Source: an uncultured Lachnoclostridium sp. (GTDB taxonomy: Bacteria > Bacillota > Clostridia > Lachnospirales > Lachnospiraceae). From it: a stretch of 64,000 bases of DNA. Both the position numbers and the translations under genes were made by a program. The DNA is taken from contig CAMMSL010000001.1 in assembly GCA_946499505.1 (NCBI GenBank), positions 124,001 through 188,000 on the forward strand. Direction: 5' to 3'. Below are positions 1 to 64,000 of the stretch, piece after piece (the stretch's first letter is position 1; each line of letters begins with the position of its first letter). Under the pieces are notes generated by a model. The model saw nothing but the letters and a program-made list of their open reading frames with translations, ran no database searches and was not told the origin of the DNA.

Positions 1-577
1 TTAAATCAGAAAAATAATACTTATCCCAGATTTTACAACCGATAAACGCCTCTTTCAGCACTGTCTGACGATAGACGGCAAGCTGCTGCTTGATGGTTTT
101 CAGTGTCTCAACCGCCTTATCAAGCTCGGAAAACAACTCCTCAATTCGTGCGACAATCCGTTCCTGCTCGGGCAAAGGGGGGACGATCAATTTAGATTGT
201 TTTAGAATTTGAGCATTGAGATGTGGTGTACCTGTTCCCTTTTTTTGAGTATTCAACAATGTGTATTTGCTTTGAATAAAGTATCTGAGATATTCTGTTG
301 TTAAACCGTCTGCACTTATTTTTGAGAGAGTAGAGCCAACTACTCCTTTAATGGCTCGTCCGGTAAGACCGGATCGAGATCCATCACATACGATCAGCAA
401 ATCTCCATCATCGCAAAGCACGCACTTTTCCGGGAAAGCGTAGCTGTCAACAATGCCTTTTTCAAAAGCTTTTATATCCACATACGGAAGAAAGCCATCT
501 TCTATTTCTTTGCTTTGCTTTCTAGGCTTCTTGCCTTTTTCCATATGCAAAATTGTTCCAAGTTCAATTTGTTTCAA
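1..577 (-). CDS. hsdS: Type I restriction specificity subunit HsdS (3' part outside window)
   Basis: DNA-recognition subunit of a type I restriction-modification enzyme. The reading frame stays open from a TTG at 577 to the window edge, about 192 codons. It starts MKQIELGTIL, followed by a target-recognition domain and then the conserved helical segment PPLPEQERIVARIEEL that links or ends HsdS recognition domains, so this is TRD1 plus the first conserved region; TRD2 should lie beyond position 1. The TTG start is supported by an AAGGAG ribosome site about 8 bases upstream; no ATG fits as well. It follows the membrane-protein gene by 13 bases and HsdR lies upstream in the same operon. No hsdM is visible; it may lie past the left edge. 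Confidence 0.9.
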   Translation of the reverse strand, partial: MKQIELGTILHMEKGKKPRKQSKEIEDGFLPYVDIKAFEKGIVDSYAFPEKCVLCDDGDLLIVCDGSRSGLTGRAIKGVVGSTLSKISADGLTTEYLRYFIQSKYTLLNTQKKGTGTPHLNAQILKQSKLIVPPLPEQERIVARIEELFSELDKAVETLKTIKQQLAVYRQTVLKEAFIGCKIWDKYYFSDL

Positions 578-590
578 TTGTATTTTCTCC

Positions 591-1379
591 TTAGTTACAT
601 TTTGTTTCTTTTAATTCAACATCTGCCCATTGATAGTTTCTCATAATCATATATGTATCTTTTAAAGGAGAGATTAACGATTCGTCAATGTTTGATATCA
701 ATTTTTTATAATCACTTTCACTTATTGAAAATGTAAAAGTATACTTCACGGACTTGTTTTCATAGAAAGTTGTTAACTCTATATTATACTGTCCTATATT
801 CCAAAAGAAATCTTTTTCGATAATCGATTTAACCCTTTTGTATTCAGCAGAAGATTGATATTTACTTAAAGCTTCTGAATATTCGACATATTCTTTTTGT
901 ATTTGCGATATGCTTTTAAACAAATTTTTTGTTTCTTGATTGAATGTTTTTCCAAAAGAATCAAAATTATCAGCAAATTCTATGAAAGCACACATGATAC
1001 TATTTGCGTCAATTCGGAATGGATGTGCTGTTTCCGTTGTTTGCAGTGCATTTCCTGCGATATTTTGATAAACTGGAGATCTAAATGTCGACCAAGACAA
1101 ATTTAGTCTGTCATTATTTTTTTCACAATTCACTTGTATAGAAACTTTTTTAACTGAAACAGGCTTATTTATTGCTTCATATACACCATCAACCTGTAAA
1201 TAAGATCCACTTTGATTGAATAAAAGTCTTGCCTTACCATTTGAAATATAATTAAGTTGAGGTTTTTGAATCCATTTTTTCCAAATTACCTGTACTATAG
1301 GAATAACGATTGCTATTGCTGCTAATATAATCGCCAGCAATTCATAAAAAGTCATTGGAGTTTTAAAATCAATTATCAT
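591..1379 (-). CDS. Membrane-anchored protein of unknown function inside the hsd operon
   Basis: A 262-residue protein I do not recognise. One N-terminal transmembrane helix (about residues 12-33, rich in Leu/Ile/Ala) is followed by a WKKW positive stretch and a soluble region of about 225 residues with no catalytic motif I can name. Start ATG at 1379 has GGAG seven bases upstream. It sits 12 bases after hsdR and 13 bases before hsdS, so it is almost certainly co-transcribed with the restriction genes. Type I loci often carry extra genes between their subunits; a membrane-tethered accessory or anti-phage effector is possible but is inference only. Confidence 0.75.
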   Translation of the reverse strand: MIIDFKTPMTFYELLAIILAAIAIVIPIVQVIWKKWIQKPQLNYISNGKARLLFNQSGSYLQVDGVYEAINKPVSVKKVSIQVNCEKNNDRLNLSWSTFRSPVYQNIAGNALQTTETAHPFRIDANSIMCAFIEFADNFDSFGKTFNQETKNLFKSISQIQKEYVEYSEALSKYQSSAEYKRVKSIIEKDFFWNIGQYNIELTTFYENKSVKYTFTFSISESDYKKLISNIDESLISPLKDTYMIMRNYQWADVELKETKCN

Positions 1380-1391
1380 ATTATTTCTCCT

Positions 1392-4130
1392 TTACGCCAC
1401 CAATTCTACATTCATTTCCTGTAAAATTTCCTCATATTGACCCCCGAACGCATCATAAAAGGCAAGCAGTCCGCCTTTTTTATCAAAGGGGGTCAGGTCT
1501 AAATCCTCCGGCAGAATACTCAAGGAACTTGCAATGTGGTCTTTGATCAGCCGCAGCCATTCCATCTGTTCTTCGGTAAAATGAACGGCACCTGCGTTTC
1601 GCTTAAGTGTCCACTGCATAAAATTGTAATTCACCTTGTCTGCGAATGGAGAAAGCTGAGCCGCATAACCCATTTCAAAACGGATAATAGAAATCAGGTC
1701 GGCAAGCTGAGCCATTATACCCTTTTTCACTTTATCTGGCTTCTTAATGGCATAGCAATCCCACAGGCGTTCCACAGTAACGCCCTTTGACCTTAGCTTT
1801 TCATACAGCGCTTTCAGCTGTTCCACCGCCATTGCACGATTTGCATACGGTTCGCTGTAAATAATCCGCAGGGCAAGGATTTCGTCCCGGTTCTCCTCAA
1901 TAAAGGTGCGGAATGTCTGTATCACACGGTCAGCATTTTCTTCCTTCTGCGTGTCATATCCGGCAAACAAAACCGAATCGAGATTTACATTGTCGATGAT
2001 CTGGTCATGACTTCGGCGGACATTTTCAATAAAATCACGTGTATCGGGATTCATAAACGGAGCGACTGCCTGTACAATCAAATCCTTTTGCGCCTGTTTG
2101 AGTACTTCGTCTGATGGTTTTTCCATTTTCGTATCTGTCTTTGCTTTTTCTGCAATCACATCTTCGTCAAAGGCATTGAGCAGATTTTCAGCAACCTTTC
2201 CCGCACTTTCTCCGACTTTTTCTTCAAACTTCCTGCGCTCAGAAGTGTTCATCTGGTTGTTCAAACGAATTACACGGTTTGCAAGCGAAGTAAGTGTATC
2301 CTCGTCTTTAGCACCAAGCGCTACATTCATCATCAATTCTTTCATTGAAACAGATGGTTTGCGTTCCAGCGGACGAGTATCACATTTCTTTGATTTGGTA
2401 ACCCCCACTGCATCTATAATCACAAAATGATCTTTGTTTTCCGTTGCGGAAGGTGTGACCTTTTGCAAATCGTCTTTTCCAAGCGTTCGGGTACCACGTC
2501 CTTTCATCTGCTCAAAATAGTTCTTGCTACGCACATCACGCATAAAAATCAAGCATTCGATTGGTTTTACATCCGTACCGGTAGCAATCATATCTACGGT
2601 GACTGCAATACGGGGATTATAGTCGTTTCTGAAAGAGCTTAATACCGATTCTGGATTTTCTGCAGAATATGTAATTTTACGGCAGAAATCATTTCCTTCA
2701 CCAAATTCGTCCCGTACAATCTGGACAATATCATCGGCGTGGCTGTCTGTCTTTGCAAAAATCAAAGTTTTTGGAACTTCTTTCCTCCTTGGGAACAACG
2801 TTGTAAACAAGTTTTCTTTAAAAGTGCGTATCACAGTTCGGATCTGACTGGGATTGACAATATCTCTATCTAACTGAGGTGGCACATAGTCTACGTCTTC
2901 ATCCATCTGCATCCAGCGTTTTTTACGTGAAAGCCGATTGCGATACTCAATCAGCTGTTTCATCAGGCGTGCACCGTTTTTGGTGATTTCGGTTTCAATC
3001 AAGAAAATATCTTCCCCTACATTTACACCATCTACAATTGCTTGTTCGCGGGGGTATTCGCTGACAATGTTTTCATCAAAAAAAGCAAAAGTTCTCTTAT
3101 CTGGTGTAGCAGTCAACCCAATAATAAATGAATCAAAATACGAAAGAACTTGACTCCACACATTGTAAATGGAACGATGACATTCATCTACAATAATGCA
3201 GTCGAAAAATTCAGGGGGATATTTTTCGTTATAAACCACTTCTTTTGGCGCTCTGTTATTAGCGGTTGCATATTCCGCAAAGGATATTTCTTCAGCAGAT
3301 TCATCCAATTCTTCACCTTTGAGAATGGAATACATTCTCTGAATCGTGCTAATACAAATTTGAACATCCGAAGGAATATAAGAAGATTTTAACCGTCTCA
3401 CCCCATAAAGCTGTGAAAAAGAACGAGGATCATCATTCGGAGTATATGCAAGAAATTCACGCTCAGCTTGTTCTCCAAGGCTTTTCGTATCCACTAAAAA
3501 TAAAATACGATTCATTTTACCATATTTCAATAAGCGATAGGCTGCTGTAATAGCCGTAAATGTTTTTCCAGCACCAGTTGCCATTTGAACAAGGGCTTTT
3601 TGACGGTTGTTGGAAAAAGAAATATCTAAATTCCGAATCGCATTAATTTGGCACTTTCGAAAGCCGGTTTCATCAAGTGGAGGAAATTTCTTCATATTAT
3701 TTCTGATCGTGCCCTCATTTGCAAGCAAACGCTCTAGGGTTTCTGGCCTGTGAAACGAAAATACTGTACGGGAACGGAACTTAATATCATTATAATCAGT
3801 AAAACGAATTAGATTGTCCGTTGCTTCATAGGCAAAGCGAATTGAATATTCAATTTTAATCCATTTAAAAGTGCTATTTGCATAACGTGCGGACTGTTCC
3901 TCTACAGTAGTGATATTTTCACCCGCCTCACTCTTTTTTGCTTCAATAACGCCAACAGGTATTCCATTCACAAAAAGCGCATAATCGACCGGCCCTGTAT
4001 CCGTCGGAAATTCACGTACGGCGACACCTCGCGAAACTGTCGGATTCAATCTCTTCACGTCCTGTATTATCCAACCAGATTGTTCTAATTTTTTATCAAT
4101 TACCTTTCTCGCTTTTTGTTCAGGTTCCAT
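1392..4130 (-). CDS. hsdR: Type I restriction endonuclease subunit HsdR
   Basis: ATP-dependent DNA translocase/nuclease subunit of a type I restriction enzyme, 912 residues. The N-terminal PD-(D/E)xK nuclease is visible as Asp49 and Glu63-x-Lys65 (VDYALF, VIEAKK). Superfamily 2 helicase motifs follow: Walker A MATGAGKT at 183-190, DECH at 315-318, GLTATP shortly after, and the arginine-containing motif QMKGRGTRT in the second RecA lobe. All key residues are intact. The start ATG at 4130 overlaps the stop of the upstream XRE gene (TAATG), so the two are translationally coupled. The C-terminal part is the region expected to contact the methyltransferase core. Confidence 0.95.
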   Translation of the reverse strand: MEPEQKARKVIDKKLEQSGWIIQDVKRLNPTVSRGVAVREFPTDTGPVDYALFVNGIPVGVIEAKKSEAGENITTVEEQSARYANSTFKWIKIEYSIRFAYEATDNLIRFTDYNDIKFRSRTVFSFHRPETLERLLANEGTIRNNMKKFPPLDETGFRKCQINAIRNLDISFSNNRQKALVQMATGAGKTFTAITAAYRLLKYGKMNRILFLVDTKSLGEQAEREFLAYTPNDDPRSFSQLYGVRRLKSSYIPSDVQICISTIQRMYSILKGEELDESAEEISFAEYATANNRAPKEVVYNEKYPPEFFDCIIVDECHRSIYNVWSQVLSYFDSFIIGLTATPDKRTFAFFDENIVSEYPREQAIVDGVNVGEDIFLIETEITKNGARLMKQLIEYRNRLSRKKRWMQMDEDVDYVPPQLDRDIVNPSQIRTVIRTFKENLFTTLFPRRKEVPKTLIFAKTDSHADDIVQIVRDEFGEGNDFCRKITYSAENPESVLSSFRNDYNPRIAVTVDMIATGTDVKPIECLIFMRDVRSKNYFEQMKGRGTRTLGKDDLQKVTPSATENKDHFVIIDAVGVTKSKKCDTRPLERKPSVSMKELMMNVALGAKDEDTLTSLANRVIRLNNQMNTSERRKFEEKVGESAGKVAENLLNAFDEDVIAEKAKTDTKMEKPSDEVLKQAQKDLIVQAVAPFMNPDTRDFIENVRRSHDQIIDNVNLDSVLFAGYDTQKEENADRVIQTFRTFIEENRDEILALRIIYSEPYANRAMAVEQLKALYEKLRSKGVTVERLWDCYAIKKPDKVKKGIMAQLADLISIIRFEMGYAAQLSPFADKVNYNFMQWTLKRNAGAVHFTEEQMEWLRLIKDHIASSLSILPEDLDLTPFDKKGGLLAFYDAFGGQYEEILQEMNVELVA

Positions 4131-4354
4131 TACTTGTTCACCTCATCATTTCCATCAAAATTAAACTCTAAAATGTCATCTACGTTACATTGCATTGCTT
4201 TACATATACGCTCTATGCTTTCCAAAGAAATATAGCTGTCCCTTTTCATTCGGGTAATGATATTTGCAGAAAAACCTGTTTGTTCCACTAGCTGAGCATT
4301 GCTCATATTTTGTTCGATCATCATATGAAAAAGTTTCTTGTAACTAACAGCCAT
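4130..4354 (-). CDS. Small XRE-family HTH regulator of the type I locus
   Basis: A 74-residue Cro/C1-type helix-turn-helix protein with the recognisable core NAQLVEQTGFSANIITRM (helices 2-3) followed by the usual ERICKAMQCNVDDILEF tail. An upstream in-frame codon at 4420 exists, but the ATG at 4354 has a strong GGAGGTAATAAT ribosome site and is preferred. It is the first gene of the hsd operon, overlapping hsdR by a few bases. Such regulators commonly delay restriction expression relative to modification (family knowledge, not shown here). A TCACG-4-CGTGA palindrome lies upstream as a candidate operator. Confidence 0.85.
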   Translation of the reverse strand: MAVSYKKLFHMMIEQNMSNAQLVEQTGFSANIITRMKRDSYISLESIERICKAMQCNVDDILEFNFDGNDEVNK

Positions 4355-4397
4355 ATTATTACCTCCATACACAGATATGAATCTAACTAATAATATA

Positions 4398-4411
4398 TCA
4401 CGAAAACGTGA
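4398..4411. promoter_or_regulatory. Palindrome TCACG-AAAA-CGTGA upstream of the XRE gene
   Basis: A perfect 5-bp inverted repeat with a 4-base AT centre, 44 bases upstream of the XRE start and next to an AT-rich TATATTAT stretch that could be a -10 element. Its position suits an autoregulatory operator for the small HTH protein. The assignment is inference from position and symmetry. Confidence 0.4.
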
Positions 4412-4786
4412 AAAAACCAACTCAAGTGAAAATTGTTTAATTATATCGGATCACTTTGAGCTACCAACCCGGATTTTGAGAATCACTATTCCAGAGAATG
4501 AAGGCTAGTTAAAATCCATGATTTTGTTTTCAATAAATTACTTACTAAAACACTACTTATTAAGGCGGCTAGTCCCAAGTTATAGCGACTCTGACCTTGA
4601 CAAATATTATCTCAGCAAATCTGAATCAATCAAGCAAAATCAAAGTGAGGGGTATCACCAGAACAATGTCTCTAGTTTTAGGAGGACATGTGGCTCTGCC
4701 AAGCCATAATAATAAAATCGTTCTGCTAAAGCAATCCCTAAACCCAAACTCAAAAAGCTTATATATTTGAGAAATTAAAATTGCAA

Positions 4787-4815
4787 TTTACTAATAAATA
4801 ATGTAATATTATAAT
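4787..4815 (+). promoter_or_regulatory. Likely promoter of the C5 methyltransferase gene
   Basis: TTTACT, a 17-base spacer, then a perfect TATAAT, ending 30 bases before the TTG start of the methyltransferase. The rest of the 4355-4845 gap between the divergent XRE and methyltransferase genes shows no credible coding sequence; a 63-codon open frame at 4518-4709 has no ribosome site. Confidence 0.5.
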
Positions 4816-4845
4816 GATTTTGTGTGTTTGAAAGGAGGAAATTTT

Positions 4846-5985
4846 TTGCCAAAAGTTATTGATCTTTTTGCTGGCGCAGGTGGCCTTAGCCTTGGAGCGT
4901 TCAGAGCAGGATTTGACGTAGTATCAGCCGTTGAATTAGATCCTCACGCTATTCATTCACATAAAACTAATTTTCCTCATACAATACATATTCAAAAGGA
5001 TATAATGTCTCTATCTGGGACGAAATTGCTAGAATTATCTAAAATTAACAATGATCAATTACTTGGTGTAATAGGTGGGCCTCCTTGTCAAGGTTTTAGT
5101 AGTATTGGCCACGGAGATGTTAATGATTCTCGTAATCAATTATTCATTAAGTTTTTTGAATTAATTAATGAATTGCAACCTGTTTTTTTTGTTGCGGAAA
5201 ATGTCCCAGGGATAATGAATGATAAATATTTGAAAATACGAAATAATGCTTTCAAAAATATTAGTAATTATACTTTACTTTCGCCTATACAGGTAAAGGC
5301 TAGTGAATACGGTGCACCCACAATACGTACAAGAATTTTTTTTATTGGCTATCGCAACGATGTGCGTATAAGACCAATTACTGTTGAAGATATTGAAAAC
5401 ATGAAAATTCCTTTATTTGAGCGAACAACGGTGCGTTCGGCCTTGGAGGGGCTTCCATCAAACATTCATTACAGCGCTAAAGCTTCTGGAGAAAAAAAAA
5501 TAGAAGAACGCTATTCATCTTCGAATTCTGGTTATTCACAATCAAATTTTTTTTATCAGAGAGTTACTTCTTTTCGACCACATAATATTGGGGATCAGCA
5601 GTATTGTGATTTATATACGAATAAACATATTGTTAACGGATGTCTTCCTACAAAACATTCAATAAATGTTAAGAAACGATATAGATCTTTAAAATATGGA
5701 CAACAAGACAAAATTTCAAAATCTGTAAAACTTAATCCAGATGGATTCTGTCCTACACTGCGGGCTGGAACTGGACCTGAAAAGGGAAGTTTCCAAGCAG
5801 TTCGTCCAATACACTTTGAATATGCTCGTGTTATCACTCCTAGGGAAGCTGCAAGATTGCAAGGATTTCCTGATTGGTACAAATTGCCTGAAACTATATG
5901 GCATAGTTTCAGGCAATTAGGAAATAGTGTATCACCGATCGTTGCCGAACGTATCTTGAGTGCAATATATCAAAAACTTACCTGA
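4846..5985 (+). CDS. dcm: DNA (cytosine-5) methyltransferase
   Basis: Transfers a methyl group from SAM to cytosine C5 in a specific DNA site; 379 residues from TTG. Motif I FAGAGGLSLG is near residue 7, motif IV GGPPCQGFSS has the catalytic Cys81, motif VI is AENVPG at about 117-122, motif VIII has the RTRIFFIG pattern, and motif X is QLGNSVSP near the end. The target-recognition region lies between motifs VIII and IX. The TTG at 4846 is chosen because GGAGG lies seven bases upstream (4834-4838); an ATG-like start at 4822 would precede that site. It converges with and overlaps by 16 bases the gene at 5970-6950. Together with the MORC-type ATPase it probably forms a restriction-modification-like unit. 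Confidence 0.95.
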   Translation: MPKVIDLFAGAGGLSLGAFRAGFDVVSAVELDPHAIHSHKTNFPHTIHIQKDIMSLSGTKLLELSKINNDQLLGVIGGPPCQGFSSIGHGDVNDSRNQLFIKFFELINELQPVFFVAENVPGIMNDKYLKIRNNAFKNISNYTLLSPIQVKASEYGAPTIRTRIFFIGYRNDVRIRPITVEDIENMKIPLFERTTVRSALEGLPSNIHYSAKASGEKKIEERYSSSNSGYSQSNFFYQRVTSFRPHNIGDQQYCDLYTNKHIVNGCLPTKHSINVKKRYRSLKYGQQDKISKSVKLNPDGFCPTLRAGTGPEKGSFQAVRPIHFEYARVITPREAARLQGFPDWYKLPETIWHSFRQLGNSVSPIVAERILSAIYQKLT

Positions 5986-6950
5986 TGATAATTAGGGTAG
6001 TATTTGTAAAAAGATATATAACTATCCACAGCTTGTCGTTCCTTTTCAGAGAAAATAAAAGGGAATTTATCTATAAGTTGTTGCCGAGCGTTTTCGCTTG
6101 GTAACAACTTATTTATTTCAGAAATTTCTCTAACAGATAGTGGCGGAATCTGAATTTGACAAGGGGTATCCCACTTGAATGTATTATGTGGATAATTTTG
6201 TAACGCCCTCTCAATATCATTCCTCTTCTCATGAGAATCCAAAATAATACCAGTAAAAGTAAGCATTTGTTGACCATCGGCATATACTGTAGAAAACAAT
6301 GGCATCATAAAATAGGGATTATAAGGAGGTTCGTCAACTAACACTTGCATAGTTATATTTTTCAAAATTTTTAATAATAACACTGGATATTTCTGTGTTG
6401 TCATTTCATCTGGTGATGCAGTTGCTGGGAAGTATATATCCGGTACTCTTTCTCTTAGTCTATGAAGTCGAAAAGATTGCAACGCATCTGGATCGTCGCA
6501 TTTTCCTAGGGATGCCGGATTAGCATTTAATGTAATTCTAACTATATCTCCAGCATTTAGAATATTTAATAAAGTGGCATAATCTGCTAATTGTGTGCCC
6601 AACTCATTAGGGCTAACGTAATCGAGCCAAAATATATTATGTGCATCGTCTTCGATGTATAATTCAGCTAAGTATTCTGTACTCCCTATATTTTTAACTT
6701 CAATACAATTATATGGAAGATTAAACTCCGCTCTTTCAAACTCCGTCGGCTCCTTTTCAAGTGACGTCATATGTTGAATATTTAAAGTGTCATGCAATAG
6801 TTTGAAATCATCAAACAAATAAGAGCCAAAGCCTGTATACTGATATTCTGAAATAGGAAAAAAACTTGAAAGGCCAATTAATGTTTGAATAAATAAATTG
6901 CGGTCAATGCTCTTATTAGGGCGCAAGTGGTAAAAAGGTTGATTTGCCAT
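5970..6950 (-). CDS. Rossmann methyltransferase-like protein paired with MORC-type ATPase
   Basis: A 326-residue soluble protein. The pattern TGFGSYLFDDF, then an acidic residue after a strand (MTSLEKEP), then FWLDYVSP, looks like a SAM-methyltransferase-type Rossmann fold with motifs I, II and IV, but the glycine loop is unusual, so activity is uncertain. The start ATG follows the stop of the GHKL ATPase gene by four bases and its ribosome site lies inside that gene, so the two proteins are made together. The opposite-strand C5 methyltransferase overlaps its 3' end. The function is not known to me; a DNA-targeting or effector role beside the ATPase is inference. Confidence 0.7.
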   Translation of the reverse strand: MANQPFYHLRPNKSIDRNLFIQTLIGLSSFFPISEYQYTGFGSYLFDDFKLLHDTLNIQHMTSLEKEPTEFERAEFNLPYNCIEVKNIGSTEYLAELYIEDDAHNIFWLDYVSPNELGTQLADYATLLNILNAGDIVRITLNANPASLGKCDDPDALQSFRLHRLRERVPDIYFPATASPDEMTTQKYPVLLLKILKNITMQVLVDEPPYNPYFMMPLFSTVYADGQQMLTFTGIILDSHEKRNDIERALQNYPHNTFKWDTPCQIQIPPLSVREISEINKLLPSENARQQLIDKFPFIFSEKERQAVDSYISFYKYYPNYHQVSF

Positions 6951-6954
6951 AATA

Positions 6955-8385
6955 TTATTCCTTTGTATTTCGTGCTCTTTCTAACATAATATCAAAACAC
7001 TTTTCTCCAATCTGTGAAGGTGAAACTGAATGATCTAGATCTTTATAAAAATATTCAATCAGTTCATCTATCTTATCCACATCTTTACTATATCTAATGA
7101 TCCTATAAGGTTTATCATTCTTTGGTTTAGGAAGCGTAGGTTTAAACATAAAACCATCACGATTTTTTCTAAGTGTCAACAGATTATCCGCATTTTGTGT
7201 TGTCGAAGTATTAATAATGGACTCAATTGAAACACTTTTTGCAGCAGTAGAATATTTTCTTTCTTCAGTATTTTGTCCTTTCCACCTATTTGTATAATCT
7301 GTAAATAATTTGAGTCCTTGTCTCATCTTATCTTTTACAACAGAATATATTTTTGACGACGTATCAATACCTCGTTTTGTAGTAGTCATTGGGAGATTTT
7401 GAGGATTTTTACTTTCAAAAATAACAACGCCTCTGATACCAATAAACTGTGTATGATATTGAGGCACTCCACCCTCACCCCAACCAGTTAAATGACTTTT
7501 ATCGTTATATAATACAACTCGGTCATTACAAATAATTGTCCATCCCGCATCAGATGATGAACGTTTCAAATTATTCTCATCATCAATATCTTCTGGTGAG
7601 GGTGGCGGAGCATAGAATCCCACTGCAAGACTTACATTTACATCATCAAACGTCTGCTTATATACAAAAGGTTTTATCCCCGTATCCATAGATTTTTCAG
7701 TTATCAGTAATTTAACTGGTAAGGGACTTATTTTTTTATCATTTACTTTGATTTCAAATCCCTTATGTATGATAAAACTATAGCTTTGTTGAATAGCTTT
7801 TATCATATGATCAGTAAATTGATCAATTTTTTCATCGCTATTCCATAAATCTACAATTCCAGCATTTATATCATTTATTTCAATTTTTGTCCCCCCACTC
7901 AAAAGTAAATCAGTAGAAGCAAGTTCTTCTATCGGGAATTCCCAATTATCATCCGATTCGGCCCAGTTCGCTGGAATGGTTACCTGATATAGACTCCCAT
8001 CATTTCTGGTTATTACCTTAGCTGATTTTCCTATTTTGAAAATAGCTCTTTTCATACCAATTCCATATATTCCAACAGTGGGGAGCTCATCTCCCTCTTT
8101 TTCTGGAGAACGCCCCATACGAAATGCATATTTTTCAGCGACATCACGTGGAATGCCACCACAATTATCTTCAATTATGAAAGAATTACAAGTAATTGTA
8201 ATATTGGCGTAAAATTCACTGTAATAATCTGGTGAGGTGCTTTTACCAGAAGCTCCCTTTTGACGCACAACTCCATCTAAGCAATTATCCAACAAGTCAA
8301 GTATGGCATCACTTAATTCAATATCTCTAGTCAGCATTCCTACAAAAAACTCTTTTGTTGGTGCTCCTAATGCTGTTGCTCCCAT
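6955..8385 (-). CDS. MORC/MutL-like GHKL ATPase of a restriction-modification type locus
   Basis: A 476-residue ATPase of the GHKL superfamily. The N box is seen in AILDLLDNCLDG, the G1 box in IEDNCGGI and the G2 box in VGIYGIGMKRAIF, all in the first 120 residues, followed by a transducer-like domain. MutL-related MORC ATPases in bacterial restriction-modification loci, often beside C5 methyltransferases, are established (work of Iyer, Abhiman and Aravind). A TTG at 8391 lies too close to the ribosome site AGGAG; the ATG at 8385, seven bases downstream of it, is the better start. No mismatch-repair endonuclease motif (DQHAxxER) is seen. Confidence 0.85.
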   Translation of the reverse strand: MGATALGAPTKEFFVGMLTRDIELSDAILDLLDNCLDGVVRQKGASGKSTSPDYYSEFYANITITCNSFIIEDNCGGIPRDVAEKYAFRMGRSPEKEGDELPTVGIYGIGMKRAIFKIGKSAKVITRNDGSLYQVTIPANWAESDDNWEFPIEELASTDLLLSGGTKIEINDINAGIVDLWNSDEKIDQFTDHMIKAIQQSYSFIIHKGFEIKVNDKKISPLPVKLLITEKSMDTGIKPFVYKQTFDDVNVSLAVGFYAPPPSPEDIDDENNLKRSSSDAGWTIICNDRVVLYNDKSHLTGWGEGGVPQYHTQFIGIRGVVIFESKNPQNLPMTTTKRGIDTSSKIYSVVKDKMRQGLKLFTDYTNRWKGQNTEERKYSTAAKSVSIESIINTSTTQNADNLLTLRKNRDGFMFKPTLPKPKNDKPYRIIRYSKDVDKIDELIEYFYKDLDHSVSPSQIGEKCFDIMLERARNTKE

Positions 8386-8610
8386 AAACAATCTCCTTTA
8401 ACAAAGAATGTTAAATCTCTTTTCTACCAATCATATTTTATTATACTTCTAATAGATAATTGTATCAAGATTGTAATATTAAAAATCTCCGTTTCCTCAT
8501 TTCACCACACCCTTTTCATAAATAATGATGATTATTAATTTCACATACAAAATGCAAGAACCTACAAACTCCATATCCATATGAAATAGGAATTTATCAC
8601 TTTGACATCA

Positions 8611-8898
8611 CTAGATGAAACAACACAACCGCTCCAAATAACCTTCTGTATTTGCTCCTTTTAACTTTTCCATTAAAATCCGTTTCAATATTTCCTGCGA
8701 TATCTTGTGTTGCTGACCAATCTTAAGAGAACCGATATGCTCAAACATCTCGCCCACAATTCTATCCTTTTCAGAATATAAATCCAACACAATATGTACT
8801 GCCTCAGCAAGAACTACTTTCTCATGTCTTTTCTAGGGACAGACAAGATATTCTGCAACACGATCCCCTATGATAATTTCTTCTTTTTTGTTGTTCAT
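8611..8898 (-). pseudogene. Amber-interrupted small gene of unknown function
   Basis: From the ATG at 8898 the frame reads MNNKKEEIIIGDRVAEYL, meets one TAG at 8833-8835, and continues in the same frame for 73 more codons (KVVLAEAVHIVLDLYSEKD and onward) to a TAG at 8611. The residue composition on both sides is protein-like, so this is probably one gene of about 95 codons with a nonsense mutation. No family recognised. It lies between mcrC and the MORC unit; the rest of the 8386-8961 gap is AT-rich and shows nothing else. Confidence 0.45.
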
Positions 8899-8961
8899 CA
8901 GATTTTGATTTACTTATATCCCTGATATAATCTTTCTCCATAATCACTGCTTCCCATTCCT

Positions 8962-9993
8962 CTATCCAAAAAATTCTTTCACTATTGCATCCAATTGTTC
9001 CGCAATCTTTTCAAAATCACAATCAAGATCCAACGTTTTCACACTGATCTTATTTCCACTCATGTGATAGGTTTGATTTAGAAATAGGGTCTCGTCTGTC
9101 TTTGCATATAGTAACATGCCTGAAACAACATGTGGCATATCAGCAAGTTCTATCTCCTTGTTTTTCACATAAGTAAATATCTGATACAAATTCCCTGAAT
9201 GAATGCTACGTATATCAAACTGTGTCTGCATTATATGCGAATAGTACTTCGCATCAATTATCAGAATACTGTCACCTCTGCTTAACATAATATCCGTCTG
9301 CATAACCGGCAACCTATCACTCATATCATCATCTAACTGCCAGGAGATCTGTGATGCATTTGCCATAATTTCAGGATGTTCCTTTCGATAATATTCCAAT
9401 ATGAACTTCTCATATAAACGACACATCCTCTGCTCATCCAGGAAATCCATAACGCAGACAGTTCCATCACGCTTTGTCTGCAATAACCCTTTGACCACCA
9501 GATAACAAATAGATATCAACATTCTGTATGTCTGATTATTCCTGCTATATCGAATATTCCAGTCAATGGTATTTAAATCTATCTCCGCAACTTCACTGAA
9601 AAAAAGCATCTGTTTCTTTAATTCTTTTTTCCGTTCTTTGGAGATATTCGCATACATCAACAGCTTAACCGTAGCTTTGATTATCTGGTTCATCCTTGAA
9701 TTCACAGAAAACTCATCATAGGTACAAACCATCTGATTTCTGAGCATCGTCATCGTTTTAATTGATTCCGACACATCAATTTTTCCTCTTAATGCAGATA
9801 AGGTTTCTGTCTTTGAAACATATTCCTGTCCAAGTCCTCGTTTCAGCTGTGATGAAATCGCTTTTATTAAAATCGCCGCACACAGATCAGCCACATTATG
9901 AAATTGTTCTGTAACAATCTTCCTATATCCCTGTTCATTAAGCACCTGAAAGGCATAAGAAAGCATATAATAAATATTCCGTATAGGTATCAC
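8962..9993 (-). CDS. mcrC: McrC, nuclease subunit of McrBC
   Basis: Partner nuclease of the modification-dependent restriction enzyme McrBC, 343 residues. The start MIPIRNIYYMLSYAF is characteristic of the family. The PD-(D/E)xK core is visible as Asp234 in MQTDIMLS and Asp247-Ala-Lys249 in ILIIDAKYY. Translation starts at a GTG (9993) that overlaps the TGA of mcrB (GTGA), so the two subunits are coupled. McrC stimulates GTP hydrolysis by McrB and cuts the DNA (family knowledge). Confidence 0.93.
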   Translation of the reverse strand: MIPIRNIYYMLSYAFQVLNEQGYRKIVTEQFHNVADLCAAILIKAISSQLKRGLGQEYVSKTETLSALRGKIDVSESIKTMTMLRNQMVCTYDEFSVNSRMNQIIKATVKLLMYANISKERKKELKKQMLFFSEVAEIDLNTIDWNIRYSRNNQTYRMLISICYLVVKGLLQTKRDGTVCVMDFLDEQRMCRLYEKFILEYYRKEHPEIMANASQISWQLDDDMSDRLPVMQTDIMLSRGDSILIIDAKYYSHIMQTQFDIRSIHSGNLYQIFTYVKNKEIELADMPHVVSGMLLYAKTDETLFLNQTYHMSGNKISVKTLDLDCDFEKIAEQLDAIVKEFFG

Positions 9994-12176
9994 TTTACAG
10001 CACTCCTGAGATTATTTGTCCATTCTTGTACTTTCAGCGGTTCGTCAAACCAATATTCTTTAAGCATCGGAATCAACTCGTACTCGACAATATCAGATAA
10101 CATCTTATCTGATACATGATCCAGATTACAAAAATAGCTGTGTCCAATACAAAATCCTTCCCCAAGGGAATCATCTGTTGAAATCACTTTATTAAGGTTT
10201 TCAACTGTAGTAATGAGTTTGTCAAACTTTTTATTTGCCAATTTCTTTCTATACTCAAAAAATCCCTCAGTTTCAAATCCCGGTTTCATATCAAAGAACG
10301 CAAATCTTCTACGCAAAGCATAATCCAGCATTGCCAGACTCCGATCCGCAGTGTTCATCATTCCAATGATATATACATTCTTGGGTACAAAAAATTTCTC
10401 ATCGGAGTATAGCAGCTGCAATTCATTTCCACGCTTATCATTCTCAATCAGCATGAATAATTCTCCAAAAATCTTACTCAAATTTCCGCGGTTAATCTCA
10501 TCAATAATAAAGAAATACTCATGCTCCGGATCATACTGGGCCTTTTTACAAAAGTTATAGAATGATCCCTTTTTGATCTCAAATCCTCCGGACGAAACCG
10601 GACGGAATCCTTCTATAAAATCCTCATAAGAATAACTCTGATGAAACTGAATCAGCATCACTCGATTCGGATTCTTCTTTCCCATCATAGAATATGCAAG
10701 TCGCTTTGCAACAAATGTCTTTCCGACTCCCGGAGCCCCCTGAAGAATTACATTTTTCTTATTTTTAACAAGCCCTACCAGGGTATTATAATCATCCTCA
10801 CTCATAAAGACTCGATCCTTGCCGTCTTCCTTTCCATACAAGAAATCTTCTTTCGTATATATTGGAAATTTAGAATCATCATCTTCCGTCTCGTCACCAT
10901 CATCCTCTGTCTCAAATAGCGCATTCAGCTGCTCAACATAATCCGTATATGCCGTAATATCTGTCAATGTCTTCATGACAGCTTGACCAGGATGTGGCCA
11001 TTCTCCTTTATCCGTCCAATCGATCCTTCGTATATTTTTGAATTCATCTTCCACACTGTCATCAAAAATATAATCTGATTTCACAACACCTCTGCCAATG
11101 ATTTGGTGCATACCTTTTTTTGCAAAAACGACATCTCCGGTTTTCATTTCATTTGTAAACTGCCAGGTAGCAAGGGCCACATTTTTATAATGACGTGAAG
11201 GATCATATGTCTCCTTCATTTTCTTTTTCATATCTTCTTTACTGGCAAATACTTTCAGGTCTCCAATCTCTCCCCAACCAATTGCCATAATACCAGTCTT
11301 ATAAAACTCGTCCCACTTACATGCACTGTCACCAGGAGAATAAATCCAGTAATGAACGGTATCCACATCTTCATCTGCAAGCGCACTTCCTTTGTCGTCA
11401 CGCTGGCTTTGAACTTTTGCTGCTCTTTCCTCCTGATTTACCTGTTCAGAATACTTCCATGCCTCAAATGAAAGTTCCTTAAAATCCTTTAGAGTTGTTC
11501 GATCACTCTGTAAATAACTTTGAAGTTTTTCTGCTATTTCAAAATATTTATCTGCCGAGATCTTTTGTTCAATCCGAGGGAGAGAATCGACAACATCAGA
11601 CGGGATCTTTCCAGACTCATAGATATACCAAGTATTTCTACTGTCAAGATTTAGAAATACATCTGGAGCAATCCAGTATAACCCCATAGTGATTTTACTA
11701 TTTCCATTACCCTTCAAATTAATAGCAAGATCAAAATATTTTGAAACCACCTGTCTCTTATCATCTGATAGAGTTTTCGCATATTCCAATGCACTCTCAA
11801 AGAGATCCCAGAGATGATCAATATCGTCTGGGCCTCTATCTCCTGTCCAGTAATAAAATGTAGCGTTCTGGTTATTTAACACCGGGACGGCATCAAAAGA
11901 GGTAGGAATTGCCGCATCAACAGAAAATTCCTTTGCAAACGCCGTAATAATTTTTACCCTATTTGATTCCTTTAACTTACTCTTATTAAACAGACCAAAT
12001 ACAGTAAAGGGATCTATGTCCACAATTTGATTGTCCCTCTCCAATGTAGGCAGATTAATTCCAATCTCTTTATAAACTATTTTAATAATTTGAATTAGAT
12101 CAGAACGGCTGTCTTTGTAATTAAGCAAGGCTTTAGCAAAAGCTTTATAAAAATGTACCCAGTCAAATTGTGCCAT
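9990..12176 (-). CDS. mcrB: McrB GTPase with an N-terminal EVE-type modified-base reader
   Basis: 728 residues in three parts: an N-terminal region of about 250 residues of unknown fold, an EVE/PUA-like domain at about 275-395 (HYWIYSPGDSACKW, IMAIGWGEIGDL, GDVVFAKKG), and a McrB-type AAA+ module. The AAA+ part has Walker A GAPGVGKT at 480-487, Walker B IIDEINRG at 557-564 and the McrB signature MNTADRS. EVE domains fused to McrB read modified cytosines (family knowledge). The ribosome site GGAGG is 8 bases before the ATG. The C5 methyltransferase in the same island must make a mark that this enzyme tolerates, unless the mark is regulated. Confidence 0.93.
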   Translation of the reverse strand: MAQFDWVHFYKAFAKALLNYKDSRSDLIQIIKIVYKEIGINLPTLERDNQIVDIDPFTVFGLFNKSKLKESNRVKIITAFAKEFSVDAAIPTSFDAVPVLNNQNATFYYWTGDRGPDDIDHLWDLFESALEYAKTLSDDKRQVVSKYFDLAINLKGNGNSKITMGLYWIAPDVFLNLDSRNTWYIYESGKIPSDVVDSLPRIEQKISADKYFEIAEKLQSYLQSDRTTLKDFKELSFEAWKYSEQVNQEERAAKVQSQRDDKGSALADEDVDTVHYWIYSPGDSACKWDEFYKTGIMAIGWGEIGDLKVFASKEDMKKKMKETYDPSRHYKNVALATWQFTNEMKTGDVVFAKKGMHQIIGRGVVKSDYIFDDSVEDEFKNIRRIDWTDKGEWPHPGQAVMKTLTDITAYTDYVEQLNALFETEDDGDETEDDDSKFPIYTKEDFLYGKEDGKDRVFMSEDDYNTLVGLVKNKKNVILQGAPGVGKTFVAKRLAYSMMGKKNPNRVMLIQFHQSYSYEDFIEGFRPVSSGGFEIKKGSFYNFCKKAQYDPEHEYFFIIDEINRGNLSKIFGELFMLIENDKRGNELQLLYSDEKFFVPKNVYIIGMMNTADRSLAMLDYALRRRFAFFDMKPGFETEGFFEYRKKLANKKFDKLITTVENLNKVISTDDSLGEGFCIGHSYFCNLDHVSDKMLSDIVEYELIPMLKEYWFDEPLKVQEWTNNLRSAVK

Positions 12177-12300
12177 TATGTACCTCCTATATTTGGCTAA
12201 TACTTGAATAATCTCAATATTTATTATTTAACTAATACATGCTCAATATTTAGAACTAGTTCTTCGTAAGAATTTTATTTATAAAAATTATCTACAACAC

Positions 12301-12696
12301 TTATACCTGATTTACAATATTATACTGCTCTTCTGTACGGATAATATCAATTCTCCGTACAGCGCCAATATAATATTTATCACTCTTTTGCCTTATTTTC
12401 ACCATTTCCGCATATACTTCTCTTCTAAGGAAATTATCAGACAAAGACTGAGGTCGCTCATAGTGAATATTTCTCATATGAAGACCTTCGGGTGTTACCG
12501 AAAACCATATACAAACAAGACAATTCTTTTCAAAATCTATTTCTACTTTTTCTTGCAATTCCAGAGAATAGTATTCTAATGGTGGCACTCTATTATATTG
12601 TCTATAATATTCATCAATTAGATTCACATATTCCCCTCTTATTAATTTGGGAATATTTAATCTGCACACAATAGGGAAAGTATTAGCCGTATGCAC
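12301..12696 (-). CDS. Small protein of unknown function at the island edge
   Basis: 131 codons from a GTG at 12696, or 109 from a GTG at 12627 that has an AGAGGGG ribosome site and is the more likely start. No family recognised; no membrane helix or Cys motif. The longer form overlaps the broken ABC ATPase remnant in another frame, so its N-terminus may be an artefact of the junction. It is the last open frame before the 124-base gap to mcrB, a gap that holds two imperfect direct repeats of CTAATAC-N-CTCAATATTTA and the palindrome GAACTAGTTC. Confidence 0.45.
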   Translation of the reverse strand: MHTANTFPIVCRLNIPKLIRGEYVNLIDEYYRQYNRVPPLEYYSLELQEKVEIDFEKNCLVCIWFSVTPEGLHMRNIHYERPQSLSDNFLRREVYAEMVKIRQKSDKYYIGAVRRIDIIRTEEQYNIVNQV

Positions 12697-12860
12697 AAAC
12701 TTATTAGCCTTAAAAAAATACTGAGTATTGTTTTTCCACAGCCGGACGTTCCTAATACCGCATATATTTTCCCCAGTTCCAGTTCTGCACTTATACTGTT
12801 CAATACATTCTTTTTCTTATCATAGCTGTAACATAAATTTGAAAATGATAATACACTCAT
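12657..12860 (-). pseudogene. ABC transporter ATPase, truncated after Walker A
   Basis: The first ~48 residues are a normal ABC ATPase start (MSVLSFSNLCYSYDKKKNVL, then LGKIYAVLGTSGCGKT, the Walker A). After that the sequence stops resembling the family and ends 19 codons later; Q-loop, signature and Walker B are missing. ATG at 12860 has a GGAGGA ribosome site. It directly follows two FtsX-like permease genes, so it was their ATPase. The loss point, about 12.70-12.73 kb, marks the right boundary of the defence island. The permeases have no intact ATPase partner in this window. Confidence 0.8.
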
Positions 12861-12872
12861 CTCAAAGTCCTC

Positions 12873-14168
12873 CTAGTCCATTTTCGTTAAGATATCTTTC
12901 GGCTTTAACCGAAGCACTGTATAAGAAGCAATGATTACGGCAAGGCACACTGACGCAAACCCGATGCCATATGTGGCAGCCATATCAGAAGCCGCGGCGC
13001 TGACCGTCAGGTCTGTTGCATTTTCACCAGCCCTGCCGATGATATATGTACCGATTCTGTCCGCGAGGATCATTGTCAAGGCAGTTGACGCGCACACAGA
13101 CAGCAGCGCGATGATGATATTCTCTGCCATTAGTTGTCCCGCTATTTCAGCTTTACTGCGTCCGATCGCAAGCAGGATGCCAATCTCTTTTTTGCGTCCT
13201 CTCGTCCATAATACAAGCAGAAGAATGATGACTGATATGCCGATAATCGTGATCACCCATACCGTTGTATCGACCATGTTTCCAAAAGAAGAAAGGGGCG
13301 CTGATACCATCTCAAAATCTTCCGTATTTACATTGAACACAAATGTTTTTCCTTTCACTTCCGGAAGATTTTTGATTGCTTCCGCAAGTTTTGACGCCTC
13401 TTCCGGGGTATGGGTATAAACATCCATGTAATCATACCCCTGCAAATCATAGATGTCCTTCAGGCTGTTAACATCGATATACCCGAGATTTGCGGGGATG
13501 CCGTCCGGCGTTATCGCTAAATGTGCCATTCCCTCTGTCCCGCTGAATATCCCTGTGATCGTAAATGTAGATGTTCTGTCTTCGTCGACTGAATTCTGAA
13601 ATGTGATCTTATCGCCGACAGAAAGGTCATTCTTATCTGCCAGTTCTTTTGAGATCAATGCCACATAGGTATCATCCGGCTTTATATGACGGCCATCTTC
13701 CAGCGTATAAGTCCCGTTCAGGAATTTAACATCTAAAGATGAGTCAAGCAGGGACTGATAAGGCGTTGCCAGTCCGGGAGCGTTTACCATGGCGGGTAAA
13801 GGTTCAAAATTCTGAGGTATGCCCCAAAAGCCTTCGGAGCTCTTTGCATTATATCCGATCACATTTGAAAGTTTTGATATTTTATCAACTATTTTCTGTG
13901 TGATAAAGTCCCCGTTATAAGTAAATCCTGAAGACCCGTTTCCATAATCTTCTGCCGGTCCGTAATTGCTCCGATCATTTGTATCAATTTCTATGCGGAC
14001 AGATGCCCCCACTGATTCTTTCATCTGTTTCGTTCCCTGCTGAACAGCTTTCTTGCTGGATATTGCAATCAACACTGTTGTTGACAGCAGGGTAAACGTC
14101 AGCAGCAGCAATAAACTGCGAACCCGCTGCCTGAGACAGTATTTCACGGCTCGTTTTAAAAAATTCAT
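12873..14168 (-). CDS. FtsX/MacB-like ABC transporter permease
   Basis: 431-residue permease of the FtsX family: one N-terminal membrane helix (about 18-36), a large extracytoplasmic domain, then three C-terminal helices (about 295-425) ending in the typical LRLKPKDILTKMD tail. That tail is nearly the same as in the upstream permease (LKPKEILTKM), so the pair arose by duplication and probably forms a heterodimer. Start ATG has GGAGGATCTG upstream. Such systems, next to a two-component system, usually sense or expel antimicrobial peptides or act on the cell envelope (family knowledge). Its ATPase partner is broken. Confidence 0.88.
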   Translation of the reverse strand: MNFLKRAVKYCLRQRVRSLLLLLTFTLLSTTVLIAISSKKAVQQGTKQMKESVGASVRIEIDTNDRSNYGPAEDYGNGSSGFTYNGDFITQKIVDKISKLSNVIGYNAKSSEGFWGIPQNFEPLPAMVNAPGLATPYQSLLDSSLDVKFLNGTYTLEDGRHIKPDDTYVALISKELADKNDLSVGDKITFQNSVDEDRTSTFTITGIFSGTEGMAHLAITPDGIPANLGYIDVNSLKDIYDLQGYDYMDVYTHTPEEASKLAEAIKNLPEVKGKTFVFNVNTEDFEMVSAPLSSFGNMVDTTVWVITIIGISVIILLLVLWTRGRKKEIGILLAIGRSKAEIAGQLMAENIIIALLSVCASTALTMILADRIGTYIIGRAGENATDLTVSAAASDMAATYGIGFASVCLAVIIASYTVLRLKPKDILTKMD

Positions 14169-14180
14169 TTTCAGATCCTC

Positions 14181-15527
14181 CTAACTCATTTTGGTCAATA
14201 TTTCTTTTGGTTTCAGGGAAAGCACCATTGCACTCGCCGCGATAACAGTTAAGATTGCCGCGCCGAATTCCGCAGATGCCAGAAGAATTACTTTAAGCGA
14301 ATCCGGTTGTAAATAATTGCGGCTGTCTGATGCCAGCCGGATATTCTTTGCGGTTTCCTGCATGACAGGATCCAGCAGACAGGAATCCAGCGCACCCGAT
14401 ACCGGGATAAAAAGAACAAGAGCCGCTAAAAATCCGATAGTTAATACGACAACTGTTTCCAAAATAAATTGACCGATAATCCCTTTTTTACTGCTTCCTG
14501 TCGAAAGTAAAATCCCTGCTTCCTTTATCCGCCCTCTTATGCGCAGTGTCATGATCAGCATTAAAATTGCGATGCCTAGGACAGACGCAGTCACAATGAA
14601 GGAAACTGCTATGTTCTGTACACTTTCCAGCTGTGTAGAGATTTTTGAAAACTTAAAATCATTTTTCTGAAGGATATGGTTTTCCCAGTCGATCAAAGCG
14701 GTCTTTTCTGCTTTTTGCGTTATTTCATCAAGGCGCAGAGGATCAGCGATAAAGAACGACAATTCTCCCTCATAGATTCCTTGTTCCTGCTCTTTCAACG
14801 CAAGAAGCAATTGACGGTCGGAGTAAATTACATTTTCTGCTTTTTTCGCCGTCGGATTCAGATCGCTGTCAACCTTATTTACGATTTCAAAAATCCCTTT
14901 GATCTCCACAGCCGCGAAAGCAGTCTTCTCTTTGATCAGATCAACGTACCTTCCATTTTCACTGCCCAATTCCGCATGGGTAAGCCGAACAGTATCTCCG
15001 ACAGATAACTGATTTTTTCTCGCAAGTTCTTTGCTGATGAGGATTTTGTTTTTGTCTTCCGGCTTAATATGGCTTCCCTCTGTCAGTCTGTATTCCTGAT
15101 CAAAAAAAGTTTTACTTAAACTTGAATCCCGCACCGCAATGACCTGACCCATATTGCTGTCTTCACTGTGCCCCATTCCGGGAATAAATGAAATACCTTC
15201 TCCCTTTGCATAACCGCTGTGCTCGGTATTATATGTCTTCAGTTCGGAGCCGATAATATCTAATATCTTTTGGATAGAAGTTTCATTGACGACCGGCGCT
15301 CCTTTACTGGAAACCTGACCGTTTTCCGATATAAACTGCTCATAAGGCCGAATATCAAAAGAAGCTCCGATATTAGAGCGCAGATCTTTTGACGCTTTTG
15401 AAATTCCGGCAAATACCGAAATCCCGGTCAGTAAAAAGAATGATACAAGAAGAAATACTCCGCATAAAATAAGATTTTTCCCTTTTCTGCGGGTCAGATA
15501 TAAGAATACCCGCCTGCCAACATGCAT
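14181..15527 (-). CDS. FtsX/MacB-like ABC transporter permease, paralogue
   Basis: 448 residues with the same layout as the next gene: N-terminal helix after the positively charged MHVGRRVFLYLTRRKGKN, an extracytoplasmic domain to about residue 300, then three helices and LKPKEILTKMS at the end. It is the first gene of the permease operon and is preceded by three 11-base direct repeats that look like a response-regulator site and by a short inverted repeat (CCGTCCTT/AAGGACGG) in the leader. Confidence 0.87.
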   Translation of the reverse strand: MHVGRRVFLYLTRRKGKNLILCGVFLLVSFFLLTGISVFAGISKASKDLRSNIGASFDIRPYEQFISENGQVSSKGAPVVNETSIQKILDIIGSELKTYNTEHSGYAKGEGISFIPGMGHSEDSNMGQVIAVRDSSLSKTFFDQEYRLTEGSHIKPEDKNKILISKELARKNQLSVGDTVRLTHAELGSENGRYVDLIKEKTAFAAVEIKGIFEIVNKVDSDLNPTAKKAENVIYSDRQLLLALKEQEQGIYEGELSFFIADPLRLDEITQKAEKTALIDWENHILQKNDFKFSKISTQLESVQNIAVSFIVTASVLGIAILMLIMTLRIRGRIKEAGILLSTGSSKKGIIGQFILETVVVLTIGFLAALVLFIPVSGALDSCLLDPVMQETAKNIRLASDSRNYLQPDSLKVILLASAEFGAAILTVIAASAMVLSLKPKEILTKMS

Positions 15528-15585
15528 AAAAACACCGTCCTTTCTGTTACAATGACTACATCATAAAGAAGGACGGTTTAAATTG

Positions 15586-15618
15586 GATTTAATTTCGATT
15601 TAGTTTTGATTTAGATTC
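15586..15618 (-). promoter_or_regulatory. Three tandem 11-bp repeats, likely response-regulator operator
   Basis: GATTTAATTTC, GATTTAGTTTT and GATTTAGATTC follow each other with an exact 11-base period (plus-strand reading), just upstream of a TATGAT -10 candidate at 15560-15565 of the permease operon. The same ATTTAG core with 11-base period occurs upstream of the response-regulator gene. OmpR-type regulators bind such direct repeats spaced by one helical turn, so the two-component system probably controls both operons. Confidence 0.6.
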
Positions 15619-16979
15619 TGTGGATTTATTGTGATCTTAAAACAAACGCTGTTTTTTTCGTTTTCAATTTGATATGGCAGGTTATGCTGTTCTAAAATAT
15701 TCTTCACAAGATACAGTCCCAGCCCGCTGCCGCCGGTTAATTTATTATGCGACTTTTCCACACGGTAGAACGGAGTAAATATCTTATTCAGATCTTCTGC
15801 CGGGATGGAAGCCCCCTGATTTTTGATAGTCAGTTCTGTTTCTGAAAGTGTAATATATATATTTGCCCCGGCAGGTGAATGACAAATTGCATTATTGATT
15901 ATATTGTGCAGGGCTTTCTCAATCAGAGATCTGTTCCCTGTAATCTGCGCCCGGCCGCTCAACTGCTGATGAAGGATAATATTCTTTTCGTCAGCCAAAG
16001 GGCGCAGATGTTCACAGACATTTTTCACGATTTCTGTTACGGACAGGACTTCTATATGCCCCATTTCCCTCAATTCCAGCTTTGAGACGGAGAGAATTTC
16101 TTTCACAAGATTCTCCATATTTTCAATCTCTTTTAATGTTTCAGGGAGGATTTTTCTTGTGTCCTTGTAACGCCCAATCTCCATGATCATGCTTTCTACC
16201 TGCCCTTTGATAATAGTGATCGGCGTCTTTAATTCATGTGAAGCGGCCGCAAACAAATACTGGTGCTGTCTGTCCAGCTCTTCGATATGTTCCATATCCT
16301 GTTTTAATTGTTTATTTGCAGTTTCAAGCTCCTTCACAGCATCGGACAGCTCTTCTGACATAGTATTTAAACTATCAGCAAGTATTCCGATCTCATCTGA
16401 CCGGGCAATCTTACATTTCCATGTCATATCCAGCTTTGCCATACGCTTAGAGACACTGCTGATTTCTATGATCGGTCTTACGATCAAACGGCTGCAGATC
16501 CATGCGCCCAAAAACGAAACCGTAAATATAAGGATCAAAAGAAAGGGAAACAGTTTCAGCAATGCGTTAATAAGCTCATGATCGGAAGACACCGGTGCCG
16601 TAATATTTAATATATATGTCTCAAGTGTATCGGAAAAATTGATTTCCTGAGCAAAAGACAGCATTTCTGTATCGTTTGGACCCGCTTCTTCAGGAACGCC
16701 GTATTGATGTTTTTCTCCGCCGCCCTGTAATGTAACAGCCGCCTGATTTTCCCGGCAGAATTCTTCAAGAATATGCTCTGCATTTTCATGTTTTGTTTCA
16801 GACAAAGTCTTCGTCAGCTCATCGATTTCCGCATTAATCTGTTCTGATGATACAGCCGTATAACTCTTGGGCAGGAAAAACATAATGCTTCCGTAAATGA
16901 AGAAACTGCACAAAAGCAAGGAGCCGGAAATCCATAAAAACACTTTTGCACTTAAACTGTTTTTAATTTTCAATCTCAA
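15600..16979 (-). CDS. Membrane sensor histidine kinase
   Basis: 459 residues from a TTG at 16979. Two membrane helices (about 12-35 and 148-170) bracket an extracytoplasmic sensor; a HAMP segment follows, then the phosphoacceptor His in ASHELKTPI, and a HATPase_c domain with N box NAICHSPAG and G box GGSGLGLYLV. The TTG is preferred because GGGGTGG lies nine bases upstream, inside the end of the response-regulator gene, giving a 17-base overlap; the longer upstream frame lies wholly inside that gene. Partner of the regulator at 16963-17634. Confidence 0.9.
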   Translation of the reverse strand: MRLKIKNSLSAKVFLWISGSLLLCSFFIYGSIMFFLPKSYTAVSSEQINAEIDELTKTLSETKHENAEHILEEFCRENQAAVTLQGGGEKHQYGVPEEAGPNDTEMLSFAQEINFSDTLETYILNITAPVSSDHELINALLKLFPFLLILIFTVSFLGAWICSRLIVRPIIEISSVSKRMAKLDMTWKCKIARSDEIGILADSLNTMSEELSDAVKELETANKQLKQDMEHIEELDRQHQYLFAAASHELKTPITIIKGQVESMIMEIGRYKDTRKILPETLKEIENMENLVKEILSVSKLELREMGHIEVLSVTEIVKNVCEHLRPLADEKNIILHQQLSGRAQITGNRSLIEKALHNIINNAICHSPAGANIYITLSETELTIKNQGASIPAEDLNKIFTPFYRVEKSHNKLTGGSGLGLYLVKNILEQHNLPYQIENEKNSVCFKITINPQNLNQN

Positions 16980-17634
16980 ATTTATAGCCCACCCCTCGTA
17001 TTGTACGAATACAGTCAACGCCTAATTTCCGCCGTAAATTCATAATATGGATATTCACTGTCTTTTCATCGCCTTCGAAATCATAGCCCCACACCTGCGA
17101 AATGAGATTGTCTCTTGTAAGGACCTGATTTTTGTGGTTCAAAAAGGTCTGTAAAAGCTCAAATTCCAGTTGTGTCAGACTGACAGGAGAACCATTTCTA
17201 TGCACCGCACGGCTCTCTGTATTTAATTCAATCCCATTGGCGGACAATATCTTCTGATCCTCCGTCTTCCCTCTAATGCGCCTGAGTACAGCCTCGATTC
17301 TCATTAAAACAAGTTTCAGTGAAAAAGGCTTTGTGATATAATCGTCAACCCGCAATTCGAACGCCTTTATCTGTGCTGTTTCTTCATCCATAGCTGTGAG
17401 CATGATAATAGGGATTTCAGACTCTTTGCGGATAAGTTCACATACAGCATACCCATCTATTTTAGGCATCATGATATCTAAAAGAATGAGAGAAAAAGAC
17501 TTCGCCCGGAAAAGCATAAGCCCTTCCACTCCGTCACCTGCCAAAGAGACTTCGTATCCGGCGTCAACCAGCAATTCATATAATACCGACTGAATCGCTT
17601 TCTCATCTTCAATGATCAATATATGTTCTTTCAT
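16963..17634 (-). CDS. OmpR-family response regulator
   Basis: 223 residues: receiver domain with Asp in LLDIMMPKIDG and Lys in the DDYITKPFS segment, then a winged-helix DNA-binding domain ending RGVGYKFEIEN. ATG at 17634 has GGCGGTG upstream and starts the receiver directly (MKEHILIIEDE); the longer frame to 17676 adds an unlikely leader. The two ATTTAG repeats upstream suggest autoregulation. Confidence 0.93.
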   Translation of the reverse strand: MKEHILIIEDEKAIQSVLYELLVDAGYEVSLAGDGVEGLMLFRAKSFSLILLDIMMPKIDGYAVCELIRKESEIPIIMLTAMDEETAQIKAFELRVDDYITKPFSLKLVLMRIEAVLRRIRGKTEDQKILSANGIELNTESRAVHRNGSPVSLTQLEFELLQTFLNHKNQVLTRDNLISQVWGYDFEGDEKTVNIHIMNLRRKLGVDCIRTIRGVGYKFEIEN

Positions 17635-17682
17635 GTATGCACCGCCTGATAAAAAAGATAATAGCAATTTTAGCATACAATT

Positions 17683-17699
17683 ATTTAGATTTGATTTAG
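17683..17699 (-). promoter_or_regulatory. Pair of ATTTAG repeats upstream of the response regulator
   Basis: ATTTAG at 17683-17688 and 17694-17699, period 11 bases, matching the triple repeat in front of the permease operon. Likely autoregulatory binding site of the response regulator. Confidence 0.5.
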
Positions 17700-17723
17700 A
17701 AACAACAAATTTTCATAAAACAT

Positions 17724-17752
17724 AAAAAAGCCCGGTACTTTCGTACCGGACC
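17724..17752 (-). terminator. Terminator of hsp20 copy 1
   Basis: Stem GGTCCGGTAC / GTACCGGGC with a GAAA loop followed by six T residues on the minus strand, 30 bases after the hsp20 stop. Confidence 0.85.
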
Positions 17753-17782
17753 CTCTTATGCTTTATGCCCTTTCGGGAAAGA

Positions 17783-18235
17783 TCATCCCTCAATCGCGAT
17801 GGTCTTTTTCGTCTCTACTGCTTTTGCGTCTTTCTTCGGAATGCTAAGTCTCAGGATACCGTCCTCAAATTTAGCCTTCACATCTTCCTCAGTTACAGCG
17901 TCGCCTACATAGAAGCTTCTCTGTACTGCTCCTGCATAACGCTCCTTACGGATGTATTTGCCTTTCTTATCCTGCTCGTCTTTATCCAGACCTTTTGCTG
18001 CAGAGATCGTCAGGTAACCATTGTCGAGATCGATTGTGATCTCATCTTTCTTAAATCCCGGAAGATCAATGTCCAGTTCATAACCTTCATCGTGCTCCCG
18101 GATATCTGTCTTCATTATATTCTTTGCATTTTTACCATACAGCGGATTCTTTCTTCCCCAGAAATCTCTCTCAAACGGGAAATCCATCCAGTCGTCATCA
18201 AATAAGTTTTCTCCAAAAATACTCGGCATTAACAT
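17783..18235 (-). CDS. hsp20: Hsp20/alpha-crystallin small heat-shock protein, copy 1
   Basis: 150-residue ATP-independent chaperone. The alpha-crystallin domain runs from about residue 42 (KTDIREHDEGYELDIDLPGF) to the GILRLSIPK motif near 126-134, with a short C-terminal extension. It shares most residues with the copy at 22622-23065, including the first 20, so these are recent duplicates. A CIRCE box overlapping its promoter predicts HrcA repression released by heat. The leader carries a GCCGCC-AAA-GGCGGT hairpin (about 18287-18302). Confidence 0.95.
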   Translation of the reverse strand: MLMPSIFGENLFDDDWMDFPFERDFWGRKNPLYGKNAKNIMKTDIREHDEGYELDIDLPGFKKDEITIDLDNGYLTISAAKGLDKDEQDKKGKYIRKERYAGAVQRSFYVGDAVTEEDVKAKFEDGILRLSIPKKDAKAVETKKTIAIEG

Positions 18236-18393
18236 AAGTCATTTCTCCTTCCATAATTGAAACATCAGAAACAAATTTTTATGCACCGCCTTTGGCGGCT
18301 GCCATCAGCACTCTTGAAGTTGTCTCAAGTGTCGCAAGCTGTTCGAACTGGGGATTCGGTTCCTTTTTGTTCCTCTTCCTTTGTTCTAGTTGT

Positions 18394-18436
18394 ACTATAG
18401 CACCCATTACTAGCACTGTCAAGAGTCGAGTGCTAA
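18394..18436 (-). promoter_or_regulatory. CIRCE-controlled promoter of hsp20 copy 1
   Basis: On the minus strand TTGACA (18417-18422), a 17-base spacer and TATAGT (18394-18399). A CIRCE inverted repeat, GAGTGCTAA at 18428-18436 and cTAGCACTg at 18410-18418 with the correct 9-base gap, covers the -35 box. One arm has two mismatches. HrcA binding would block the polymerase directly. Confidence 0.9.
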
Positions 18437-18473
18437 TTTTTTTAACAGTTCAGGCATCTGTCTGCCAGAACTG

Positions 18474-19571
18474 TTATCGTAAAGGCTCCGGTCTTACACA
18501 GGATGACCTGATATCTGTAAATCTGCCCGAAATACCGCCCTCCAGCATGGCATTTAACACTTCATGCACGTGATATGCCATCTCCGCCGAGGGACGCAGC
18601 GGTGTCCCGTTCAGAATCGTATCCGCCAGATCCGCCGGGCCGATTCCCCTCGAATTATCGCTGTACTCATTTACGCTCTGCAGCACGGATGCCTCCTGCC
18701 GTTCTTCCGGATTCGGAGTATTCGGCAGAAAACGGACCTGCCCGCCGAACTGGTTCGGATCGGTCAGCATCAGAATGCCTTTTGTCCCATAAATCGTAAA
18801 ATATGCCTGATCTTCCACCACAGAATCCGCGTCAATATGAAATGTCCCTGTCACGCCATTTTCGAACTGCAGCACCGCGTTGACCTGACTTTCATTGGGC
18901 GTATCCATCGTCTGGCCGTACAGCGGCGTTCCCGGCACGCAATTTACGTGGGTGGGATACGGATAACCAACGATGCTTCCCACCCGGGCCGCCGGCCCCA
19001 GCAGGCTTACCAGAGCTGTCACATAGTAAACCGCGTAATCACATACGATGCCTCCGCCCGGCTTGCGCAGGAAATCAAAAAGGCTCAGCAGGATATCATT
19101 GTTCCGGTTAGCAGAAACCGCAAAGGAATGGATCTCCCCTAACATCCCGCTGTCAATGGCAGACCTTGCTGTCTGGAGCGCCGCTCCCATAAATGTATCC
19201 GGGGCTGATCCCAGATAAAGCCCTTTCTCCTTCGCCAACCGGACCAGTTCAGCCGACTTGTTGAGATCATCGGTGAGCGTCTTTTCAGTATAGACGTGCT
19301 TGCCGTGTTCCAAAGCCCTTTTGATCACATCATAATGCACATGTGCAGGCGTCAGGTTGACGATCATCCGGATTTCCGGATCGTTATACATTTCCTCCAT
19401 TGTAACTGCCTGTATCCCATACTCCTGCGCTTTTTTCTGTGCGTTCTCAATATGAGCTGCGCATATGGATTTTACATACAGATTATCAAACCGGTTGATC
19501 ATATTTTTCAGATAAATGTCGCTGATGGCACCGGCGCCGACTACACCGACGCATACTTTTTTCTGCTCCAT
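18474..19571 (-). CDS. Gfo/Idh/MocA-family NAD(P)-dependent oxidoreductase
   Basis: 365 residues with an N-terminal Rossmann fold, VGVVGAGAISDIYLKN (GxGxxG-type loop), and the family signature TEKTL near residue 95 that replaces the usual EKP. The C-terminal alpha/beta domain carries substrate residues; substrate, probably a sugar or cyclitol, cannot be told. ATG has GGAGAGAATC upstream. It lies 68 bases after the MATE gene and may be co-transcribed with it. An imperfect AACAGTTC/GAACTGTT repeat follows its stop. Confidence 0.88.
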   Translation of the reverse strand: MEQKKVCVGVVGAGAISDIYLKNMINRFDNLYVKSICAAHIENAQKKAQEYGIQAVTMEEMYNDPEIRMIVNLTPAHVHYDVIKRALEHGKHVYTEKTLTDDLNKSAELVRLAKEKGLYLGSAPDTFMGAALQTARSAIDSGMLGEIHSFAVSANRNNDILLSLFDFLRKPGGGIVCDYAVYYVTALVSLLGPAARVGSIVGYPYPTHVNCVPGTPLYGQTMDTPNESQVNAVLQFENGVTGTFHIDADSVVEDQAYFTIYGTKGILMLTDPNQFGGQVRFLPNTPNPEERQEASVLQSVNEYSDNSRGIGPADLADTILNGTPLRPSAEMAYHVHEVLNAMLEGGISGRFTDIRSSCVRPEPLR

Positions 19572-19639
19572 ATGGATTCTCTCCTTCTACTGAATCACTT
19601 TCTTTTCTATATCGCCTGTTTATATCTCATCTACTTCTA

Positions 19640-20980
19640 TCACTGCTTGTCCTTTTCTTTCCTCCATCTCGTCACAATCATCGGCACCTGGAATGCAAGC
19701 ATTGCGATCCAGCCCACGAAGTTGGCCCACGCAAGGCATCCGAATCCGCCGCCAAGGATGTGGATCATGATCCACGCTGACAGGAATCTCGCCGACATAT
19801 TCAGGATCGTACTGATCAGCGTTACCTTCAGGTCTCCCAGTCCGCGGAAGAAGCCCTGTATGATATTGGTCGCCGACGGCATAAAATACATAAATGCAAT
19901 GAGCTGCAGATAGGACACTCCCAGAGTAATGACCTCCTCGGATCCGTCGCTGACAAAAAGCTGCATGATCTGGCGGGAAAATACGAACACGACAATAGCG
20001 ATCACTGTCGTATAGATGACCTGAAGGATGATGGAGCTTAAGAATCCTTTCTTCATCCTTCTGATATTTCCCGCGCCCTTATTCTGCGCCATAAATGTGG
20101 TCGACGCATGGGCGATATTTTGCTGGGGCGTCATAGCGAAATCATCCACACGGTTGATGGCGGTAAATGCCGCGATAAATGCCACGCCCTGCACATTGAC
20201 GACGGTCTGCACGCAGATCTTTCCCAGCTGGATACACATCTGCTGCAGGGCGCTCGTAATTCCGTAGTTGAAGGTCCTGAGCAGGATCGAGCCATCGAAG
20301 ACTTTCCACTTCTTTCCCAGACAAAGTATCGGAATCTTTTTCTTAATATAGATCAGGCAGAACAGACAGCACAGCGCCTCGCTCAGCATAGTCGCCAGCG
20401 CGCTTCCCGGGACGCCCCATTTCACCACGACCACGAAGAAGAGATCGAGCACAACATTGAGAAATGCACTGATGATCAGAAAGTACAGCGGCACTTTACT
20501 GTCCCCGAGGGCTCGCAGTGTATTAGAAAAGAAATTGTAGATAAAAGTAAAAATCAGTCCCACGAAGACGATACGCAAATACATTACCGCCGAGTGGATA
20601 ATGTCTTCCGGCACCTGAAGAAGTCTCAGCAGCGGATAGGAAAAGGCGATGAGCAGCACTGCAACCGCCGCCGAAAAAGCCAGTCCGCCCAGCATTGTCG
20701 TACTGATCTGCCGCTGCAGCTGCTCATATTTCTTCGCCCCGTACTGGGTGCTCATCAGGATTCCGGCTCCCATGCACATCCCGCTGATAAAAAGGATCAC
20801 CATATTCATGATCGGGCCGGCGCTTCCCACCGCCGCAAGGGCGTCGTCCCCGACGAATTTTCCCACGATCACGGAATCCGCCGCATTATATGTAAGCTGG
20901 AACAGATTTCCCAGCACAAGTGGTATTGTAAATTCTGTAAGCTGCGGGATGATAGGTCCCTTTGTCATATCTGTCGTCAT
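19640..20980 (-). CDS. MATE-family multidrug/toxin efflux transporter
   Basis: 446 residues with about 12 membrane helices. The MATE start IPQLTEFTIPLVLGNLFQLTYNAADSVIVGKFVG and the paired GxLGD-like loop ALGDSKVPLYFLI are family-typical. Couples cation entry to drug or metabolite export (family knowledge); the substrate is unknown. AGGTG lies about seven bases before the ATG. A long open frame on the opposite strand is a composition shadow. Confidence 0.92.
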   Translation of the reverse strand: MTTDMTKGPIIPQLTEFTIPLVLGNLFQLTYNAADSVIVGKFVGDDALAAVGSAGPIMNMVILFISGMCMGAGILMSTQYGAKKYEQLQRQISTTMLGGLAFSAAVAVLLIAFSYPLLRLLQVPEDIIHSAVMYLRIVFVGLIFTFIYNFFSNTLRALGDSKVPLYFLIISAFLNVVLDLFFVVVVKWGVPGSALATMLSEALCCLFCLIYIKKKIPILCLGKKWKVFDGSILLRTFNYGITSALQQMCIQLGKICVQTVVNVQGVAFIAAFTAINRVDDFAMTPQQNIAHASTTFMAQNKGAGNIRRMKKGFLSSIILQVIYTTVIAIVVFVFSRQIMQLFVSDGSEEVITLGVSYLQLIAFMYFMPSATNIIQGFFRGLGDLKVTLISTILNMSARFLSAWIMIHILGGGFGCLAWANFVGWIAMLAFQVPMIVTRWRKEKDKQ

Positions 20981-20999
20981 GTCATTGCACCTACGTTCT

Positions 21000-21302
21000 C
21001 TATCGTTTTTCGCGAACCGTTGTGTTCGCCTTTTGGCGGTACTCTTCCGCGATCTTTATCCCTTCTGCGATCTCACACGCCTGCGTGTAATAATATTCCA
21101 GCGCAGTCTGCAGGACATTTGCCCGCTTTCCCGCAAGCAGATCGGGACTCAGCTCAATCCTTTTTTTATAGGAGATCAGACGTTCCTCTGTCCGGATATA
21201 ATTTTCCTGCGTCTCCAGATCGACAATGAGCTGCGGCATATCGCCGATGTAGAGTTTTCCTTCTTCTATTTTCATCGGGATCTTCTTTTCAGCCTCTTTC
21301 AC
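21000..21302 (-). CDS. Small protein coupled to a broken HipA-like gene
   Basis: About 100 residues, not recognised. Starts at a GTG (21302) that overlaps the TGA of the preceding gene (GTGA) and has AAGGAG eight bases upstream; a longer ATG frame from 21323 is possible. Sequence is soluble and helical at the C-terminus (LEYYYTQACEIAEGIKIAEEYRQ). Because it was co-translated with a HipA-like kinase that is now deleted, it may be a left-over partner. Confidence 0.55.
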   Translation of the reverse strand: MKEAEKKIPMKIEEGKLYIGDMPQLIVDLETQENYIRTEERLISYKKRIELSPDLLAGKRANVLQTALEYYYTQACEIAEGIKIAEEYRQKANTTVREKR

Positions 21303-21783
21303 CAGTACCGCTCCTTCTTCCATATCTTCTTTCCCTGAAAGAACAGGTTTAAATACTCTATTTTCTCTTCAATGGTTCTCGCCGTCTCCGCAGCTCTTTC
21401 ATCTGTCATGTCCGTATATTCTCTCAGAAGTGCTTCAGCTTCTTCCGGAAAATGTACTAATCTCTCCAGTTTCACTCCGGCGTCAGATTTAACATAATGA
21501 AGCTGGTCAGCCTCTCTTTTGCTGAACGAATTGACCGGAATGTCCAGAAGGTTCCCGCCATGGGGGATCACGTCATAATCGTAAAAAAGGGAATTTCCGG
21601 TATCAAAAAGAGGCGCCATGCCGCTCAGCCGGTGCTGTCGCGGAGCATATATAAAACCAAAATTGTTCAGATGTCTGTCCGTACATCCATCTTCATCATC
21701 GCAACGTCCAGATCTTTGTGTTTCAGTATAAACAGATCTGTTGTATCTTTTGTATGCCCGATGCTGACAGCAGACTGTGTCAT
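21299..21783 (-). pseudogene. HipA-like kinase gene with internal deletion and frameshift
   Basis: From ATG 21783 (GGAGG upstream) one frame encodes MTQSAVSIGHTKDTTDLFILKHKDLDVAMMKMD and then stops. The -1 frame continues with DRHLNNFGFI and GMAPLFDTGNSLFYD, which is the C-terminal kinase core seen in HipA-domain proteins (DRHxxNxGF with catalytic Asp and Asn, then a DxG-type loop). The middle of a gene of usual length (300 or more codons) is missing, so this is a deletion scar and not a functional kinase. Confidence 0.7.
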
Positions 21784-21851
21784 AACGGCCACCTCCATAC
21801 ATAGTTCATTTTAAAGATTACCACAGCTGATAATTCCCTGTAAACCTCTTC

Positions 21852-22502
21852 TCAGATTTCTTCCAGCTTCCACCGCGCCAGCAGTTTCCCCAGCTGTTTC
21901 GCGATCAGGCCGACCAGCAGAGCCGCTGCAACCGTCCCTTCTCTCACGCCCTGCAGACGTCCGGTGAACACGATCGACAGGACGCACGCGATCACAACCA
22001 GCGTCACATCGAATCCCACTTTCATGTAACCGAACTTTACTTTCGGAAGCACTTTGCAGATTGCAAGCACAACGCCCTCGCCTGCCAGCACCACGACTCC
22101 TGCTTTGACTTCAAAGCTGACTCCCACGGCTACCAGCAGGATGCCGATGAGACAGACGATCCACTGCTGCCAGTATGTATTACAGGTGATTCCCTGAACC
22201 GCCCACACACCGAAGTCCGTAAGGTAACCGAAGAAGAACGCCACCGGGAGCTGCATGAGCTGGATCGGATGATAATTCTTTCGCAGGATCAGGATCTGTA
22301 ACAGGATAAATACACAGTGCATCGTGATGGTAGCTGTTCCCACAGTCAGCGGAGTAAACAGACTGACCACGTACGGCACACTGGAGATCGGGGAGGTTCC
22401 CAGACTTGCCTTGATGGAAAATGCAACGCCGAATGCCATGATCGAAAGACCGATCAGAAGAAGCAGATAGCGCTTTAAAATATAGATAGGTAACTTATTC
22501 AA
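21852..22502 (-). CDS. YitT/YczE-like integral membrane protein
   Basis: About 216 residues with six predicted membrane helices. The pattern GLSIMAFGVAFSIKASLGTSPISS near the start and the second-half repeat GILLVAVGVSFEVKAGVVVLAGEG mark the YczE/YitT-like family, whose function is unsettled. Start: an ATG at 22520 has no ribosome site, whereas a TTG at 22502 has AAAGGA nine bases upstream, so the latter is preferred. Single gene between the HipA-like scar and a terminator. Confidence 0.85.
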   Translation of the reverse strand: MNKLPIYILKRYLLLLIGLSIMAFGVAFSIKASLGTSPISSVPYVVSLFTPLTVGTATITMHCVFILLQILILRKNYHPIQLMQLPVAFFFGYLTDFGVWAVQGITCNTYWQQWIVCLIGILLVAVGVSFEVKAGVVVLAGEGVVLAICKVLPKVKFGYMKVGFDVTLVVIACVLSIVFTGRLQGVREGTVAAALLVGLIAKQLGKLLARWKLEEI

Positions 22503-22544
22503 TGTGATCATTCCTTTCATATCTCAAACAGTTCTATTATAGCA

Positions 22545-22586
22545 CAAAAGGGCCGGCACACCGAATTAATTCAGTGCACCGGCCCC
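22545..22586 (-). terminator. Terminator of hsp20 copy 2
   Basis: Sixteen-base imperfect stem with outer GGGCCGG/CCGGCCC and central TTAA, followed on the minus strand by CTTTTG; 36 bases beyond the stop of hsp20 copy 2. Confidence 0.75.
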
Positions 22587-22621
22587 ATATTACTCTTATG
22601 CTTCTACCTCTAAGTCCGGGA

Positions 22622-23065
22622 TTATCCCTCGATTGCGATAGTCTTCTTAGTCTCTACTGCTTTTGCATCTTTCTTCGGGATGCTCAGGCTCAGGATACCA
22701 TTCTCAAATTTTGCTTTGATATCTTCCTGAGTCACATCATCGCCTACATAGAAGCTTCTCTGCATTGTTCCTGCATAACGCTCTTTGCGGATATATTTTC
22801 CTTTCTTATCCTGCTCGTCATTGTTTGTTCCTTTTGTAGCGGAAATTGTAAGATAGCCGTTCTCAAGCTCTACCTTGATCTCGTCTTTCTTAAATCCCGG
22901 CAGGTCGATATCCAGTTCATATCCTGCGTCATGCTCGCGGATATCTGTCTTCATCAGATTTTTAGTTGTTTTATTATTTGTCCTTCCCCAGAAATCTCTG
23001 TCAAACGGGAAATCCATCCAGTCATCATCAAATAAATTTTCTCCAAAAATACTCGGCATCAACAT
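22622..23065 (-). CDS. hsp20: Hsp20/alpha-crystallin small heat-shock protein, copy 2
   Basis: 147 residues, almost the same as copy 1 except a shorter linker after residue 30 (GRTNNKTTKNLMKTDI). The alpha-crystallin domain and GILSLSIPK motif are intact. It has its own CIRCE promoter and terminator, so it is an independent transcription unit. The two copies are about 4.4 kb apart with unrelated genes between them. Confidence 0.95.
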   Translation of the reverse strand: MLMPSIFGENLFDDDWMDFPFDRDFWGRTNNKTTKNLMKTDIREHDAGYELDIDLPGFKKDEIKVELENGYLTISATKGTNNDEQDKKGKYIRKERYAGTMQRSFYVGDDVTQEDIKAKFENGILSLSIPKKDAKAVETKKTIAIEG

Positions 23066-23138
23066 AAGTCATATCTCCTTTCAAAATAGAACACCGGAAC
23101 ATCTCTGTTTCTTTGTTCCTTCCCTTTGTTCTAGTTGT

Positions 23139-23181
23139 ACTATAGCACTTGTTGTTAGCACTGTCAAGCGTCGAGTGCTAA
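23139..23181 (-). promoter_or_regulatory. CIRCE-controlled promoter of hsp20 copy 2
   Basis: TTGACA (23162-23167), 17-base spacer, TATAGT (23139-23144) on the minus strand, with CIRCE arms TTAGCACTg (23155-23163) and GAGTGCTAA (23173-23181) nine bases apart. Same architecture as copy 1, with one better-conserved arm. Confidence 0.92.
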
Positions 23182-23203
23182 TTTTTTGATATTTTTTGAA
23201 AGG

Positions 23204-24250
23204 TTACTTTTTGGCACTTTCTTCTAATTCCAACAAATATTTATCAAAATCCGACATATATAATTTATCCTGAATCACACGATACTTTTCAAATTCCGTT
23301 TCTGCTTTTTCTTTCGCAATCTGTGCTGTAATTTTCCCGACATCCTGCAGAATTTCCCTGTCATCTGCCATCAAAAATAAATCCAGACGCCTAGACCAGT
23401 CCTCCATGGTCATAGGTATGTGACGTTCAGCCCGGTCTTCAGCCAAATCCAAATATGCAGAAACTATTCTTTCCAAAGAACGCATTTCCTTCTCTGTAAG
23501 GTAATTCTTAGCAATACTGACATCACTCTTCACAATTTTACCGTCTGGCGCTGCCGCCCATGTAGTAAGTCCCATATGCGGTTTCTCAGCATTTGCCCGT
23601 TCATAGATCAGTTCCGCTGCCGTATGTCCATGAACTGCATAATGCATTTTGTTCTGTACTTTAGCAAAAAACTGCTTTGTCGTTTGCGCCGTCCGATCAT
23701 AATCAAGAGATGTAGCATAAATATCCGTAATCTTTTGATAAAATCTTCGCTCTGATAAACGAATTTCGCGTATCTGTTCAAGCAGTCTATCAAAATATTC
23801 CGTTGTAAGGACAGAACCTCCATTTTTCAGGCGCTCATCATCCATAACCCAGCCTTTGATCGTATAGTCCTTCACAATGCGGTTGGCCCACTTGCGAAAT
23901 TGAACCGCTCTCTCATTATTCACCTTAAAACCAACGGCTATAATCATTTGCAGATTATAATGTGCTACTTCTCGGCTCACCTGACGTGAACCTTCGGTTT
24001 GAACTATCCGGAATTTCCGGATAGTTGAAATAGTTTCAAGTTCAGAATCACTATAAATCTTTTTAATATGTTCATTTATCGTACGGACATTTACATCATA
24101 TAACGTAGCCATCATCTTCTGTGTCAGCCATATATTTTCATCCTCATATCGCATTTCGATACTGTCCTGCTGATCACCAACAGATGCCACATATGTCAAA
24201 TACTCCGCTGCACTGGAGCGAATTGTCACTTCATCTTTTTTCTTGTTCAC
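23204..24250 (-). CDS. RhuM-family protein
   Basis: 348 residues of the RhuM (virulence protein) family: N-terminal DNA-binding-like part with IWLTQKMMATLYDVNVRTINEHIKKI, then SREVAHYNLQMIIAVGFKVNNERAVQFRKWA and the C-terminal conserved GLTTWAAAPDGKIVKSDVSIAKNYL. Family members are found on mobile and accessory DNA; the biochemical role is unknown. It starts at GTG with GGGGAGG upstream and ends 22 bases from the CIRCE box of hsp20 copy 2. No partner gene is adjacent. Confidence 0.88.
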   Translation of the reverse strand: MNKKKDEVTIRSSAAEYLTYVASVGDQQDSIEMRYEDENIWLTQKMMATLYDVNVRTINEHIKKIYSDSELETISTIRKFRIVQTEGSRQVSREVAHYNLQMIIAVGFKVNNERAVQFRKWANRIVKDYTIKGWVMDDERLKNGGSVLTTEYFDRLLEQIREIRLSERRFYQKITDIYATSLDYDRTAQTTKQFFAKVQNKMHYAVHGHTAAELIYERANAEKPHMGLTTWAAAPDGKIVKSDVSIAKNYLTEKEMRSLERIVSAYLDLAEDRAERHIPMTMEDWSRRLDLFLMADDREILQDVGKITAQIAKEKAETEFEKYRVIQDKLYMSDFDKYLLELEESAKK

Positions 24251-24457
24251 CCAAGATTCCTCCCCTTCCTATTATCTGCATTGTATAAGTTCTTTATAGA
24301 TTACCGGAAATTAGGATTTTCTCTCTCCAAGTCAGAATTTACATTTATTTCAATTTTATCAAATCTTTATGCTTTTCGCCATCTCTTATTTTCCTTCATC
24401 TCCATGGCTGACCAGTCCCTGTCCCATCATTCATCCTGGGGATTTCCTGCTCTCTTA

Positions 24458-24527
24458 TTGACATCCCGCCTGTTTTATGCTAATTTTCTATATTATAGGA
24501 TTAGCACTCTCCTCTTTCGAGTGCTAA
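24458..24527 (+). promoter_or_regulatory. CIRCE-controlled promoter of lon
   Basis: TTGACA (24458-24463), 17-base spacer and TAATTT (24481-24486), followed by a perfect CIRCE: TTAGCACTC (24501-24509), nine bases, GAGTGCTAA (24519-24527). The operator lies at the start of the transcript here, unlike the hsp20 promoters where it covers the -35 box. The 24251-24457 stretch upstream shows no other feature. Confidence 0.92.
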
Positions 24528-24564
24528 TATCATTATTGAATTTCTGTGACAAGGAGGATCCCAT

Positions 24565-26856
24565 ATGTTTATACAACCTATTTATAATATACTTCTCTTA
24601 CCTGACGTCACTTATTTTTTTAAGAAGGATTTCTTCGCGGACAGAGCCGATGAGCTGGAAACCGGCTCCGATATTCTGTTTCTGTTTTTAAAAAACGAGA
24701 TCGCGGACGGCATACCCGCCTCCGATGCGTTCTACCCTGTAGGGCTTTCCGCAAAAGTCGAAAACATCAGCGAGGAAGACGTACTGCAGGTACGCACCAC
24801 TGACCGCGTGGAGATCAGCGATCCGTCTGTTGAAGACGGAGAAATCCATGTCTCTTTTGTACTGCGTCCTTCTGTCGAAGATATGGGAGAAGACGAACAG
24901 CAGACAGAATTCACAGAACTGCGCACAGCCCTGTTACGCTTTGTTCAGGGTTATCAGTGGGGACTGTGGGCGCGGGGGTATATCCTGCAGCGCAAAAATA
25001 TGAATGACATGGCATCCGCTCTGTCCGAGTATCTGAACCTTACACCAGAAGAGAAATATCAGATCCTCGCTGTGGATTCGGTCAGAGAGAGATATACTCT
25101 CATTGAACGCGCAGTCAATGAATTTATGGAGATCGCGAAGGTGTCTTCCGAAGCTCAGGAAGCTCAGAAAGGCGATCAGGAGCAGCTTTACCGGGAAGCC
25201 GCCCTGAAGAAGCAGATCGATTATCTCCAGAAAGAGCTGGACGATATGCACCCGGAAAATATTTCCGATGTAAGGAAATTCGAGAAGAAGATTGAAGAGT
25301 CCGGAATGAATGAAGAGGCACGAAAAGAGGCCGAAAAGGTGCTCAACCGTATGCGTCAGGAAGGAAAAGAAAGCCACGAATACGGACTTCTCTATGATTA
25401 CCTGGACTTTGTGACCAGCCTGTCATGGAAAGCGCCGGAATTTACTCCCATCGATCTGAAACAGGCGGAAGAGATACTGGACGAAGACCATTACGGGCTT
25501 AAGAAGGTAAAAGAGCGCATTATCCAGCAGCTGGCTGTCATGGCTCTGAACCGGAAGCAGTACGGTTCCATTCTCCTCTTTGTCGGAGCTCCCGGAACCG
25601 GCAAGACAAGCATCGGCCAGAGTATCGCCCGCGCGCTCGGAAGAAAGTACGTGCGGATCAGCCTCGGAGGTATTCGGGATGAAGCCGAGATCCGCGGACA
25701 CCGCCGGACTTACGTTGGAGCGATGCCCGGCAGGATCATGGAAGCCATGAAGCGAAGCGGCGTATCCAACCCGGTCATGGTGCTGGACGAAGTCGACAAG
25801 CTGGCGAAAGACTACGGCGGTGATCCGGCCAGCGCACTGCTGGAAGTCCTTGATCCCGAGCAGAACAGTACATTTACAGATCACTACATGAACGTGCCCT
25901 ACGACCTGTCCAATGTGCTCTTTGTCTGCACGGCAAACACAACCGACACGATCCCCGAGCCTCTGTTAAACCGTATGGAAGCAATCTCATTTCCCGGTTA
26001 TACCGCGGTGGAAAAGTATCATATCGCAAAGAAGCACCTGATCCCGAAGGCGCTGGAGACAATGGGGATTCCCAAAAATATGCTTAAGATCACAGACGGA
26101 GCACTCCGCCAGATCATCGATGAATACACAATGGAGTCCGGCGTGCGCGACCTGAAAAAATGCATAGAAACGATCTGCAGATCCGCGGCTGTCGAACTGG
26201 TAAAAAAGGAATCAGACGCAAACAATAAGGAGGGTGCTGAAAAAAGTGTTATCTCTGTCACCAAGAGTAATCTGACCGATTATCTCGGCAGAAAGCAGAT
26301 CCATCCGGAGCGGAAACTGTCATCAAAGACGCCGGGAGTCGTGACCGGACTGGCGTGGACGCGCGCAGGCGGCGCCATCCTTTTCATCGAGACAAAGCTC
26401 ACAAACGGGAAAGGCAAGATCCAGATCACAGGACAGCTGGGCGATGTAATGAAAGAATCCGTTCAGATCGCCCTGACACTTGTGAAATCTCTGTATCCAA
26501 AAGAGAGTAAAATGTTTGAGGATCATGACCTGCACATCCATGTCCCGGCAGGAGCCGTTCCGAAAGACGGTCCCTCCGCCGGCATCACTCTCACTACAGC
26601 CCTCGCCTCTCTCGTCACCGGGAAAGCCGTGGATACCGATGTCGCCATGACCGGCGAAGTCTCCCTGCGGGGAGGCGTTATGCCCATCGGCGGACTTCCG
26701 GAGAAACTGATGGCAGCCCAGAGAGCCGGGATCAAAAAAGTCTTCATTCCGGAAGATAATGTAGAAGATCTGGAGGAGGTGGCTGAAGAAGTGAAGGAGA
26801 AGCTGGAGATCATTCCGGTGAAGAAAGTTACGGACGTATTGAAAAAAGTATTATAA
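24565..26856 (+). CDS. lon: ATP-dependent protease Lon
   Basis: 763 residues: LonN substrate domain (to about 190), coiled-coil region (about 195-265), AAA+ module with Walker A GAPGTGKT at 341-348 and Walker B VMVLDEVDKL, and S16 peptidase with the catalytic dyad Ser671 (DGPSAG) and Lys714 (GGLPEK). Degrades misfolded and regulatory proteins in the cytosol. ATG has AAGGAGG seven bases upstream. The perfect CIRCE box predicts HrcA control together with the two hsp20 genes. Confidence 0.97.
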   Translation: MFIQPIYNILLLPDVTYFFKKDFFADRADELETGSDILFLFLKNEIADGIPASDAFYPVGLSAKVENISEEDVLQVRTTDRVEISDPSVEDGEIHVSFVLRPSVEDMGEDEQQTEFTELRTALLRFVQGYQWGLWARGYILQRKNMNDMASALSEYLNLTPEEKYQILAVDSVRERYTLIERAVNEFMEIAKVSSEAQEAQKGDQEQLYREAALKKQIDYLQKELDDMHPENISDVRKFEKKIEESGMNEEARKEAEKVLNRMRQEGKESHEYGLLYDYLDFVTSLSWKAPEFTPIDLKQAEEILDEDHYGLKKVKERIIQQLAVMALNRKQYGSILLFVGAPGTGKTSIGQSIARALGRKYVRISLGGIRDEAEIRGHRRTYVGAMPGRIMEAMKRSGVSNPVMVLDEVDKLAKDYGGDPASALLEVLDPEQNSTFTDHYMNVPYDLSNVLFVCTANTTDTIPEPLLNRMEAISFPGYTAVEKYHIAKKHLIPKALETMGIPKNMLKITDGALRQIIDEYTMESGVRDLKKCIETICRSAAVELVKKESDANNKEGAEKSVISVTKSNLTDYLGRKQIHPERKLSSKTPGVVTGLAWTRAGGAILFIETKLTNGKGKIQITGQLGDVMKESVQIALTLVKSLYPKESKMFEDHDLHIHVPAGAVPKDGPSAGITLTTALASLVTGKAVDTDVAMTGEVSLRGGVMPIGGLPEKLMAAQRAGIKKVFIPEDNVEDLEEVAEEVKEKLEIIPVKKVTDVLKKVL

Positions 26857-26865
26857 AATGGATAT

Positions 26866-26894
26866 GGGGACGTGAGTTTGACCGCGTCCCTTTT
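26866..26894 (+). terminator. Terminator of lon
   Basis: GGGACG stem pairing with CGTCCC, followed by TTTT, 10 bases after the lon stop. Confidence 0.75.
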
Positions 26895-26904
26895 CTGTAC
26901 CTTA

Positions 26905-26933
26905 TTGACAAAAAAATCTATCTACTGTACAAT
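26905..26933 (+). promoter_or_regulatory. Promoter of the XRE gene
   Basis: Perfect TTGACA (26905-26910), 17-base spacer and TACAAT (26928-26933), 37 bases upstream of the ATG at 26971. Confidence 0.75.
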
Positions 26934-26970
26934 AAATGTATCTTATACGATTCATGGCGGGAGATATATA

Positions 26971-27246
26971 ATGGAAAGAAAAATGGATTATATTTACTCT
27001 GATGGTAATCAAAAAATATTGATTGAATCACAGCAGAAAAGCACACGAAAATATATCATCGATCAATATGTCAGTTACAGAAAAAAAATGGGAATAACTC
27101 AGGCAGAACTTGCCAGACGTGCAGGAGTGCCCCGAACAAATATCACACGGTTTGAAAGCGGTTCATACAACCCCTCCCTCGAGATGATGGTTCGTATTGC
27201 TGCTGCCTTGGGGAAAAAACTGCAGATTGAACTTACGGAAAACTAA
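26971..27246 (+). CDS. XRE-family HTH protein, antitoxin-like
   Basis: 91 residues. N-terminal about 30 residues have no fold I recognise; then a clear HTH: RKKMGITQAELARRAGVPRTNITRFESG, ending LGKKLQIEL. This arrangement is typical of HigA-like antitoxins, but no HigB/RelE-type toxin gene is adjacent. ATG chosen over an upstream in-frame codon at 26872, because that lies before the promoter. Confidence 0.8.
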   Translation: MERKMDYIYSDGNQKILIESQQKSTRKYIIDQYVSYRKKMGITQAELARRAGVPRTNITRFESGSYNPSLEMMVRIAAALGKKLQIELTEN

Positions 27247-27293
27247 CTCAATCCGGTAATCAGATAAGAAAGACGGATGCGATTTTCGATACG

Positions 27294-27317
27294 CCCTCTA
27301 GTCCATACGAAAGAGGG
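27294..27317 (+). promoter_or_regulatory. Leader hairpin that can mask the toxin ribosome site
   Basis: CCCTCT (27294-27299) can pair with AGAGGG (27312-27317), which is part of the Shine-Dalgarno AGAGGGTGG of the small ORF at 27326. Ribosome-site masking in the mRNA is common in type I toxins. Confidence 0.45.
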
Positions 27318-27325
27318 TGGTGCCC

Positions 27326-27409
27326 ATGAACACAATGGAAGTTTTAACTTTATTGTTGGTCCTTTTCACGGCATTAGCTTACATAGATAATCGACATAAT
27401 AAGAAATAG
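27326..27409 (+). CDS. Holin-like type I toxin peptide (27 residues)
   Basis: The ORF starts MNTMEVLTLLLVLFTAL and ends YIDNRHNKK: one hydrophobic helix plus a short charged tail, matching the putative holin-like toxins of Firmicutes (TxpA/BsrG-like group) in length and in the MEVLTLLLVLF core. Strong AGAGGGTGG ribosome site. Three stem-loops follow it and a promoter reads back toward it from the other strand, the layout of a type I toxin-antitoxin locus. Confidence 0.7.
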   Translation: MNTMEVLTLLLVLFTALAYIDNRHNKK

Positions 27410-27494
27410 CATCCCACACCTTGGCAAGTTGGATGCTATTCTTATAGTTTACAATTCACTGAGGGCATCAGATTTTGTATCTGATTCCTTTCTT
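27400..27494 (-). ncRNA. Candidate antisense RNA antitoxin
   Basis: A minus-strand promoter, TTGATT (27524-27529), 17-base spacer, perfect TATAAT (27501-27506), would start a transcript near 27494 that runs into the 3' end of the toxin gene and stops at the hairpin 27405-27440. The resulting RNA of about 90-95 nt would pair with the 3' region of the toxin mRNA, as in txpA/RatA and bsrG/SR4. Ends are predicted from sequence only. Confidence 0.55.
27405..27440. terminator. Hairpin overlapping the toxin stop, candidate end of the antisense RNA
   Basis: Perfect 10-bp stem AATAGCATCC / GGATGCTATT with a 16-base loop. On the minus strand it is followed by TCTTATTATG, so it could terminate the antisense RNA; on the plus strand by CTTATAG. 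Confidence 0.5.
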
Positions 27495-27510
27495 ATCCTG
27501 ATTATACACA

Positions 27511-27541
27511 GAAGAGCTTGAGAAATCAAGCTCTTCTTTTC
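27511..27541 (+). terminator. Terminator of the toxin mRNA
   Basis: Stem GAAGAGCTTGA / TCAAGCTCTTC followed by TTTTC on the plus strand. A weaker stem ATCAGAT/ATCTGAT lies at 27467-27485. The -35 box of the antisense promoter is inside this stem. Confidence 0.7.
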
Positions 27542-27558
27542 TATACTTTCACCTCTCG

Positions 27559-29055
27559 TCAGGCCTGACCTGTGCCGAGTACTTCCTTCACCATCTCTGC
27601 ATCAAAGGATACGGATGCAACATGATTTACCTCGATCTGATACAGGGCATTGGCAGCGATATGTTCTGCCGCCTGCTCCAGATCGCGGATTCCGCTTGTA
27701 TCTCTGTGCAGCTCGATGACAGCGTCAAGTCCGTCCGGAGTCAGCACACACTCGTCCTCATGCATGCCGATCCGTTTCAGGACTTTCGGAAGCGCATATT
27801 TTGAGAAAATGACTTTCTTCTCTTCCGGCGTATAATCCGGGATCTCGATCACCGCAAATCTGGACATGAGCGGCGCGCTGATCTGGTCTTTGTCATTTGC
27901 AGTAGCGATCGGGTAGACGCCTGACGTCGGGATCATACATTCAATGTAGTTGTCTGTGAATCCCAGATTGTCTAGCAAAGTCAGCAGTACATCTGCCGGA
28001 TTGCCGTTGCCTTTCCCCGCTGCCGCTTTGTCCAGCTCATTGATGATAAACACCAGATTAGATTCCCCCGCCATGGAAAATGCTTCCATGATAATTCCCG
28101 GTTTTGCATTTGCATAGATTCTGGAACTTCCGGTGAGCTGCTCCGGGTCATTAATGGAACTCATATCAAGGGTTGTCCACGGCAGCTTCAGGATACGCGC
28201 CACAGCGTAGGCAATCTGGGATTTTCCCGTTCCTGCGGGTCCGATCAGCAGCAGACCGTAAGCTGGCAGTGTATGCGTCCGGTTGATCTGTATGATAGTC
28301 TCGATGATTCTCTGTTTTACCCTCTCCATGCCGTACAGCTCTTCGTCAAGGATCCTGCGGGCTTCCTCGGGATCAATGGCTTCAAAATAATTCCCTTTCC
28401 ACTGGATATTCATCATAATGGAAAGAGCGCGCTGGGCATGGCGGCGCTCCTCGGCTGACACTTCGTGGGAGCGTGCGACCGCAAGATTTCTCCGCGCCCA
28501 GAGACGGATATGATCCGGCAGTGTCCTGCCCGCACAATTCATGAAATCCGTAATACTCTGAATACTTGTCAGCTTCATGCTGTCGCCGGTCTCTTCCTCG
28601 TCCTCATCCGGAATCTCCTTGGACGGCGCATCGCTGGCAAGAAGACGCTCGATCATAAACTGCAGGAACCCGTCCTCTGCAGACAGCTTCACTCCGCCCC
28701 CAAATGCGATCTCGCGGATCTTGTATACGGCGTATCCGTCTTCTCTCACCGCTCCGGAAAGACGTACATTGATATGATTCTCTCCCAGCCATTTTAAAAG
28801 GCTTACAAAACGGGCGTCGATCTGCAGGATATCCGCGCTTACTGTCCTGTCCTCGTCCTTGAACTCAAAGGCTGTTCTGCGGATCGGATTGGTAAACATA
28901 CCGCTTGAATGGTGTTTCAGCGCCGCAGCCCTGTTGTCCAGTATCAGGATCGGGGTTTCCGCCGAAGCTTCGGACACATTTGAATAAAATACTTTATAAG
29001 TACATACAGGATCTTTTGACCCTTCCGGTGTGTTGTTAAAATCAAAAACTGGCAT
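27559..29055 (-). CDS. Lon-like AAA+ ATPase without protease domain
   Basis: 498 residues from ATG 29055 (AGGAG eight bases upstream). The second half is a Lon-type AAA+ module: EELYGMERVKQRIIE, Walker A GPAGTGKS, then the Lon-like segment GSSRIYANAKPGIIMEAF, Walker B-like FIINELDKA, sensor-1 TANDKD and sensor-2 SGIRDLEQA. It ends right after the AAA+ lid; there is no S16 Ser/Lys domain. The N-terminal half is unlike LonN. In Walker B, Asn replaces the usual Asp (INELDK versus LDEVDK). It could be an unfoldase or adaptor related to the neighbouring Lon, on the opposite strand; function unknown. Confidence 0.8.
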   Translation of the reverse strand: MPVFDFNNTPEGSKDPVCTYKVFYSNVSEASAETPILILDNRAAALKHHSSGMFTNPIRRTAFEFKDEDRTVSADILQIDARFVSLLKWLGENHINVRLSGAVREDGYAVYKIREIAFGGGVKLSAEDGFLQFMIERLLASDAPSKEIPDEDEEETGDSMKLTSIQSITDFMNCAGRTLPDHIRLWARRNLAVARSHEVSAEERRHAQRALSIMMNIQWKGNYFEAIDPEEARRILDEELYGMERVKQRIIETIIQINRTHTLPAYGLLLIGPAGTGKSQIAYAVARILKLPWTTLDMSSINDPEQLTGSSRIYANAKPGIIMEAFSMAGESNLVFIINELDKAAAGKGNGNPADVLLTLLDNLGFTDNYIECMIPTSGVYPIATANDKDQISAPLMSRFAVIEIPDYTPEEKKVIFSKYALPKVLKRIGMHEDECVLTPDGLDAVIELHRDTSGIRDLEQAAEHIAANALYQIEVNHVASVSFDAEMVKEVLGTGQA

Positions 29056-29239
29056 AAAACATACTCCTGTCTTTCTCAAAAAATCTCTTATCAGTTTAGC
29101 ACGAAATCTCTGCATGCACAACGAAAGAGTTTTTTTATGATAATAAAGTTCTTTTGAATGAAATCCATCAGTCGAATCGTATTAATTATGAAACAGAAAA
29201 ATAACAGAAATATTGCTCAATAAAAAAGGAGGAATCTGT

Positions 29240-29647
29240 ATGAGAAAAACAGCATTAGCAGCGGTCATCGCATCCGCTGCCGTGATCACACTCGGAGGCA
29301 CAACAGCACTGGCTTTCGGCAGCCCCGGACAGAACGGCCGTCAGAACAGTGTAGCCGGAAACGCAGACATGGTTTATAATCAGAACAGTAAATGTGAGTA
29401 CTGCGAAGAATACGGGCACCACTATACCGATACAGATAACAACGGGATCTGCGACTACTGCAGGCGGGCCGCAGACGGCACCGTCTCATACTGCAGACAT
29501 GGATACTCCACGTCTGGATCTGTATCCGGCAGAGGTCATCACTATGAAACATCCGGCAAATGCGGCGGAAGCGGGTATCGACATGCAGTATCGTCTTCCT
29601 GCGATGGGACCAGGCATCACGCAGAACACGGTTATGGTCACAGATAA
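29240..29647 (+). CDS. Secreted His/Cys/Gly-rich protein
   Basis: 135 residues. Signal peptide MRKTALAAVIASAAVITLGG with cleavage after ALA; the mature part has CEYC, HHYTDTDNNGICDYC and a His/Gly-rich tail (RHHAEHGYGHR). The two CxxC pairs and many His residues suggest metal binding. ATG at 29240 has AAAGGAGG upstream. It is followed by a decayed ECF sigma/anti-sigma pair that may once have regulated it. Confidence 0.75.
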   Translation: MRKTALAAVIASAAVITLGGTTALAFGSPGQNGRQNSVAGNADMVYNQNSKCEYCEEYGHHYTDTDNNGICDYCRRAADGTVSYCRHGYSTSGSVSGRGHHYETSGKCGGSGYRHAVSSSCDGTRHHAEHGYGHR

Positions 29648-29673
29648 ACAGAAATAGAAACGGGGAAAGAGTT

Positions 29674-30251
29674 ATGCGCAACGAGGAAGAAGCCTGCCGG
29701 GCAATCGACCGATATGCAGATACCGTCCGCAGGATCTGTATGGTCCATCTCAAGAATTACAGTGATGCTCTGGATGAAATTTTATCCAGCCAGAGTATCG
29801 AAGATTACCTGTCAGGGGATGCTCTCATGTCGCTGACTGTTGCCGGGGATAATGAGACGCAGTACACTGAAATACTGACACCGTCGAGACCTGTGCTGAC
29901 GGCCGTGAGAACATCCAATGTCACTCCGGTGATACAGAGGAAATGCACGAGGCCCATGACGCCGGCGTCTCCTTTGGCAAGTACCGTGCCTATCTGATCC
30001 TGCACGATCTGGATCCTTCTATCTCTCTGGATGACATCCGCAGCATGACTATGCGGGAAATCTATGACCTGATTGATTCTTATGACAGTAATCAGGGGAC
30101 AGAGAAAGCCGGCACTAAGACAGATGAAACAGAAACAGGAACAAAGGCGGGCACATCGGACGGATATTGTGAGCCAGGCAGCCGTACTGATAGAGACCAC
30201 GGACAGGGCAGACAGCACCACGGAGAACACGAAGAAGGGGAAACCGATTGA
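29674..30251 (+). pseudogene. ECF sigma factor fused by deletion to an anti-sigma remnant
   Basis: Starts MRNEEEACRAIDRYADTVRRICMVHLKNYSDA, which is the region 2 start of an ECF sigma factor, but after about 36 codons the sigma sequence ends. In a second frame from about 29868 onward one reads ENIQCHSGDTEEMHEAHDAGVSFGKYRAYLIL and MTMREIYDLIDSY, the tail seen in sigma-linked anti-sigma proteins, with a low-complexity Thr/Glu/Gly end at 30251. Sigma regions 3-4 and most of the anti-sigma are gone. Family assignment rests on these motifs alone. Confidence 0.6.
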
Positions 30252-30319
30252 CCAGTTTCCCCTTTCTTCTGATTCACTGTATGTGTCACTGCCAGACTCA
30301 GCTGACGTTATACTATCTG

Positions 30320-30796
30320 TCACACCATCTGGGCTGCCCATTCTTTGAGGGCATCTCTCGACGGATTTCCGTTTAAAAGCTTTCCTTCCCTGATCACTGC
30401 TCCCGGACAGCATTCCTCCAGATCTTTCGCCGTCTTGCCAAGCCCGCTTCCCCCGGAAGTCGCAAACAGAATGATCGTCTTACCGGAGAAGTCATAACTC
30501 TCAAGAAATGTCTTGATGATCGCAGGTGCTGTATACCACCAGATCGGGAATCCTACAAAGATTCTGTCGTATGCAGCGATGTCCGCATCCTTATCCGCCA
30601 GCTCCGGACGGGATGATCTATCCTTACTCTCAATCGTACTGCGCGAGCTTTTATCCATCCAGTTCAGGTCTGCACTTGTATAGGGCACTGCCGGCCTGAT
30701 CTCATAGAGATCAGTCTCTGCCACCGCGGCCAGATTCTCCGCCGCGCGTTTAGTCACTCCGCTTGCTGAAAAATACGCAACCAATGTCTTGCTCAT
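30320..30796 (-). CDS. Flavodoxin
   Basis: 158-residue flavodoxin-like protein. FMN phosphate loop TLVAYFSASGVTKRAAENL at the start, the conserved VGFPIWWYTAPAIIKTFLE segment and ATSGGSGLGKT near the FMN ring. Small electron carrier or reductase; the WWYTAP motif is common in Clostridia flavodoxins. Single gene; its 3' end faces the sigma/anti-sigma remnant. Confidence 0.93.
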   Translation of the reverse strand: MSKTLVAYFSASGVTKRAAENLAAVAETDLYEIRPAVPYTSADLNWMDKSSRSTIESKDRSSRPELADKDADIAAYDRIFVGFPIWWYTAPAIIKTFLESYDFSGKTIILFATSGGSGLGKTAKDLEECCPGAVIREGKLLNGNPSRDALKEWAAQMV

Positions 30797-30935
30797 AATA
30801 TTACGCCTCCTGTATCAATAACATCATATGTCATTTGCTCCGGCATCTTCTCTGCCTTTTCCTTTAGTGTAGCACCGGAACTGTCAGTCGGCAAATATTT
30901 AGTTTGAATGGCTCCCTATGCCCGAAATGTATGGA

Positions 30936-31061
30936 TCATGCCAGCACCTCCACGTATTTCATCATCTCATCACGCATCCCTAACTTTTCCGCATAGTGAA
31001 TCAGGACCTGTAACCTTCTGCCTGAGTCTGACATATATTCTTTCATTGCGGTCTGAAACAT
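30936..31061 (-). CDS. Short ORF overlapping the metallophosphoesterase 3' end
   Basis: 41 codons, starting MFQTAMKEYMSDSGRR and ending MMKYVEVLA; ATG at 31061 has AGGGGGAAGG upstream and overlaps the preceding gene by 19 bases. It may be a small last gene of the operon or a C-terminal remnant. No family recognised. The rest of 30797-30935 holds nothing I can name. Confidence 0.35.
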   Translation of the reverse strand: MFQTAMKEYMSDSGRRLQVLIHYAEKLGMRDEMMKYVEVLA

Positions 31062-31723
31062 CCTAGCCTTCCCCCTTCGTCTCTGCGCTCATTTCCTGTA
31101 TCAATATCAAAGTACTTTTCCCCAAAGAATATGGAATACTTCTCATGTCCCGGGATAAAAATCGTGGGATAATGCCCTACAATTATTTGTTTATTGAACT
31201 TTAAAGCAACCGGTATATAATGAATATCATTTGAAAAAAGATATCTTTCCTGATCCACTTTAACTGCCTGTTCTACAGACTCTTTAATGTCAATCAGACC
31301 GGTTTCTGTGCGAAATATATCACAATCAGCATTGTAACCTGAATGCGTAAGAAAATATTCTCTGCCTCCGACCGTAACGATTTTATAAACGGGCAGGTTT
31401 CTTAGATACTCGAGCATGTCAGCTTTTTTCTCTTCTGTAAGGCTATTAGCCTCTTTACGAGTCATACTGCCTCCGCAGACATCCCAGAGCTCAGCACTGA
31501 CAGTCCCCTGCAGATATCTCTCAAAAATATATTCATGGTTTCCTTTGAGCATACAGATATTAGACATAGAACGGACAAACCCGAGCAGACAAAGGTTATC
31601 CGGCCCTTCGTCAATTAAATCTCCGAAGATATACAACTTATCAAATGACGAGAAATTAATCTTAACAAGCATATTATAAAATGACGGATAGTCGCCGTGG
31701 ATATCGCTCATTACATACACCAT
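31043..31723 (-). CDS. Metallophosphoesterase, PPP/ApaH-like
   Basis: 226 residues from ATG 31723 (AGAGGTGAG six bases upstream). Motifs: DIHGDY, GDLIDEGPDN and GNHEYIF at the start, and a C-terminal GHYPT that supplies the second His pair. These are the metal ligands of PPP-family phosphatases and of ApaH-type dinucleoside polyphosphate hydrolases. It follows another metallophosphoesterase by 16 bases and is part of the left-wing gene set. Confidence 0.85.
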   Translation of the reverse strand: MVYVMSDIHGDYPSFYNMLVKINFSSFDKLYIFGDLIDEGPDNLCLLGFVRSMSNICMLKGNHEYIFERYLQGTVSAELWDVCGGSMTRKEANSLTEEKKADMLEYLRNLPVYKIVTVGGREYFLTHSGYNADCDIFRTETGLIDIKESVEQAVKVDQERYLFSNDIHYIPVALKFNKQIIVGHYPTIFIPGHEKYSIFFGEKYFDIDTGNERRDEGGRLGCFRPQ

Positions 31724-31739
31724 AAAAATCTCACCTCTT

Positions 31740-32309
31740 TTATCGGCCATACCATTTCCTGTTCCTTTCGATCAACTCTTCCAGAGTCACAGGATGATCG
31801 TTTATCTCGAAGCAGGCATTTAATGCACACGGGAGATGGTCTTTAATATACTGATATGCAGCACAGGTTGTCGAATCATGTATATGCCCGTGAATCAGCC
31901 ATGAATGTCCTTCCGGATTCCATTTCGCATATCTGCTCTGACTCCACTCCATCATAGGATAGTGGCAGATAGTAAGCGTCTTTTTTCCGTCTTTTATTAC
32001 TTCCATGTGTGAAACACTTTCAAAATATTTACTCAACCGGATATTTTTCATCCACTTGATGTCGTGATTTCCTATCACCAGATGTTTATGTCCTTTCATC
32101 TGATCAAGATAAGTCCCTACAGCCACCCCGGAACGATACGAAAAATCTCCCGGGATCCATACATCATCCGACTCATCCACATGCTCATTCCAAACCTGTA
32201 TGATATATCTGTTCATTTCATCAACATCTGCAAATCTTTCGCCTCTTTTTGACATCTTCAAAATGTGGGCATGACCAAGATGCAGATCACTCAAATATTT
32301 ATTTGCCAT
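31740..32309 (-). CDS. Metallophosphoesterase, YfcE/phage-like
   Basis: 189 residues from ATG 32309 (GGGAGG upstream, inside the preceding gene, 11-base overlap). Motifs SDLHLGH, PGDFSY, GNHDIKW, CHYPM and GHIHD give all metal-binding residues of a calcineurin-like phosphoesterase. Differs from the next gene in motif spacing, so the two are not recent duplicates. Confidence 0.88.
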   Translation of the reverse strand: MANKYLSDLHLGHAHILKMSKRGERFADVDEMNRYIIQVWNEHVDESDDVWIPGDFSYRSGVAVGTYLDQMKGHKHLVIGNHDIKWMKNIRLSKYFESVSHMEVIKDGKKTLTICHYPMMEWSQSRYAKWNPEGHSWLIHGHIHDSTTCAAYQYIKDHLPCALNACFEINDHPVTLEELIERNRKWYGR

Positions 32310-32940
32310 TTTCTTGCCTCCCCGCCTTTCTCTTCTTGACATATCCGTAGAGCATCCGTCCTCCGAACAGAAGTACAACGATCACTGCTGACAGAACTGA
32401 CTGAAACAGATACCAGTGATTGCATACCGTAATAAGCAGCAGACACGCTGCCGATAATATCAGAACACCCCCAGCCAGAATACGGTAAAACAGGAAATTA
32501 TTATTCTTTTTCCTGTTCGTCAGCATGATAGCTAAAAGAATAAATGCAAGTATTGCGGACAGCAGTTTCAGGACATGATATATAAAGCCCATTTCCCGCT
32601 CAACTCCTAACACCAGTTCAAAATATGTTTCACTCATAGAGACAAAAAAGCTCCATGAGCACAGATTTATGGCCGTCACTGTAAGTGCCGTTATCCCTAG
32701 GACATATCTTTCCATTTCCAACAGTCCGGCTGCTCCCACAATAAGCAGTACCACCCCCGCCATACCTATCAGTGTAGTCCAGTGAAATCCTATATTAAAA
32801 CGATGGACAACCTGCCCCAGCTCCTTACTATAAACGTTTGGATTCCTCATCCATCGGTCACTGACCAGAAATACAGCTGCAAGGATTGCACCTGTGATGC
32901 ACATTATCCCATTTATCATGTATTTAATGTAATAGTTCAT
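32299..32940 (-). CDS. Multi-pass membrane protein of unknown function
   Basis: 213 residues with about six hydrophobic helices (for example IMCITGAILAAVFLV, LIGMAGVVLLIVGAAGLL, ILAFILLAIMLT, GVLILSAACLLLITVC) and a basic C-terminus KKRKAGRQ. No family recognised. ATG has AGAGGGAG upstream. Lies between the membrane HExxH protein and the phosphoesterases. Confidence 0.7.
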   Translation of the reverse strand: MNYYIKYMINGIMCITGAILAAVFLVSDRWMRNPNVYSKELGQVVHRFNIGFHWTTLIGMAGVVLLIVGAAGLLEMERYVLGITALTVTAINLCSWSFFVSMSETYFELVLGVEREMGFIYHVLKLLSAILAFILLAIMLTNRKKNNNFLFYRILAGGVLILSAACLLLITVCNHWYLFQSVLSAVIVVLLFGGRMLYGYVKKRKAGRQENGK

Positions 32941-32976
32941 TTGTCTCCCTCTTTCTCTTCAGAATATCCTATAATC

Positions 32977-34035
32977 TCAAATTGAATCGATATACTCTAT
33001 ATATTTCCAGGTCCATTCCTCCGCATATTCCCGGGCGGCCACTTCAATCGGATTGTTATAATAAAGATCAGGATCCTCCTCAGGCAACACATAATTTTCG
33101 ATCCCCTGTTTGTACAATTGCAGTTCTTTATAGACCCTAAGTTCCTTATTTTTCTCAATTTCCCTGTCGTCCCAATCCACACTCTGCACTGCTTTATGCA
33201 CATACGCATGATGGGTTTCGTGCAGCAGTGTATTCATCACTTCATCTCGGGGCTTATCAAACATTTCTTTCCTGATGCTGATAACATAATACCTGTCAAC
33301 ATAATACCCCATAATAGTTTCCGAGTTATATGTTTCTACTTCCAGCTTAACAGGATCGATCCCCCAATATAAACATTCCAGATCCACCGTATCCTGAAAA
33401 AGGCTCTTTTTCTCCTCATCAGAGAGCTTTGTATAAATATTTTCTTTCCAGAGTTTTAAAGTATCCTTATTAAGATTCCAGGATCGTCCGTCATCAGAAA
33501 CAGCAACAGAAGTTACCGAGCCCGTTAAAGGAGCAGCAGTCAGATCCATTCCGGTAAAACAATACCCCGCCATACCGATCATGGATATCACCGTCAGAAC
33601 AGAGAATATATTATTCATTCCCTCTCCTATTATCCTGATCTTTCTCTTTTTCAGGACAACTTTGACCATTTGGAACAGCATATAAAGAATGTAAGCCGCC
33701 ATAATGATCAACAAAATTTTTGCTGTAATAAATCCCAGGAAAAACCATCGCAGACTCATAACAGTTGCCAGAGGCGTCACCCCTGCCGTTATCATTCGGA
33801 ACATACTTCTCTTTCTACATCGTCCAGAAACGAACCATATATTTAAGACGCCTACTGCTATGTAAATATAATTAAGAAGTCTGCCGTCATGGATTTTATC
33901 CTGCCAGAAATAGTAGCCAAGGATAAACTTTTTCATCAGGAACCACAAAATGATCTCTGTTCCTATCATACCGGCAAAAAACACAGTGCTGCTGAACTCA
34001 TTCCCCTTAAACAGACTGCTCCCCGTATTTTTCAT
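32977..34035 (-). CDS. Membrane protein with a gluzincin-type HExxH motif
   Basis: 352 residues. Four to five membrane helices lie in the first 160 residues; a soluble domain follows with HETHH at 272-276 (HExxH zinc motif) in LLHETHHAYVH, and an acidic helix IEVAAREYAEEW about 60 residues later that could provide the third zinc ligand. Predicted membrane metallopeptidase; orientation and substrate unknown. ATG at 34035 has GAGGTGAG and overlaps the upstream gene by 29 bases. Confidence 0.7.
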   Translation of the reverse strand: MKNTGSSLFKGNEFSSTVFFAGMIGTEIILWFLMKKFILGYYFWQDKIHDGRLLNYIYIAVGVLNIWFVSGRCRKRSMFRMITAGVTPLATVMSLRWFFLGFITAKILLIIMAAYILYMLFQMVKVVLKKRKIRIIGEGMNNIFSVLTVISMIGMAGYCFTGMDLTAAPLTGSVTSVAVSDDGRSWNLNKDTLKLWKENIYTKLSDEEKKSLFQDTVDLECLYWGIDPVKLEVETYNSETIMGYYVDRYYVISIRKEMFDKPRDEVMNTLLHETHHAYVHKAVQSVDWDDREIEKNKELRVYKELQLYKQGIENYVLPEEDPDLYYNNPIEVAAREYAEEWTWKYIEYIDSI

Positions 34036-35185
34036 CCATACTCACCTCAGTCATCACATCTTTTCCCTCTTTTGCTTTTATAGATAAGATTCCTGTGAAT
34101 TTTAAGAGCAGGGCTTCCCGCTGGATCCGTTTTACACGAATCGGATACTCCCTGTAGAATGCGATCAGAGCCAGAATCAGATCCGGATCTTTATATTTCT
34201 CGTCTTTCATGCAGATATCCATGCACAACAGTCTGCCAAGCTCCAATTCAGATTCCGAAAATTCTGTCTTTTCGCCAAATTTGTCCCGTATATATATGAT
34301 CGGCATGTTTGGTGCTGACGGATTATGTTCAATTATTATTCTCATATGCTCTTCTGTAACATACTGGTAATCGGAAAGCCCGATTTCTCTGTAACACGAA
34401 CAGATATCCTTTATTTCACTGTAGCACCTGCATATATCCGGTGTATTTTCAGGATCCATCCGGGCAAACTTACTGTATACATTGTCACTGGATCCGGACG
34501 CTGTCTGTCTGGAAAAAGCCTGTCTGACCAGCATATTTGCTTTTGTCAAATGCTTCATTATTCTTTCCGGAACAGGCTCTTCCCAGTTTTCCAGAATATC
34601 GCCCCATTTTACTACAATGGATTTATTCTCCATGTATTCCCGGATCTCGTTTCGTACGATTCTTTGGTCCAATTCGTAATTCAACGATTTTTCCATAACC
34701 TTTGCTATCGCAGATAATCTGTTTTTACCGCAATGACTGTATTCTCTGAATGAATCGAAAAGTTTCTCATTCTTTTTTACAGAAATATCTTTCGGACACA
34801 CTTTTTCCATTTGCCAGAACATCTCCGCCACCATCTGTTCTTCATCAACAGCACCCATTACACACCCAGGGATCAGCAATCCATTCTCCCCTTTCAGAAA
34901 TGTTTCCCACTCAACCAATTCCTCGCAGGATGCCCCCGTACCGGAATCCTCTCTGATACCCAAAAAGCTGTATACAGGATTCCCGCACTTTCTGCCCGTC
35001 TGCCTGAAACCGGTAATGATTGTCTCCCGCATACAGTCAGGAATCCAAATCTCAGAGATCATACAGTACAACGAATAATATCTCACCAGCATTTTTTCAT
35101 ATCTCTTTTCCGGAAGTCCTTCCGTCAAATAGAAAAGGACGTTCCGGATATTGCATTCCTTAAGAACACTTAATACTTTTTTCAC
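34007..35185 (-). CDS. Soluble protein of unknown function
   Basis: 392 residues from a GTG at 35185 with GGGGAGGTG upstream; the start lies 26 bases inside the end of the AAA+ gene, so the two are coupled. No membrane helix. Cys/His appear in clusters (DICRCYSEIKDICSCYREIG) but without a clear zinc motif. A segment MPIIYIRDKFGEKTEFSESELELG is the most structured looking. Not recognised. Its coupling to the AAA+ protein suggests they act together. Confidence 0.65.
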   Translation of the reverse strand: MKKVLSVLKECNIRNVLFYLTEGLPEKRYEKMLVRYYSLYCMISEIWIPDCMRETIITGFRQTGRKCGNPVYSFLGIREDSGTGASCEELVEWETFLKGENGLLIPGCVMGAVDEEQMVAEMFWQMEKVCPKDISVKKNEKLFDSFREYSHCGKNRLSAIAKVMEKSLNYELDQRIVRNEIREYMENKSIVVKWGDILENWEEPVPERIMKHLTKANMLVRQAFSRQTASGSSDNVYSKFARMDPENTPDICRCYSEIKDICSCYREIGLSDYQYVTEEHMRIIIEHNPSAPNMPIIYIRDKFGEKTEFSESELELGRLLCMDICMKDEKYKDPDLILALIAFYREYPIRVKRIQREALLLKFTGILSIKAKEGKDVMTEVSMDEKYGEQSV

Positions 35186-36665
35186 TGCCTGCACCTCCCC
35201 GGATAAAAATTGGCGCTTCACCGCTTAACATCCCTTTATGTATTTTCATTGTGCTATAACCGCCGACTTTCATATCGTAAAAATACTGACTGTCCGCGAA
35301 CTGATTGAGAATGTTTCTGGCACTGCGCGCCCCGGCGTCTTCCTTATCGATCAGATCTACAATGGCTTCGATCGTATCCTCCTCGATCTCTAAATCCAGC
35401 CCGGATTCCTGATACAGTTTCTTCTTCTCTGTAAACACGCCGATATTTTCATCCATCAAAATAGATCTCAGATCGTCTTTCGTCAGCCTGGACATCTGAA
35501 CAATATCCTCAATCCGGCCGACAAATTCGACTTCCCCGCCAATGGCAATGATCTGATCCCGAAGGCTGTTTTTAAGATCAACACAGAACTCTGATCCTGA
35601 ATTAAATCCGATCGGGTTCTTTCCTTTATCCTTTTTCAGATCATCGATCCTTGGAAATGCCCCGCCAAGGATAAAAAGGATCTTGCTCGTGTCAACGCCT
35701 TCGATATTTTCCGTACCGGCAAGAGAAGATAACAGCTGCTGCTGTACCATGGCGTTGACAGACTCCCCGCGGCTGTCGTGATTAAAATTGATAATCTTAT
35801 CAACCTCATCTAAAAAAACGATGCATTTCCCATTTTCTCCGATTCCATTCGGCTGATTTGCTCTGGAAGCCATCATGCATACCTGACGCACTCTTTTGAA
35901 AATATCTTTGACATCGGCGCCGGTAAACCCGTTTGGCGTTAACGCGGAACAGTCATAGCTGATCACAGGGAATCCCAGATCGGGGAAGCTGCGGATCGTT
36001 TCAATCATATGATTCTTTCCCGAGCCGCTTGGCCCGACCATAAGAAGAGTGGATCTCACATCGTGATATTTCCACTGATATAGCATAATGCAAAGTTTCT
36101 TCTTCAGGACGTCCTGTCCGACCATATTTTTATCCATGTGTCTCCGGAGTGCCGGAATGAATTCTTCTTCCGGCAGTTCTCTTCTTTTCACACTATACTG
36201 TTCCTTCTTCTCTTTCTTCTTCAGGGGACCCATACCCACAACCTTCCCATACACGTTTTCTATATGGCTCCAGATCCTGCCGGAATGATACTTTTTCTCT
36301 TTTACCAGATAATAATATCTTAAGAGCCTGACAGCGTACAGCACTTCTTTTCGTCCGGACTCCCCGGTCATTCGCTCAAACACCTGATTTTTAAAGCCAA
36401 TATCGTCCAACGCCTGAAGATACGAATATTCCCCGGTCTCAGCAATGCGGTACAGTTCTTTGATCATCCTCAGTACCGTACATTCTTCCGCGCAATAATT
36501 CTTCCTGATATATTCATAGACCGCTTTGATATAATATCTGGCATAATACGCTGTTCTGTCCGCCTCTGATCCGCAGTCATGATAGCTGTCTTCCCTCATC
36601 TCGTATTCAACTTCTGACAGCTTTTCCTGCATTTCATCAGTCTCACAGGTAAAGATTTTATCCAC
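35160..36665 (-). CDS. ClpX/HslU-like AAA+ ATPase
   Basis: 501 residues from a GTG at 36665 that has GGAGGAGGG upstream; an ATG at 36722 lacks a ribosome site. N-terminal about 175 residues are unique, without the ClpX zinc finger. The AAA+ part has Walker A GPSGSGKN (211-218; Asn where Thr/Ser is usual), Walker B CIVFLDEVDKI, a ClpX-like LGGAFPRIDDL region and sensor-2 GARSARNIL. No ClpP tripeptide loop (IGF) can be assigned. Probably a protein-remodelling ATPase dedicated to this locus, which also encodes Hsp70 and GrpE-like proteins. Confidence 0.82.
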   Translation of the reverse strand: MDKIFTCETDEMQEKLSEVEYEMREDSYHDCGSEADRTAYYARYYIKAVYEYIRKNYCAEECTVLRMIKELYRIAETGEYSYLQALDDIGFKNQVFERMTGESGRKEVLYAVRLLRYYYLVKEKKYHSGRIWSHIENVYGKVVGMGPLKKKEKKEQYSVKRRELPEEEFIPALRRHMDKNMVGQDVLKKKLCIMLYQWKYHDVRSTLLMVGPSGSGKNHMIETIRSFPDLGFPVISYDCSALTPNGFTGADVKDIFKRVRQVCMMASRANQPNGIGENGKCIVFLDEVDKIINFNHDSRGESVNAMVQQQLLSSLAGTENIEGVDTSKILFILGGAFPRIDDLKKDKGKNPIGFNSGSEFCVDLKNSLRDQIIAIGGEVEFVGRIEDIVQMSRLTKDDLRSILMDENIGVFTEKKKLYQESGLDLEIEEDTIEAIVDLIDKEDAGARSARNILNQFADSQYFYDMKVGGYSTMKIHKGMLSGEAPIFIRGGAGSEKSIKCS

Positions 36666-36726
36666 TAATATCCCTCCTCCTGAGTCTTCTCCCACCCCTT
36701 CATCCGCACACGCCCGCCTCATTTAT

Positions 36727-37467
36727 TTATTGTGCCGACGGGTAGATATCTTTTCTCCAATTTCTTCCCGCTATATCCTTATCACGCATAAGGAAATACT
36801 GATACCTTTCCTTCTTCTCACATATCTCGCATGTGGCATCGATATGACGGAATCTGTCTCCAATCTTCACAAGATTCCATGCGTGATCCATCTTACATCC
36901 ATTTAATTCTGCCTTTCCGGTAATCAAAACACTCGTGATACTCAGTTGCCTGCATATATATTGAACCGCCTGGGCAATGCCGAGACATACGGCACGTTTT
37001 TTCCCAAGACATCCCTCGATATCATATATCCACTTAGTACACTCCGGTTTCTGCAGTTCTTCATACGCATACTTCACGTTATTCACCAGAAATCGATACA
37101 TCATTTCCAAACATTTTTCCGTTGAATATTCCTGCTCAAATAAACAAGTTTCTTCTATACTCCTTCGTATTTCTCTCAGCCTCTGCTTTATGTTTAAAAT
37201 TTCCTGTGAATCCCCAAACCTGTACTTTAGTATAATCACATTATCTGTTATACTACTGGTTTCTGCGTCCCAGTAGAAGAATTCCGGATTGTCATATCTG
37301 AGAGCGGTACATACTTTACGGAATATGCTTTTATTTGCATATCTTATGCACAGCGTTTCCTTTCTTGTTGTCACAGCTGCTCCGATCCTTTTATAGAGCA
37401 GCTGTTCATCTATATCAAGAAGGTGAAAATAAAAGCCGCATTCCAGTTTTACAAGATATTCCCGCAT
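36727..37467 (-). CDS. Transglutaminase-like cysteine protein
   Basis: 246 residues. The catalytic triad of the transglutaminase/protease-like fold is visible: Cys161 (KKRAVCLGIAQ), His195 (DHAWNLVK) and Asp210 (RHIDAT). ATG at 37467 has AAAGG upstream; a TTG at 37488 overlapping the Hsp70 stop is an alternative. A second protein with the same triad is at 61711-62484. In bacteria this fold often acts as a peptidase on substrates linked to cell envelope or to the partner chaperone system; which one is unknown here. Confidence 0.82.
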   Translation of the reverse strand: MREYLVKLECGFYFHLLDIDEQLLYKRIGAAVTTRKETLCIRYANKSIFRKVCTALRYDNPEFFYWDAETSSITDNVIILKYRFGDSQEILNIKQRLREIRRSIEETCLFEQEYSTEKCLEMMYRFLVNNVKYAYEELQKPECTKWIYDIEGCLGKKRAVCLGIAQAVQYICRQLSITSVLITGKAELNGCKMDHAWNLVKIGDRFRHIDATCEICEKKERYQYFLMRDKDIAGRNWRKDIYPSAQ

Positions 37468-37484
37468 TCCGACTGCCTTTCCCG

Positions 37485-39035
37485 TCAAACCACCTGCAGC
37501 ATAGTTGCGATCTGTTCCTGCTCCGCGATAAGGTCTCCTTCCTCAAGAAGGGCTTCCGTCTGAATATACGTTTCAATTTCAGTCTGTCCTGTTTTTTCAT
37601 AGCCTTTTGCATGGAGCATTCCGTTTTCATCCAGTGTCAGGGTTGTGTAGATCGGTGTCCCGACCGGTAAATCTCCATTGATCTCCAGGACAAGCTCACC
37701 TATCAACGCAGAATCTTCAAGCTCTGCTCTATATGCATCCTCATTATTTTCATAAATTTCCAGACGTGCCGTTTTCTGATTCGCATATCTGGTTTGAAAT
37801 ACATGCTCGTTCCTGTCCGGTAAACATGTATTTTTATAGATCATATTCCAGACCTTTTCCTCTTCTGTCCCGGCAATATAAGCTGAAATACCATAGCTTC
37901 TTCCCGCGATCCTTTTCAGCTTTTTCGCTTCAGGATTATCAAACATTTTCACAACTCCCGGCTGCTCTTCCGCCTCAAGCAGACGGGCATATGCTGCCGC
38001 TCCTTTGGCAACAGCACAGTCAACATCTTTTGCAGATACATTCTTCCCCGGGAACAATTCATCTAACAGCCCACGGATCTGCGGCATTCTCGTTGCACCG
38101 CCCGCCAGAACAATCAGATCGATCTCTCTTTCATCTGTCTTTTCGCTCATCATCCGGCGCACTCTGTCCAACACGATCCTCACACGCTCTAAAAGTCCGC
38201 AAGTACACGCTTCAAACTCTTTTCTTGTCAGCGAGATATCAACGCGGCCTTCGCAGGTTGATACAGAGAATTTCGTCTCCGTTTTATCTGACAGGCGTTT
38301 TTTTGCCATCTCAGTCTTGATGAGCAATTCCTGTTCATCCTCTACGCCAAGCTGTTTTCCTGCAAGATATTCTTTCCTGATGTATTCTCTGAAAGCTGCA
38401 TCCCAGTCGCTTCCACCAAGATTCAAGTCTCCGTCAATGAAAACCTCATTAATACTGTCTCCTGTCACATGGGCAACCACGATGTCCAGCGTTCCCCCTC
38501 CGAGATCGACCACAAGACAGTTCTTCCCTTCCAGTTTCCCGATAGAATCCGCATTATAGATCGCCGCAACAGGTTCATCCAGGATCCCTCTGACATTAAG
38601 TCCGGCAAGCATCCCCGCTTCCATAGTTGCCCGGCGGCGGTTCGTCCCGAAATAGGCCGGCACAGTTATAACCGCATCCGTAATTTTCTCTCCTAATTCC
38701 TCCTCCGCATCATTCATAACACTTTTCAGGACAATGGCCGAAAGCTGCTGGGGCGAATAGGTAATCCCATTCACCGTGATGCCGTCTGTTTCAATCCCCA
38801 TCTTGCGTTTAAATAATGTTGCAGTAATGTCCGGATATGCAACAGCACTGTCCCTGGCTCCATTACCAACAAGTACATTCTCCTCTGAAAAGAATGTAAC
38901 TGCTGATGCTGTAAGCAGGCTTCCGTCGCTATTTGTACAACAGACTCCTTTTTTCAAAATGCCATCAAAATAAGCAAGCGCCGTGTTTGTGGTTCCAAGA
39001 TCAATTCCTACAATTTTACTTCCAAGCCGTCTCAT
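37485..39035 (-). CDS. Short Hsp70 (DnaK-like) chaperone, second copy
   Basis: 516 residues. Hsp70 ATPase domain with IDLGTTNT (11-18), VITVPAYFG, VDLGGGTLDIVVAHV and LAGGATRMPQI; all phosphate and adenosine motifs kept. The C-terminal region is only long enough for a beta-type substrate domain and a short helix, so the lid of DnaK (about 620 residues) is missing. ATG at 39035 has AAGGGGGC upstream. It is about the same length and layout as the Hsp70 at 39340-40881 but clearly diverged. Confidence 0.88.
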   Translation of the reverse strand: MRRLGSKIVGIDLGTTNTALAYFDGILKKGVCCTNSDGSLLTASAVTFFSEENVLVGNGARDSAVAYPDITATLFKRKMGIETDGITVNGITYSPQQLSAIVLKSVMNDAEEELGEKITDAVITVPAYFGTNRRRATMEAGMLAGLNVRGILDEPVAAIYNADSIGKLEGKNCLVVDLGGGTLDIVVAHVTGDSINEVFIDGDLNLGGSDWDAAFREYIRKEYLAGKQLGVEDEQELLIKTEMAKKRLSDKTETKFSVSTCEGRVDISLTRKEFEACTCGLLERVRIVLDRVRRMMSEKTDEREIDLIVLAGGATRMPQIRGLLDELFPGKNVSAKDVDCAVAKGAAAYARLLEAEEQPGVVKMFDNPEAKKLKRIAGRSYGISAYIAGTEEEKVWNMIYKNTCLPDRNEHVFQTRYANQKTARLEIYENNEDAYRAELEDSALIGELVLEINGDLPVGTPIYTTLTLDENGMLHAKGYEKTGQTEIETYIQTEALLEEGDLIAEQEQIATMLQVV

Positions 39036-39076
39036 CTTCCGCGCCCCCTTCTTACATTTTGTTAATTTACAGCTGC

Positions 39077-39212
39077 ATCGGATAGGGGAAGATTCCTTCA
39101 CCTATCCGATTATCGCGATACCTCGCTCATCTCGCGGCATTGCCGCTCGATGACCGCTGCCCGGAGGATGCCCGTTCGTGCAGGCACGGCGGTCGCCCTC
39201 CGGGCGTATCGC
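39077..39212. repeat. GC-rich nested inverted repeat (REP-like element)
   Basis: A 10-bp perfect inverted repeat ATCGGATAGG/CCTATCCGAT (39077-39110) is followed by an element bounded by GCGATAC (39115-39121) and GTATCGC (39206-39212), with inner stems GCCCGGAGG (39159-39167)/CCTCCGGGC (39197-39205) and GCGGCATTGCCGC. Its G+C is far above the flanks. It lies between the two Hsp70 genes and resembles dispersed REP-type repeats; whether it is repeated elsewhere cannot be seen from this window. Confidence 0.55.
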
Positions 39213-39214
39213 AC

Positions 39215-39252
39215 AAAAAATAAAGGCATACCTCCATCAAGGTATACCTTTA
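39215..39252 (-). terminator. Intrinsic terminator after the first Hsp70 gene
   Basis: Stem of AAAGGTATACC pairing with GGTATGCCTTT (one wobble), followed by ATTTTTTG on the minus strand, 88 bases after the stop of the 39340-40881 gene. It may limit read-through into the second Hsp70. Confidence 0.8.
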
Positions 39253-39339
39253 TTGTAAATAAATCTTCGTTCGATTAAAGTCACGTTTAATCAACTATGG
39301 CGCAACTTTCGAAAATTGATTTTCAAATATGCAACAGAA

Positions 39340-40881
39340 CTATTCCTTCATAATAAGTTTGTTTACAGTATCCTTCTGCTCGATCAATTCGTTGGCACTC
39401 AATAATGCCCGGGATTCCATAACCGCTCTTACGCTTGTCTTTCCTCTTGGCTCTCTTCCCTCCACCGTCAGGGTTCCGTCCTGCCGAAGATTAAAATCCA
39501 CGACGATTTCTGATCTTCGGGGAAGCTCTCCTTCTATGTGAAGCTCACAATTTCCAAGCAGCATCCGGTCATCAAGCTCTGCATATCGCTCTGTTGCCGT
39601 TGTTTCATAAACTGATATATTTACTTTCTTCTGGTTATCAATGCTGGTATAAAATTTCTTCGATACACTCGCCGGGAGATCTGCGCTTTTGAAGATCATA
39701 TTGCATATTTTCTTTTCCCCATAATCTCCCAACAGCGCTGCGATCCCATAGCTGCGGGCGCTGATCCGGTTCAGCTTTTTAGGTGTAAAAGACTGCCTTA
39801 CGCTGAATCTTTTCGCTTTCTGGGCAATCCTTTTTGCATACACAGCCGCTCCCTTTGCCACCGCTTCATCACAATCCTTTTGCAGCAGCTCTGTATCAGG
39901 AAACATTCTCCGAAGAAGTTCACTGATCTGTGGCATCCTGGATGCGCCGCCCACCATGATGACCTTGTCAAATCCGGTTATTCCCCGCTCTGTCAGATCA
40001 TCCATGAACATCTGTACAGTCTTACGCACTCTATCGAGCAGAGGTTTTGTGCATGACTCAAATTCTGAACGCGTAACCTTGACCCGTATCTTCTCTGCAT
40101 CATTTCTTAGGATAAACCAGCTTTCTTTTTTTCCTGTAAGAGATATTTTTGCACGTTCTACATCATTCTCAAAATCCTGTTCGTCATCAGGCCGCAGGGT
40201 TCTTCCATCCAGATATCTGTCCCTGATAGATTTCTGCAGCATACTGTCCCAGTCTTTTCCGCCCAGTCTGGTGTCTCCTCCTATCGCGATCTCATCAATT
40301 TCGTTATCCTTTATCTCAGCCGCGATCAGATCCAGCGTTCCGCCGCCAAGATCAAAAATCATCACTCTTTTCCCGGATAAATCCTGAATACTGTCAATAT
40401 GATATAAGGCAGCGCACGGTTCATCGATGATATCTCTTACATTCAGGCCTGCAATAATACCGGCTTCTTTCGTAGCCTGCTTTGCCGCACTGGTAAAATA
40501 CGCCGGAACTGTTATAACTACATCTTTTATATTTTCTTCGAGTTCTTCATTCGCATCTCCGACTACTTTCTTTAATACAAAGGCAGAAAGCTGCTGAGGA
40601 GAATATACTGTCCCGCCGATATCGATCGCTTCTTTTGTTTCTCCCATCAGCCGTTTAAAATACAACGCTGTGCGGTCAGGATAAAGAATCGCAGTATCTT
40701 TTGCATCCCTTCCCACAATGTATGAATCGGTATTTTCAAAATACACAGCAGAGGGAGTGAGATTTCCTCCCTCTTTGCTTGCACAGCATTCGCCGCGTTT
40801 TGCGATCTCATCATAATAACTTACCAGTGTATTTGTCGTACCAAGATCAATACCGAATATCTTACTTTCAAATCTTGCCAT
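39340..40881 (-). CDS. Short Hsp70 (DnaK-like) chaperone, first copy
   Basis: 513 residues from ATG 40881 (AAGGG seven bases upstream). IDLGTTNT at 11-18, VVITVPAYF, IFDLGGGTLDLIAAEI and MVGGASRMPQI mark an intact Hsp70 nucleotide-binding domain. Substrate-binding part is short, without a DnaK lid or C-terminal EEVD-like tail. It lies directly after a GrpE-like gene (25 bases), so the pair probably forms a chaperone-exchange factor unit separate from the housekeeping DnaK-GrpE. Confidence 0.9.
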   Translation of the reverse strand: MARFESKIFGIDLGTTNTLVSYYDEIAKRGECCASKEGGNLTPSAVYFENTDSYIVGRDAKDTAILYPDRTALYFKRLMGETKEAIDIGGTVYSPQQLSAFVLKKVVGDANEELEENIKDVVITVPAYFTSAAKQATKEAGIIAGLNVRDIIDEPCAALYHIDSIQDLSGKRVMIFDLGGGTLDLIAAEIKDNEIDEIAIGGDTRLGGKDWDSMLQKSIRDRYLDGRTLRPDDEQDFENDVERAKISLTGKKESWFILRNDAEKIRVKVTRSEFESCTKPLLDRVRKTVQMFMDDLTERGITGFDKVIMVGGASRMPQISELLRRMFPDTELLQKDCDEAVAKGAAVYAKRIAQKAKRFSVRQSFTPKKLNRISARSYGIAALLGDYGEKKICNMIFKSADLPASVSKKFYTSIDNQKKVNISVYETTATERYAELDDRMLLGNCELHIEGELPRRSEIVVDFNLRQDGTLTVEGREPRGKTSVRAVMESRALLSANELIEQKDTVNKLIMKE

Positions 40882-40906
40882 CACTTCGCCCTTCTTTTCA
40901 TATATT

Positions 40907-41425
40907 TTAATGGTTATAGATTCCCACGGAAACATTTACCTTTTTCAGGATCATGCCATGCCACCGGTACCCGCATCCGAACACCTTAACAATCCTGTTC
41001 CCGAGCTCTTCCTGACAGACATCTACTCTTTCCAATGGTTTCTGAAGTTCCGGATCATATTCATCATTTGTGCAGCAGTAGTAAATATCAACCTCGTTGT
41101 CTTCCAGCACCGTGGTCAGAGCATCAATATATCCCCCCAACAGCCCAAGCATATCTTCATTGATATTACCGCTTTCCTTCATCCTGTCCACGTCTTTCAG
41201 CATATCATCGCGCAGCCGGATATAGTCCATAAGATATTTTTTCTGGTTTCTTCTTTTTAACTCCTGATATTCCTTATAGTAACACCCCAGTATCTCCTGC
41301 TGATTGTCAAAACTGTCCATGATTTTCTCCATCATTTCTTCCTGGGCGTCCATCTTTTCAAACAATCTGTTCAACTGGAAGACTGCCCTTCTCTCATTTT
41401 TCTTTTTCATGATCCGCTTTGTCAT
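40907..41425 (-). CDS. GrpE-like nucleotide exchange factor
   Basis: 172 residues. A long N-terminal coiled coil (about residues 8-75, rich in Lys/Glu/Met) is followed by a small beta domain whose end, VFGCGYRWHGMILKKVNVSVG, matches the GrpE pattern (GYxxxGxxLRPAxVxV) and is preceded by an E-E-L-GN turn. GrpE is normally next to DnaK, as here: the first Hsp70 gene starts 25 bases downstream. The similarity is low, so it is probably specialised for these short Hsp70s. GGAGG lies eight bases before the ATG. Confidence 0.7.
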   Translation of the reverse strand: MTKRIMKKKNERRAVFQLNRLFEKMDAQEEMMEKIMDSFDNQQEILGCYYKEYQELKRRNQKKYLMDYIRLRDDMLKDVDRMKESGNINEDMLGLLGGYIDALTTVLEDNEVDIYYCCTNDEYDPELQKPLERVDVCQEELGNRIVKVFGCGYRWHGMILKKVNVSVGIYNH

Positions 41426-41454
41426 TTCATTGTCCTCCCTCGTACTGCATCACT

Positions 41455-43302
41455 TTATCCTCTGTGAAAATTTGCATCAAAATATCTGACCAGCCGTTCT
41501 CTGGCCTTCTTTGTTTTGACCAGATTCAGCCAATTAAACACCGGTGTTTCTTTGTCATGGATATCGTATTCAAACATCACTTTGTCTCCGTATCGCAAGG
41601 TCTTGCCAAGCTGTGTCGGCTCTTTGCAGCCATTTACATAGGCTTTCTGTAAATGGAGACCAACCTCTTCATCCACTGCAAATGCAAAATCGAGAACTGT
41701 CGCTGCCATCTCAATCTCGTATTCCTTTCCTGATCCGTCCTGTACAACCATTGTCGGAGAACCGGAATCCATATGTTTTTCGAGCCATCTGCTGAGGAAT
41801 CTGATGGCTTCTCTGGTATATACATATTCAAACCATCTTACTGTCGCATGCGGGATATCCCTTTCAGGTCTGTGTTTATCATGATCAGAGATGATCTCTA
41901 TCTGATCTCCTGCCCTGAGTTTTCGTCGAAGCGACTCTTTCTCCATTTTACCGTTGATCAAAGCATATTTTGCGCAGATGCCGATATTGCGGTCGATCGC
42001 AAATGCAAAATCAAGAACGGTGGCTCCGTCTTCGATCAACATAGACGTCCCGTCTTTTTTAAACACCGGGATCATCTTCGTCTCAAATGTTCCGCCCTCA
42101 TTAAAAAGATCTACTGACAGACCATTGCGAAAATCCTGTACATCAGCTACCAGAATACCATGGTCATATTCCAGATGCTGTGTTTCCGACTGGATATGCA
42201 GTCTGTATTTCGTTCCGTACGCATCTTCCATTATGTAACAATACTGCTCCCCGTACTTCGGATACTCGATCTCTGTGATCGTAAAATGATATCTGCAGGC
42301 ATGCAGATTGCTGTAAAAGCTGAAGAAAATATCCTCCGGATCACGCTGAGACAGATCGCTGGTAATCAAAAACACGTCAAAAAGCGGAACATTCTTCTTC
42401 GTCAGGACCCGTTCAAGATCATCAGCTGTATCCATCATTCCCGTAAGCTTTGAAAAAATATCATCCTCGCTGCGTTCGATGAAGTCAAAAGAGACGACAT
42501 TATCACTCTGAACCCCACCGCGAAGCACCATTCTTTTTGCTGTCTCGATCACACCGTCTTTTCCATAAAGCGTATCACTATTCTGCTTCAGGATTTTGCA
42601 GTATTTTGCACCAACACGCCGGAACATCTCCGGATTTTCTATTTCAAAACAGAGATTAGCCAGTTCATCTGCCAGTTTGTGGATGTGAAACGCCCTGGCC
42701 ACAGGTATAATCACTGTCCGGGTATGATAAGCTTTCTTCCTCTGCTTTTCTTCCGGGAAGACCGAAATAGTCCTCAGATTGTGGATCCGGTCGGCACATT
42801 TCACGTATACCGCTTTCCGATTATGCTTCTTCTGGATTTCCGCACGGAACTTCCGATCCGAAAGATCGTCCAGATCCGCCGGTGATATTTCCGGATCTCC
42901 TGAAAGCTTACGGCTTTCCTTTGTTACCGCATTTACCATGTCAGCCACATTGCTGCCGAATTCCTTTTCCAGCTGCTCCACAGTGACATTACAGTCCTCA
43001 ACCACATCATGAAGGATCGCCGATACAATAACGTCTGTCTCATGTCCGATTTCCGCCAGGATCATCGCCACTGAAAGAGGATGCGTAATATACGGATCTC
43101 CCGTTTTACGCCGTGTATCTCCATGTACTTTCAATGCGAAATTGTATGCATTGCGTAATGCAACTACATCCGGAAGGCCATGCTTTTTCATTTCTCTCAC
43201 AAGATTAGAGAACATCTGGTCAATCCTCACGCGTTCCTCCTGTGTCAATGGTTTCCTTTCTTTTTCTTTACGTTTTTCCTCTGTGGAACCTGACGCACCC
43301 AT
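41455..43302 (-). CDS. RelA/SpoT-like HD protein with degenerate synthetase and two TGS domains
   Basis: 615 residues. HD hydrolase domain: ITHPLSVAMILAEIG, AILHDVVED (metal-binding His-Asp at about 98-99) and DRIHNLR. The middle (about 225-385) follows the order of a (p)ppGpp synthetase domain, with EYPKYGEQYCY, an aligned IQSETQHLEYDHG end, but lacks the usual catalytic residues. Two TGS domains follow (TVLDFAFAIDRNIG and TVLDFAFAVDEEVG). Normal RelA/SpoT has one TGS plus helical/ZFD/ACT domains. Start: second ATG, since GGAGG is seven bases upstream of it; it overlaps the end of the XRE gene region. Likely a ppGpp hydrolase-like or sensor protein of this operon; enzyme activity is inference. 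Confidence 0.8.
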   Translation of the reverse strand: MGASGSTEEKRKEKERKPLTQEERVRIDQMFSNLVREMKKHGLPDVVALRNAYNFALKVHGDTRRKTGDPYITHPLSVAMILAEIGHETDVIVSAILHDVVEDCNVTVEQLEKEFGSNVADMVNAVTKESRKLSGDPEISPADLDDLSDRKFRAEIQKKHNRKAVYVKCADRIHNLRTISVFPEEKQRKKAYHTRTVIIPVARAFHIHKLADELANLCFEIENPEMFRRVGAKYCKILKQNSDTLYGKDGVIETAKRMVLRGGVQSDNVVSFDFIERSEDDIFSKLTGMMDTADDLERVLTKKNVPLFDVFLITSDLSQRDPEDIFFSFYSNLHACRYHFTITEIEYPKYGEQYCYIMEDAYGTKYRLHIQSETQHLEYDHGILVADVQDFRNGLSVDLFNEGGTFETKMIPVFKKDGTSMLIEDGATVLDFAFAIDRNIGICAKYALINGKMEKESLRRKLRAGDQIEIISDHDKHRPERDIPHATVRWFEYVYTREAIRFLSRWLEKHMDSGSPTMVVQDGSGKEYEIEMAATVLDFAFAVDEEVGLHLQKAYVNGCKEPTQLGKTLRYGDKVMFEYDIHDKETPVFNWLNLVKTKKARERLVRYFDANFHRG

Positions 43303-43304
43303 GA

Positions 43305-44447
43305 TCATCCCTCCTGTCTCATACTCGTTTTCATCACCCGTTTCAGATAATGGTAAAACTTGTTGTCGTCTTCTACTGTTACCATCTCCATCCGGAACAA
43401 ATTGCGTGTCACCACATCATTTACGATTTTGTCGATTTCACTTTGAACGATCATCTTCTTGTGGACATCAGTAAGAGGAAACTCCGGATTCTCTCCCCTG
43501 CTGTACAGTTGAACCGCCATATCCGCAAGTTTTTCTATTTCTTTCCCCGCCTGGATCTTAGGATAGTCCATCAGCAGATGAGATGCCAGTTCTTCCGGAG
43601 ATACATCCAGCGAACATCTGGAGAGAGCAACACATTGAACACAGGGCGATGCGCCATTTCCCTTGGACACGGAGCTCAGCATTCCCAATCCCCCGATATA
43701 TTCATCTGAATTACCGGATGGGCGATGGAAGATCATCTGCGCCTTGTCCCGCAGGTTTTCATATGATAATGAAATAAATACATGTTTCTCTGAGAGTTCC
43801 AGCTTTCCCCTGTAAACATGAGTACTTCCTCCAAGATCAGAAATGTACTTCTTTACGTCTATCCCGCGCCACTGCCTGCGCATGATCTCAGCATAGCGCT
43901 CATCCGCATCTTCTTTCTTCATATTCAGGACCGCAATTACATTATAGACTTTTACTTCCCCCTCTTCCCCGTCATGATAGATATACATAAGCCCGCTTTT
44001 TAAAGCATCTGCATCCTCTGCAAACTCCTGACCTTTGTAAGGAGACGTATCGAAATAGTAAACCTGATACAGACCTTCATATTTCATATAAATAGCCATC
44101 GGAAGATCTGTAGAATAGGGATCTTCCTGCTCACTCAGGTCCGTAAACAAAAAATCGTCAATCGTGCAGTGAAATACCCCTTTATTCTTGTGCAGAGTGA
44201 TGAGGAAAGGATCCAGAGTGGGCAGCTGCTCTCCCTTCTTAATACGAGAATAAACCGGAGCTGTAACTCCTAATTCACGCGCCATATCCCTATCGAGAGC
44301 AATACCCAGTTTCTTTTGAAAAAAATCAAGATTCTTTCTGATATTATCCTGGATGGTATTAATTTCATCAACCGTAATGCCTCCGTTAGCATTTGCGGAG
44401 TCCGTACTTGTTTTCTGGGTACATTTCTTTTCATTAGCTGTTGGCAT
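43305..44447 (-). CDS. HTH protein with large C-terminal domain, first gene of the left wing
   Basis: 380 residues. An N-terminal Cro/C1-like helix-turn-helix (MARELGVTAPVYSRIKKGEQLPTLDPFLI) is followed by about 290 residues of unknown fold with two Cys pairs (CVQCVALSRC). ATG at 44447 has GGAGG eight bases upstream. The promoter in front contains a 38-bp palindrome over the -10 box, so this protein is probably its own repressor and senses something through the C-terminal part. Confidence 0.75.
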   Translation of the reverse strand: MPTANEKKCTQKTSTDSANANGGITVDEINTIQDNIRKNLDFFQKKLGIALDRDMARELGVTAPVYSRIKKGEQLPTLDPFLITLHKNKGVFHCTIDDFLFTDLSEQEDPYSTDLPMAIYMKYEGLYQVYYFDTSPYKGQEFAEDADALKSGLMYIYHDGEEGEVKVYNVIAVLNMKKEDADERYAEIMRRQWRGIDVKKYISDLGGSTHVYRGKLELSEKHVFISLSYENLRDKAQMIFHRPSGNSDEYIGGLGMLSSVSKGNGASPCVQCVALSRCSLDVSPEELASHLLMDYPKIQAGKEIEKLADMAVQLYSRGENPEFPLTDVHKKMIVQSEIDKIVNDVVTRNLFRMEMVTVEDDNKFYHYLKRVMKTSMRQEG

Positions 44448-44462
44448 AAAAAATCCCTCCTC

Positions 44463-44524
44463 ATAATGAATATCATAATTGATGGTTATGAATTCATTAT
44501 AAGGCGGGGTATAAGAATTGTAAA
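44463..44524 (-). promoter_or_regulatory. Promoter and 38-bp operator palindrome of the left-wing operon
   Basis: Minus strand TTTACA (44519-44524), 17-base spacer and perfect TATAAT (44496-44501). A near-perfect palindrome, ATAATGAAT-a-TCATAA...TTATGA-ATTCATTAT (44463-44500), covers the -10 box and the start site. It is the only strong promoter I find for the genes down to 31 kb. The 44525-44679 stretch beyond it shows no gene. Confidence 0.75.
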
Positions 44525-44679
44525 TATGGTTTTTATGGAATCTAGATTTCATTTTTGGAATTCATCTTTCTATCTATCTGATCTAGATGAACGCTAAGTA
44601 ACAATATATATTCGAATCTTTCATTCCATTTTTTATATAATATCTCTTTTATTTCATCAATACTAATAAATAACTTTTC

Positions 44680-46500
44680 CTATCTAGAACTAATTAACCG
44701 TTCTCGCACCGCATCAATATCTTTCTGTGTTAATCCATCAAGAAATTCATTTCTCAACGATTCTATCTGCCAAAAATGGGTAACTCTTTTTCTAATCGAA
44801 TCACTTAATTTCATATATAGCCGTGTTCCAGGACGGGGTATACATTGAATAAAACTTTTAGAAGTTTTGATTTTATTTTTGATTAGTGTATCTACGGTGA
44901 GATTTAAAGACTTTACAGTTTCTCCATACATACCAAACATAATGAACGCAGAATAGCTAATATCTTTATCTCGCAAAATATCCAAAAGCTTTATCAATTG
45001 TGCCTTGGAGTAGTTTTTTTGATTTTTTACTAACACATCATCGTCAAAGCTCTCTATTCCCAGCCAAATCGAGCTACATCCGGCTTTCTTCATTAATTCT
45101 AATGTGTTTTCTGTCAGCAAATCCACTCTTGTTTCGCATTGCCAGTTAATAGTGATGTTATTCTCAATAATGCCTTTGCACAATTCTTCGGTATATGCTT
45201 GACTTATCGTAAAAGTCTGATCAATAAAGAACACTTCCTTGCATCCCTGACTTTCTAATTGCTTGAGTTCTCTGATAACATTTGTAATGTTTTTATATCT
45301 AACCCTTTTCCCATAGATATTATAGCAAAATATGCAATTATACGGACAGCCAGTAGTGTTTTGAAGAATCGCCCATTTTCTCTTTAATACGTGATTATTG
45401 TCAACATAACGGTATCCATAGTAATCATTTAAATCAATCAGAGAATAGTCTATATGGCTATTTTCTACAGTCAATTCAATATCAGAATCAACCACACAGC
45501 TTTTAACATATCGGCCATTTTCCCTGAAAACAATTCCATGTATGTTGTTTAATTCTGTTTTACTTTTTAATTCTGCAATAACACGTCCTAAACGATGCTC
45601 ATAATTCCCACAAAAAATGATATCTGGAGCAATATCGTTCAATATCAGCTTATAATCTACCGTTCCGTGCGAACCACAAACAATTAATTTATCATATTTA
45701 CAACTACTTTGTATGGCATTGACTGTTTTAGCGAAAACAACAAATCTTTTATCCACAAAATACGCTTGATACTGGTCTATAGGAGAAGATGTCACGACAA
45801 TATATTGGTAATTATCTCCTATTATATCAACAAGCTGATCTATTGAATAATGGTAAACTCTATTGTCAAATAAATCTACTGTGAAACCTTTCAACAGCAA
45901 ATCCGACTTTACCTGCATCATGCATATTGGCGGTTGTAAAAAAGAAGTACCCGACAAAAACTCAGGAATCACAAGCAGTACATCTGATTTTGTTGGTCTA
46001 AAAATTTTTCTGATGTTTTCAATAGTATACGCAATGGTGTCTGCTAAATACAACGGAACAGATTTGTATGCTTTTTCCAATAAATCTGTACATTGTTTGA
46101 TTTGTTTTACAGACAAAACTTTACTTGTCTCACGAATAAATTTAGCTACTGCCGCAAGACCTTTTGGTGTTTGTATCAAATCACCGGATATATACATTAC
46201 TGCATGAAATATTTTCCTCTGACATGTAACATCAAAAAATTTGATATAAAAACCACAAAAATCAACTATTTGATTGACATAAATACCTTTTTGTAAAATA
46301 TAGGTAACCAGATGTTCAGTCACGATTTTCATTTCCTCGCCGGAAACAAATTTTAAATAGTATATGCTAAACGCCTGCATATAATTAAGGAACTCATGCT
46401 CACTTACATTACTCATTTGTCGCATAACAGAATGAAAAATATTATGCTGCTGCGCTTCTTCCATGAACACTAAGTTCTTTACCTGTTCGTAATCAATCAT
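44680..46500 (-). CDS. B12-binding-type radical SAM enzyme with long N-terminal domain
   Basis: 606 residues from ATG 46500. About 165 helical residues come first, then a cobalamin-binding-like Rossmann domain (VLLVIPEFLSG, LFDNRVYHYS, VVTSSP, LIVCGSHGT), then a radical SAM core with CPYNCIFC (CxxxCxxC) and the GIESFDD and FIMFGMYGE motifs. Such enzymes methylate or rearrange unreactive carbons using a 5'-deoxyadenosyl radical and B12 (family knowledge). It is the last gene of the radical SAM/synthetase cluster; its start is 18 bases after the stop of the preceding radical SAM gene. Confidence 0.88.
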   Translation of the reverse strand: MIDYEQVKNLVFMEEAQQHNIFHSVMRQMSNVSEHEFLNYMQAFSIYYLKFVSGEEMKIVTEHLVTYILQKGIYVNQIVDFCGFYIKFFDVTCQRKIFHAVMYISGDLIQTPKGLAAVAKFIRETSKVLSVKQIKQCTDLLEKAYKSVPLYLADTIAYTIENIRKIFRPTKSDVLLVIPEFLSGTSFLQPPICMMQVKSDLLLKGFTVDLFDNRVYHYSIDQLVDIIGDNYQYIVVTSSPIDQYQAYFVDKRFVVFAKTVNAIQSSCKYDKLIVCGSHGTVDYKLILNDIAPDIIFCGNYEHRLGRVIAELKSKTELNNIHGIVFRENGRYVKSCVVDSDIELTVENSHIDYSLIDLNDYYGYRYVDNNHVLKRKWAILQNTTGCPYNCIFCYNIYGKRVRYKNITNVIRELKQLESQGCKEVFFIDQTFTISQAYTEELCKGIIENNITINWQCETRVDLLTENTLELMKKAGCSSIWLGIESFDDDVLVKNQKNYSKAQLIKLLDILRDKDISYSAFIMFGMYGETVKSLNLTVDTLIKNKIKTSKSFIQCIPRPGTRLYMKLSDSIRKRVTHFWQIESLRNEFLDGLTQKDIDAVRERLISSR

Positions 46501-46517
46501 AATAGATACCCTAAAAA

Positions 46518-47597
46518 TCAATGAAATTTATTCAGTAAATCTGCTCGAGATTTCATATCATCGTTATATCCTGTAGGCACAAAACGTGATCGTTGAAAAA
46601 GTGTAATCAGATATTGCATTTGTGCTTCAGGCGTATCAAACTTCTGTTCCTCAGTCCATCTGCAGGAACACAGACGTCCATCAGGCAAAGCAAAAATATC
46701 ATACAGACCTTCATGGCACGGGTACCATGGGCATCTTTTACAGAGTGCATCTGCACTCGAAACATCATAATGCGCGCCTTTTTTACTGTTTTTCACAGTA
46801 ACAAATACATCTCCAAAACGATACCTAAAGCAAGGCGTTCCAAATCTCCGACTGTATTCATGAGAATAGACCTCATCACAGCGATCAAGAAATTCTTTCT
46901 CTAAAGAATTTACTTCGCTGTAGAAATTTTGCCTTTCTTGAGAAAACGGTGCCGGGACAGAAACAATATCCAAAATCTTCAGGTCGCACCCCAACTCTTG
47001 GCAAAATTTAATGATTTCAAAAACCTCTGTTTTGTTTTTCTGACTGTATACCATATTTAGTCTTAATAAATTGCCATGGGCATTCAAATATTTAATACCG
47101 TTTATAATGTCGCTGTGACATTTGACATTGGAAATATCTTTCAAAACATCTTCTTTTAATGTGTCAAAACTAACTGCAAACATGACATTTGTATTTAAGG
47201 CATCTATGACCGATTTATTTTTGATAATCTGAGAACCATTGGTATTTACCAACACATACAAACCAGTTTCACTAAGATATTTCAATATTTCATCAATTTG
47301 CGGATGGAGAAATGGTTCTCCGCCGCTGATGCGGATTTTTGTAATGCCGAGTTTAGTTGCAATTTCCACATATTCCTTGATCATATCCAAACTCACGCAG
47401 TCTTTTTCAGATGCCGTAGTTTCTCCGCCAAATCCGCAATACATACATTTAAAATTGCAAAGCTTGGTTGCAGGAAATGTCAAAAATGGACACCATTCTT
47501 TTTCTTTTAATTCATCCCTTTGCGTACAATATGCAACATTATCAATTGCAGGATCAATTGCTTTATCTTTTGTATGAAAATCTATATATTTTTTCAT
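46518..47597 (-). CDS. MoaA-like radical SAM enzyme
   Basis: 359 residues. CNFKCMYC (Cys47, 51, 54) binds the SAM cluster; RISGGEPFLHP and VNTNGS are typical of the MoaA/PqqE class. The C-terminal CKRCPWYPCHEGLY and CSCRW segment gives extra Cys residues for one auxiliary cluster. GGGGAG lies before the ATG. Lies between the SPASM enzyme and the B12-type enzyme in one orientation. Substrate unknown; class suits peptide or amino-acid modification. Confidence 0.9.
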   Translation of the reverse strand: MKKYIDFHTKDKAIDPAIDNVAYCTQRDELKEKEWCPFLTFPATKLCNFKCMYCGFGGETTASEKDCVSLDMIKEYVEIATKLGITKIRISGGEPFLHPQIDEILKYLSETGLYVLVNTNGSQIIKNKSVIDALNTNVMFAVSFDTLKEDVLKDISNVKCHSDIINGIKYLNAHGNLLRLNMVYSQKNKTEVFEIIKFCQELGCDLKILDIVSVPAPFSQERQNFYSEVNSLEKEFLDRCDEVYSHEYSRRFGTPCFRYRFGDVFVTVKNSKKGAHYDVSSADALCKRCPWYPCHEGLYDIFALPDGRLCSCRWTEEQKFDTPEAQMQYLITLFQRSRFVPTGYNDDMKSRADLLNKFH

Positions 47598-47653
47598 AAA
47601 ATCTATCTCCCCTCACATAATATATATGCTAATCTTACTTCACAGGAGCGAAC

Positions 47654-49120
47654 TTACAGCCGCCACCACAACTTAGGCGAACCACAGCTGGCGCTGTAAT
47701 CCGGACAACCTGCTGCCTGATCTACTGCCACATCATGTGTTGTGACAGGATCAACCAAGAAACATAAACGTGTTGTTTCCCTTTTTTCTTCCGCTGCATT
47801 ATCCGAACAGGCCCCAACGCCAAGAAGCACGTCACATTTGATTTTCAGAGTTTCAATCAGGGAGTACTTGCTATTTTGACATGTTACTTTATTCGATATT
47901 GTAGGACATCCGCCCATACACAATGGCAGGACATTACACTTCCTACATTTATCGACTACAAATGGATTAAATAAAATATAACCCACCTGTGTCATAATGC
48001 TTTTCGAATTTGCTCCAGCTAAATTTACGATATTTCCAATACACATATCGGGATTAGATATATCATGCCAACACTTGTATACACTTCCATCTGGTGCAAT
48101 CACTTTTGAGTTTATTGAATCAGCAGAGCAATAGTTACTTTTGGGCATGGGATAATTAGGGTAATATTGAAAATTAAACCCTTTTTTTATCAATGTTTTT
48201 TCAAAATCTGCAAATTTGAGCGCATAGTCTTCTTTGCTTAGGCAAGTATCGCTGATAGATTTACAATAATCTGTGGATGGTTTTACATGTCCCAAATACA
48301 CATACGCTTTCTGTAATTCATTCTCCAACAATATATCCAACAACTCATCTGTACAGTGTTCATTATTTTTGTCTATGTTAACTCGAATAGCTACACCAAT
48401 TCCTGCATCCAACGCCTTTTTTATGTTTTTAATGATGACATTGAATGTAGGTTTTGAACTATTTTTAAGTTTTCTTCTGGCATCATGAACCTTAGCAGGG
48501 CCATCAAGAGTCACCTGAACACGGGAGATTTTGTATTTCAAGAAATTTTCAATTGCATCCGCATCCATCAAGTATCCGTTGGTAATGATTTGCGCCGAAT
48601 AATCAGCTCCATAACATTCCACATAGGACATAAATTTTTCAGACAAACTCCAGATTGTGTCTTTCGCCAAGAGCGGTTCGCCACCATACCATGCTATATC
48701 AATCTTATTCTTATTCCTTGCAGCGTTTTTTACCTCCCGGCAAATTCCATCCATTACTTCCTGATTCATAAACTCGACCCGCGTTTTTTCATAACAATAG
48801 GGGCAGTCAAAATTGCAAGTATAAGTTGGCGCAATAGACATGCTGAAATGATTTGTCTGGAATTTTCCCTGAAGATTTTTGAATCTCAAAAAATTCAACT
48901 CATCAAAGCAATCATCGACTATAAAACCGCCCTTTTTCATGTCCTCAATTAAGTCCTGATGAATCTTAGTACGAGGTACTTTATTAAATGTATCCATTTC
49001 AATTTCTTTAATAATTTTCAAAAAGGCGTCACTTGCCAAAGCCAGTGCGCATGTCATGCTGTTAAACGCAAACTTTTTTTCTTTATAATCAAATATTATA
49101 TTATATTTTGAAATTTTCAC
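47654..49120 (-). CDS. Radical SAM/SPASM peptide maturase-type enzyme
   Basis: 488 residues from GTG 49120 (AGGTGATCG upstream). N-terminal about 90 residues look like a peptide-recognition (RRE-like) region; the core has CNFDCPYC (Cys102, 106, 109), WYGGEPLL and VTLDGP; the SPASM domain has CSADSINSKVIAPDGSVYKC and CRKCNVLPLCMGGC. These are typical of enzymes that modify ribosomal peptides. The last residues are odd: CPDYSASCGSPKLWWRL follows the family's normal end by about 45 residues and looks like a small Cys/Trp-rich peptide. No separate precursor gene is visible. Confidence 0.9.
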   Translation of the reverse strand: MKISKYNIIFDYKEKKFAFNSMTCALALASDAFLKIIKEIEMDTFNKVPRTKIHQDLIEDMKKGGFIVDDCFDELNFLRFKNLQGKFQTNHFSMSIAPTYTCNFDCPYCYEKTRVEFMNQEVMDGICREVKNAARNKNKIDIAWYGGEPLLAKDTIWSLSEKFMSYVECYGADYSAQIITNGYLMDADAIENFLKYKISRVQVTLDGPAKVHDARRKLKNSSKPTFNVIIKNIKKALDAGIGVAIRVNIDKNNEHCTDELLDILLENELQKAYVYLGHVKPSTDYCKSISDTCLSKEDYALKFADFEKTLIKKGFNFQYYPNYPMPKSNYCSADSINSKVIAPDGSVYKCWHDISNPDMCIGNIVNLAGANSKSIMTQVGYILFNPFVVDKCRKCNVLPLCMGGCPTISNKVTCQNSKYSLIETLKIKCDVLLGVGACSDNAAEEKRETTRLCFLVDPVTTHDVAVDQAAGCPDYSASCGSPKLWWRL

Positions 49121-49142
49121 TAGCGATCACCTGTCTTATTAT

Positions 49143-51155
49143 TTAATGCAATCTTGTTCCCTCCGGCACAATATCATCAACAAAAATCACCTGACATCCA
49201 CAGGCATTGTTCGTTGCTGCAAGAAGCATACCTTCACTGGTAACGCCTGTAATACGGACCGGTTTTAAATTCACTATTACAATAATCTTTTTCCCAATCA
49301 GCTGCTCAGGCGTATAATATGCCTTCAGGGAAGAAACTATCGTTCGTTCTTTGAGTCCATCAAACAGAGTAAGCTTGTAGCAGCTGTGTGATTTTCTTAT
49401 TTCCTGACATTTCAGCACCTTGCAAACCCGAAGATCAATGGCATCAAATTTGTCAAGATTAATCATATCCTGCACCGGAGATACCGGATCGGGATCGCCA
49501 TATTTTATCTTCTTTTCTTCCGGCTCTACCTTTTTATTCAGCTCTGAGAGCGGAACCATTTCCTCCTCAGTTTTTTCATTGGAGAAATCTAAAAGATGGA
49601 TATACCGTTCCTTATCTATTGCATAAAGAAAGAGGTACAGTCTCGGTCCTTTCTCTTTATTTAGCAGCAAGCGGTAAACCGCTTTGAAAAACGCCCCCTG
49701 ATATTTCTTCAAATTCGGATTGTCCTCGCCAAAAATACGTTTCGGTATATCATATAACTTCGAATTCAATTCATCCAGGGTATACGATTCTCCCTGTAGA
49801 TAATCATGCAGGTATTTAACTTCCTGCTTCTCTTCATCCGACAAAGTCTCATACACTTCCCAGTTCCTGTACGGAACCAGTCTATTTACATTCTCTGGAG
49901 AGCAGTTTTCCAGCCAATACTGTGCAAGCTGAAGTCTTTCTTTAAAGTCATCGTATTTGTAGGGCTGTCCAATTTTTTCAAAGACGGTTTCAAGAAGGGA
50001 AACATTGAAGTCCACAACTGATCCCAATTGAACAAGCAACGACATGGGCACCGTCTTAATCGGGCGGTCAGTCAGGAGGCAACTTTCCATAACCGATTTC
50101 ACATGATCATTCGCCTCTCCGGTGATATACTGATTATATTGTTTGTCAAATTCAAAATACTGACGTAAAATGCCTTCATCAAAGCACAGATCAAACGCTT
50201 TATTCGGTTCCACTCTTGCGTAAAGCCACAGCAGAATTTCCGGCTGATATACCTTCAGCAGTGTGTCCGGAGTCAGGTTCAGTCCCGATGACCCCGACAT
50301 TTTTCCTGTGGTACCCTTGATCCCGATAAATTCATATCCCTGGAAAATAGGCGCGTCTATTCCGAATATCTTCTTCGCAATGACACGGCTAGTGTCATAA
50401 GAACCATTCGGAGCCGCATGGTCTTTTCCGCCCGGCTCAAAATCAACCTGCTCATACGCCCATCTCATCGGCCAATCAACTTTCCATGCCAGTTTACAAT
50501 CTGTGTCTGTGTTGAAGTTAAATTTCCCCTCATATCCGCACTTGCAGACATAATCCGCCACCTTTGTTGTATCGTCATATCCAATGATTTTTGTCGTATC
50601 CCTGTGGCAATGTGGGCAGTAAATACTTACCGGATAGTAGGTTTCTTTTTCCCCCTCTTCGGCAGCCTGAGTTCTAAAGCTGTCCAAAATATCGAAAATT
50701 TCTCCTCTTTTATCGAGGGTGGTCAAAATATAATCTCTGTATTTTCCGGATCTATACATCTCCGCCTGATGCCTGTAATCTAATTTAATCCTAAATTTGT
50801 CAATAGCACGTTCAAACTCCCGTTCAAAATAATCCGCATAAGACTTTTCTTCCGAGCCAAACGGGTTTGGGATATCCACATAAGGATATCCGATATATTT
50901 TTCAAATCCTTCGGTCACCTTCTCTACATTAACCGGGACTTTTCTTAATCTGTCATATTCATCCCATGAGAAAAGTAATTTAGCCTTTTTTCCTTTTCTT
51001 TCTAACGCTCTAACAACAAATAAACTTGTTGCTATATCTCTGAAATTTCCAATATGAATCGATCCAGACGGGCTGATTCCAGCTGCACACACAAATTCTT
51101 CTTTATCTGGATTCTTCTTAATAATCTTATCTGCTATTGTATCTGACCAATGCAT
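49143..51155 (-). CDS. lysK: Class I lysyl-tRNA synthetase with C-terminal EMAP-type tRNA-binding domain
   Basis: 670 residues. Class I signature HIGN at 34-37 and KMSGS at 285-289; start MHWSDTIADKII and the fold order match class I LysRS (an archaeal type, rare in bacteria), with four zinc Cys at 180, 183, 204 and 206. The last about 105 residues are a tRNA-binding OB domain of the EMAPII/Trbp111 type (DLRVCKVLKCQEIRKSHSCYK and VTSEGMLLAA), usually found on MetRS. All catalytic motifs are kept. The gene has its own promoter (51227-51255) and is inside a radical SAM cluster, so it probably serves the pathway rather than replacing the housekeeping LysRS. A decayed second copy is at 53842-53994. 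Confidence 0.88.
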   Translation of the reverse strand: MHWSDTIADKIIKKNPDKEEFVCAAGISPSGSIHIGNFRDIATSLFVVRALERKGKKAKLLFSWDEYDRLRKVPVNVEKVTEGFEKYIGYPYVDIPNPFGSEEKSYADYFEREFERAIDKFRIKLDYRHQAEMYRSGKYRDYILTTLDKRGEIFDILDSFRTQAAEEGEKETYYPVSIYCPHCHRDTTKIIGYDDTTKVADYVCKCGYEGKFNFNTDTDCKLAWKVDWPMRWAYEQVDFEPGGKDHAAPNGSYDTSRVIAKKIFGIDAPIFQGYEFIGIKGTTGKMSGSSGLNLTPDTLLKVYQPEILLWLYARVEPNKAFDLCFDEGILRQYFEFDKQYNQYITGEANDHVKSVMESCLLTDRPIKTVPMSLLVQLGSVVDFNVSLLETVFEKIGQPYKYDDFKERLQLAQYWLENCSPENVNRLVPYRNWEVYETLSDEEKQEVKYLHDYLQGESYTLDELNSKLYDIPKRIFGEDNPNLKKYQGAFFKAVYRLLLNKEKGPRLYLFLYAIDKERYIHLLDFSNEKTEEEMVPLSELNKKVEPEEKKIKYGDPDPVSPVQDMINLDKFDAIDLRVCKVLKCQEIRKSHSCYKLTLFDGLKERTIVSSLKAYYTPEQLIGKKIIVIVNLKPVRITGVTSEGMLLAATNNACGCQVIFVDDIVPEGTRLH

Positions 51156-51209
51156 TCCTATCCTCCCTTATCTCTTTCCAATTAATCCAAGACTACCTTT
51201 TAGTCAGTG

Positions 51210-51262
51210 ATATACACAATGTAATTAGTATACCAGAAGAAACATTAAAAGCCAAGGATAAA
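51210..51262 (-). repeat. Promoter repeat A: lysK promoter, similar to 55610-55662
   Basis: Minus strand TTGGCT (51250-51255), 17-base spacer, TATACT (51227-51232) in front of lysK. The surrounding about 53 bases (GATATACACA...AATTAGTATACCAGAAGA) recur at 55610-55662 with point changes. The 51156-51426 leader otherwise shows no gene and no T-box that I can recognise. Confidence 0.75.
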
Positions 51263-51426
51263 TCTTTCTTGAATTTCACACACTCTGGAATTCCGCTGCT
51301 ATCTGATCCAGGTGCAAAAAAACTGTAAAAGCGAATGTCCCTATTGGTACTAAATATATCATTGAAGCAGAGGTCGTTCTGGGAAATGCTGAAATTATTC
51401 TCCAGGCGGCATAGCCGCAGATGATA

Positions 51427-52506
51427 TCATGAGTATACACCAAACAAATCATTGAAATAGTCCTTCATTGAAGAATACTGGAAAAACACACAGAAAAATC
51501 GATCAAGGCCAATTCCCATGCTGACAGTATCAGGCATACCAATTCTCAACACTTCCAGAAAATCCCGAGACAGCTCTGCCTGTATCCCCTTTTGGAGCAA
51601 ATATTCCATTTGTTCCATAAAATAACAATATACCTTATCATAACTGTTTTCATCCAAATACCCATGTCCTATTGATTGATTATGATATTCCCATCGAATT
51701 TCAGTTCTTTTGCCCTCAATGCATTTTACAAACGGAGAAGATACCGGGGCATCCAAATAGATAATATTTCTATCTGTAACTTTTTTACCGATTTCATCAT
51801 AGCGAACAACTTCTACATCACTTAATGGTGCATGGTCCACATTCAGATCATCTGCAATTTGACATGATTTTTGCATTAAAAAAATAAATGTTTCTAAGAT
51901 ATGATCTGCTTTAAAAAATGGGGCAACCGTTTCCAGACTTAAATATTCAGGACTCCCGTACTGTTGAAAATATACATCCCTGGCAACGTACCCGATTTCA
52001 AATGACGGCTTTAAGGTACAGCAAACTTCTCTTTTTAAATTCATTTCATGTGTCAGTCTCAAATATGATGTAACATATTGGCCTTTTACCTTGAGCGGCG
52101 ACGCCTGACTTACTCCACGGTATCTTGTGGTAATTGGCTCATAATATTTTTTATATCCTATATTCTTTAAATATTCTTCAAGCTCTTCTATAACCCTGTT
52201 TTTACATTCGCGTTTCTTATTACAATTATTAGAAATAGAATATCTGAAACTGTTCGTTCCAAGTCTGGAACGCTCACCGACAACTTCTATTTTCCTCACA
52301 GCATATACATTGTTTCCTTTATGATTTTTAAGAAGAGAAATCCGTACTTTAATTATATCATAGCGATTTATCGTTATCGAATCAAACATTAAATTATCAA
52401 CCATCAGTTGATCCAATCCCCCGCCGCTGACATATATAAATGTTACTGTTTTCCTTTTTTGTATTTTTAAAACCCGACAGATAACTTCCCTTTCATCACG
52501 ATTCAT
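51427..52506 (-). CDS. Class II lysyl-tRNA-synthetase-like protein, shortened
   Basis: 359 residues from ATG 52506 (AAGG nine bases upstream). The N-terminal OB-fold-like part (about 1-85) is followed by a class II synthetase core: motif 2 region FEIGYVARDVYF with PEYLSLE, and motif 3 MGIGLDRFFCVFF. Most like LysRS-II/PoxA, but shorter than LysRS (about 490) and with motif 2 changes (usual FxRxE region is AxRDV), so ordinary tRNA-lysine charging is doubtful. PoxA/EpmA relatives attach lysine or beta-lysine to proteins (family knowledge). It follows the B12 radical SAM gene by four bases. Confidence 0.75.
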   Translation of the reverse strand: MNRDEREVICRVLKIQKRKTVTFIYVSGGGLDQLMVDNLMFDSITINRYDIIKVRISLLKNHKGNNVYAVRKIEVVGERSRLGTNSFRYSISNNCNKKRECKNRVIEELEEYLKNIGYKKYYEPITTRYRGVSQASPLKVKGQYVTSYLRLTHEMNLKREVCCTLKPSFEIGYVARDVYFQQYGSPEYLSLETVAPFFKADHILETFIFLMQKSCQIADDLNVDHAPLSDVEVVRYDEIGKKVTDRNIIYLDAPVSSPFVKCIEGKRTEIRWEYHNQSIGHGYLDENSYDKVYCYFMEQMEYLLQKGIQAELSRDFLEVLRIGMPDTVSMGIGLDRFFCVFFQYSSMKDYFNDLFGVYS

Positions 52507-52510
52507 GCAC

Positions 52511-53818
52511 TTAAACCTTCTCAAAATTCATTTCGTCTTTAAAATTTGAAAATATTTGCAGAACATTATTATATGACATTCTGCTTAATTCTGATTCCAC
52601 TGGAAAAAGATGAATTGAATTCGTACTTTCTGTTTTCATTTTCCAACTATGTTTCCATGCCCCGTGTTCGAACATATCGTCCAGAACAGTATCCGGAAAA
52701 GATAATATTGCACTTGTATTTATATAATCGATATATTTTCTGTTGTATTTTATAAAATCAAGTGTTTCCTGTAATTCTTGAAATGTCAAATCGGGATATG
52801 TCATCACATTCACTTTCACAGATATTCCCCGGTCATGGAACTCTCTGATCATAGTCTGAGCCCGTTCTACATAGTTTTTTCCATCATTAGTTTTCCTCAT
52901 CATTTTAAGCACTCTTGGAGCAACGGTCTCCACTCCAATGCTCACACTTTTCATACCCGCCGGCGCCAGCAAATCAATGTATTTTTCCCACGGATTTTCG
53001 ACATGCATCTCAGCTGACCATGAAATATTTTTATCAAGTAAATATCTCATTTTTGCAACAGTCAATTCCGGATTGATACCAAAATTAGCGGCTAACAGCG
53101 TATAATAACTTTCTTTTCCAAACAGGTCAAAACAGTTTTCGAAATCCTTAATAAATTTGGTGACGGAAAAACATCTGTATCGGACAGAATGCTTGGAATG
53201 TACACAATGTATACATTTTCTCGGACAACTTCTGCTTTCTTCAATAAATGGACGGTATTCATAGTAGTTCTCATAAAGGCAGAAATCCACGTCCGGCAAC
53301 TTCTCAACATCAAATATACGACAATAGTCCTCTTCTGCTATATTATCATCTCTTCTTATTACCCCTGTATGCTTTATTTCTGGAGATACATAGTACTCAT
53401 ATATAGCCTCTTCTCCCTCGCAAAGACAAATGGCATCAAGCTTAGTATTCTCCTTAAAAATCTGTTTTCCTATACAGCGTATATGCCATCCCCCCGCAAT
53501 GATTCTGATATCCTTTTCTTCTTGTTTTATATAATCAATAATTTCGAGTGCTGCTAAATATGCCATTCCGCTCATTATACTCAAGGCAGCCATTTGAAAT
53601 TTATGTATTTTCTTAAGCTCAGAAAAAACCCGTTTAAATCCGAGTACAGATTCAGGCGCTATAATTTTAACTTGTAACCCCTGACTTTCGCACCAGGTTC
53701 CGATTGTCAACAGCCCAGGATTAAAACATTTTCTTTTTACATCCAATAAACTCCCATCAACATCAAAATCTATCATTCCAGATGAAACACAGGGGACATC
53801 AACAAACAAAATATCCAT
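52511..53818 (-). CDS. B12-binding-type radical SAM enzyme
   Basis: 435 residues. N-terminal cobalamin-binding-like Rossmann domain (ILFVDVPC, GLLTIGTWCESQG, IAGGWHIRC), then the radical SAM core with CPRKCIHC (Cys198, 202, 205), VSIGVETVAP and VNVMTYPDLT. Only distantly similar to the other B12-type enzyme of the cluster. AGGAGAGAG precedes the ATG. First intact gene of the cluster, 24 bases downstream of the remnant of a second lysK. Confidence 0.9.
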   Translation of the reverse strand: MDILFVDVPCVSSGMIDFDVDGSLLDVKRKCFNPGLLTIGTWCESQGLQVKIIAPESVLGFKRVFSELKKIHKFQMAALSIMSGMAYLAALEIIDYIKQEEKDIRIIAGGWHIRCIGKQIFKENTKLDAICLCEGEEAIYEYYVSPEIKHTGVIRRDDNIAEEDYCRIFDVEKLPDVDFCLYENYYEYRPFIEESRSCPRKCIHCVHSKHSVRYRCFSVTKFIKDFENCFDLFGKESYYTLLAANFGINPELTVAKMRYLLDKNISWSAEMHVENPWEKYIDLLAPAGMKSVSIGVETVAPRVLKMMRKTNDGKNYVERAQTMIREFHDRGISVKVNVMTYPDLTFQELQETLDFIKYNRKYIDYINTSAILSFPDTVLDDMFEHGAWKHSWKMKTESTNSIHLFPVESELSRMSYNNVLQIFSNFKDEMNFEKV

Positions 53819-53841
53819 ACATTCTCTCTCCTATTGTAATA

Positions 53842-53994
53842 TCAAAGTATTCTTGTTCCTTCCGGTACTAATGAATCAATAAAGACAACCTGGCATCCAC
53901 AGGCATTATTAGTAGTCGCCAGAAACATTCCTTCACTTGTAACTCCTATTCCCCCTTGGTTTGAAATTTGCCACTACGATAATTTTTTTCCAAT
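53842..53994 (-). pseudogene. C-terminal remnant of a second lysK
   Basis: The last about 50 codons of an EMAP-type domain like that of lysK: IGKKIIVVANFKP, a one-base frameshift, then GVTSEGMFLATTNNACGCQV and PEGTRIL-stop. These match the end of the intact gene residue by residue with few changes. Just upstream the sequence jumps to TTCCAATTATTCCAAGACTA, which matches the leader of intact lysK (51177-51194). So most of this copy was lost by a deletion with its ends in a short shared sequence. Confidence 0.85.
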
Positions 53995-54103
53995 TATTCC
54001 AAGACTATATTTTACTATGAAACAAAACCTTCCGGGTAGCCCCAAAAGCACAGACTACCCCCATCAAACTTAAAAAGGTTGATTTAGAACTTAACTGACA
54101 GAC

Positions 54104-55336
54104 CTATGCTACAACTACTGGGATCTCCCAGCCAAGCGCTTTTAACTTCTTTAGGTACGCATTGATTTTGCGCTTCTTATTGAACTGATTGTAATACTCA
54201 GCTCCCAAATCTTTGAAAACAACACCATCCTTGAGAATGTGGTATATTGCAATGAGCATGGAATGAGCCACTGCCACATAGGCACGCTTTGGTCCGCGAT
54301 GGACACTGATTCTCACAAATTGGGCATAAAAGTAGGACTTCTTGTTTTTTACAGCTGCATGTGCACAGGTAATCAATGTTGTCCGCAAGAGAGCGTTTCC
54401 CTTTCTGGTTTTCTCAGACTTACGCTTTTTCGCACTTTCATTGTCGCCTGGGCATAATCCCGCCCAGGAAGAAATGTGCTTATCTGTGGGGAAACGTCCC
54501 ATGTCTGTACCAATGACGGAAATAATGGCTTGTGCACTGGTGTTACCTATACCGGTCACATCCTGGATAGCCTGCGAATCCTGCTTTTCTTCCGGCTTCA
54601 TAAAGTTGTCAATTTCGTCGTCCAGATTTTTGATATGCTCGTTCAGTTAGTCCAAATGGGCAAGAAGCTCTTTCATCATCCTGAGCTGGAGAGGAGACAT
54701 CACGCCATTCAGGTCATCGATGATTTGCTCCTTTGTTGCTTTGAGGTTATAAGCAATGGCTTTCCGCTCATACATCTCATTGTATTTTGCCTCGTCAAAG
54801 GATTCGCCGATAAGAAGATATTCCAGAATATTGCAGGCACTCTTGCCATTGATATCTGATACAGTTCCAGACAACTTGATGTTGGCTCCCTCAGCATTTT
54901 CTGGAGACGATTCAGTTCTCTGGTGCGCTCACCCACAAGGCTTTTGCGATAGCGGACTAATTCTCGCAGTTCGCGCTGATCCTTGTCGGGAATGTAACTG
55001 GACTGGAGCAATCCATGCTGAAGAAGGTCTGCGATCCATTCCGCATCCTTTACATCTACTTTCCGTCCCGGAACAGCTTTCATATGGCGCGCATTAGCTA
55101 CGATAGCTTTCAGGTCAGAAGATTTAAGGATATTAAACAGGGACTTCCAATAAGAAGCTGTGCTCTCCATGGCGACCATTTCACAGCTACCCTCTTTGAG
55201 CCAGTCAGCCAATGTTAGAAGTTCTCTGGTGTTGCACCAAACTCACGTAATTCCTGCTTTCTACCGCATCGGAAGCAGGCAACGATAAGTTTTTATGCAC
55301 ATCGATACCACAACATTTGTCGTAAATTTTATCCAT
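54104..55336 (-). pseudogene. IS110-family transposase with frameshifts and a stop
   Basis: Reading from ATG 55336: CCGIDVHKN (first catalytic Asp), a frameshift, EFGAT, another shift, ADWLKEGSCEMVAMESTASYWK (Glu), DVKDAEWIADLL (Asp-Asp), a shift near 54850, ending in LAHLD-stop at about 54648, then the C-terminal Transposase_20 half with IGNTSAQAIISVIG and the Ser-containing SWAGLCPGDNES to 54104. The DEDD residues and the serine domain are all recognisable, but at least three frameshifts and one nonsense codon make it inactive. Confidence 0.88.
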
Positions 55337-55602
55337 CACCGGAACCTCCAGGGTGAAATTTACGGCACGGTACTCTGTCTCTTATCATTTTACTATACGT
55401 CCTTTTGCCTGTGATATGGCTGGACAGATGGTGGTGCAAATGAGAGTACCTGAAATCAGTTTAGTCAGCGGGCTACTAGCCCAAAATTTACACGATCTTT
55501 GCCGTTACACTAAGTATAAATAACGGCACAACTAAATTCAATAACCTACAGTCTGCGCAGTTTCATTTATGGTGGTGCTAAGTATGCAGGCATGGGGGTT
55601 TA
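55337..55602 (-). other. Non-coding left end of the IS110 relic, candidate bridge-RNA region
   Basis: About 265 bases upstream of the transposase start without an open frame. In IS110 elements the end upstream of the transposase encodes a structured bridge RNA (established for the family). Several short inverted repeats are present (for example GCCGTTA...TAACGGC near 55510-55540). Activity is unlikely given the broken transposase. Confidence 0.4.
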
Positions 55603-55609
55603 GTCAATG

Positions 55610-55662
55610 ATATACACATATCAATTAGTATACCAGAAGATAAATAAAATACCAAGAATAAA
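55610..55662 (-). repeat. Promoter repeat B: orphan promoter of the decayed lysK copy
   Basis: Minus strand TTGGTA (55650-55655), 17 bases, TATACT (55627-55632), in about 53 bases similar to the lysK promoter at 51210-51262. It now reads into the IS110 relic. Confidence 0.75.
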
Positions 55663-55716
55663 TCTTTTGAGTTAGCACATTAATAAGGTTGAAAAATGTA
55701 TTCTAAAATAGCAATG

Positions 55717-57201
55717 TCAATCACCCCCATTTACATATCGCAGTAAACTCCTGCACTTTCTCATCGGCATAAATACCTCAAATACCACATTATACTGCCT
55801 CATCATCTCCACCACATACTTCCTATATTCCCGCTCTAACTTCGTCTTCTGTCGCAAAAACAGCATCATCCCCTCCAAATCATACGGAGCCGAAATCACG
55901 TTCTGACTAAACCTCCTCGTTTTTCCTCTATAGTTTTCATATGCCAGAAAGAGTAAGGAAACATATTTCTCCTTTTTTTTCGGAAACAGAGGCAGACGTT
56001 CAAGTTCACGCCGCAGCTTATTCTGAAATACACACCATTCTCTTTTTCTTTCCCTGCTAAAATAATATTCCCGGATCTCTTGGAACAAAGAATTCAGTGG
56101 ATACTCATTTTTCATGTATTCCAGACACATCCCAATCTGGCTGTCCAGCCTCTCTTCTCTTGTCTGAATTGTCTTTATCTCTTCTTTTGTTTTGTACAAA
56201 CACGGAAAGCATGATTTAAGGATTTTCTGTACGCTCAGATGCCTGATGTCTTCCACCCGCCGGCGAAGCCTTTCATCGCAATATTCCCCTCCGTCCGTAT
56301 TGATAATAATATCTGCCATGAGGTCATAGAGTTCCAGTGACATCAGGATATGCTCCGATTCCTTGTCTTTATAAAGAGGTTCAAGGATTTTAGCAATATA
56401 CTCATAGATTTCCTCTCTCTTTTCTGATTCTTCACCTAAGAGCTGATTAAAATACGGAATTCCTTTTTGTCTCAACGTCATCCCCCGGCGGATGAAAGCA
56501 TCAAGCTCCATCCTTTTATACCCGCCGGCTTTCTGATATTTGAGTTCACTGTCGTTCGTCAGGATAATATTTGCATCTGACTGTAGCACTTCTCCCTCTG
56601 ATACGGTAGACAGTCTGTTTCTGCAATAAAAAGGGAGACTCTCATAACATGCAGCCTGGAGCATTCTGCTTAATCCATGCGGAACGATCAGATGAATTTT
56701 TTCATTTCCCGTGATTGTCCTATAAACAGAATAGAAAAAAGCCTCTCTGTCTTCGTTTTCTATACTGTCAAGAAACTTATTTTCTATTCTGGGCTTTCTT
56801 TCTGACGGGTGGAACCGAAGCTTACTCTCATCAAGCTTTTCCGCCTCTTCAACATTCCAGTCATAAAAGCAGTTGTCAAACGCCTTGTCCGAAGCGGCCA
56901 GCAACGGTAATAACTGTCTGGAAAATGCCCCTGTATCCATCACATATCCATGAATATTCTCATGAACACGGGACTCCCATCTGCTGCTCTCTACCTTTCT
57001 TGCCAGTGCAGTCACAATGTCCCCGTTTCCCAATGGATGGATCACAACTGCATTGTGGTCATATTCCGGAACAAATACTTCCAGGCATTTTTCTTCAATA
57101 TATTCCTCGTAACTTTTCGGGAAATCTTCATCTGTCCTGATAATCTTAAGTCCGCCTTTAGAAGGGATCCGCGACGCCAGATAATAATGCTCCTTTTTCA
57201 A
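55717..57201 (-). CDS. Possible GTPase-partner protein (GAP1-like by context)
   Basis: 494 residues from a TTG that overlaps the stop of the GTPase gene (TTGA) with AAGGAGG ten bases upstream. Start KEHYYLASRIPSKGGLKIIR, a middle with VVIHPLGNGDIVTALARK and HLIVPHGLSRMLQAACYESLPF, and a basic helical C-terminal half rich in Arg/Tyr. No catalytic motif I can name. Proteins with a similar N-terminal pattern accompany double-GTPase conflict systems as GTPase-activating partners; the link here rests mainly on its coupling to the GTPase. Confidence 0.5.
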   Translation of the reverse strand: MKKEHYYLASRIPSKGGLKIIRTDEDFPKSYEEYIEEKCLEVFVPEYDHNAVVIHPLGNGDIVTALARKVESSRWESRVHENIHGYVMDTGAFSRQLLPLLAASDKAFDNCFYDWNVEEAEKLDESKLRFHPSERKPRIENKFLDSIENEDREAFFYSVYRTITGNEKIHLIVPHGLSRMLQAACYESLPFYCRNRLSTVSEGEVLQSDANIILTNDSELKYQKAGGYKRMELDAFIRRGMTLRQKGIPYFNQLLGEESEKREEIYEYIAKILEPLYKDKESEHILMSLELYDLMADIIINTDGGEYCDERLRRRVEDIRHLSVQKILKSCFPCLYKTKEEIKTIQTREERLDSQIGMCLEYMKNEYPLNSLFQEIREYYFSRERKREWCVFQNKLRRELERLPLFPKKKEKYVSLLFLAYENYRGKTRRFSQNVISAPYDLEGMMLFLRQKTKLEREYRKYVVEMMRQYNVVFEVFMPMRKCRSLLRYVNGGD

Positions 57202-58553
57202 TCTTCATCAGCCTCCTTATCTTCGTCCATAAATTCATCATATTCATACGGAAGTCCCATAAAGTCTTTGAAACGGTCGATTACATCATAAAATTTCTGT
57301 GTTGCGCTCTTTACCGTAGACTTTATCTCTTCCTCTTCCGGTCTTTCCTGAGGAACTTCAACAGGATATAATCCTTCTTTTGCAAGTATAGAGAGAATAG
57401 GTTCGTCTATAAACATTGGGTTAAAATGTTCATACCTGTGGTCTTTACACTCTTCCCCGATTGAGGCAACCATACAGAAATCAAGTTTTTCAGCAGGGAT
57501 GGCATTCGTGAGATTATTGTAAAAATTCGAACATTCTTTTCGCAGATAACTCTGTATACATCTGCTTCTTTTCTTAAATACCTGATAGTCAAATCCGGTT
57601 TCATGCGCTGTCTGCCGAATCTTCCCGTCTTTAAGTTCGATTGAATTCTCAGACGCCTGTTCCAGATACGGATTTGTAAAATCCAGGAGATCACATTTCG
57701 TGATCATTACTCTTACCTCATATTCCCCGTCCTGACGGAGGACTTTCAGTCTTGGGAGAAGCTGCTTTACAACTCTGGTATACTGCACTTCCTCTCCTCT
57801 TTCAGCAGCCAGAAGCTCATCAGCACCGATCGTAATAATGAAGATATTACTTTGGAAGATCTTACTTTCCCATTCCATATTTGTACACTGTTCTCCGTCA
57901 ATATCGTCCAGTCTGAGCAGGACACGTCTTGTCTCATCTCCCGCACGACGCTGTACATAGAAATAATACGGCAGTATCACCTCGCCTTTCCGGTTCGGCT
58001 CAGGAAGGATTTTTTTATTTTTCATATCCGCTCTCGCCTCTTCATAGCGTTTTCTCCGCACTGCGTCTGTCGGGAGATCATCTTCGAAACTGCATGTAGT
58101 GTTTCTGGCAAGCATATCGTGAAAAGCAGGGTCGCAGAGCTGAAGAAAATGAACCGTTTTTCCCGCTGACGGAGCACCTATGAAAATAACGCTTAATACC
58201 GGACAGCAGCCCGCATGGATCGGCAGGACCTCTTTGGTCTTCCGGGATACTTTGAGGTATGCCAGATGTCCGTCCCTGGTTTTGAGCGCTATAGGGAAAT
58301 TTCCTGTCTCGTCAAATACAGGGATCACCCCATCCATATCCAGTGTAAGAAAGTCTTCCTCGTCCCGGCCGTCAAGCCCCCATACATCCAACGTCTGTTT
58401 TCCTGTCATCAGATTCTCATCTGCAAAGAGAATATCATCTTCTTCCAGCGGATTCCCCTCGCTGTCGCAGAGTTTCTGATATGAGATTTTTGACTTCCCG
58501 TCGATCAAAAAGGTATCCAGCCACGCACGCCATTTTTGTGATAACTTTTTCAT
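57198..58553 (-). CDS. P-loop GTPase (TRAFAC type) of the right wing
   Basis: 451 residues. An N-terminal 120 residues of unknown fold (with a short metal-like HAGCCP) precede a GTPase core: P-loop GAPSAGKT at 126-133, DDIDGE as the switch II/Walker B region, and TKCDLL as the base-recognition motif. C-terminal tail is very acidic (DEFMDEDKEADED). Resembles the double-GTPase/MglA-like group rather than translation factors. ATG overlaps the PBP stop by four bases and its own stop overlaps the next start, so the three genes are translated together. Confidence 0.75.
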   Translation of the reverse strand: MKKLSQKWRAWLDTFLIDGKSKISYQKLCDSEGNPLEEDDILFADENLMTGKQTLDVWGLDGRDEEDFLTLDMDGVIPVFDETGNFPIALKTRDGHLAYLKVSRKTKEVLPIHAGCCPVLSVIFIGAPSAGKTVHFLQLCDPAFHDMLARNTTCSFEDDLPTDAVRRKRYEEARADMKNKKILPEPNRKGEVILPYYFYVQRRAGDETRRVLLRLDDIDGEQCTNMEWESKIFQSNIFIITIGADELLAAERGEEVQYTRVVKQLLPRLKVLRQDGEYEVRVMITKCDLLDFTNPYLEQASENSIELKDGKIRQTAHETGFDYQVFKKRSRCIQSYLRKECSNFYNNLTNAIPAEKLDFCMVASIGEECKDHRYEHFNPMFIDEPILSILAKEGLYPVEVPQERPEEEEIKSTVKSATQKFYDVIDRFKDFMGLPYEYDEFMDEDKEADED

Positions 58554-59965
58554 TTTTCTCCTCCTGTCATGTACTCCAGAATCTCTTTTGCCGTCTGACC
58601 TGCATATGTGCTGCGGATATCGCCGCTCACATTGTCAAAACACACCGTTACACTATACGGACATTTCTCATCCGTCAGTCCTCCAGTGGTCCACACCGTA
58701 TAGAAGTCCGAAAGACTGCCTTCCCTGTCAGCTTTCTGTGCGGTCCCGGTTTTTACCGCAAACCCGTTCATTCTAAAATCTGTCCCCGTTCCGTAAGAAG
58801 TTACTCCTAGCATCATCTTTTTTACTGCATCAGCTGTCATTTCACTACAGACTTCATACGACTTCCCGCTCAGACAGCTTCGCATATCATCATCCGGGGA
58901 CGCCGATTTTCTCTGTATCACCACCGGCTCCTGCAGTCTTCCCGAATTAAGCAGGGCATTGGTACACAGATTCAAGCCGATCGGAGTGATACTGCAGTTT
59001 CCCTGCCCGATCGCGCCCAGCAAATATTCAATTTCCGATGCATCTTCACCCGAAAAAGTCTGATCCCAGTACGAAAACTGTTCAAAACTTATGGTCGTAT
59101 CAAATCCCCAGTTTTTCAGTCTCTCTGCAAGCTTGTCTTTCGGGAGCTGCTGAAGCAGACTTATAAAGTATCCGTTACAGCTGTACGCTATCGCTTTCGC
59201 CATATCCATTCTTCCGTGATATACATTTCCGGCACAGGATACCCGATAATCCCCTTCTTCTGTATGGAAGATATGATTTTCCGCTGTGCAGTCATATTCA
59301 AAAGATGCCAGATCCGGATCAATACTCAGCGCCGCAGCGGCAAGTATGATCTTTATTGTCGATCCCGGACTGTAAAGTTGACTGAATATATTGCTTATCC
59401 CCTCTTCTGTTTCACCCGGAAGGTCAGTTGGCAGAGAAACTGCCGCCAATATCTCTCCTGTCCTCCAGTTTGAAACTACAGCCGCTGCGTTTTCCATCCC
59501 ATTTTCTTTCAGCAGACTGTAGATAAAAGTCTGAAGCTCTTTATCAATTGTCAGCTGGACATTTCCGCCCACCCTGGCTTCGCCAGGCCGCAGCAATCCC
59601 TTTAAATCCAGACGTTTATCACTGTATCCGAACAGTTCCGGAGCCATCCCCCATATTGTCATCCTGGATGCGTATGTATTTTCCAAATCAGGGCCGAAGA
59701 GGCTTTCCATTGATTCCTGTTCTTCCTGATCCCCGATCCATTCCATCCCTCCGTCTGTTCCCCGGACAATGACATTTCCATTCCGGTCATATACTGTCCC
59801 CATCTGATACTGATCCGAAAGTCTGATCAGCAGCCCCGCATCTCCCGCCGCTTCAACATTTCCTTTACAGATCCGCCCCACAAACAAGGCGACAAAAAGC
59901 AACAAGACTACGGCATAAATTCTTCTTTCAGTTTGCATATACCGTTTTTTCTTCTGATAAAGCAT
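58550..59965 (-). CDS. Class B penicillin-binding protein (transpeptidase)
   Basis: 471 residues. N-terminal membrane helix (about 16-33), a short pedestal, then the transpeptidase with SxxK (Ser202-Lys205 in SPGSTIK), SCN, and KTG in VKTGTAQ. Shorter than typical PBP2/FtsI (600 or more), with a reduced pedestal. Cross-links peptidoglycan outside the membrane. Overlaps the FtsW/RodA gene by 38 bases, the standard glycosyltransferase/transpeptidase pairing. GGAGGAG before the ATG. Confidence 0.92.
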   Translation of the reverse strand: MLYQKKKRYMQTERRIYAVVLLLFVALFVGRICKGNVEAAGDAGLLIRLSDQYQMGTVYDRNGNVIVRGTDGGMEWIGDQEEQESMESLFGPDLENTYASRMTIWGMAPELFGYSDKRLDLKGLLRPGEARVGGNVQLTIDKELQTFIYSLLKENGMENAAAVVSNWRTGEILAAVSLPTDLPGETEEGISNIFSQLYSPGSTIKIILAAAALSIDPDLASFEYDCTAENHIFHTEEGDYRVSCAGNVYHGRMDMAKAIAYSCNGYFISLLQQLPKDKLAERLKNWGFDTTISFEQFSYWDQTFSGEDASEIEYLLGAIGQGNCSITPIGLNLCTNALLNSGRLQEPVVIQRKSASPDDDMRSCLSGKSYEVCSEMTADAVKKMMLGVTSYGTGTDFRMNGFAVKTGTAQKADREGSLSDFYTVWTTGGLTDEKCPYSVTVCFDNVSGDIRSTYAGQTAKEILEYMTGGEK

Positions 59966-61211
59966 GTCTCCTCCCCCTTTCGTATATTCCGCAGTGGACT
60001 GCTGTCAGGGCAACCAGCATTATATTTACAGCGCTTCCCTCTGATACAAAGGGCATTCCAATCCCCGCCGTAATGCTGCTGCCCAGATTTGATCCGATGT
60101 GGATGAGTATAATACTCCCGATGATCAGCGCGCAGGAAAGATTCAATATATAGTCATAAGGACTGTCAGCATGACATCCTGCCAGCAGCGCTTTTACATA
60201 CAAAATGCCGATCAACAGGATCAGTGCGGCAAACACAAGCGAATATTCCAGCATCAGCGCGACAAAAGCGTGATCCGTATTCAACGTAGGATAAATGGAC
60301 ACTGGTATGCTTCCAAGTCCGTTTCCCCAGAATCCGGCCCGCGGAAGGTTTCGGAAAACATAAAGGACGGATTCAGCCTTTCCCACCAGAGGATCTCCGG
60401 GTGTTATCTCACTCAGATGCATCCAGATATATATCCTCTCTTGTATATGTCCGATCAAAATACAGGACAGCAGCACCCCCACCCCGCAGGCTGCTGTATA
60501 CAACAGCTTGGTCCTGAAATTCCTCGACCTGATATAAAACAACATCGTTGACGTAATTCCCACTACCAGCAGCAAACCAAACTCATTGCATATTACACAG
60601 CCTGCGTAAAGTATAAATGTGTATCCGAGAAACAAAGCCAGGTTTAACGGCATGCTTCTGACGCTGCCGTGAAGATGCCTGCTCTCCTCTCTTGCCAGAA
60701 AAAAGGCCGCCGCAAAAGGATATCCGGCCAGAACAACCGCAAATATAAGGATCCCGAAAAAAGAAATATATGCGCCGTTAGATTCTTCACCGACGATCCT
60801 CGTAATAAAAAGGACGGCCGGCAGCGCTGCTGCAATGATCAGGTTCACGATCTTCAACTGATATATACGTGTAAAACGAACTGTAACATACACAAGCCCG
60901 AATACGATGAGCATCAGGATAACATCTCCAAAATATTGTTTTGAATGCGATACTTCGTCCGCAGTTTCTGTTTCCACCTGATTCATCCGGTATGCCAGCG
61001 ATGCGCCCACATTTGCGAGGATCAGCGCCGCTGTTCCGCAGGAATATAAATTTTTCTTTTTTCTCCCGGCAAATGTCATCACTGTTTCCGCTGCCAGCAG
61101 TACAAGCACTGTGAGGAGATAAAAGGACTTCATTTCTGCTGTTGCAGCAAGCCCGCTGTATAACGTCCAGCAGGCAACAGCAGCTGCGAATCCAAAATAC
61201 AGTAATAACAT
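59928..61211 (-). CDS. FtsW/RodA/SpoVE-family lipid II polymerase
   Basis: 427 residues from ATG 61211 (AGGTGA seven bases upstream). About ten membrane helices; the conserved family end is seen in GSSITAGIGMPFVSEGSAVNIMLVALTAV (usual PxxSxGGS/xN pattern is PFVSEGSAVN) and in GNGLGSIPVSIYPTLNTDHAFVALMLEYSL (family HTDFIFxxxxEE region is DHAFVALMLEY). Polymerises glycan strands with the adjacent PBP. It is separate from the housekeeping loci and probably serves this wing. Confidence 0.9.
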   Translation of the reverse strand: MLLLYFGFAAAVACWTLYSGLAATAEMKSFYLLTVLVLLAAETVMTFAGRKKKNLYSCGTAALILANVGASLAYRMNQVETETADEVSHSKQYFGDVILMLIVFGLVYVTVRFTRIYQLKIVNLIIAAALPAVLFITRIVGEESNGAYISFFGILIFAVVLAGYPFAAAFFLAREESRHLHGSVRSMPLNLALFLGYTFILYAGCVICNEFGLLLVVGITSTMLFYIRSRNFRTKLLYTAACGVGVLLSCILIGHIQERIYIWMHLSEITPGDPLVGKAESVLYVFRNLPRAGFWGNGLGSIPVSIYPTLNTDHAFVALMLEYSLVFAALILLIGILYVKALLAGCHADSPYDYILNLSCALIIGSIILIHIGSNLGSSITAGIGMPFVSEGSAVNIMLVALTAVHCGIYERGRRHALSEEKTVYAN

Positions 61212-61218
61212 CGTCAAT

Positions 61219-61668
61219 TCACCTGCCTTTTCTGAATATGAGCTTTGCCTCATTTGCAAAGACTTCCATATGATCGCGGATTATGATCTGTCTGTTCTGA
61301 TCTTTGTAATAGACATATCCATTGATCTTTATCCGCCCTTTCAGCACTGTCAGCAATACTTTATCGGGCATTACATTCAGATATAATCGGATGCTTTTCT
61401 TTGTGTTCAACACGATATCATCCAACAGCACGTTACCGCCCAGATAGAAACTTCCCTCCGGTAATGAAGCTTCATCCAGATATCTGCGGAATAAGAGCAT
61501 CCGGCTCAGCCTGATTCCTGACGTCGGTTCTATCCGTTGACACCGGAGCGTCCAGATGTCTTTTCCCATTTTTTCTTCCCCATCTTCTTTTCTCAGATAG
61601 AAGTACAGAAATGCGATTATAATGACCAGAAACAGAACGGCTGCCAACTGGAAATAAATTGTTTTCAT
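61219..61668 (-). CDS. Single-pass membrane protein, possible FHA-like domain
   Basis: 149 residues. N-terminal membrane helix (about 8-28) and a beta-rich domain of about 100 residues: YLGGNVLLDDIVLN...LYLNVMPDKVLLTVLKGRIKINGYVYYKD...LIFRKG. Strand order fits an FHA fold but the Gly-Arg, Ser and His of a phosphothreonine site are absent. FtsW-PBP operons in Gram-positives often include an FHA protein. ATG at 61668 has GGGAGGG upstream. Fold assignment is weak. Confidence 0.5.
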   Translation of the reverse strand: MKTIYFQLAAVLFLVIIIAFLYFYLRKEDGEEKMGKDIWTLRCQRIEPTSGIRLSRMLLFRRYLDEASLPEGSFYLGGNVLLDDIVLNTKKSIRLYLNVMPDKVLLTVLKGRIKINGYVYYKDQNRQIIIRDHMEVFANEAKLIFRKGR

Positions 61669-61710
61669 CTTTTGCATCCCTCCCCGTGTCATCATAACAA
61701 CAGGAATCTT

Positions 61711-62484
61711 TCAGCCGCACATGGGATATTCCTGACTGTTCCAGTAATGATCCCTGGCTCTCATTGCCCCGTCATCCAGTTCAAAATATTTTTGTTCTTC
61801 CAGAGTACAGCCCAGATTCCATGTCAGATCGATATGCCAGTATGTACCATCCGCACGTTGAATGATATTCCAAGCGTGCCCGCCAAAATACCGGCCGTTC
61901 GCCTCGCCGCTTACAGTCATTACCGGAATCTGCAGTTTTCTGAGAATATAGGTCAGCGCTCCGGCAAACCCGGCGCATACCCCATCCCCCCGTACAAGAC
62001 ATTCCAATGTATATGCATACTTCGGATAATCCCCATTGTTCGTATCTTCTGTATAATGATAAACTTTTGCCAGATAAGCGCATATTCTTCTGACTATATC
62101 GTCATCTGTTATTTTATCTCCATACATACAGATTTCTATGATCCGTTCCGTTTCCCGCTCTATATTCTGCAGCCTTTTCTTTATACATTCACAGCTCCCA
62201 TGATATCTCGCATAAAGTATGATCTCCCTGCCTTTCTTATCCACATATGCAGACGAATATGTACTTCCTTTATAGTCCCATACCAGTTTCATCTGGGGAT
62301 AATCACAGCACAAAGCGTAATACAATGGAAGGAGCTCCTGGATATCATTCAACTGCAGTCTTATTTCTGACGCCATATGACTGAGTCCCTCCAACAGCCG
62401 CATATAGGCTTGCTGAAGCCTTTCATTAAGATTGTGATATGAGCCCAACGGAAGATCCGGCTCGATTTTTATCAGACTTTCCAT
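61711..62484 (-). CDS. Transglutaminase-like cysteine protein, second
   Basis: 257 residues. Catalytic triad of the transglutaminase-like fold: Cys170 (RGDGVCAGFAGA), His203 (GGHAWNII) and Asp219 (WHIDLTWN). The N-terminal 120 residues are helical with no known domain. Its GDGVCxGFAxA motif is the standard form, more canonical than in the protein at 36727-37467. Start overlaps the actin-like gene end by 13 bases. No signal peptide, so it acts in the cytosol. Confidence 0.85.
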   Translation of the reverse strand: MESLIKIEPDLPLGSYHNLNERLQQAYMRLLEGLSHMASEIRLQLNDIQELLPLYYALCCDYPQMKLVWDYKGSTYSSAYVDKKGREIILYARYHGSCECIKKRLQNIERETERIIEICMYGDKITDDDIVRRICAYLAKVYHYTEDTNNGDYPKYAYTLECLVRGDGVCAGFAGALTYILRKLQIPVMTVSGEANGRYFGGHAWNIIQRADGTYWHIDLTWNLGCTLEEQKYFELDDGAMRARDHYWNSQEYPMCG

Positions 62485-63353
62485 TTCATCCGCCCCCTTT
62501 CACTCTTCGGAAGAACCGCTCCCAATATTGCGGCATCACGGCATTTATAAGACAGCACTGACGCATCCGGATACCTTTCTCTTACCTCTTTGATACAGTG
62601 TTCACAACCGTTCATCCCGCCTGCCAGGATCACCGTCCCCGGTCTTTCATACCCGTATTGTCCGGCTTTTGCCAATAATTTATCATCTGCCGAGAAAATC
62701 ATTTCCATTATTTCACTGATCATCCTGTTGTAGTCTTCCCTGAAAATCCTCAGCAAGTATCTGACATTATCCTTTGGAGACCGGAAAATAAACTCGTCCG
62801 TTTTCAACCGGTTCTTTCCCATCCGAAGTTTTGCATTTTCCGTCCTGTCTTTCAATGCACGGATGCTTCGCATATCTCCCGCAATATCACCTTTTACCCG
62901 TGCGAGCTTGTCCATATAGTATCTCAACATTTTTTCCGTGAGAGTGCCGCCTCCGACCGAAATGCAATGGCAAAGCACTGCTTTAACCTTGTTTTTATCG
63001 ACCCGTACCATAGTAATATCAGTATTATTTTTATGTATGTCGATCACCCGGACTGATCCGTTTCTTACTGATCCTTTATTTTGAAAACAATGGTAGCGCA
63101 CCACAGCCTCTGCCTCACTGATCATATCCCCGGCAGCAATATTTTCATTCTCGGCTCTCCTCATCAAATCCTGTTTATACTGCCACGCTGCACTTGCCGG
63201 ATGCACCAGTACCGCCTGCTTTTTCCAACGGCCAAAACATTTTTCCTCCCCCTGCAGTATTCGGGATGTATGCAGCTTTGTATTATAGGCTGACATACGC
63301 TTTCCCGATGAAGTATACTGTACTGCAAAGTATTCATCATATTCTTCGAACAT
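62472..63353 (-). CDS. Degenerate actin/Hsp70-like ATPase-fold protein
   Basis: 293 residues. The phosphate-2-like strand VRVIDIHKNNTDITMVRV (compare DLGGGTTD) and the adenosine motif VILAGGMNGCEHCIKEVRERYP followed by CRDAAILGAVL fit the second half of an Hsp70/actin ATPase domain. The N-terminal phosphate-1 loop (DxGTT) is missing and the phosphate-2 glycines are replaced, so ATP hydrolysis is doubtful. First gene of the right wing; GGAGAG upstream of the ATG. Could be a pseudo-chaperone or scaffold. Confidence 0.65.
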   Translation of the reverse strand: MFEEYDEYFAVQYTSSGKRMSAYNTKLHTSRILQGEEKCFGRWKKQAVLVHPASAAWQYKQDLMRRAENENIAAGDMISEAEAVVRYHCFQNKGSVRNGSVRVIDIHKNNTDITMVRVDKNKVKAVLCHCISVGGGTLTEKMLRYYMDKLARVKGDIAGDMRSIRALKDRTENAKLRMGKNRLKTDEFIFRSPKDNVRYLLRIFREDYNRMISEIMEMIFSADDKLLAKAGQYGYERPGTVILAGGMNGCEHCIKEVRERYPDASVLSYKCRDAAILGAVLPKSERGRMKWKV

Positions 63354-63420
63354 TTTTTCTCTCCATGTGTTAAATTTTCATCCAAACATTACCTGTTACT
63401 ATGATAGTTTATACAGCAAT

Positions 63421-63452
63421 AAAAAAAAGCATCAGCTTTGCAACTGATGCTG
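63421..63452 (-). terminator. Terminator of kptA
   Basis: Stem AGCATCAG / CTGATGCT with a short loop, followed by eight T residues on the minus strand, about 48 bases after the kptA stop; separates it from the right wing. Confidence 0.85.
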
Positions 63453-63499
63453 TAAAATATGCAAGAGGACTTTCGTCCATTTCAATTTTATAAGATAAA

Positions 63500-64000
63500 T
63501 CAAATTTTTTCCAAATATTCTGCAGGTACCATGATCGTAAGCCACACCCCATTTACCGACCGATAGAATCTGAATCCTTTCCGATACATTTCTCCGCTTT
63601 TTACTTTATAAACCACCGGTTTTCCATGCCGGCTCCCCACTTTTTCAGCAGTATCCTTATCTGGCGATAAATGAACCTGCATTCGATTTCCCGGTTTTAA
63701 ACCGGTCTTATCGATAGAAGCAATATACTTTTCTGCTGTTCCATGCCAAAGGATTTCGGGCGGTTCCACCGGTTTCAGATCCAGATCAACGTGAATGGAA
63801 TGACCCTGATTTGCCCGTATCTTCGTACCATCCTCATTAAATGAATATCTCTGTTTAGAATCTGTCCGTACGATCTCATCCAGAATTTCTCTGTTAAACT
63901 TATTGTTTCTGGAAATTCCTGCTATAAATTCATCTACATCCGCCCACCCATGTTCATCTAAAGTAATCCCTATCACTTCCGGTCTATGTCTTAAAATCAT
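63500..64000 (-). CDS. kptA: RNA 2'-phosphotransferase KptA/Tpt1 (5' end outside window)
   Basis: 166 residues visible. ILRHRPEVIGITLDEHGWADVDE at the edge is the family's N-terminal winged-helix start, and RANQGHSIHVDL, WHGTAEKY, GLKPGNRMQVHLS and the C-terminal FYRSVNGVWLT are the NAD-binding and catalytic regions (Arg-His-His-Arg set). It removes a 2'-phosphate from RNA, forming ADP-ribose 1'',2''-cyclic phosphate. The first about 15 residues lie beyond 64000; the Met at the edge is internal. In bacteria lacking tRNA splicing its role is not settled. Confidence 0.93.
   Translation of the reverse strand: MILRHRPEVIGITLDEHGWADVDEFIAGISRNNKFNREILDEIVRTDSKQRYSFNEDGTKIRANQGHSIHVDLDLKPVEPPEILWHGTAEKYIASIDKTGLKPGNRMQVHLSPDKDTAEKVGSRHGKPVVYKVKSGEMYRKGFRFYRSVNGVWLTIMVPAEYLEKI

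Follow-up and report, generated by a model that had tools for sequence, protein, structure and literature searches.

In the genome of an uncultured gut bacterium, a Lachnoclostridium sp., a complete class I lysyl-tRNA synthetase (LysRS), hereafter LysI, is encoded in one island with LysII, a protein derived from class II LysRS, and with four radical SAM enzymes. LysI, LysII and radical SAM enzymes are encoded together again in Lachnoclostridium sp. An131, with different genes making up the remainder of that cluster. We put at about even the chance that the island was acquired horizontally as a biosynthetic cluster for a small molecule that attacks class II LysRS, with LysI providing self-resistance.

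Gene content and layout of the island

The window analysed here is a stretch of 64,000 nucleotides (contig CAMMSL010000001.1, positions 124,001 to 188,000). ORF calling confirmed six co-directional ORFs in an AT-rich island, all on the minus strand. In the direction of transcription, these are B12rSAM1, a B12-binding radical SAM enzyme with a CxxxCxxC motif (52511..53818), LysII (51427..52524, the ATG at 52506 being the likelier start), LysI (49143..51155), a SPASM radical SAM enzyme (47654..49120), a MoaA/viperin-like radical SAM enzyme carrying cysteines at its C-terminus (46518..47597) and B12rSAM2, a radical SAM enzyme with ~180 additional N-terminal residues (44680..46521). The genes overlap or are 22-56 bp apart, in agreement with the short gaps described in the initial annotation, except for a 271-bp gap ahead of LysI. 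This gap contains a promoter/leader-like sequence (51170..51267, minus strand), which is common to An131 and has further copies at 55599-55667 and 53982-54014. Based on gene spacing and the repeated promoter, the run probably comprises two operons, B12rSAM1-LysII and LysI-SPASM-MoaA-B12rSAM2, and B12rSAM1 is probably the first gene of the former.

A second, divergent LysI gene once stood ahead of the LysII operon. Its remains, all on the minus strand, are a promoter copy (55599..55667; 69 nt, 84%), a leader copy (53982..54014; 33 nt, 85%) and a 3' remnant of a class I LysRS-EMAP gene (53844..53947; 104 nt, 76% identical) upstream of the first operon. Promoter copy and remnant are separated by a broken IS110-family transposase (54104..55212, two fragments), which splits the gene. 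Considering the IS110 element, the LysI remnant and the odd tail of the SPASM enzyme, the island may be partly decayed. The one flank gene tried as a guide to an empty insertion site was not found in the same-genus genome G308.

LysI consists of a class I LysRS domain (Pfam, 1e-111) and a C-terminal tRNA_bind/EMAP domain (4e-20), and its score of 386.9 bits lies well over the curated cut-off of TIGR00467 (147.55). It carries HIGN at position 34 and KMSGS at 285, which we take to be the class I LysRS motifs. LysI is an extra enzyme, because an ordinary, complete class II LysRS (675.4 bits) sits elsewhere in the genome, at 2211-4094 of L015, a 16-kb stretch overlapping the window end. The possibility, raised in the initial annotation, that the pair are the only LysRS genes of the genome is thereby removed.

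By contrast with LysI, LysII is not a normal LysRS, judging from its sequence: it has lost ATP-side residues but retained the substrate-side Arg and two Glu. It is composed of an N-terminal OB-like region and a catalytic core (Pfam tRNA-synt_2, 7e-13), and scores below the cut-offs for both class II LysRS (44.9 of 427.6 bits for TIGR00499, 55.3 of 468 for NF001756) and EpmA/PoxA (25.2 of 286.9 for TIGR00462, 33.4 of 264 for NF006828). We aligned both known LysII proteins with 13 LysRS rows, representing 11 distinct genes. All 13 LysRS rows have FRNE and HNPEF in motif 2 and, ahead of motif 3, a conserved Glu, Asn and Glu. These elements are altered in both LysII: N and E are missing from FRNE, H and N from HNPEF, and one conserved Glu is gone as well. 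Both LysII retain the Arg of motif 2, that of motif 3 and two Glu on the substrate side, and both have GHGYxDE. Out of 184 invariant LysRS columns, 29 are kept in both LysII and 40 in one. The lost residues are presumably those that bind ATP. Since the structures predicted for LysII and for the ORF that follows LysII in An131 were too poor to use (mean pLDDT 35.2 and 37.2), this reading of the active site is that of the alignment. The LysII tree was built from 12 rows, with three AspRS/AsnRS rows left out.

Among 397 genomes of the family LysII was detected in the source genome only (0/396 others), and among 391 genomes of the class in the source genome, in addition to two matches of 28-29% lying in LysRS-type frames of 500-511 aa. 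Searches of the plasmid, phage, viral_contigs and genome_contigs sets yielded nothing beyond LysI neighbourhoods.

Turning to the radical SAM enzymes, the B12-type label given to two of them in the initial annotation holds for B12rSAM1 (Pfam Radical_SAM, 1e-14; B12-binding, 2e-9), whereas for B12rSAM2 it is backed by the nearest NCBIfam models, with no B12-binding domain matched in Pfam. The MoaA-like enzyme is below the MoaA cut-off (TIGR02668, 108 of 325.25 bits). The closest model of the SPASM enzyme is that of the Clo7bot peptide maturase (TIGR04334), at 456.6 bits under a cut-off of 600. Its C-terminal tail of ~60 aa differs in GC content from the gene (50.8% vs 37.0%) and matched no NCBIfam model, either alone or as two pieces. 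At E 1e-60, the SPASM enzyme was found in 3 of 329 family genomes, namely, the source genome and two others at 35-36% identity. In viral contigs there was no match to B12rSAM1 and there were seven loci matching the MoaA-like enzyme at 24-32%; plasmids yielded only distant matches to the radical SAM enzymes.

A second cluster in Lachnoclostridium sp. An131

The cluster of An131 is a tight run of LysI, two radical SAM genes, a HAD gene, a methyltransferase gene, LysII and one unassigned ORF. By eye this ORF resembles a peptidase, a label that we do not adopt, as Pfam, NCBIfam and PDB searches returned no match. No SPASM-type gene is present among its assigned genes. The initial annotation had united the synthetase-type and radical SAM genes in a single pathway, and the recurrence of the core agrees with this, although the six-gene set is not conserved as such: the two clusters have LysI and LysII in common, together with radical SAM enzymes, but the latter are not orthologous. 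Identity between the two loci is 95% for LysI and 29% for LysII; LysII and the radical SAM genes diverge far more than LysI. The two LysI form a sister pair in the tree with support of 100/100. At the DNA level, LysI together with its promoter is 91.2% identical over 2139 bp, compared to 70.1% for dus, 71.4% for the metallophosphatase gene and 73.9% for greA. As chromosomal neighbours are only 70-74% identical, LysI was transferred together with its promoter.

Apart from LysI, no LysRS was found in An131, a draft genome of unstated completeness in which no class II LysRS scored over the cut-off. The interval between greA and the metallophosphatase gene, which holds lysS in the source genome, is without lysS in An131. 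The gene is kept in 14 of the 16 genomes of the An131 genus, and a strong LysII match (757.9 bits) is found in An131 alone among these 16. Loss of lysS by itself is not diagnostic, because another member of the genus, G788, also lacks it and gave no LysII match.

LysII is thus known from two genomes, with LysI less than 4 kb away in both. The second cluster was found by searching with LysI, and the linkage is therefore not an independent count. However, a LysII match was obtained at just one of 80 LysI loci, and this is the locus most similar to that of the window (95%; next 81%). The suggestion that the two synthetases always co-occur was thus weakly tested: both genomes with LysII have LysI, one of them having been found via LysI, while LysI was detected in 11 of 396 other family genomes and LysII in none of 396 others. 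In 10 of these 11 the class I enzyme is the sole LysRS found, and CxxxCxxC is absent from the ORFs called in the 11 LysI neighbourhoods, several of which are on contigs that end near LysI.

Possible function of the island and alternative explanations

In the scheme that we propose, radical SAM enzymes would build a warhead. LysII would bind a lysyl group, for which Lys-tRNA is the likeliest source, and pass it to the warhead, yielding a lysyl-adenylate-like compound that would block ordinary class II LysRS. LysI, being of an unrelated fold, would keep charging tRNA-Lys while the class II enzyme is blocked, and would in this way confer self-resistance; it may also supply the Lys-tRNA used by LysII. 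Lysyl transfer, which the initial annotation had listed as one step, is the best reading of the residues that LysII kept and lost. We infer the product, its chemistry and target, the tRNA-dependent transfer and the resistance from what was observed, namely, the gene content, the movement of LysI from genome to genome, the existence of another cluster in a genome where class II LysRS was not found, the residue losses in LysII and the remains of two class I LysRS genes at this locus. The scheme is supported by LysI being extra and mobile with its promoter, by the An131 cluster in a genome where no class II LysRS was found, by the residue pattern of LysII, by the remains of a second LysI at the locus, and by the precedent of AcmF/AcmD and SbzA (see below). 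What counts against it is the likeness of the SPASM enzyme to peptide maturases, which points to a peptide, ten other family genomes in which class I replaces class II with no radical SAM ORF seen nearby, G788 with neither lysS nor a LysII match, the non-orthologous radical SAM genes and the possible decay of the island. More tentatively, gut anaerobes could make LysRS2-targeting antibiotics, with a LysRS of the other class as immunity; portable LysRS1 genes carried along with such clusters could then displace the housekeeping LysRS2, antibiotic warfare thereby driving the long-known switching between class I and class II LysRS in bacteria, and LysII could represent a new family of Lys-tRNA-dependent lysyl transferases. 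We regard this wider proposal as possible, if somewhat doubtful.

The resemblance of the SPASM enzyme to the Clo7bot maturase model, its 43% identity to ctpM of Paraclostridium bifermentans, which adjoins seven annotated Clo7bot peptides, and its tail, which in another frame reads ...SCGGGCKFAPVK, raise the alternative of a peptide pathway. There, the SPASM and other radical SAM enzymes would modify a ribosomal peptide, LysII would add lysine, and LysI would supply Lys-tRNA or be a bystander. EpmA adds lysine to EF-P, and peptide aminoacyl-tRNA ligases offer another model for peptide lysylation. However, three-frame translations of five minus-strand stretches revealed no Clo7bot-like Cys-rich precursor, the tail pieces are without an NCBIfam match, and An131 has LysI and LysII with no SPASM-type gene among the assigned ones; we consider a peptide product unlikely. 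Alternatively, LysI might have nothing to do with the radical SAM genes and be an accessory, mobile LysRS that landed here and by chance took the place of lysS in An131. This would fit its being the sole LysRS in 10 of the 11 other carriers, the missing CxxxCxxC ORFs around it and the much stronger divergence of LysII and radical SAM genes, but is hard to reconcile with LysII matching only at the LysI locus closest to the window and in none of 396 other family genomes, or with a second, divergent LysI having stood ahead of the LysII operon. Chance association thus seems quite improbable.

Two further alternatives concern the charging reaction itself. The product could be a lysine analogue that class II LysRS loads onto tRNA, LysI protecting by discrimination rather than by resistance to an inhibitor. 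According to excerpts of PMC1475646, LysRS1 accepts lysine analogues less readily than LysRS2, and An131 yielded no class II LysRS; yet the source genome keeps a class II LysRS beside LysI, which would still load the toxic analogue, and LysII would be left without an obvious role. This explanation, too, seems quite improbable. Joint charging of an unusual, dedicated tRNA by class I and class II LysRS, which the initial annotation mentioned as once reported, is described for tRNA-Pyl and tRNA-Other (excerpts of PMC2916919). Here it is very improbable: LysII is without the conserved ATP-side residues (though the intact housekeeping class II LysRS could be a partner), neither the window nor L015 contains a tRNA gene according to ARAGORN, and Rfam gave nothing at gathering scores, T boxes included, in the window, L056 and L142.

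Comparison with known systems

No cluster of this make-up was found described in the open-licence literature, in line with the initial annotation. EpmA/PoxA, the lysyl or beta-lysyl ligase for EF-P, is likewise a class II LysRS relative outside housekeeping charging, but LysII reaches only 25.2 of 286.9 bits with its model, has an extra N-terminal region of ~95 residues and lacks the ATP-side residues. The Clo7bot maturase (TIGR04334, ctpM) represents the closest family of the SPASM enzyme, which differs in scoring below the cut-off, in its extra tail and in that no Clo7bot-type precursor was seen.

Alone among the synthetases, LysRS is represented in each of the two unrelated classes (excerpts of PMC1475646 and PMC2916919), and bacteria swap one form for the other. 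Bacillus cereus, like the source genome, has both, with LysRS1 (lysK) beside LysRS2 and class I acquired by transfer; lysK has a T box, whereas none was found here at gathering scores, and the excerpts of these two papers do not describe lysK as part of a biosynthetic cluster. LysRS1 was proposed in 2006 as protection against LysRS2 inhibitors, and the excerpted text of PMC1475646 names no producer of such an inhibitor. At the window and An131 loci, a mobile class I LysRS is associated with a biosynthetic cluster; one of the genomes has both enzymes, and in the other class II was not found. If the proposed scheme is true, it points to a named strain as a place to search for a natural product that targets LysRS, to a new family of transferases derived from synthetases, and to a direct test in the laboratory.

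Synthetase homologues inside biosynthetic clusters have been described. SbzA, an extra IleRS in the SB-203208 cluster, functions in self-resistance and aminoacyl transfer (excerpts of PMC12945691), but is one protein with both roles and of the same class as the housekeeping enzyme. The nearest precedent, by analogy, is AcmF/AcmD of the ascamycin (acm) cluster. According to the same excerpts, AcmD is an extra, more resistant AlaRS which charges tRNA, while AcmF, truncated and AlaRS-like, has lost most ATP residues, keeps the tRNA-binding part and transfers the amino acid from Ala-tRNA. LysI, too, is a complete extra synthetase for the same amino acid within the cluster, and LysII appears to correspond to the truncated, synthetase-like protein without ATP-binding residues. 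The two systems differ in that the complete enzyme here belongs to the other, unrelated synthetase class, the amino acid is lysine instead of alanine, radical SAM enzymes stand in place of the acm nucleoside sulfamate pathway, and the host is not an actinomycete.

Gene content of the island and its LysRS setting

A run of six co-directional genes, claimed in the initial annotation, was borne out in the window by ORF calls and domain models. On the minus strand, these genes encode a B12-type radical SAM enzyme (B12rSAM1, 52511-53818), a class II LysRS-derived protein (LysII, 51427-52524), a class I LysRS (LysI, 49143-51155), a SPASM radical SAM enzyme (47654-49120), a MoaA-like radical SAM enzyme (46518-47597) and another radical SAM enzyme nearest to B12-type models (B12rSAM2, 44680-46521), and probably form two operons. 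GC content is 32.8-37.0% in the five non-LysI genes, 41.2% in LysI and 42.2-44.9% in the three flanking coding genes measured. The island splits a long minus-strand gene run (34007-44552 and 55717-63353) encoding Hsp70-like (one by Pfam, one by eye), GrpE-like, HD-TGS RelA-type, AAA, two transglutaminase-like, double-GTPase and FtsW/RodA proteins and a penicillin-binding transpeptidase.

LysI is complete (386.9 bits versus a cut-off of 147.55), with HIGN and KMSGS motifs and a C-terminal EMAP domain. It is an extra enzyme, because the same genome (3.08 Mb, 84 contigs) holds a complete class II LysRS elsewhere (675.4 bits), between greA and a metallophosphatase gene; the C-terminal stretch of this class II enzyme matches the EMAP part of LysI (38%). 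In the genomes compared here, housekeeping class II LysRS often lies in long open frames of 653-677 aa (L015:2211-4094 in this genome, G308 of the same genus, and five genomes of the genus of Lachnoclostridium sp. An131). LysI was found in 12 of 397 family genomes, this one included (E 1e-40 or better). In ten of the 11 others class II LysRS was not found (E 1e-50), although the absence is weak for two assemblies with a completeness of just 69% and 85%; the eleventh, G092, has both classes. G308, outside these 12, has class II only. Class I LysRS in the family is thus normally a replacement of class II rather than its companion. In G092 (contigs C192 = L039 and C25 = L041) the class I gene extends past the end of its 4.2-kb contig. 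Among the ORFs predicted around LysI in the 11 other genomes, where several contigs stop near LysI, none contains CxxxCxxC.

In front of the first operon of the window lies what is left of another class I LysRS. This remnant (53844-53947) shares 79 of its 104 positions with the window LysI and 77 with that of An131, whereas the two LysI match each other at 95 of the 103 positions aligned there. Being farther from both than they are from each other, it did not arise by recent duplication; it is the end of another, divergent LysI gene. The leader of that gene persists at 53982-54014 and 55599-55667, flanking a broken IS110 element. We infer that a class I LysRS formerly headed each of the two operons.

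A second LysI-LysII cluster and probable transfer of LysI

A LysI-alignment scan of 84,980 species genomes gave at least 578 confirmed loci, the best 80 of which were taken further. One of these 80, in An131, contains a LysII match (28.7%, residues 13-361, E 2e-37) and also, across 151 residues (32%), a match to B12rSAM2 in its radical SAM core. The order is greA, metallophosphatase, LysI, a radical SAM protein (405 aa; nearest to B12-type models, without a Pfam B12-binding match), a radical SAM-type protein (340 aa; CxxxCxxC present, Pfam score of 22.2 bits, below the cut-off of 29.5), HAD hydrolase, methyltransferase, LysII (386 aa) and a last, unassigned ORF of 249 aa, for which a likelier start would give 221 aa. 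Gene junctions in the run are 6-68 bp or overlapping, and GC is 39.9-44.3% from LysI onward versus 50.9-52.6% in greA and two genes beyond the run. CxxxCxxC frames of at least 220 aa occur in 13 of the best 80 of at least 578 loci, and only in An131 do they form a run directly after LysI; in one of the other 12 the frame overlaps LysI in antisense. Two LysII clusters were found, with LysI-LysII linkage partly ascertained through LysI and several locus comparisons cut by contig ends.

At the DNA level, LysI together with some 120 bp of promoter shows 91.2% identity between the window and An131 (2139 bp), compared with 70.1% for the dus stretch (967 bp), 71.4% for metallophosphatase (685 bp) and 73.9% for greA (475 bp). 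In a 23-row tree that combines the window with the top 22 loci from the best 80 of at least 578, the two LysI are sisters (100/100). Together, these comparisons point to a recent movement of LysI between the two lineages. No class II LysRS over the cut-off was found in the An131 genome, and no lysS at the interval where the window genome carries it; hits below the cut-off were, among others, longer class II relatives, LysII and a 309-aa protein. Across the An131 genus, lysS is present in 14 of 16 genomes, missing in An131 and G788. A two-row LysII profile (E 1e-6) matched eight of the 16, An131 at 757.9 bits and the other seven at 28.8-33.3 bits, all within these lysS genes.

The 309-aa protein, with a class II core nearest to AsnRS/asparagine synthetase A, belongs to a second synthetase-like biosynthetic cluster of An131 (L142:5199-10867, G776:C28), which also encodes a SPASM radical SAM enzyme, an amidohydrolase-GNAT fusion, a squalene-cyclase-like toroid protein and a B12-type-like radical SAM protein; integrase-like genes, read by eye, adjoin it.

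LysII residues and radical SAM chemistry

Both LysII score far under LysRS and EpmA cut-offs, and share about 30% identity. A 12-row tree places the two in one group (100/100), separate from LysRS; given its long branches, it is only supportive. In an alignment with 13 LysRS rows (11 distinct genes, two present twice), of 184 LysRS-invariant columns that overlap at least one LysII, 29 are conserved in both proteins and 40 in one. Both have changes in FRNE (F, N and E) and HNPEF (H and N), at the Glu two residues ahead of the (A/G/C)N pair, at the Asn of that pair (to His) and at the Glu of SEL (to Asp); the terminal FPTMK is missing. Both retain the motif 2 Arg (R182), E160, E198 and the motif 3 Arg (R342). 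By E. coli LysU numbering, the losses fall at E264, H270 and E421 (ATP and magnesium), and among the retained residues are R262, E240 and E278 (lysine side). Since An131 LysII aligns with a LysRS-type model from residue 4, its OB-type region has probably been preserved.

For the MoaA-like enzyme the highest score is with MoaA (108 bits), and viperins also match (71 bits, PADLOC); MoaA and viperins act on nucleotides. The second An131 radical SAM protein matched 27 records, from which five regions were examined (relatives 26-31% identical); a 3'-5' exonuclease lies beside the relatives in four of the five, and on two Streptomyces plasmids they adjoin thymidylate synthase and nucleoside-diphosphate kinase. 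These neighbours would suit a nucleoside warhead; the SPASM enzyme, nearest to Clo7bot peptide maturases, counts against it. Because radical SAM cores cross-match widely, the hints on both sides are weak. The roughly 60-aa C-terminal tail of this enzyme (47654-47830; GC 50.8% versus 37.0% for the gene) has in another frame a Cys/Gly-rich end, SCGGGCKFAPVK, and may be a precursor peptide that was fused to the enzyme or has decayed.

A trio of radical SAM protein, 3'-5' exonuclease and AAA ATPase recurs in plasmid regions of Agrobacterium, Streptomyces and Sinorhizobium (L154, L155, L156 and L157). Two of these regions also carry thymidylate synthase and nucleoside-diphosphate kinase, and in two the trio lies near an anti-phage dGTPase or DncV-like gene. 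The trio might constitute a defence or DNA-modification system that has not been described; in L154, PADLOC matched only its exonuclease.

Proposed product and comparison with known systems

A reading that ties these findings together is that the product is an aminoacyl conjugate aimed at class II LysRS (LysRS2), which LysII would build and against which LysI would defend. A lysine analogue charged onto tRNA would be another reading; an inhibitor fits better because the window genome has both LysRS classes. Tolerance of LysRS2 inhibitors by class I LysRS was proposed in PMC1475646.

The LysII residue pattern is that reported for AcmF in PMC12945691, where AcmF is described as truncated, without most ATP and alanine-activation residues, and using Ala-tRNA made by AcmD, an extra, more resistant AlaRS. 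No described cluster of the present make-up was found in the portion of the open-licence literature available to us. A resistant extra synthetase paired with a synthetase-like transferase is an already known design; as far as our searches go, the novelty lies in a spare from the other synthetase class, in the use of lysine and in the radical SAM chemistry.
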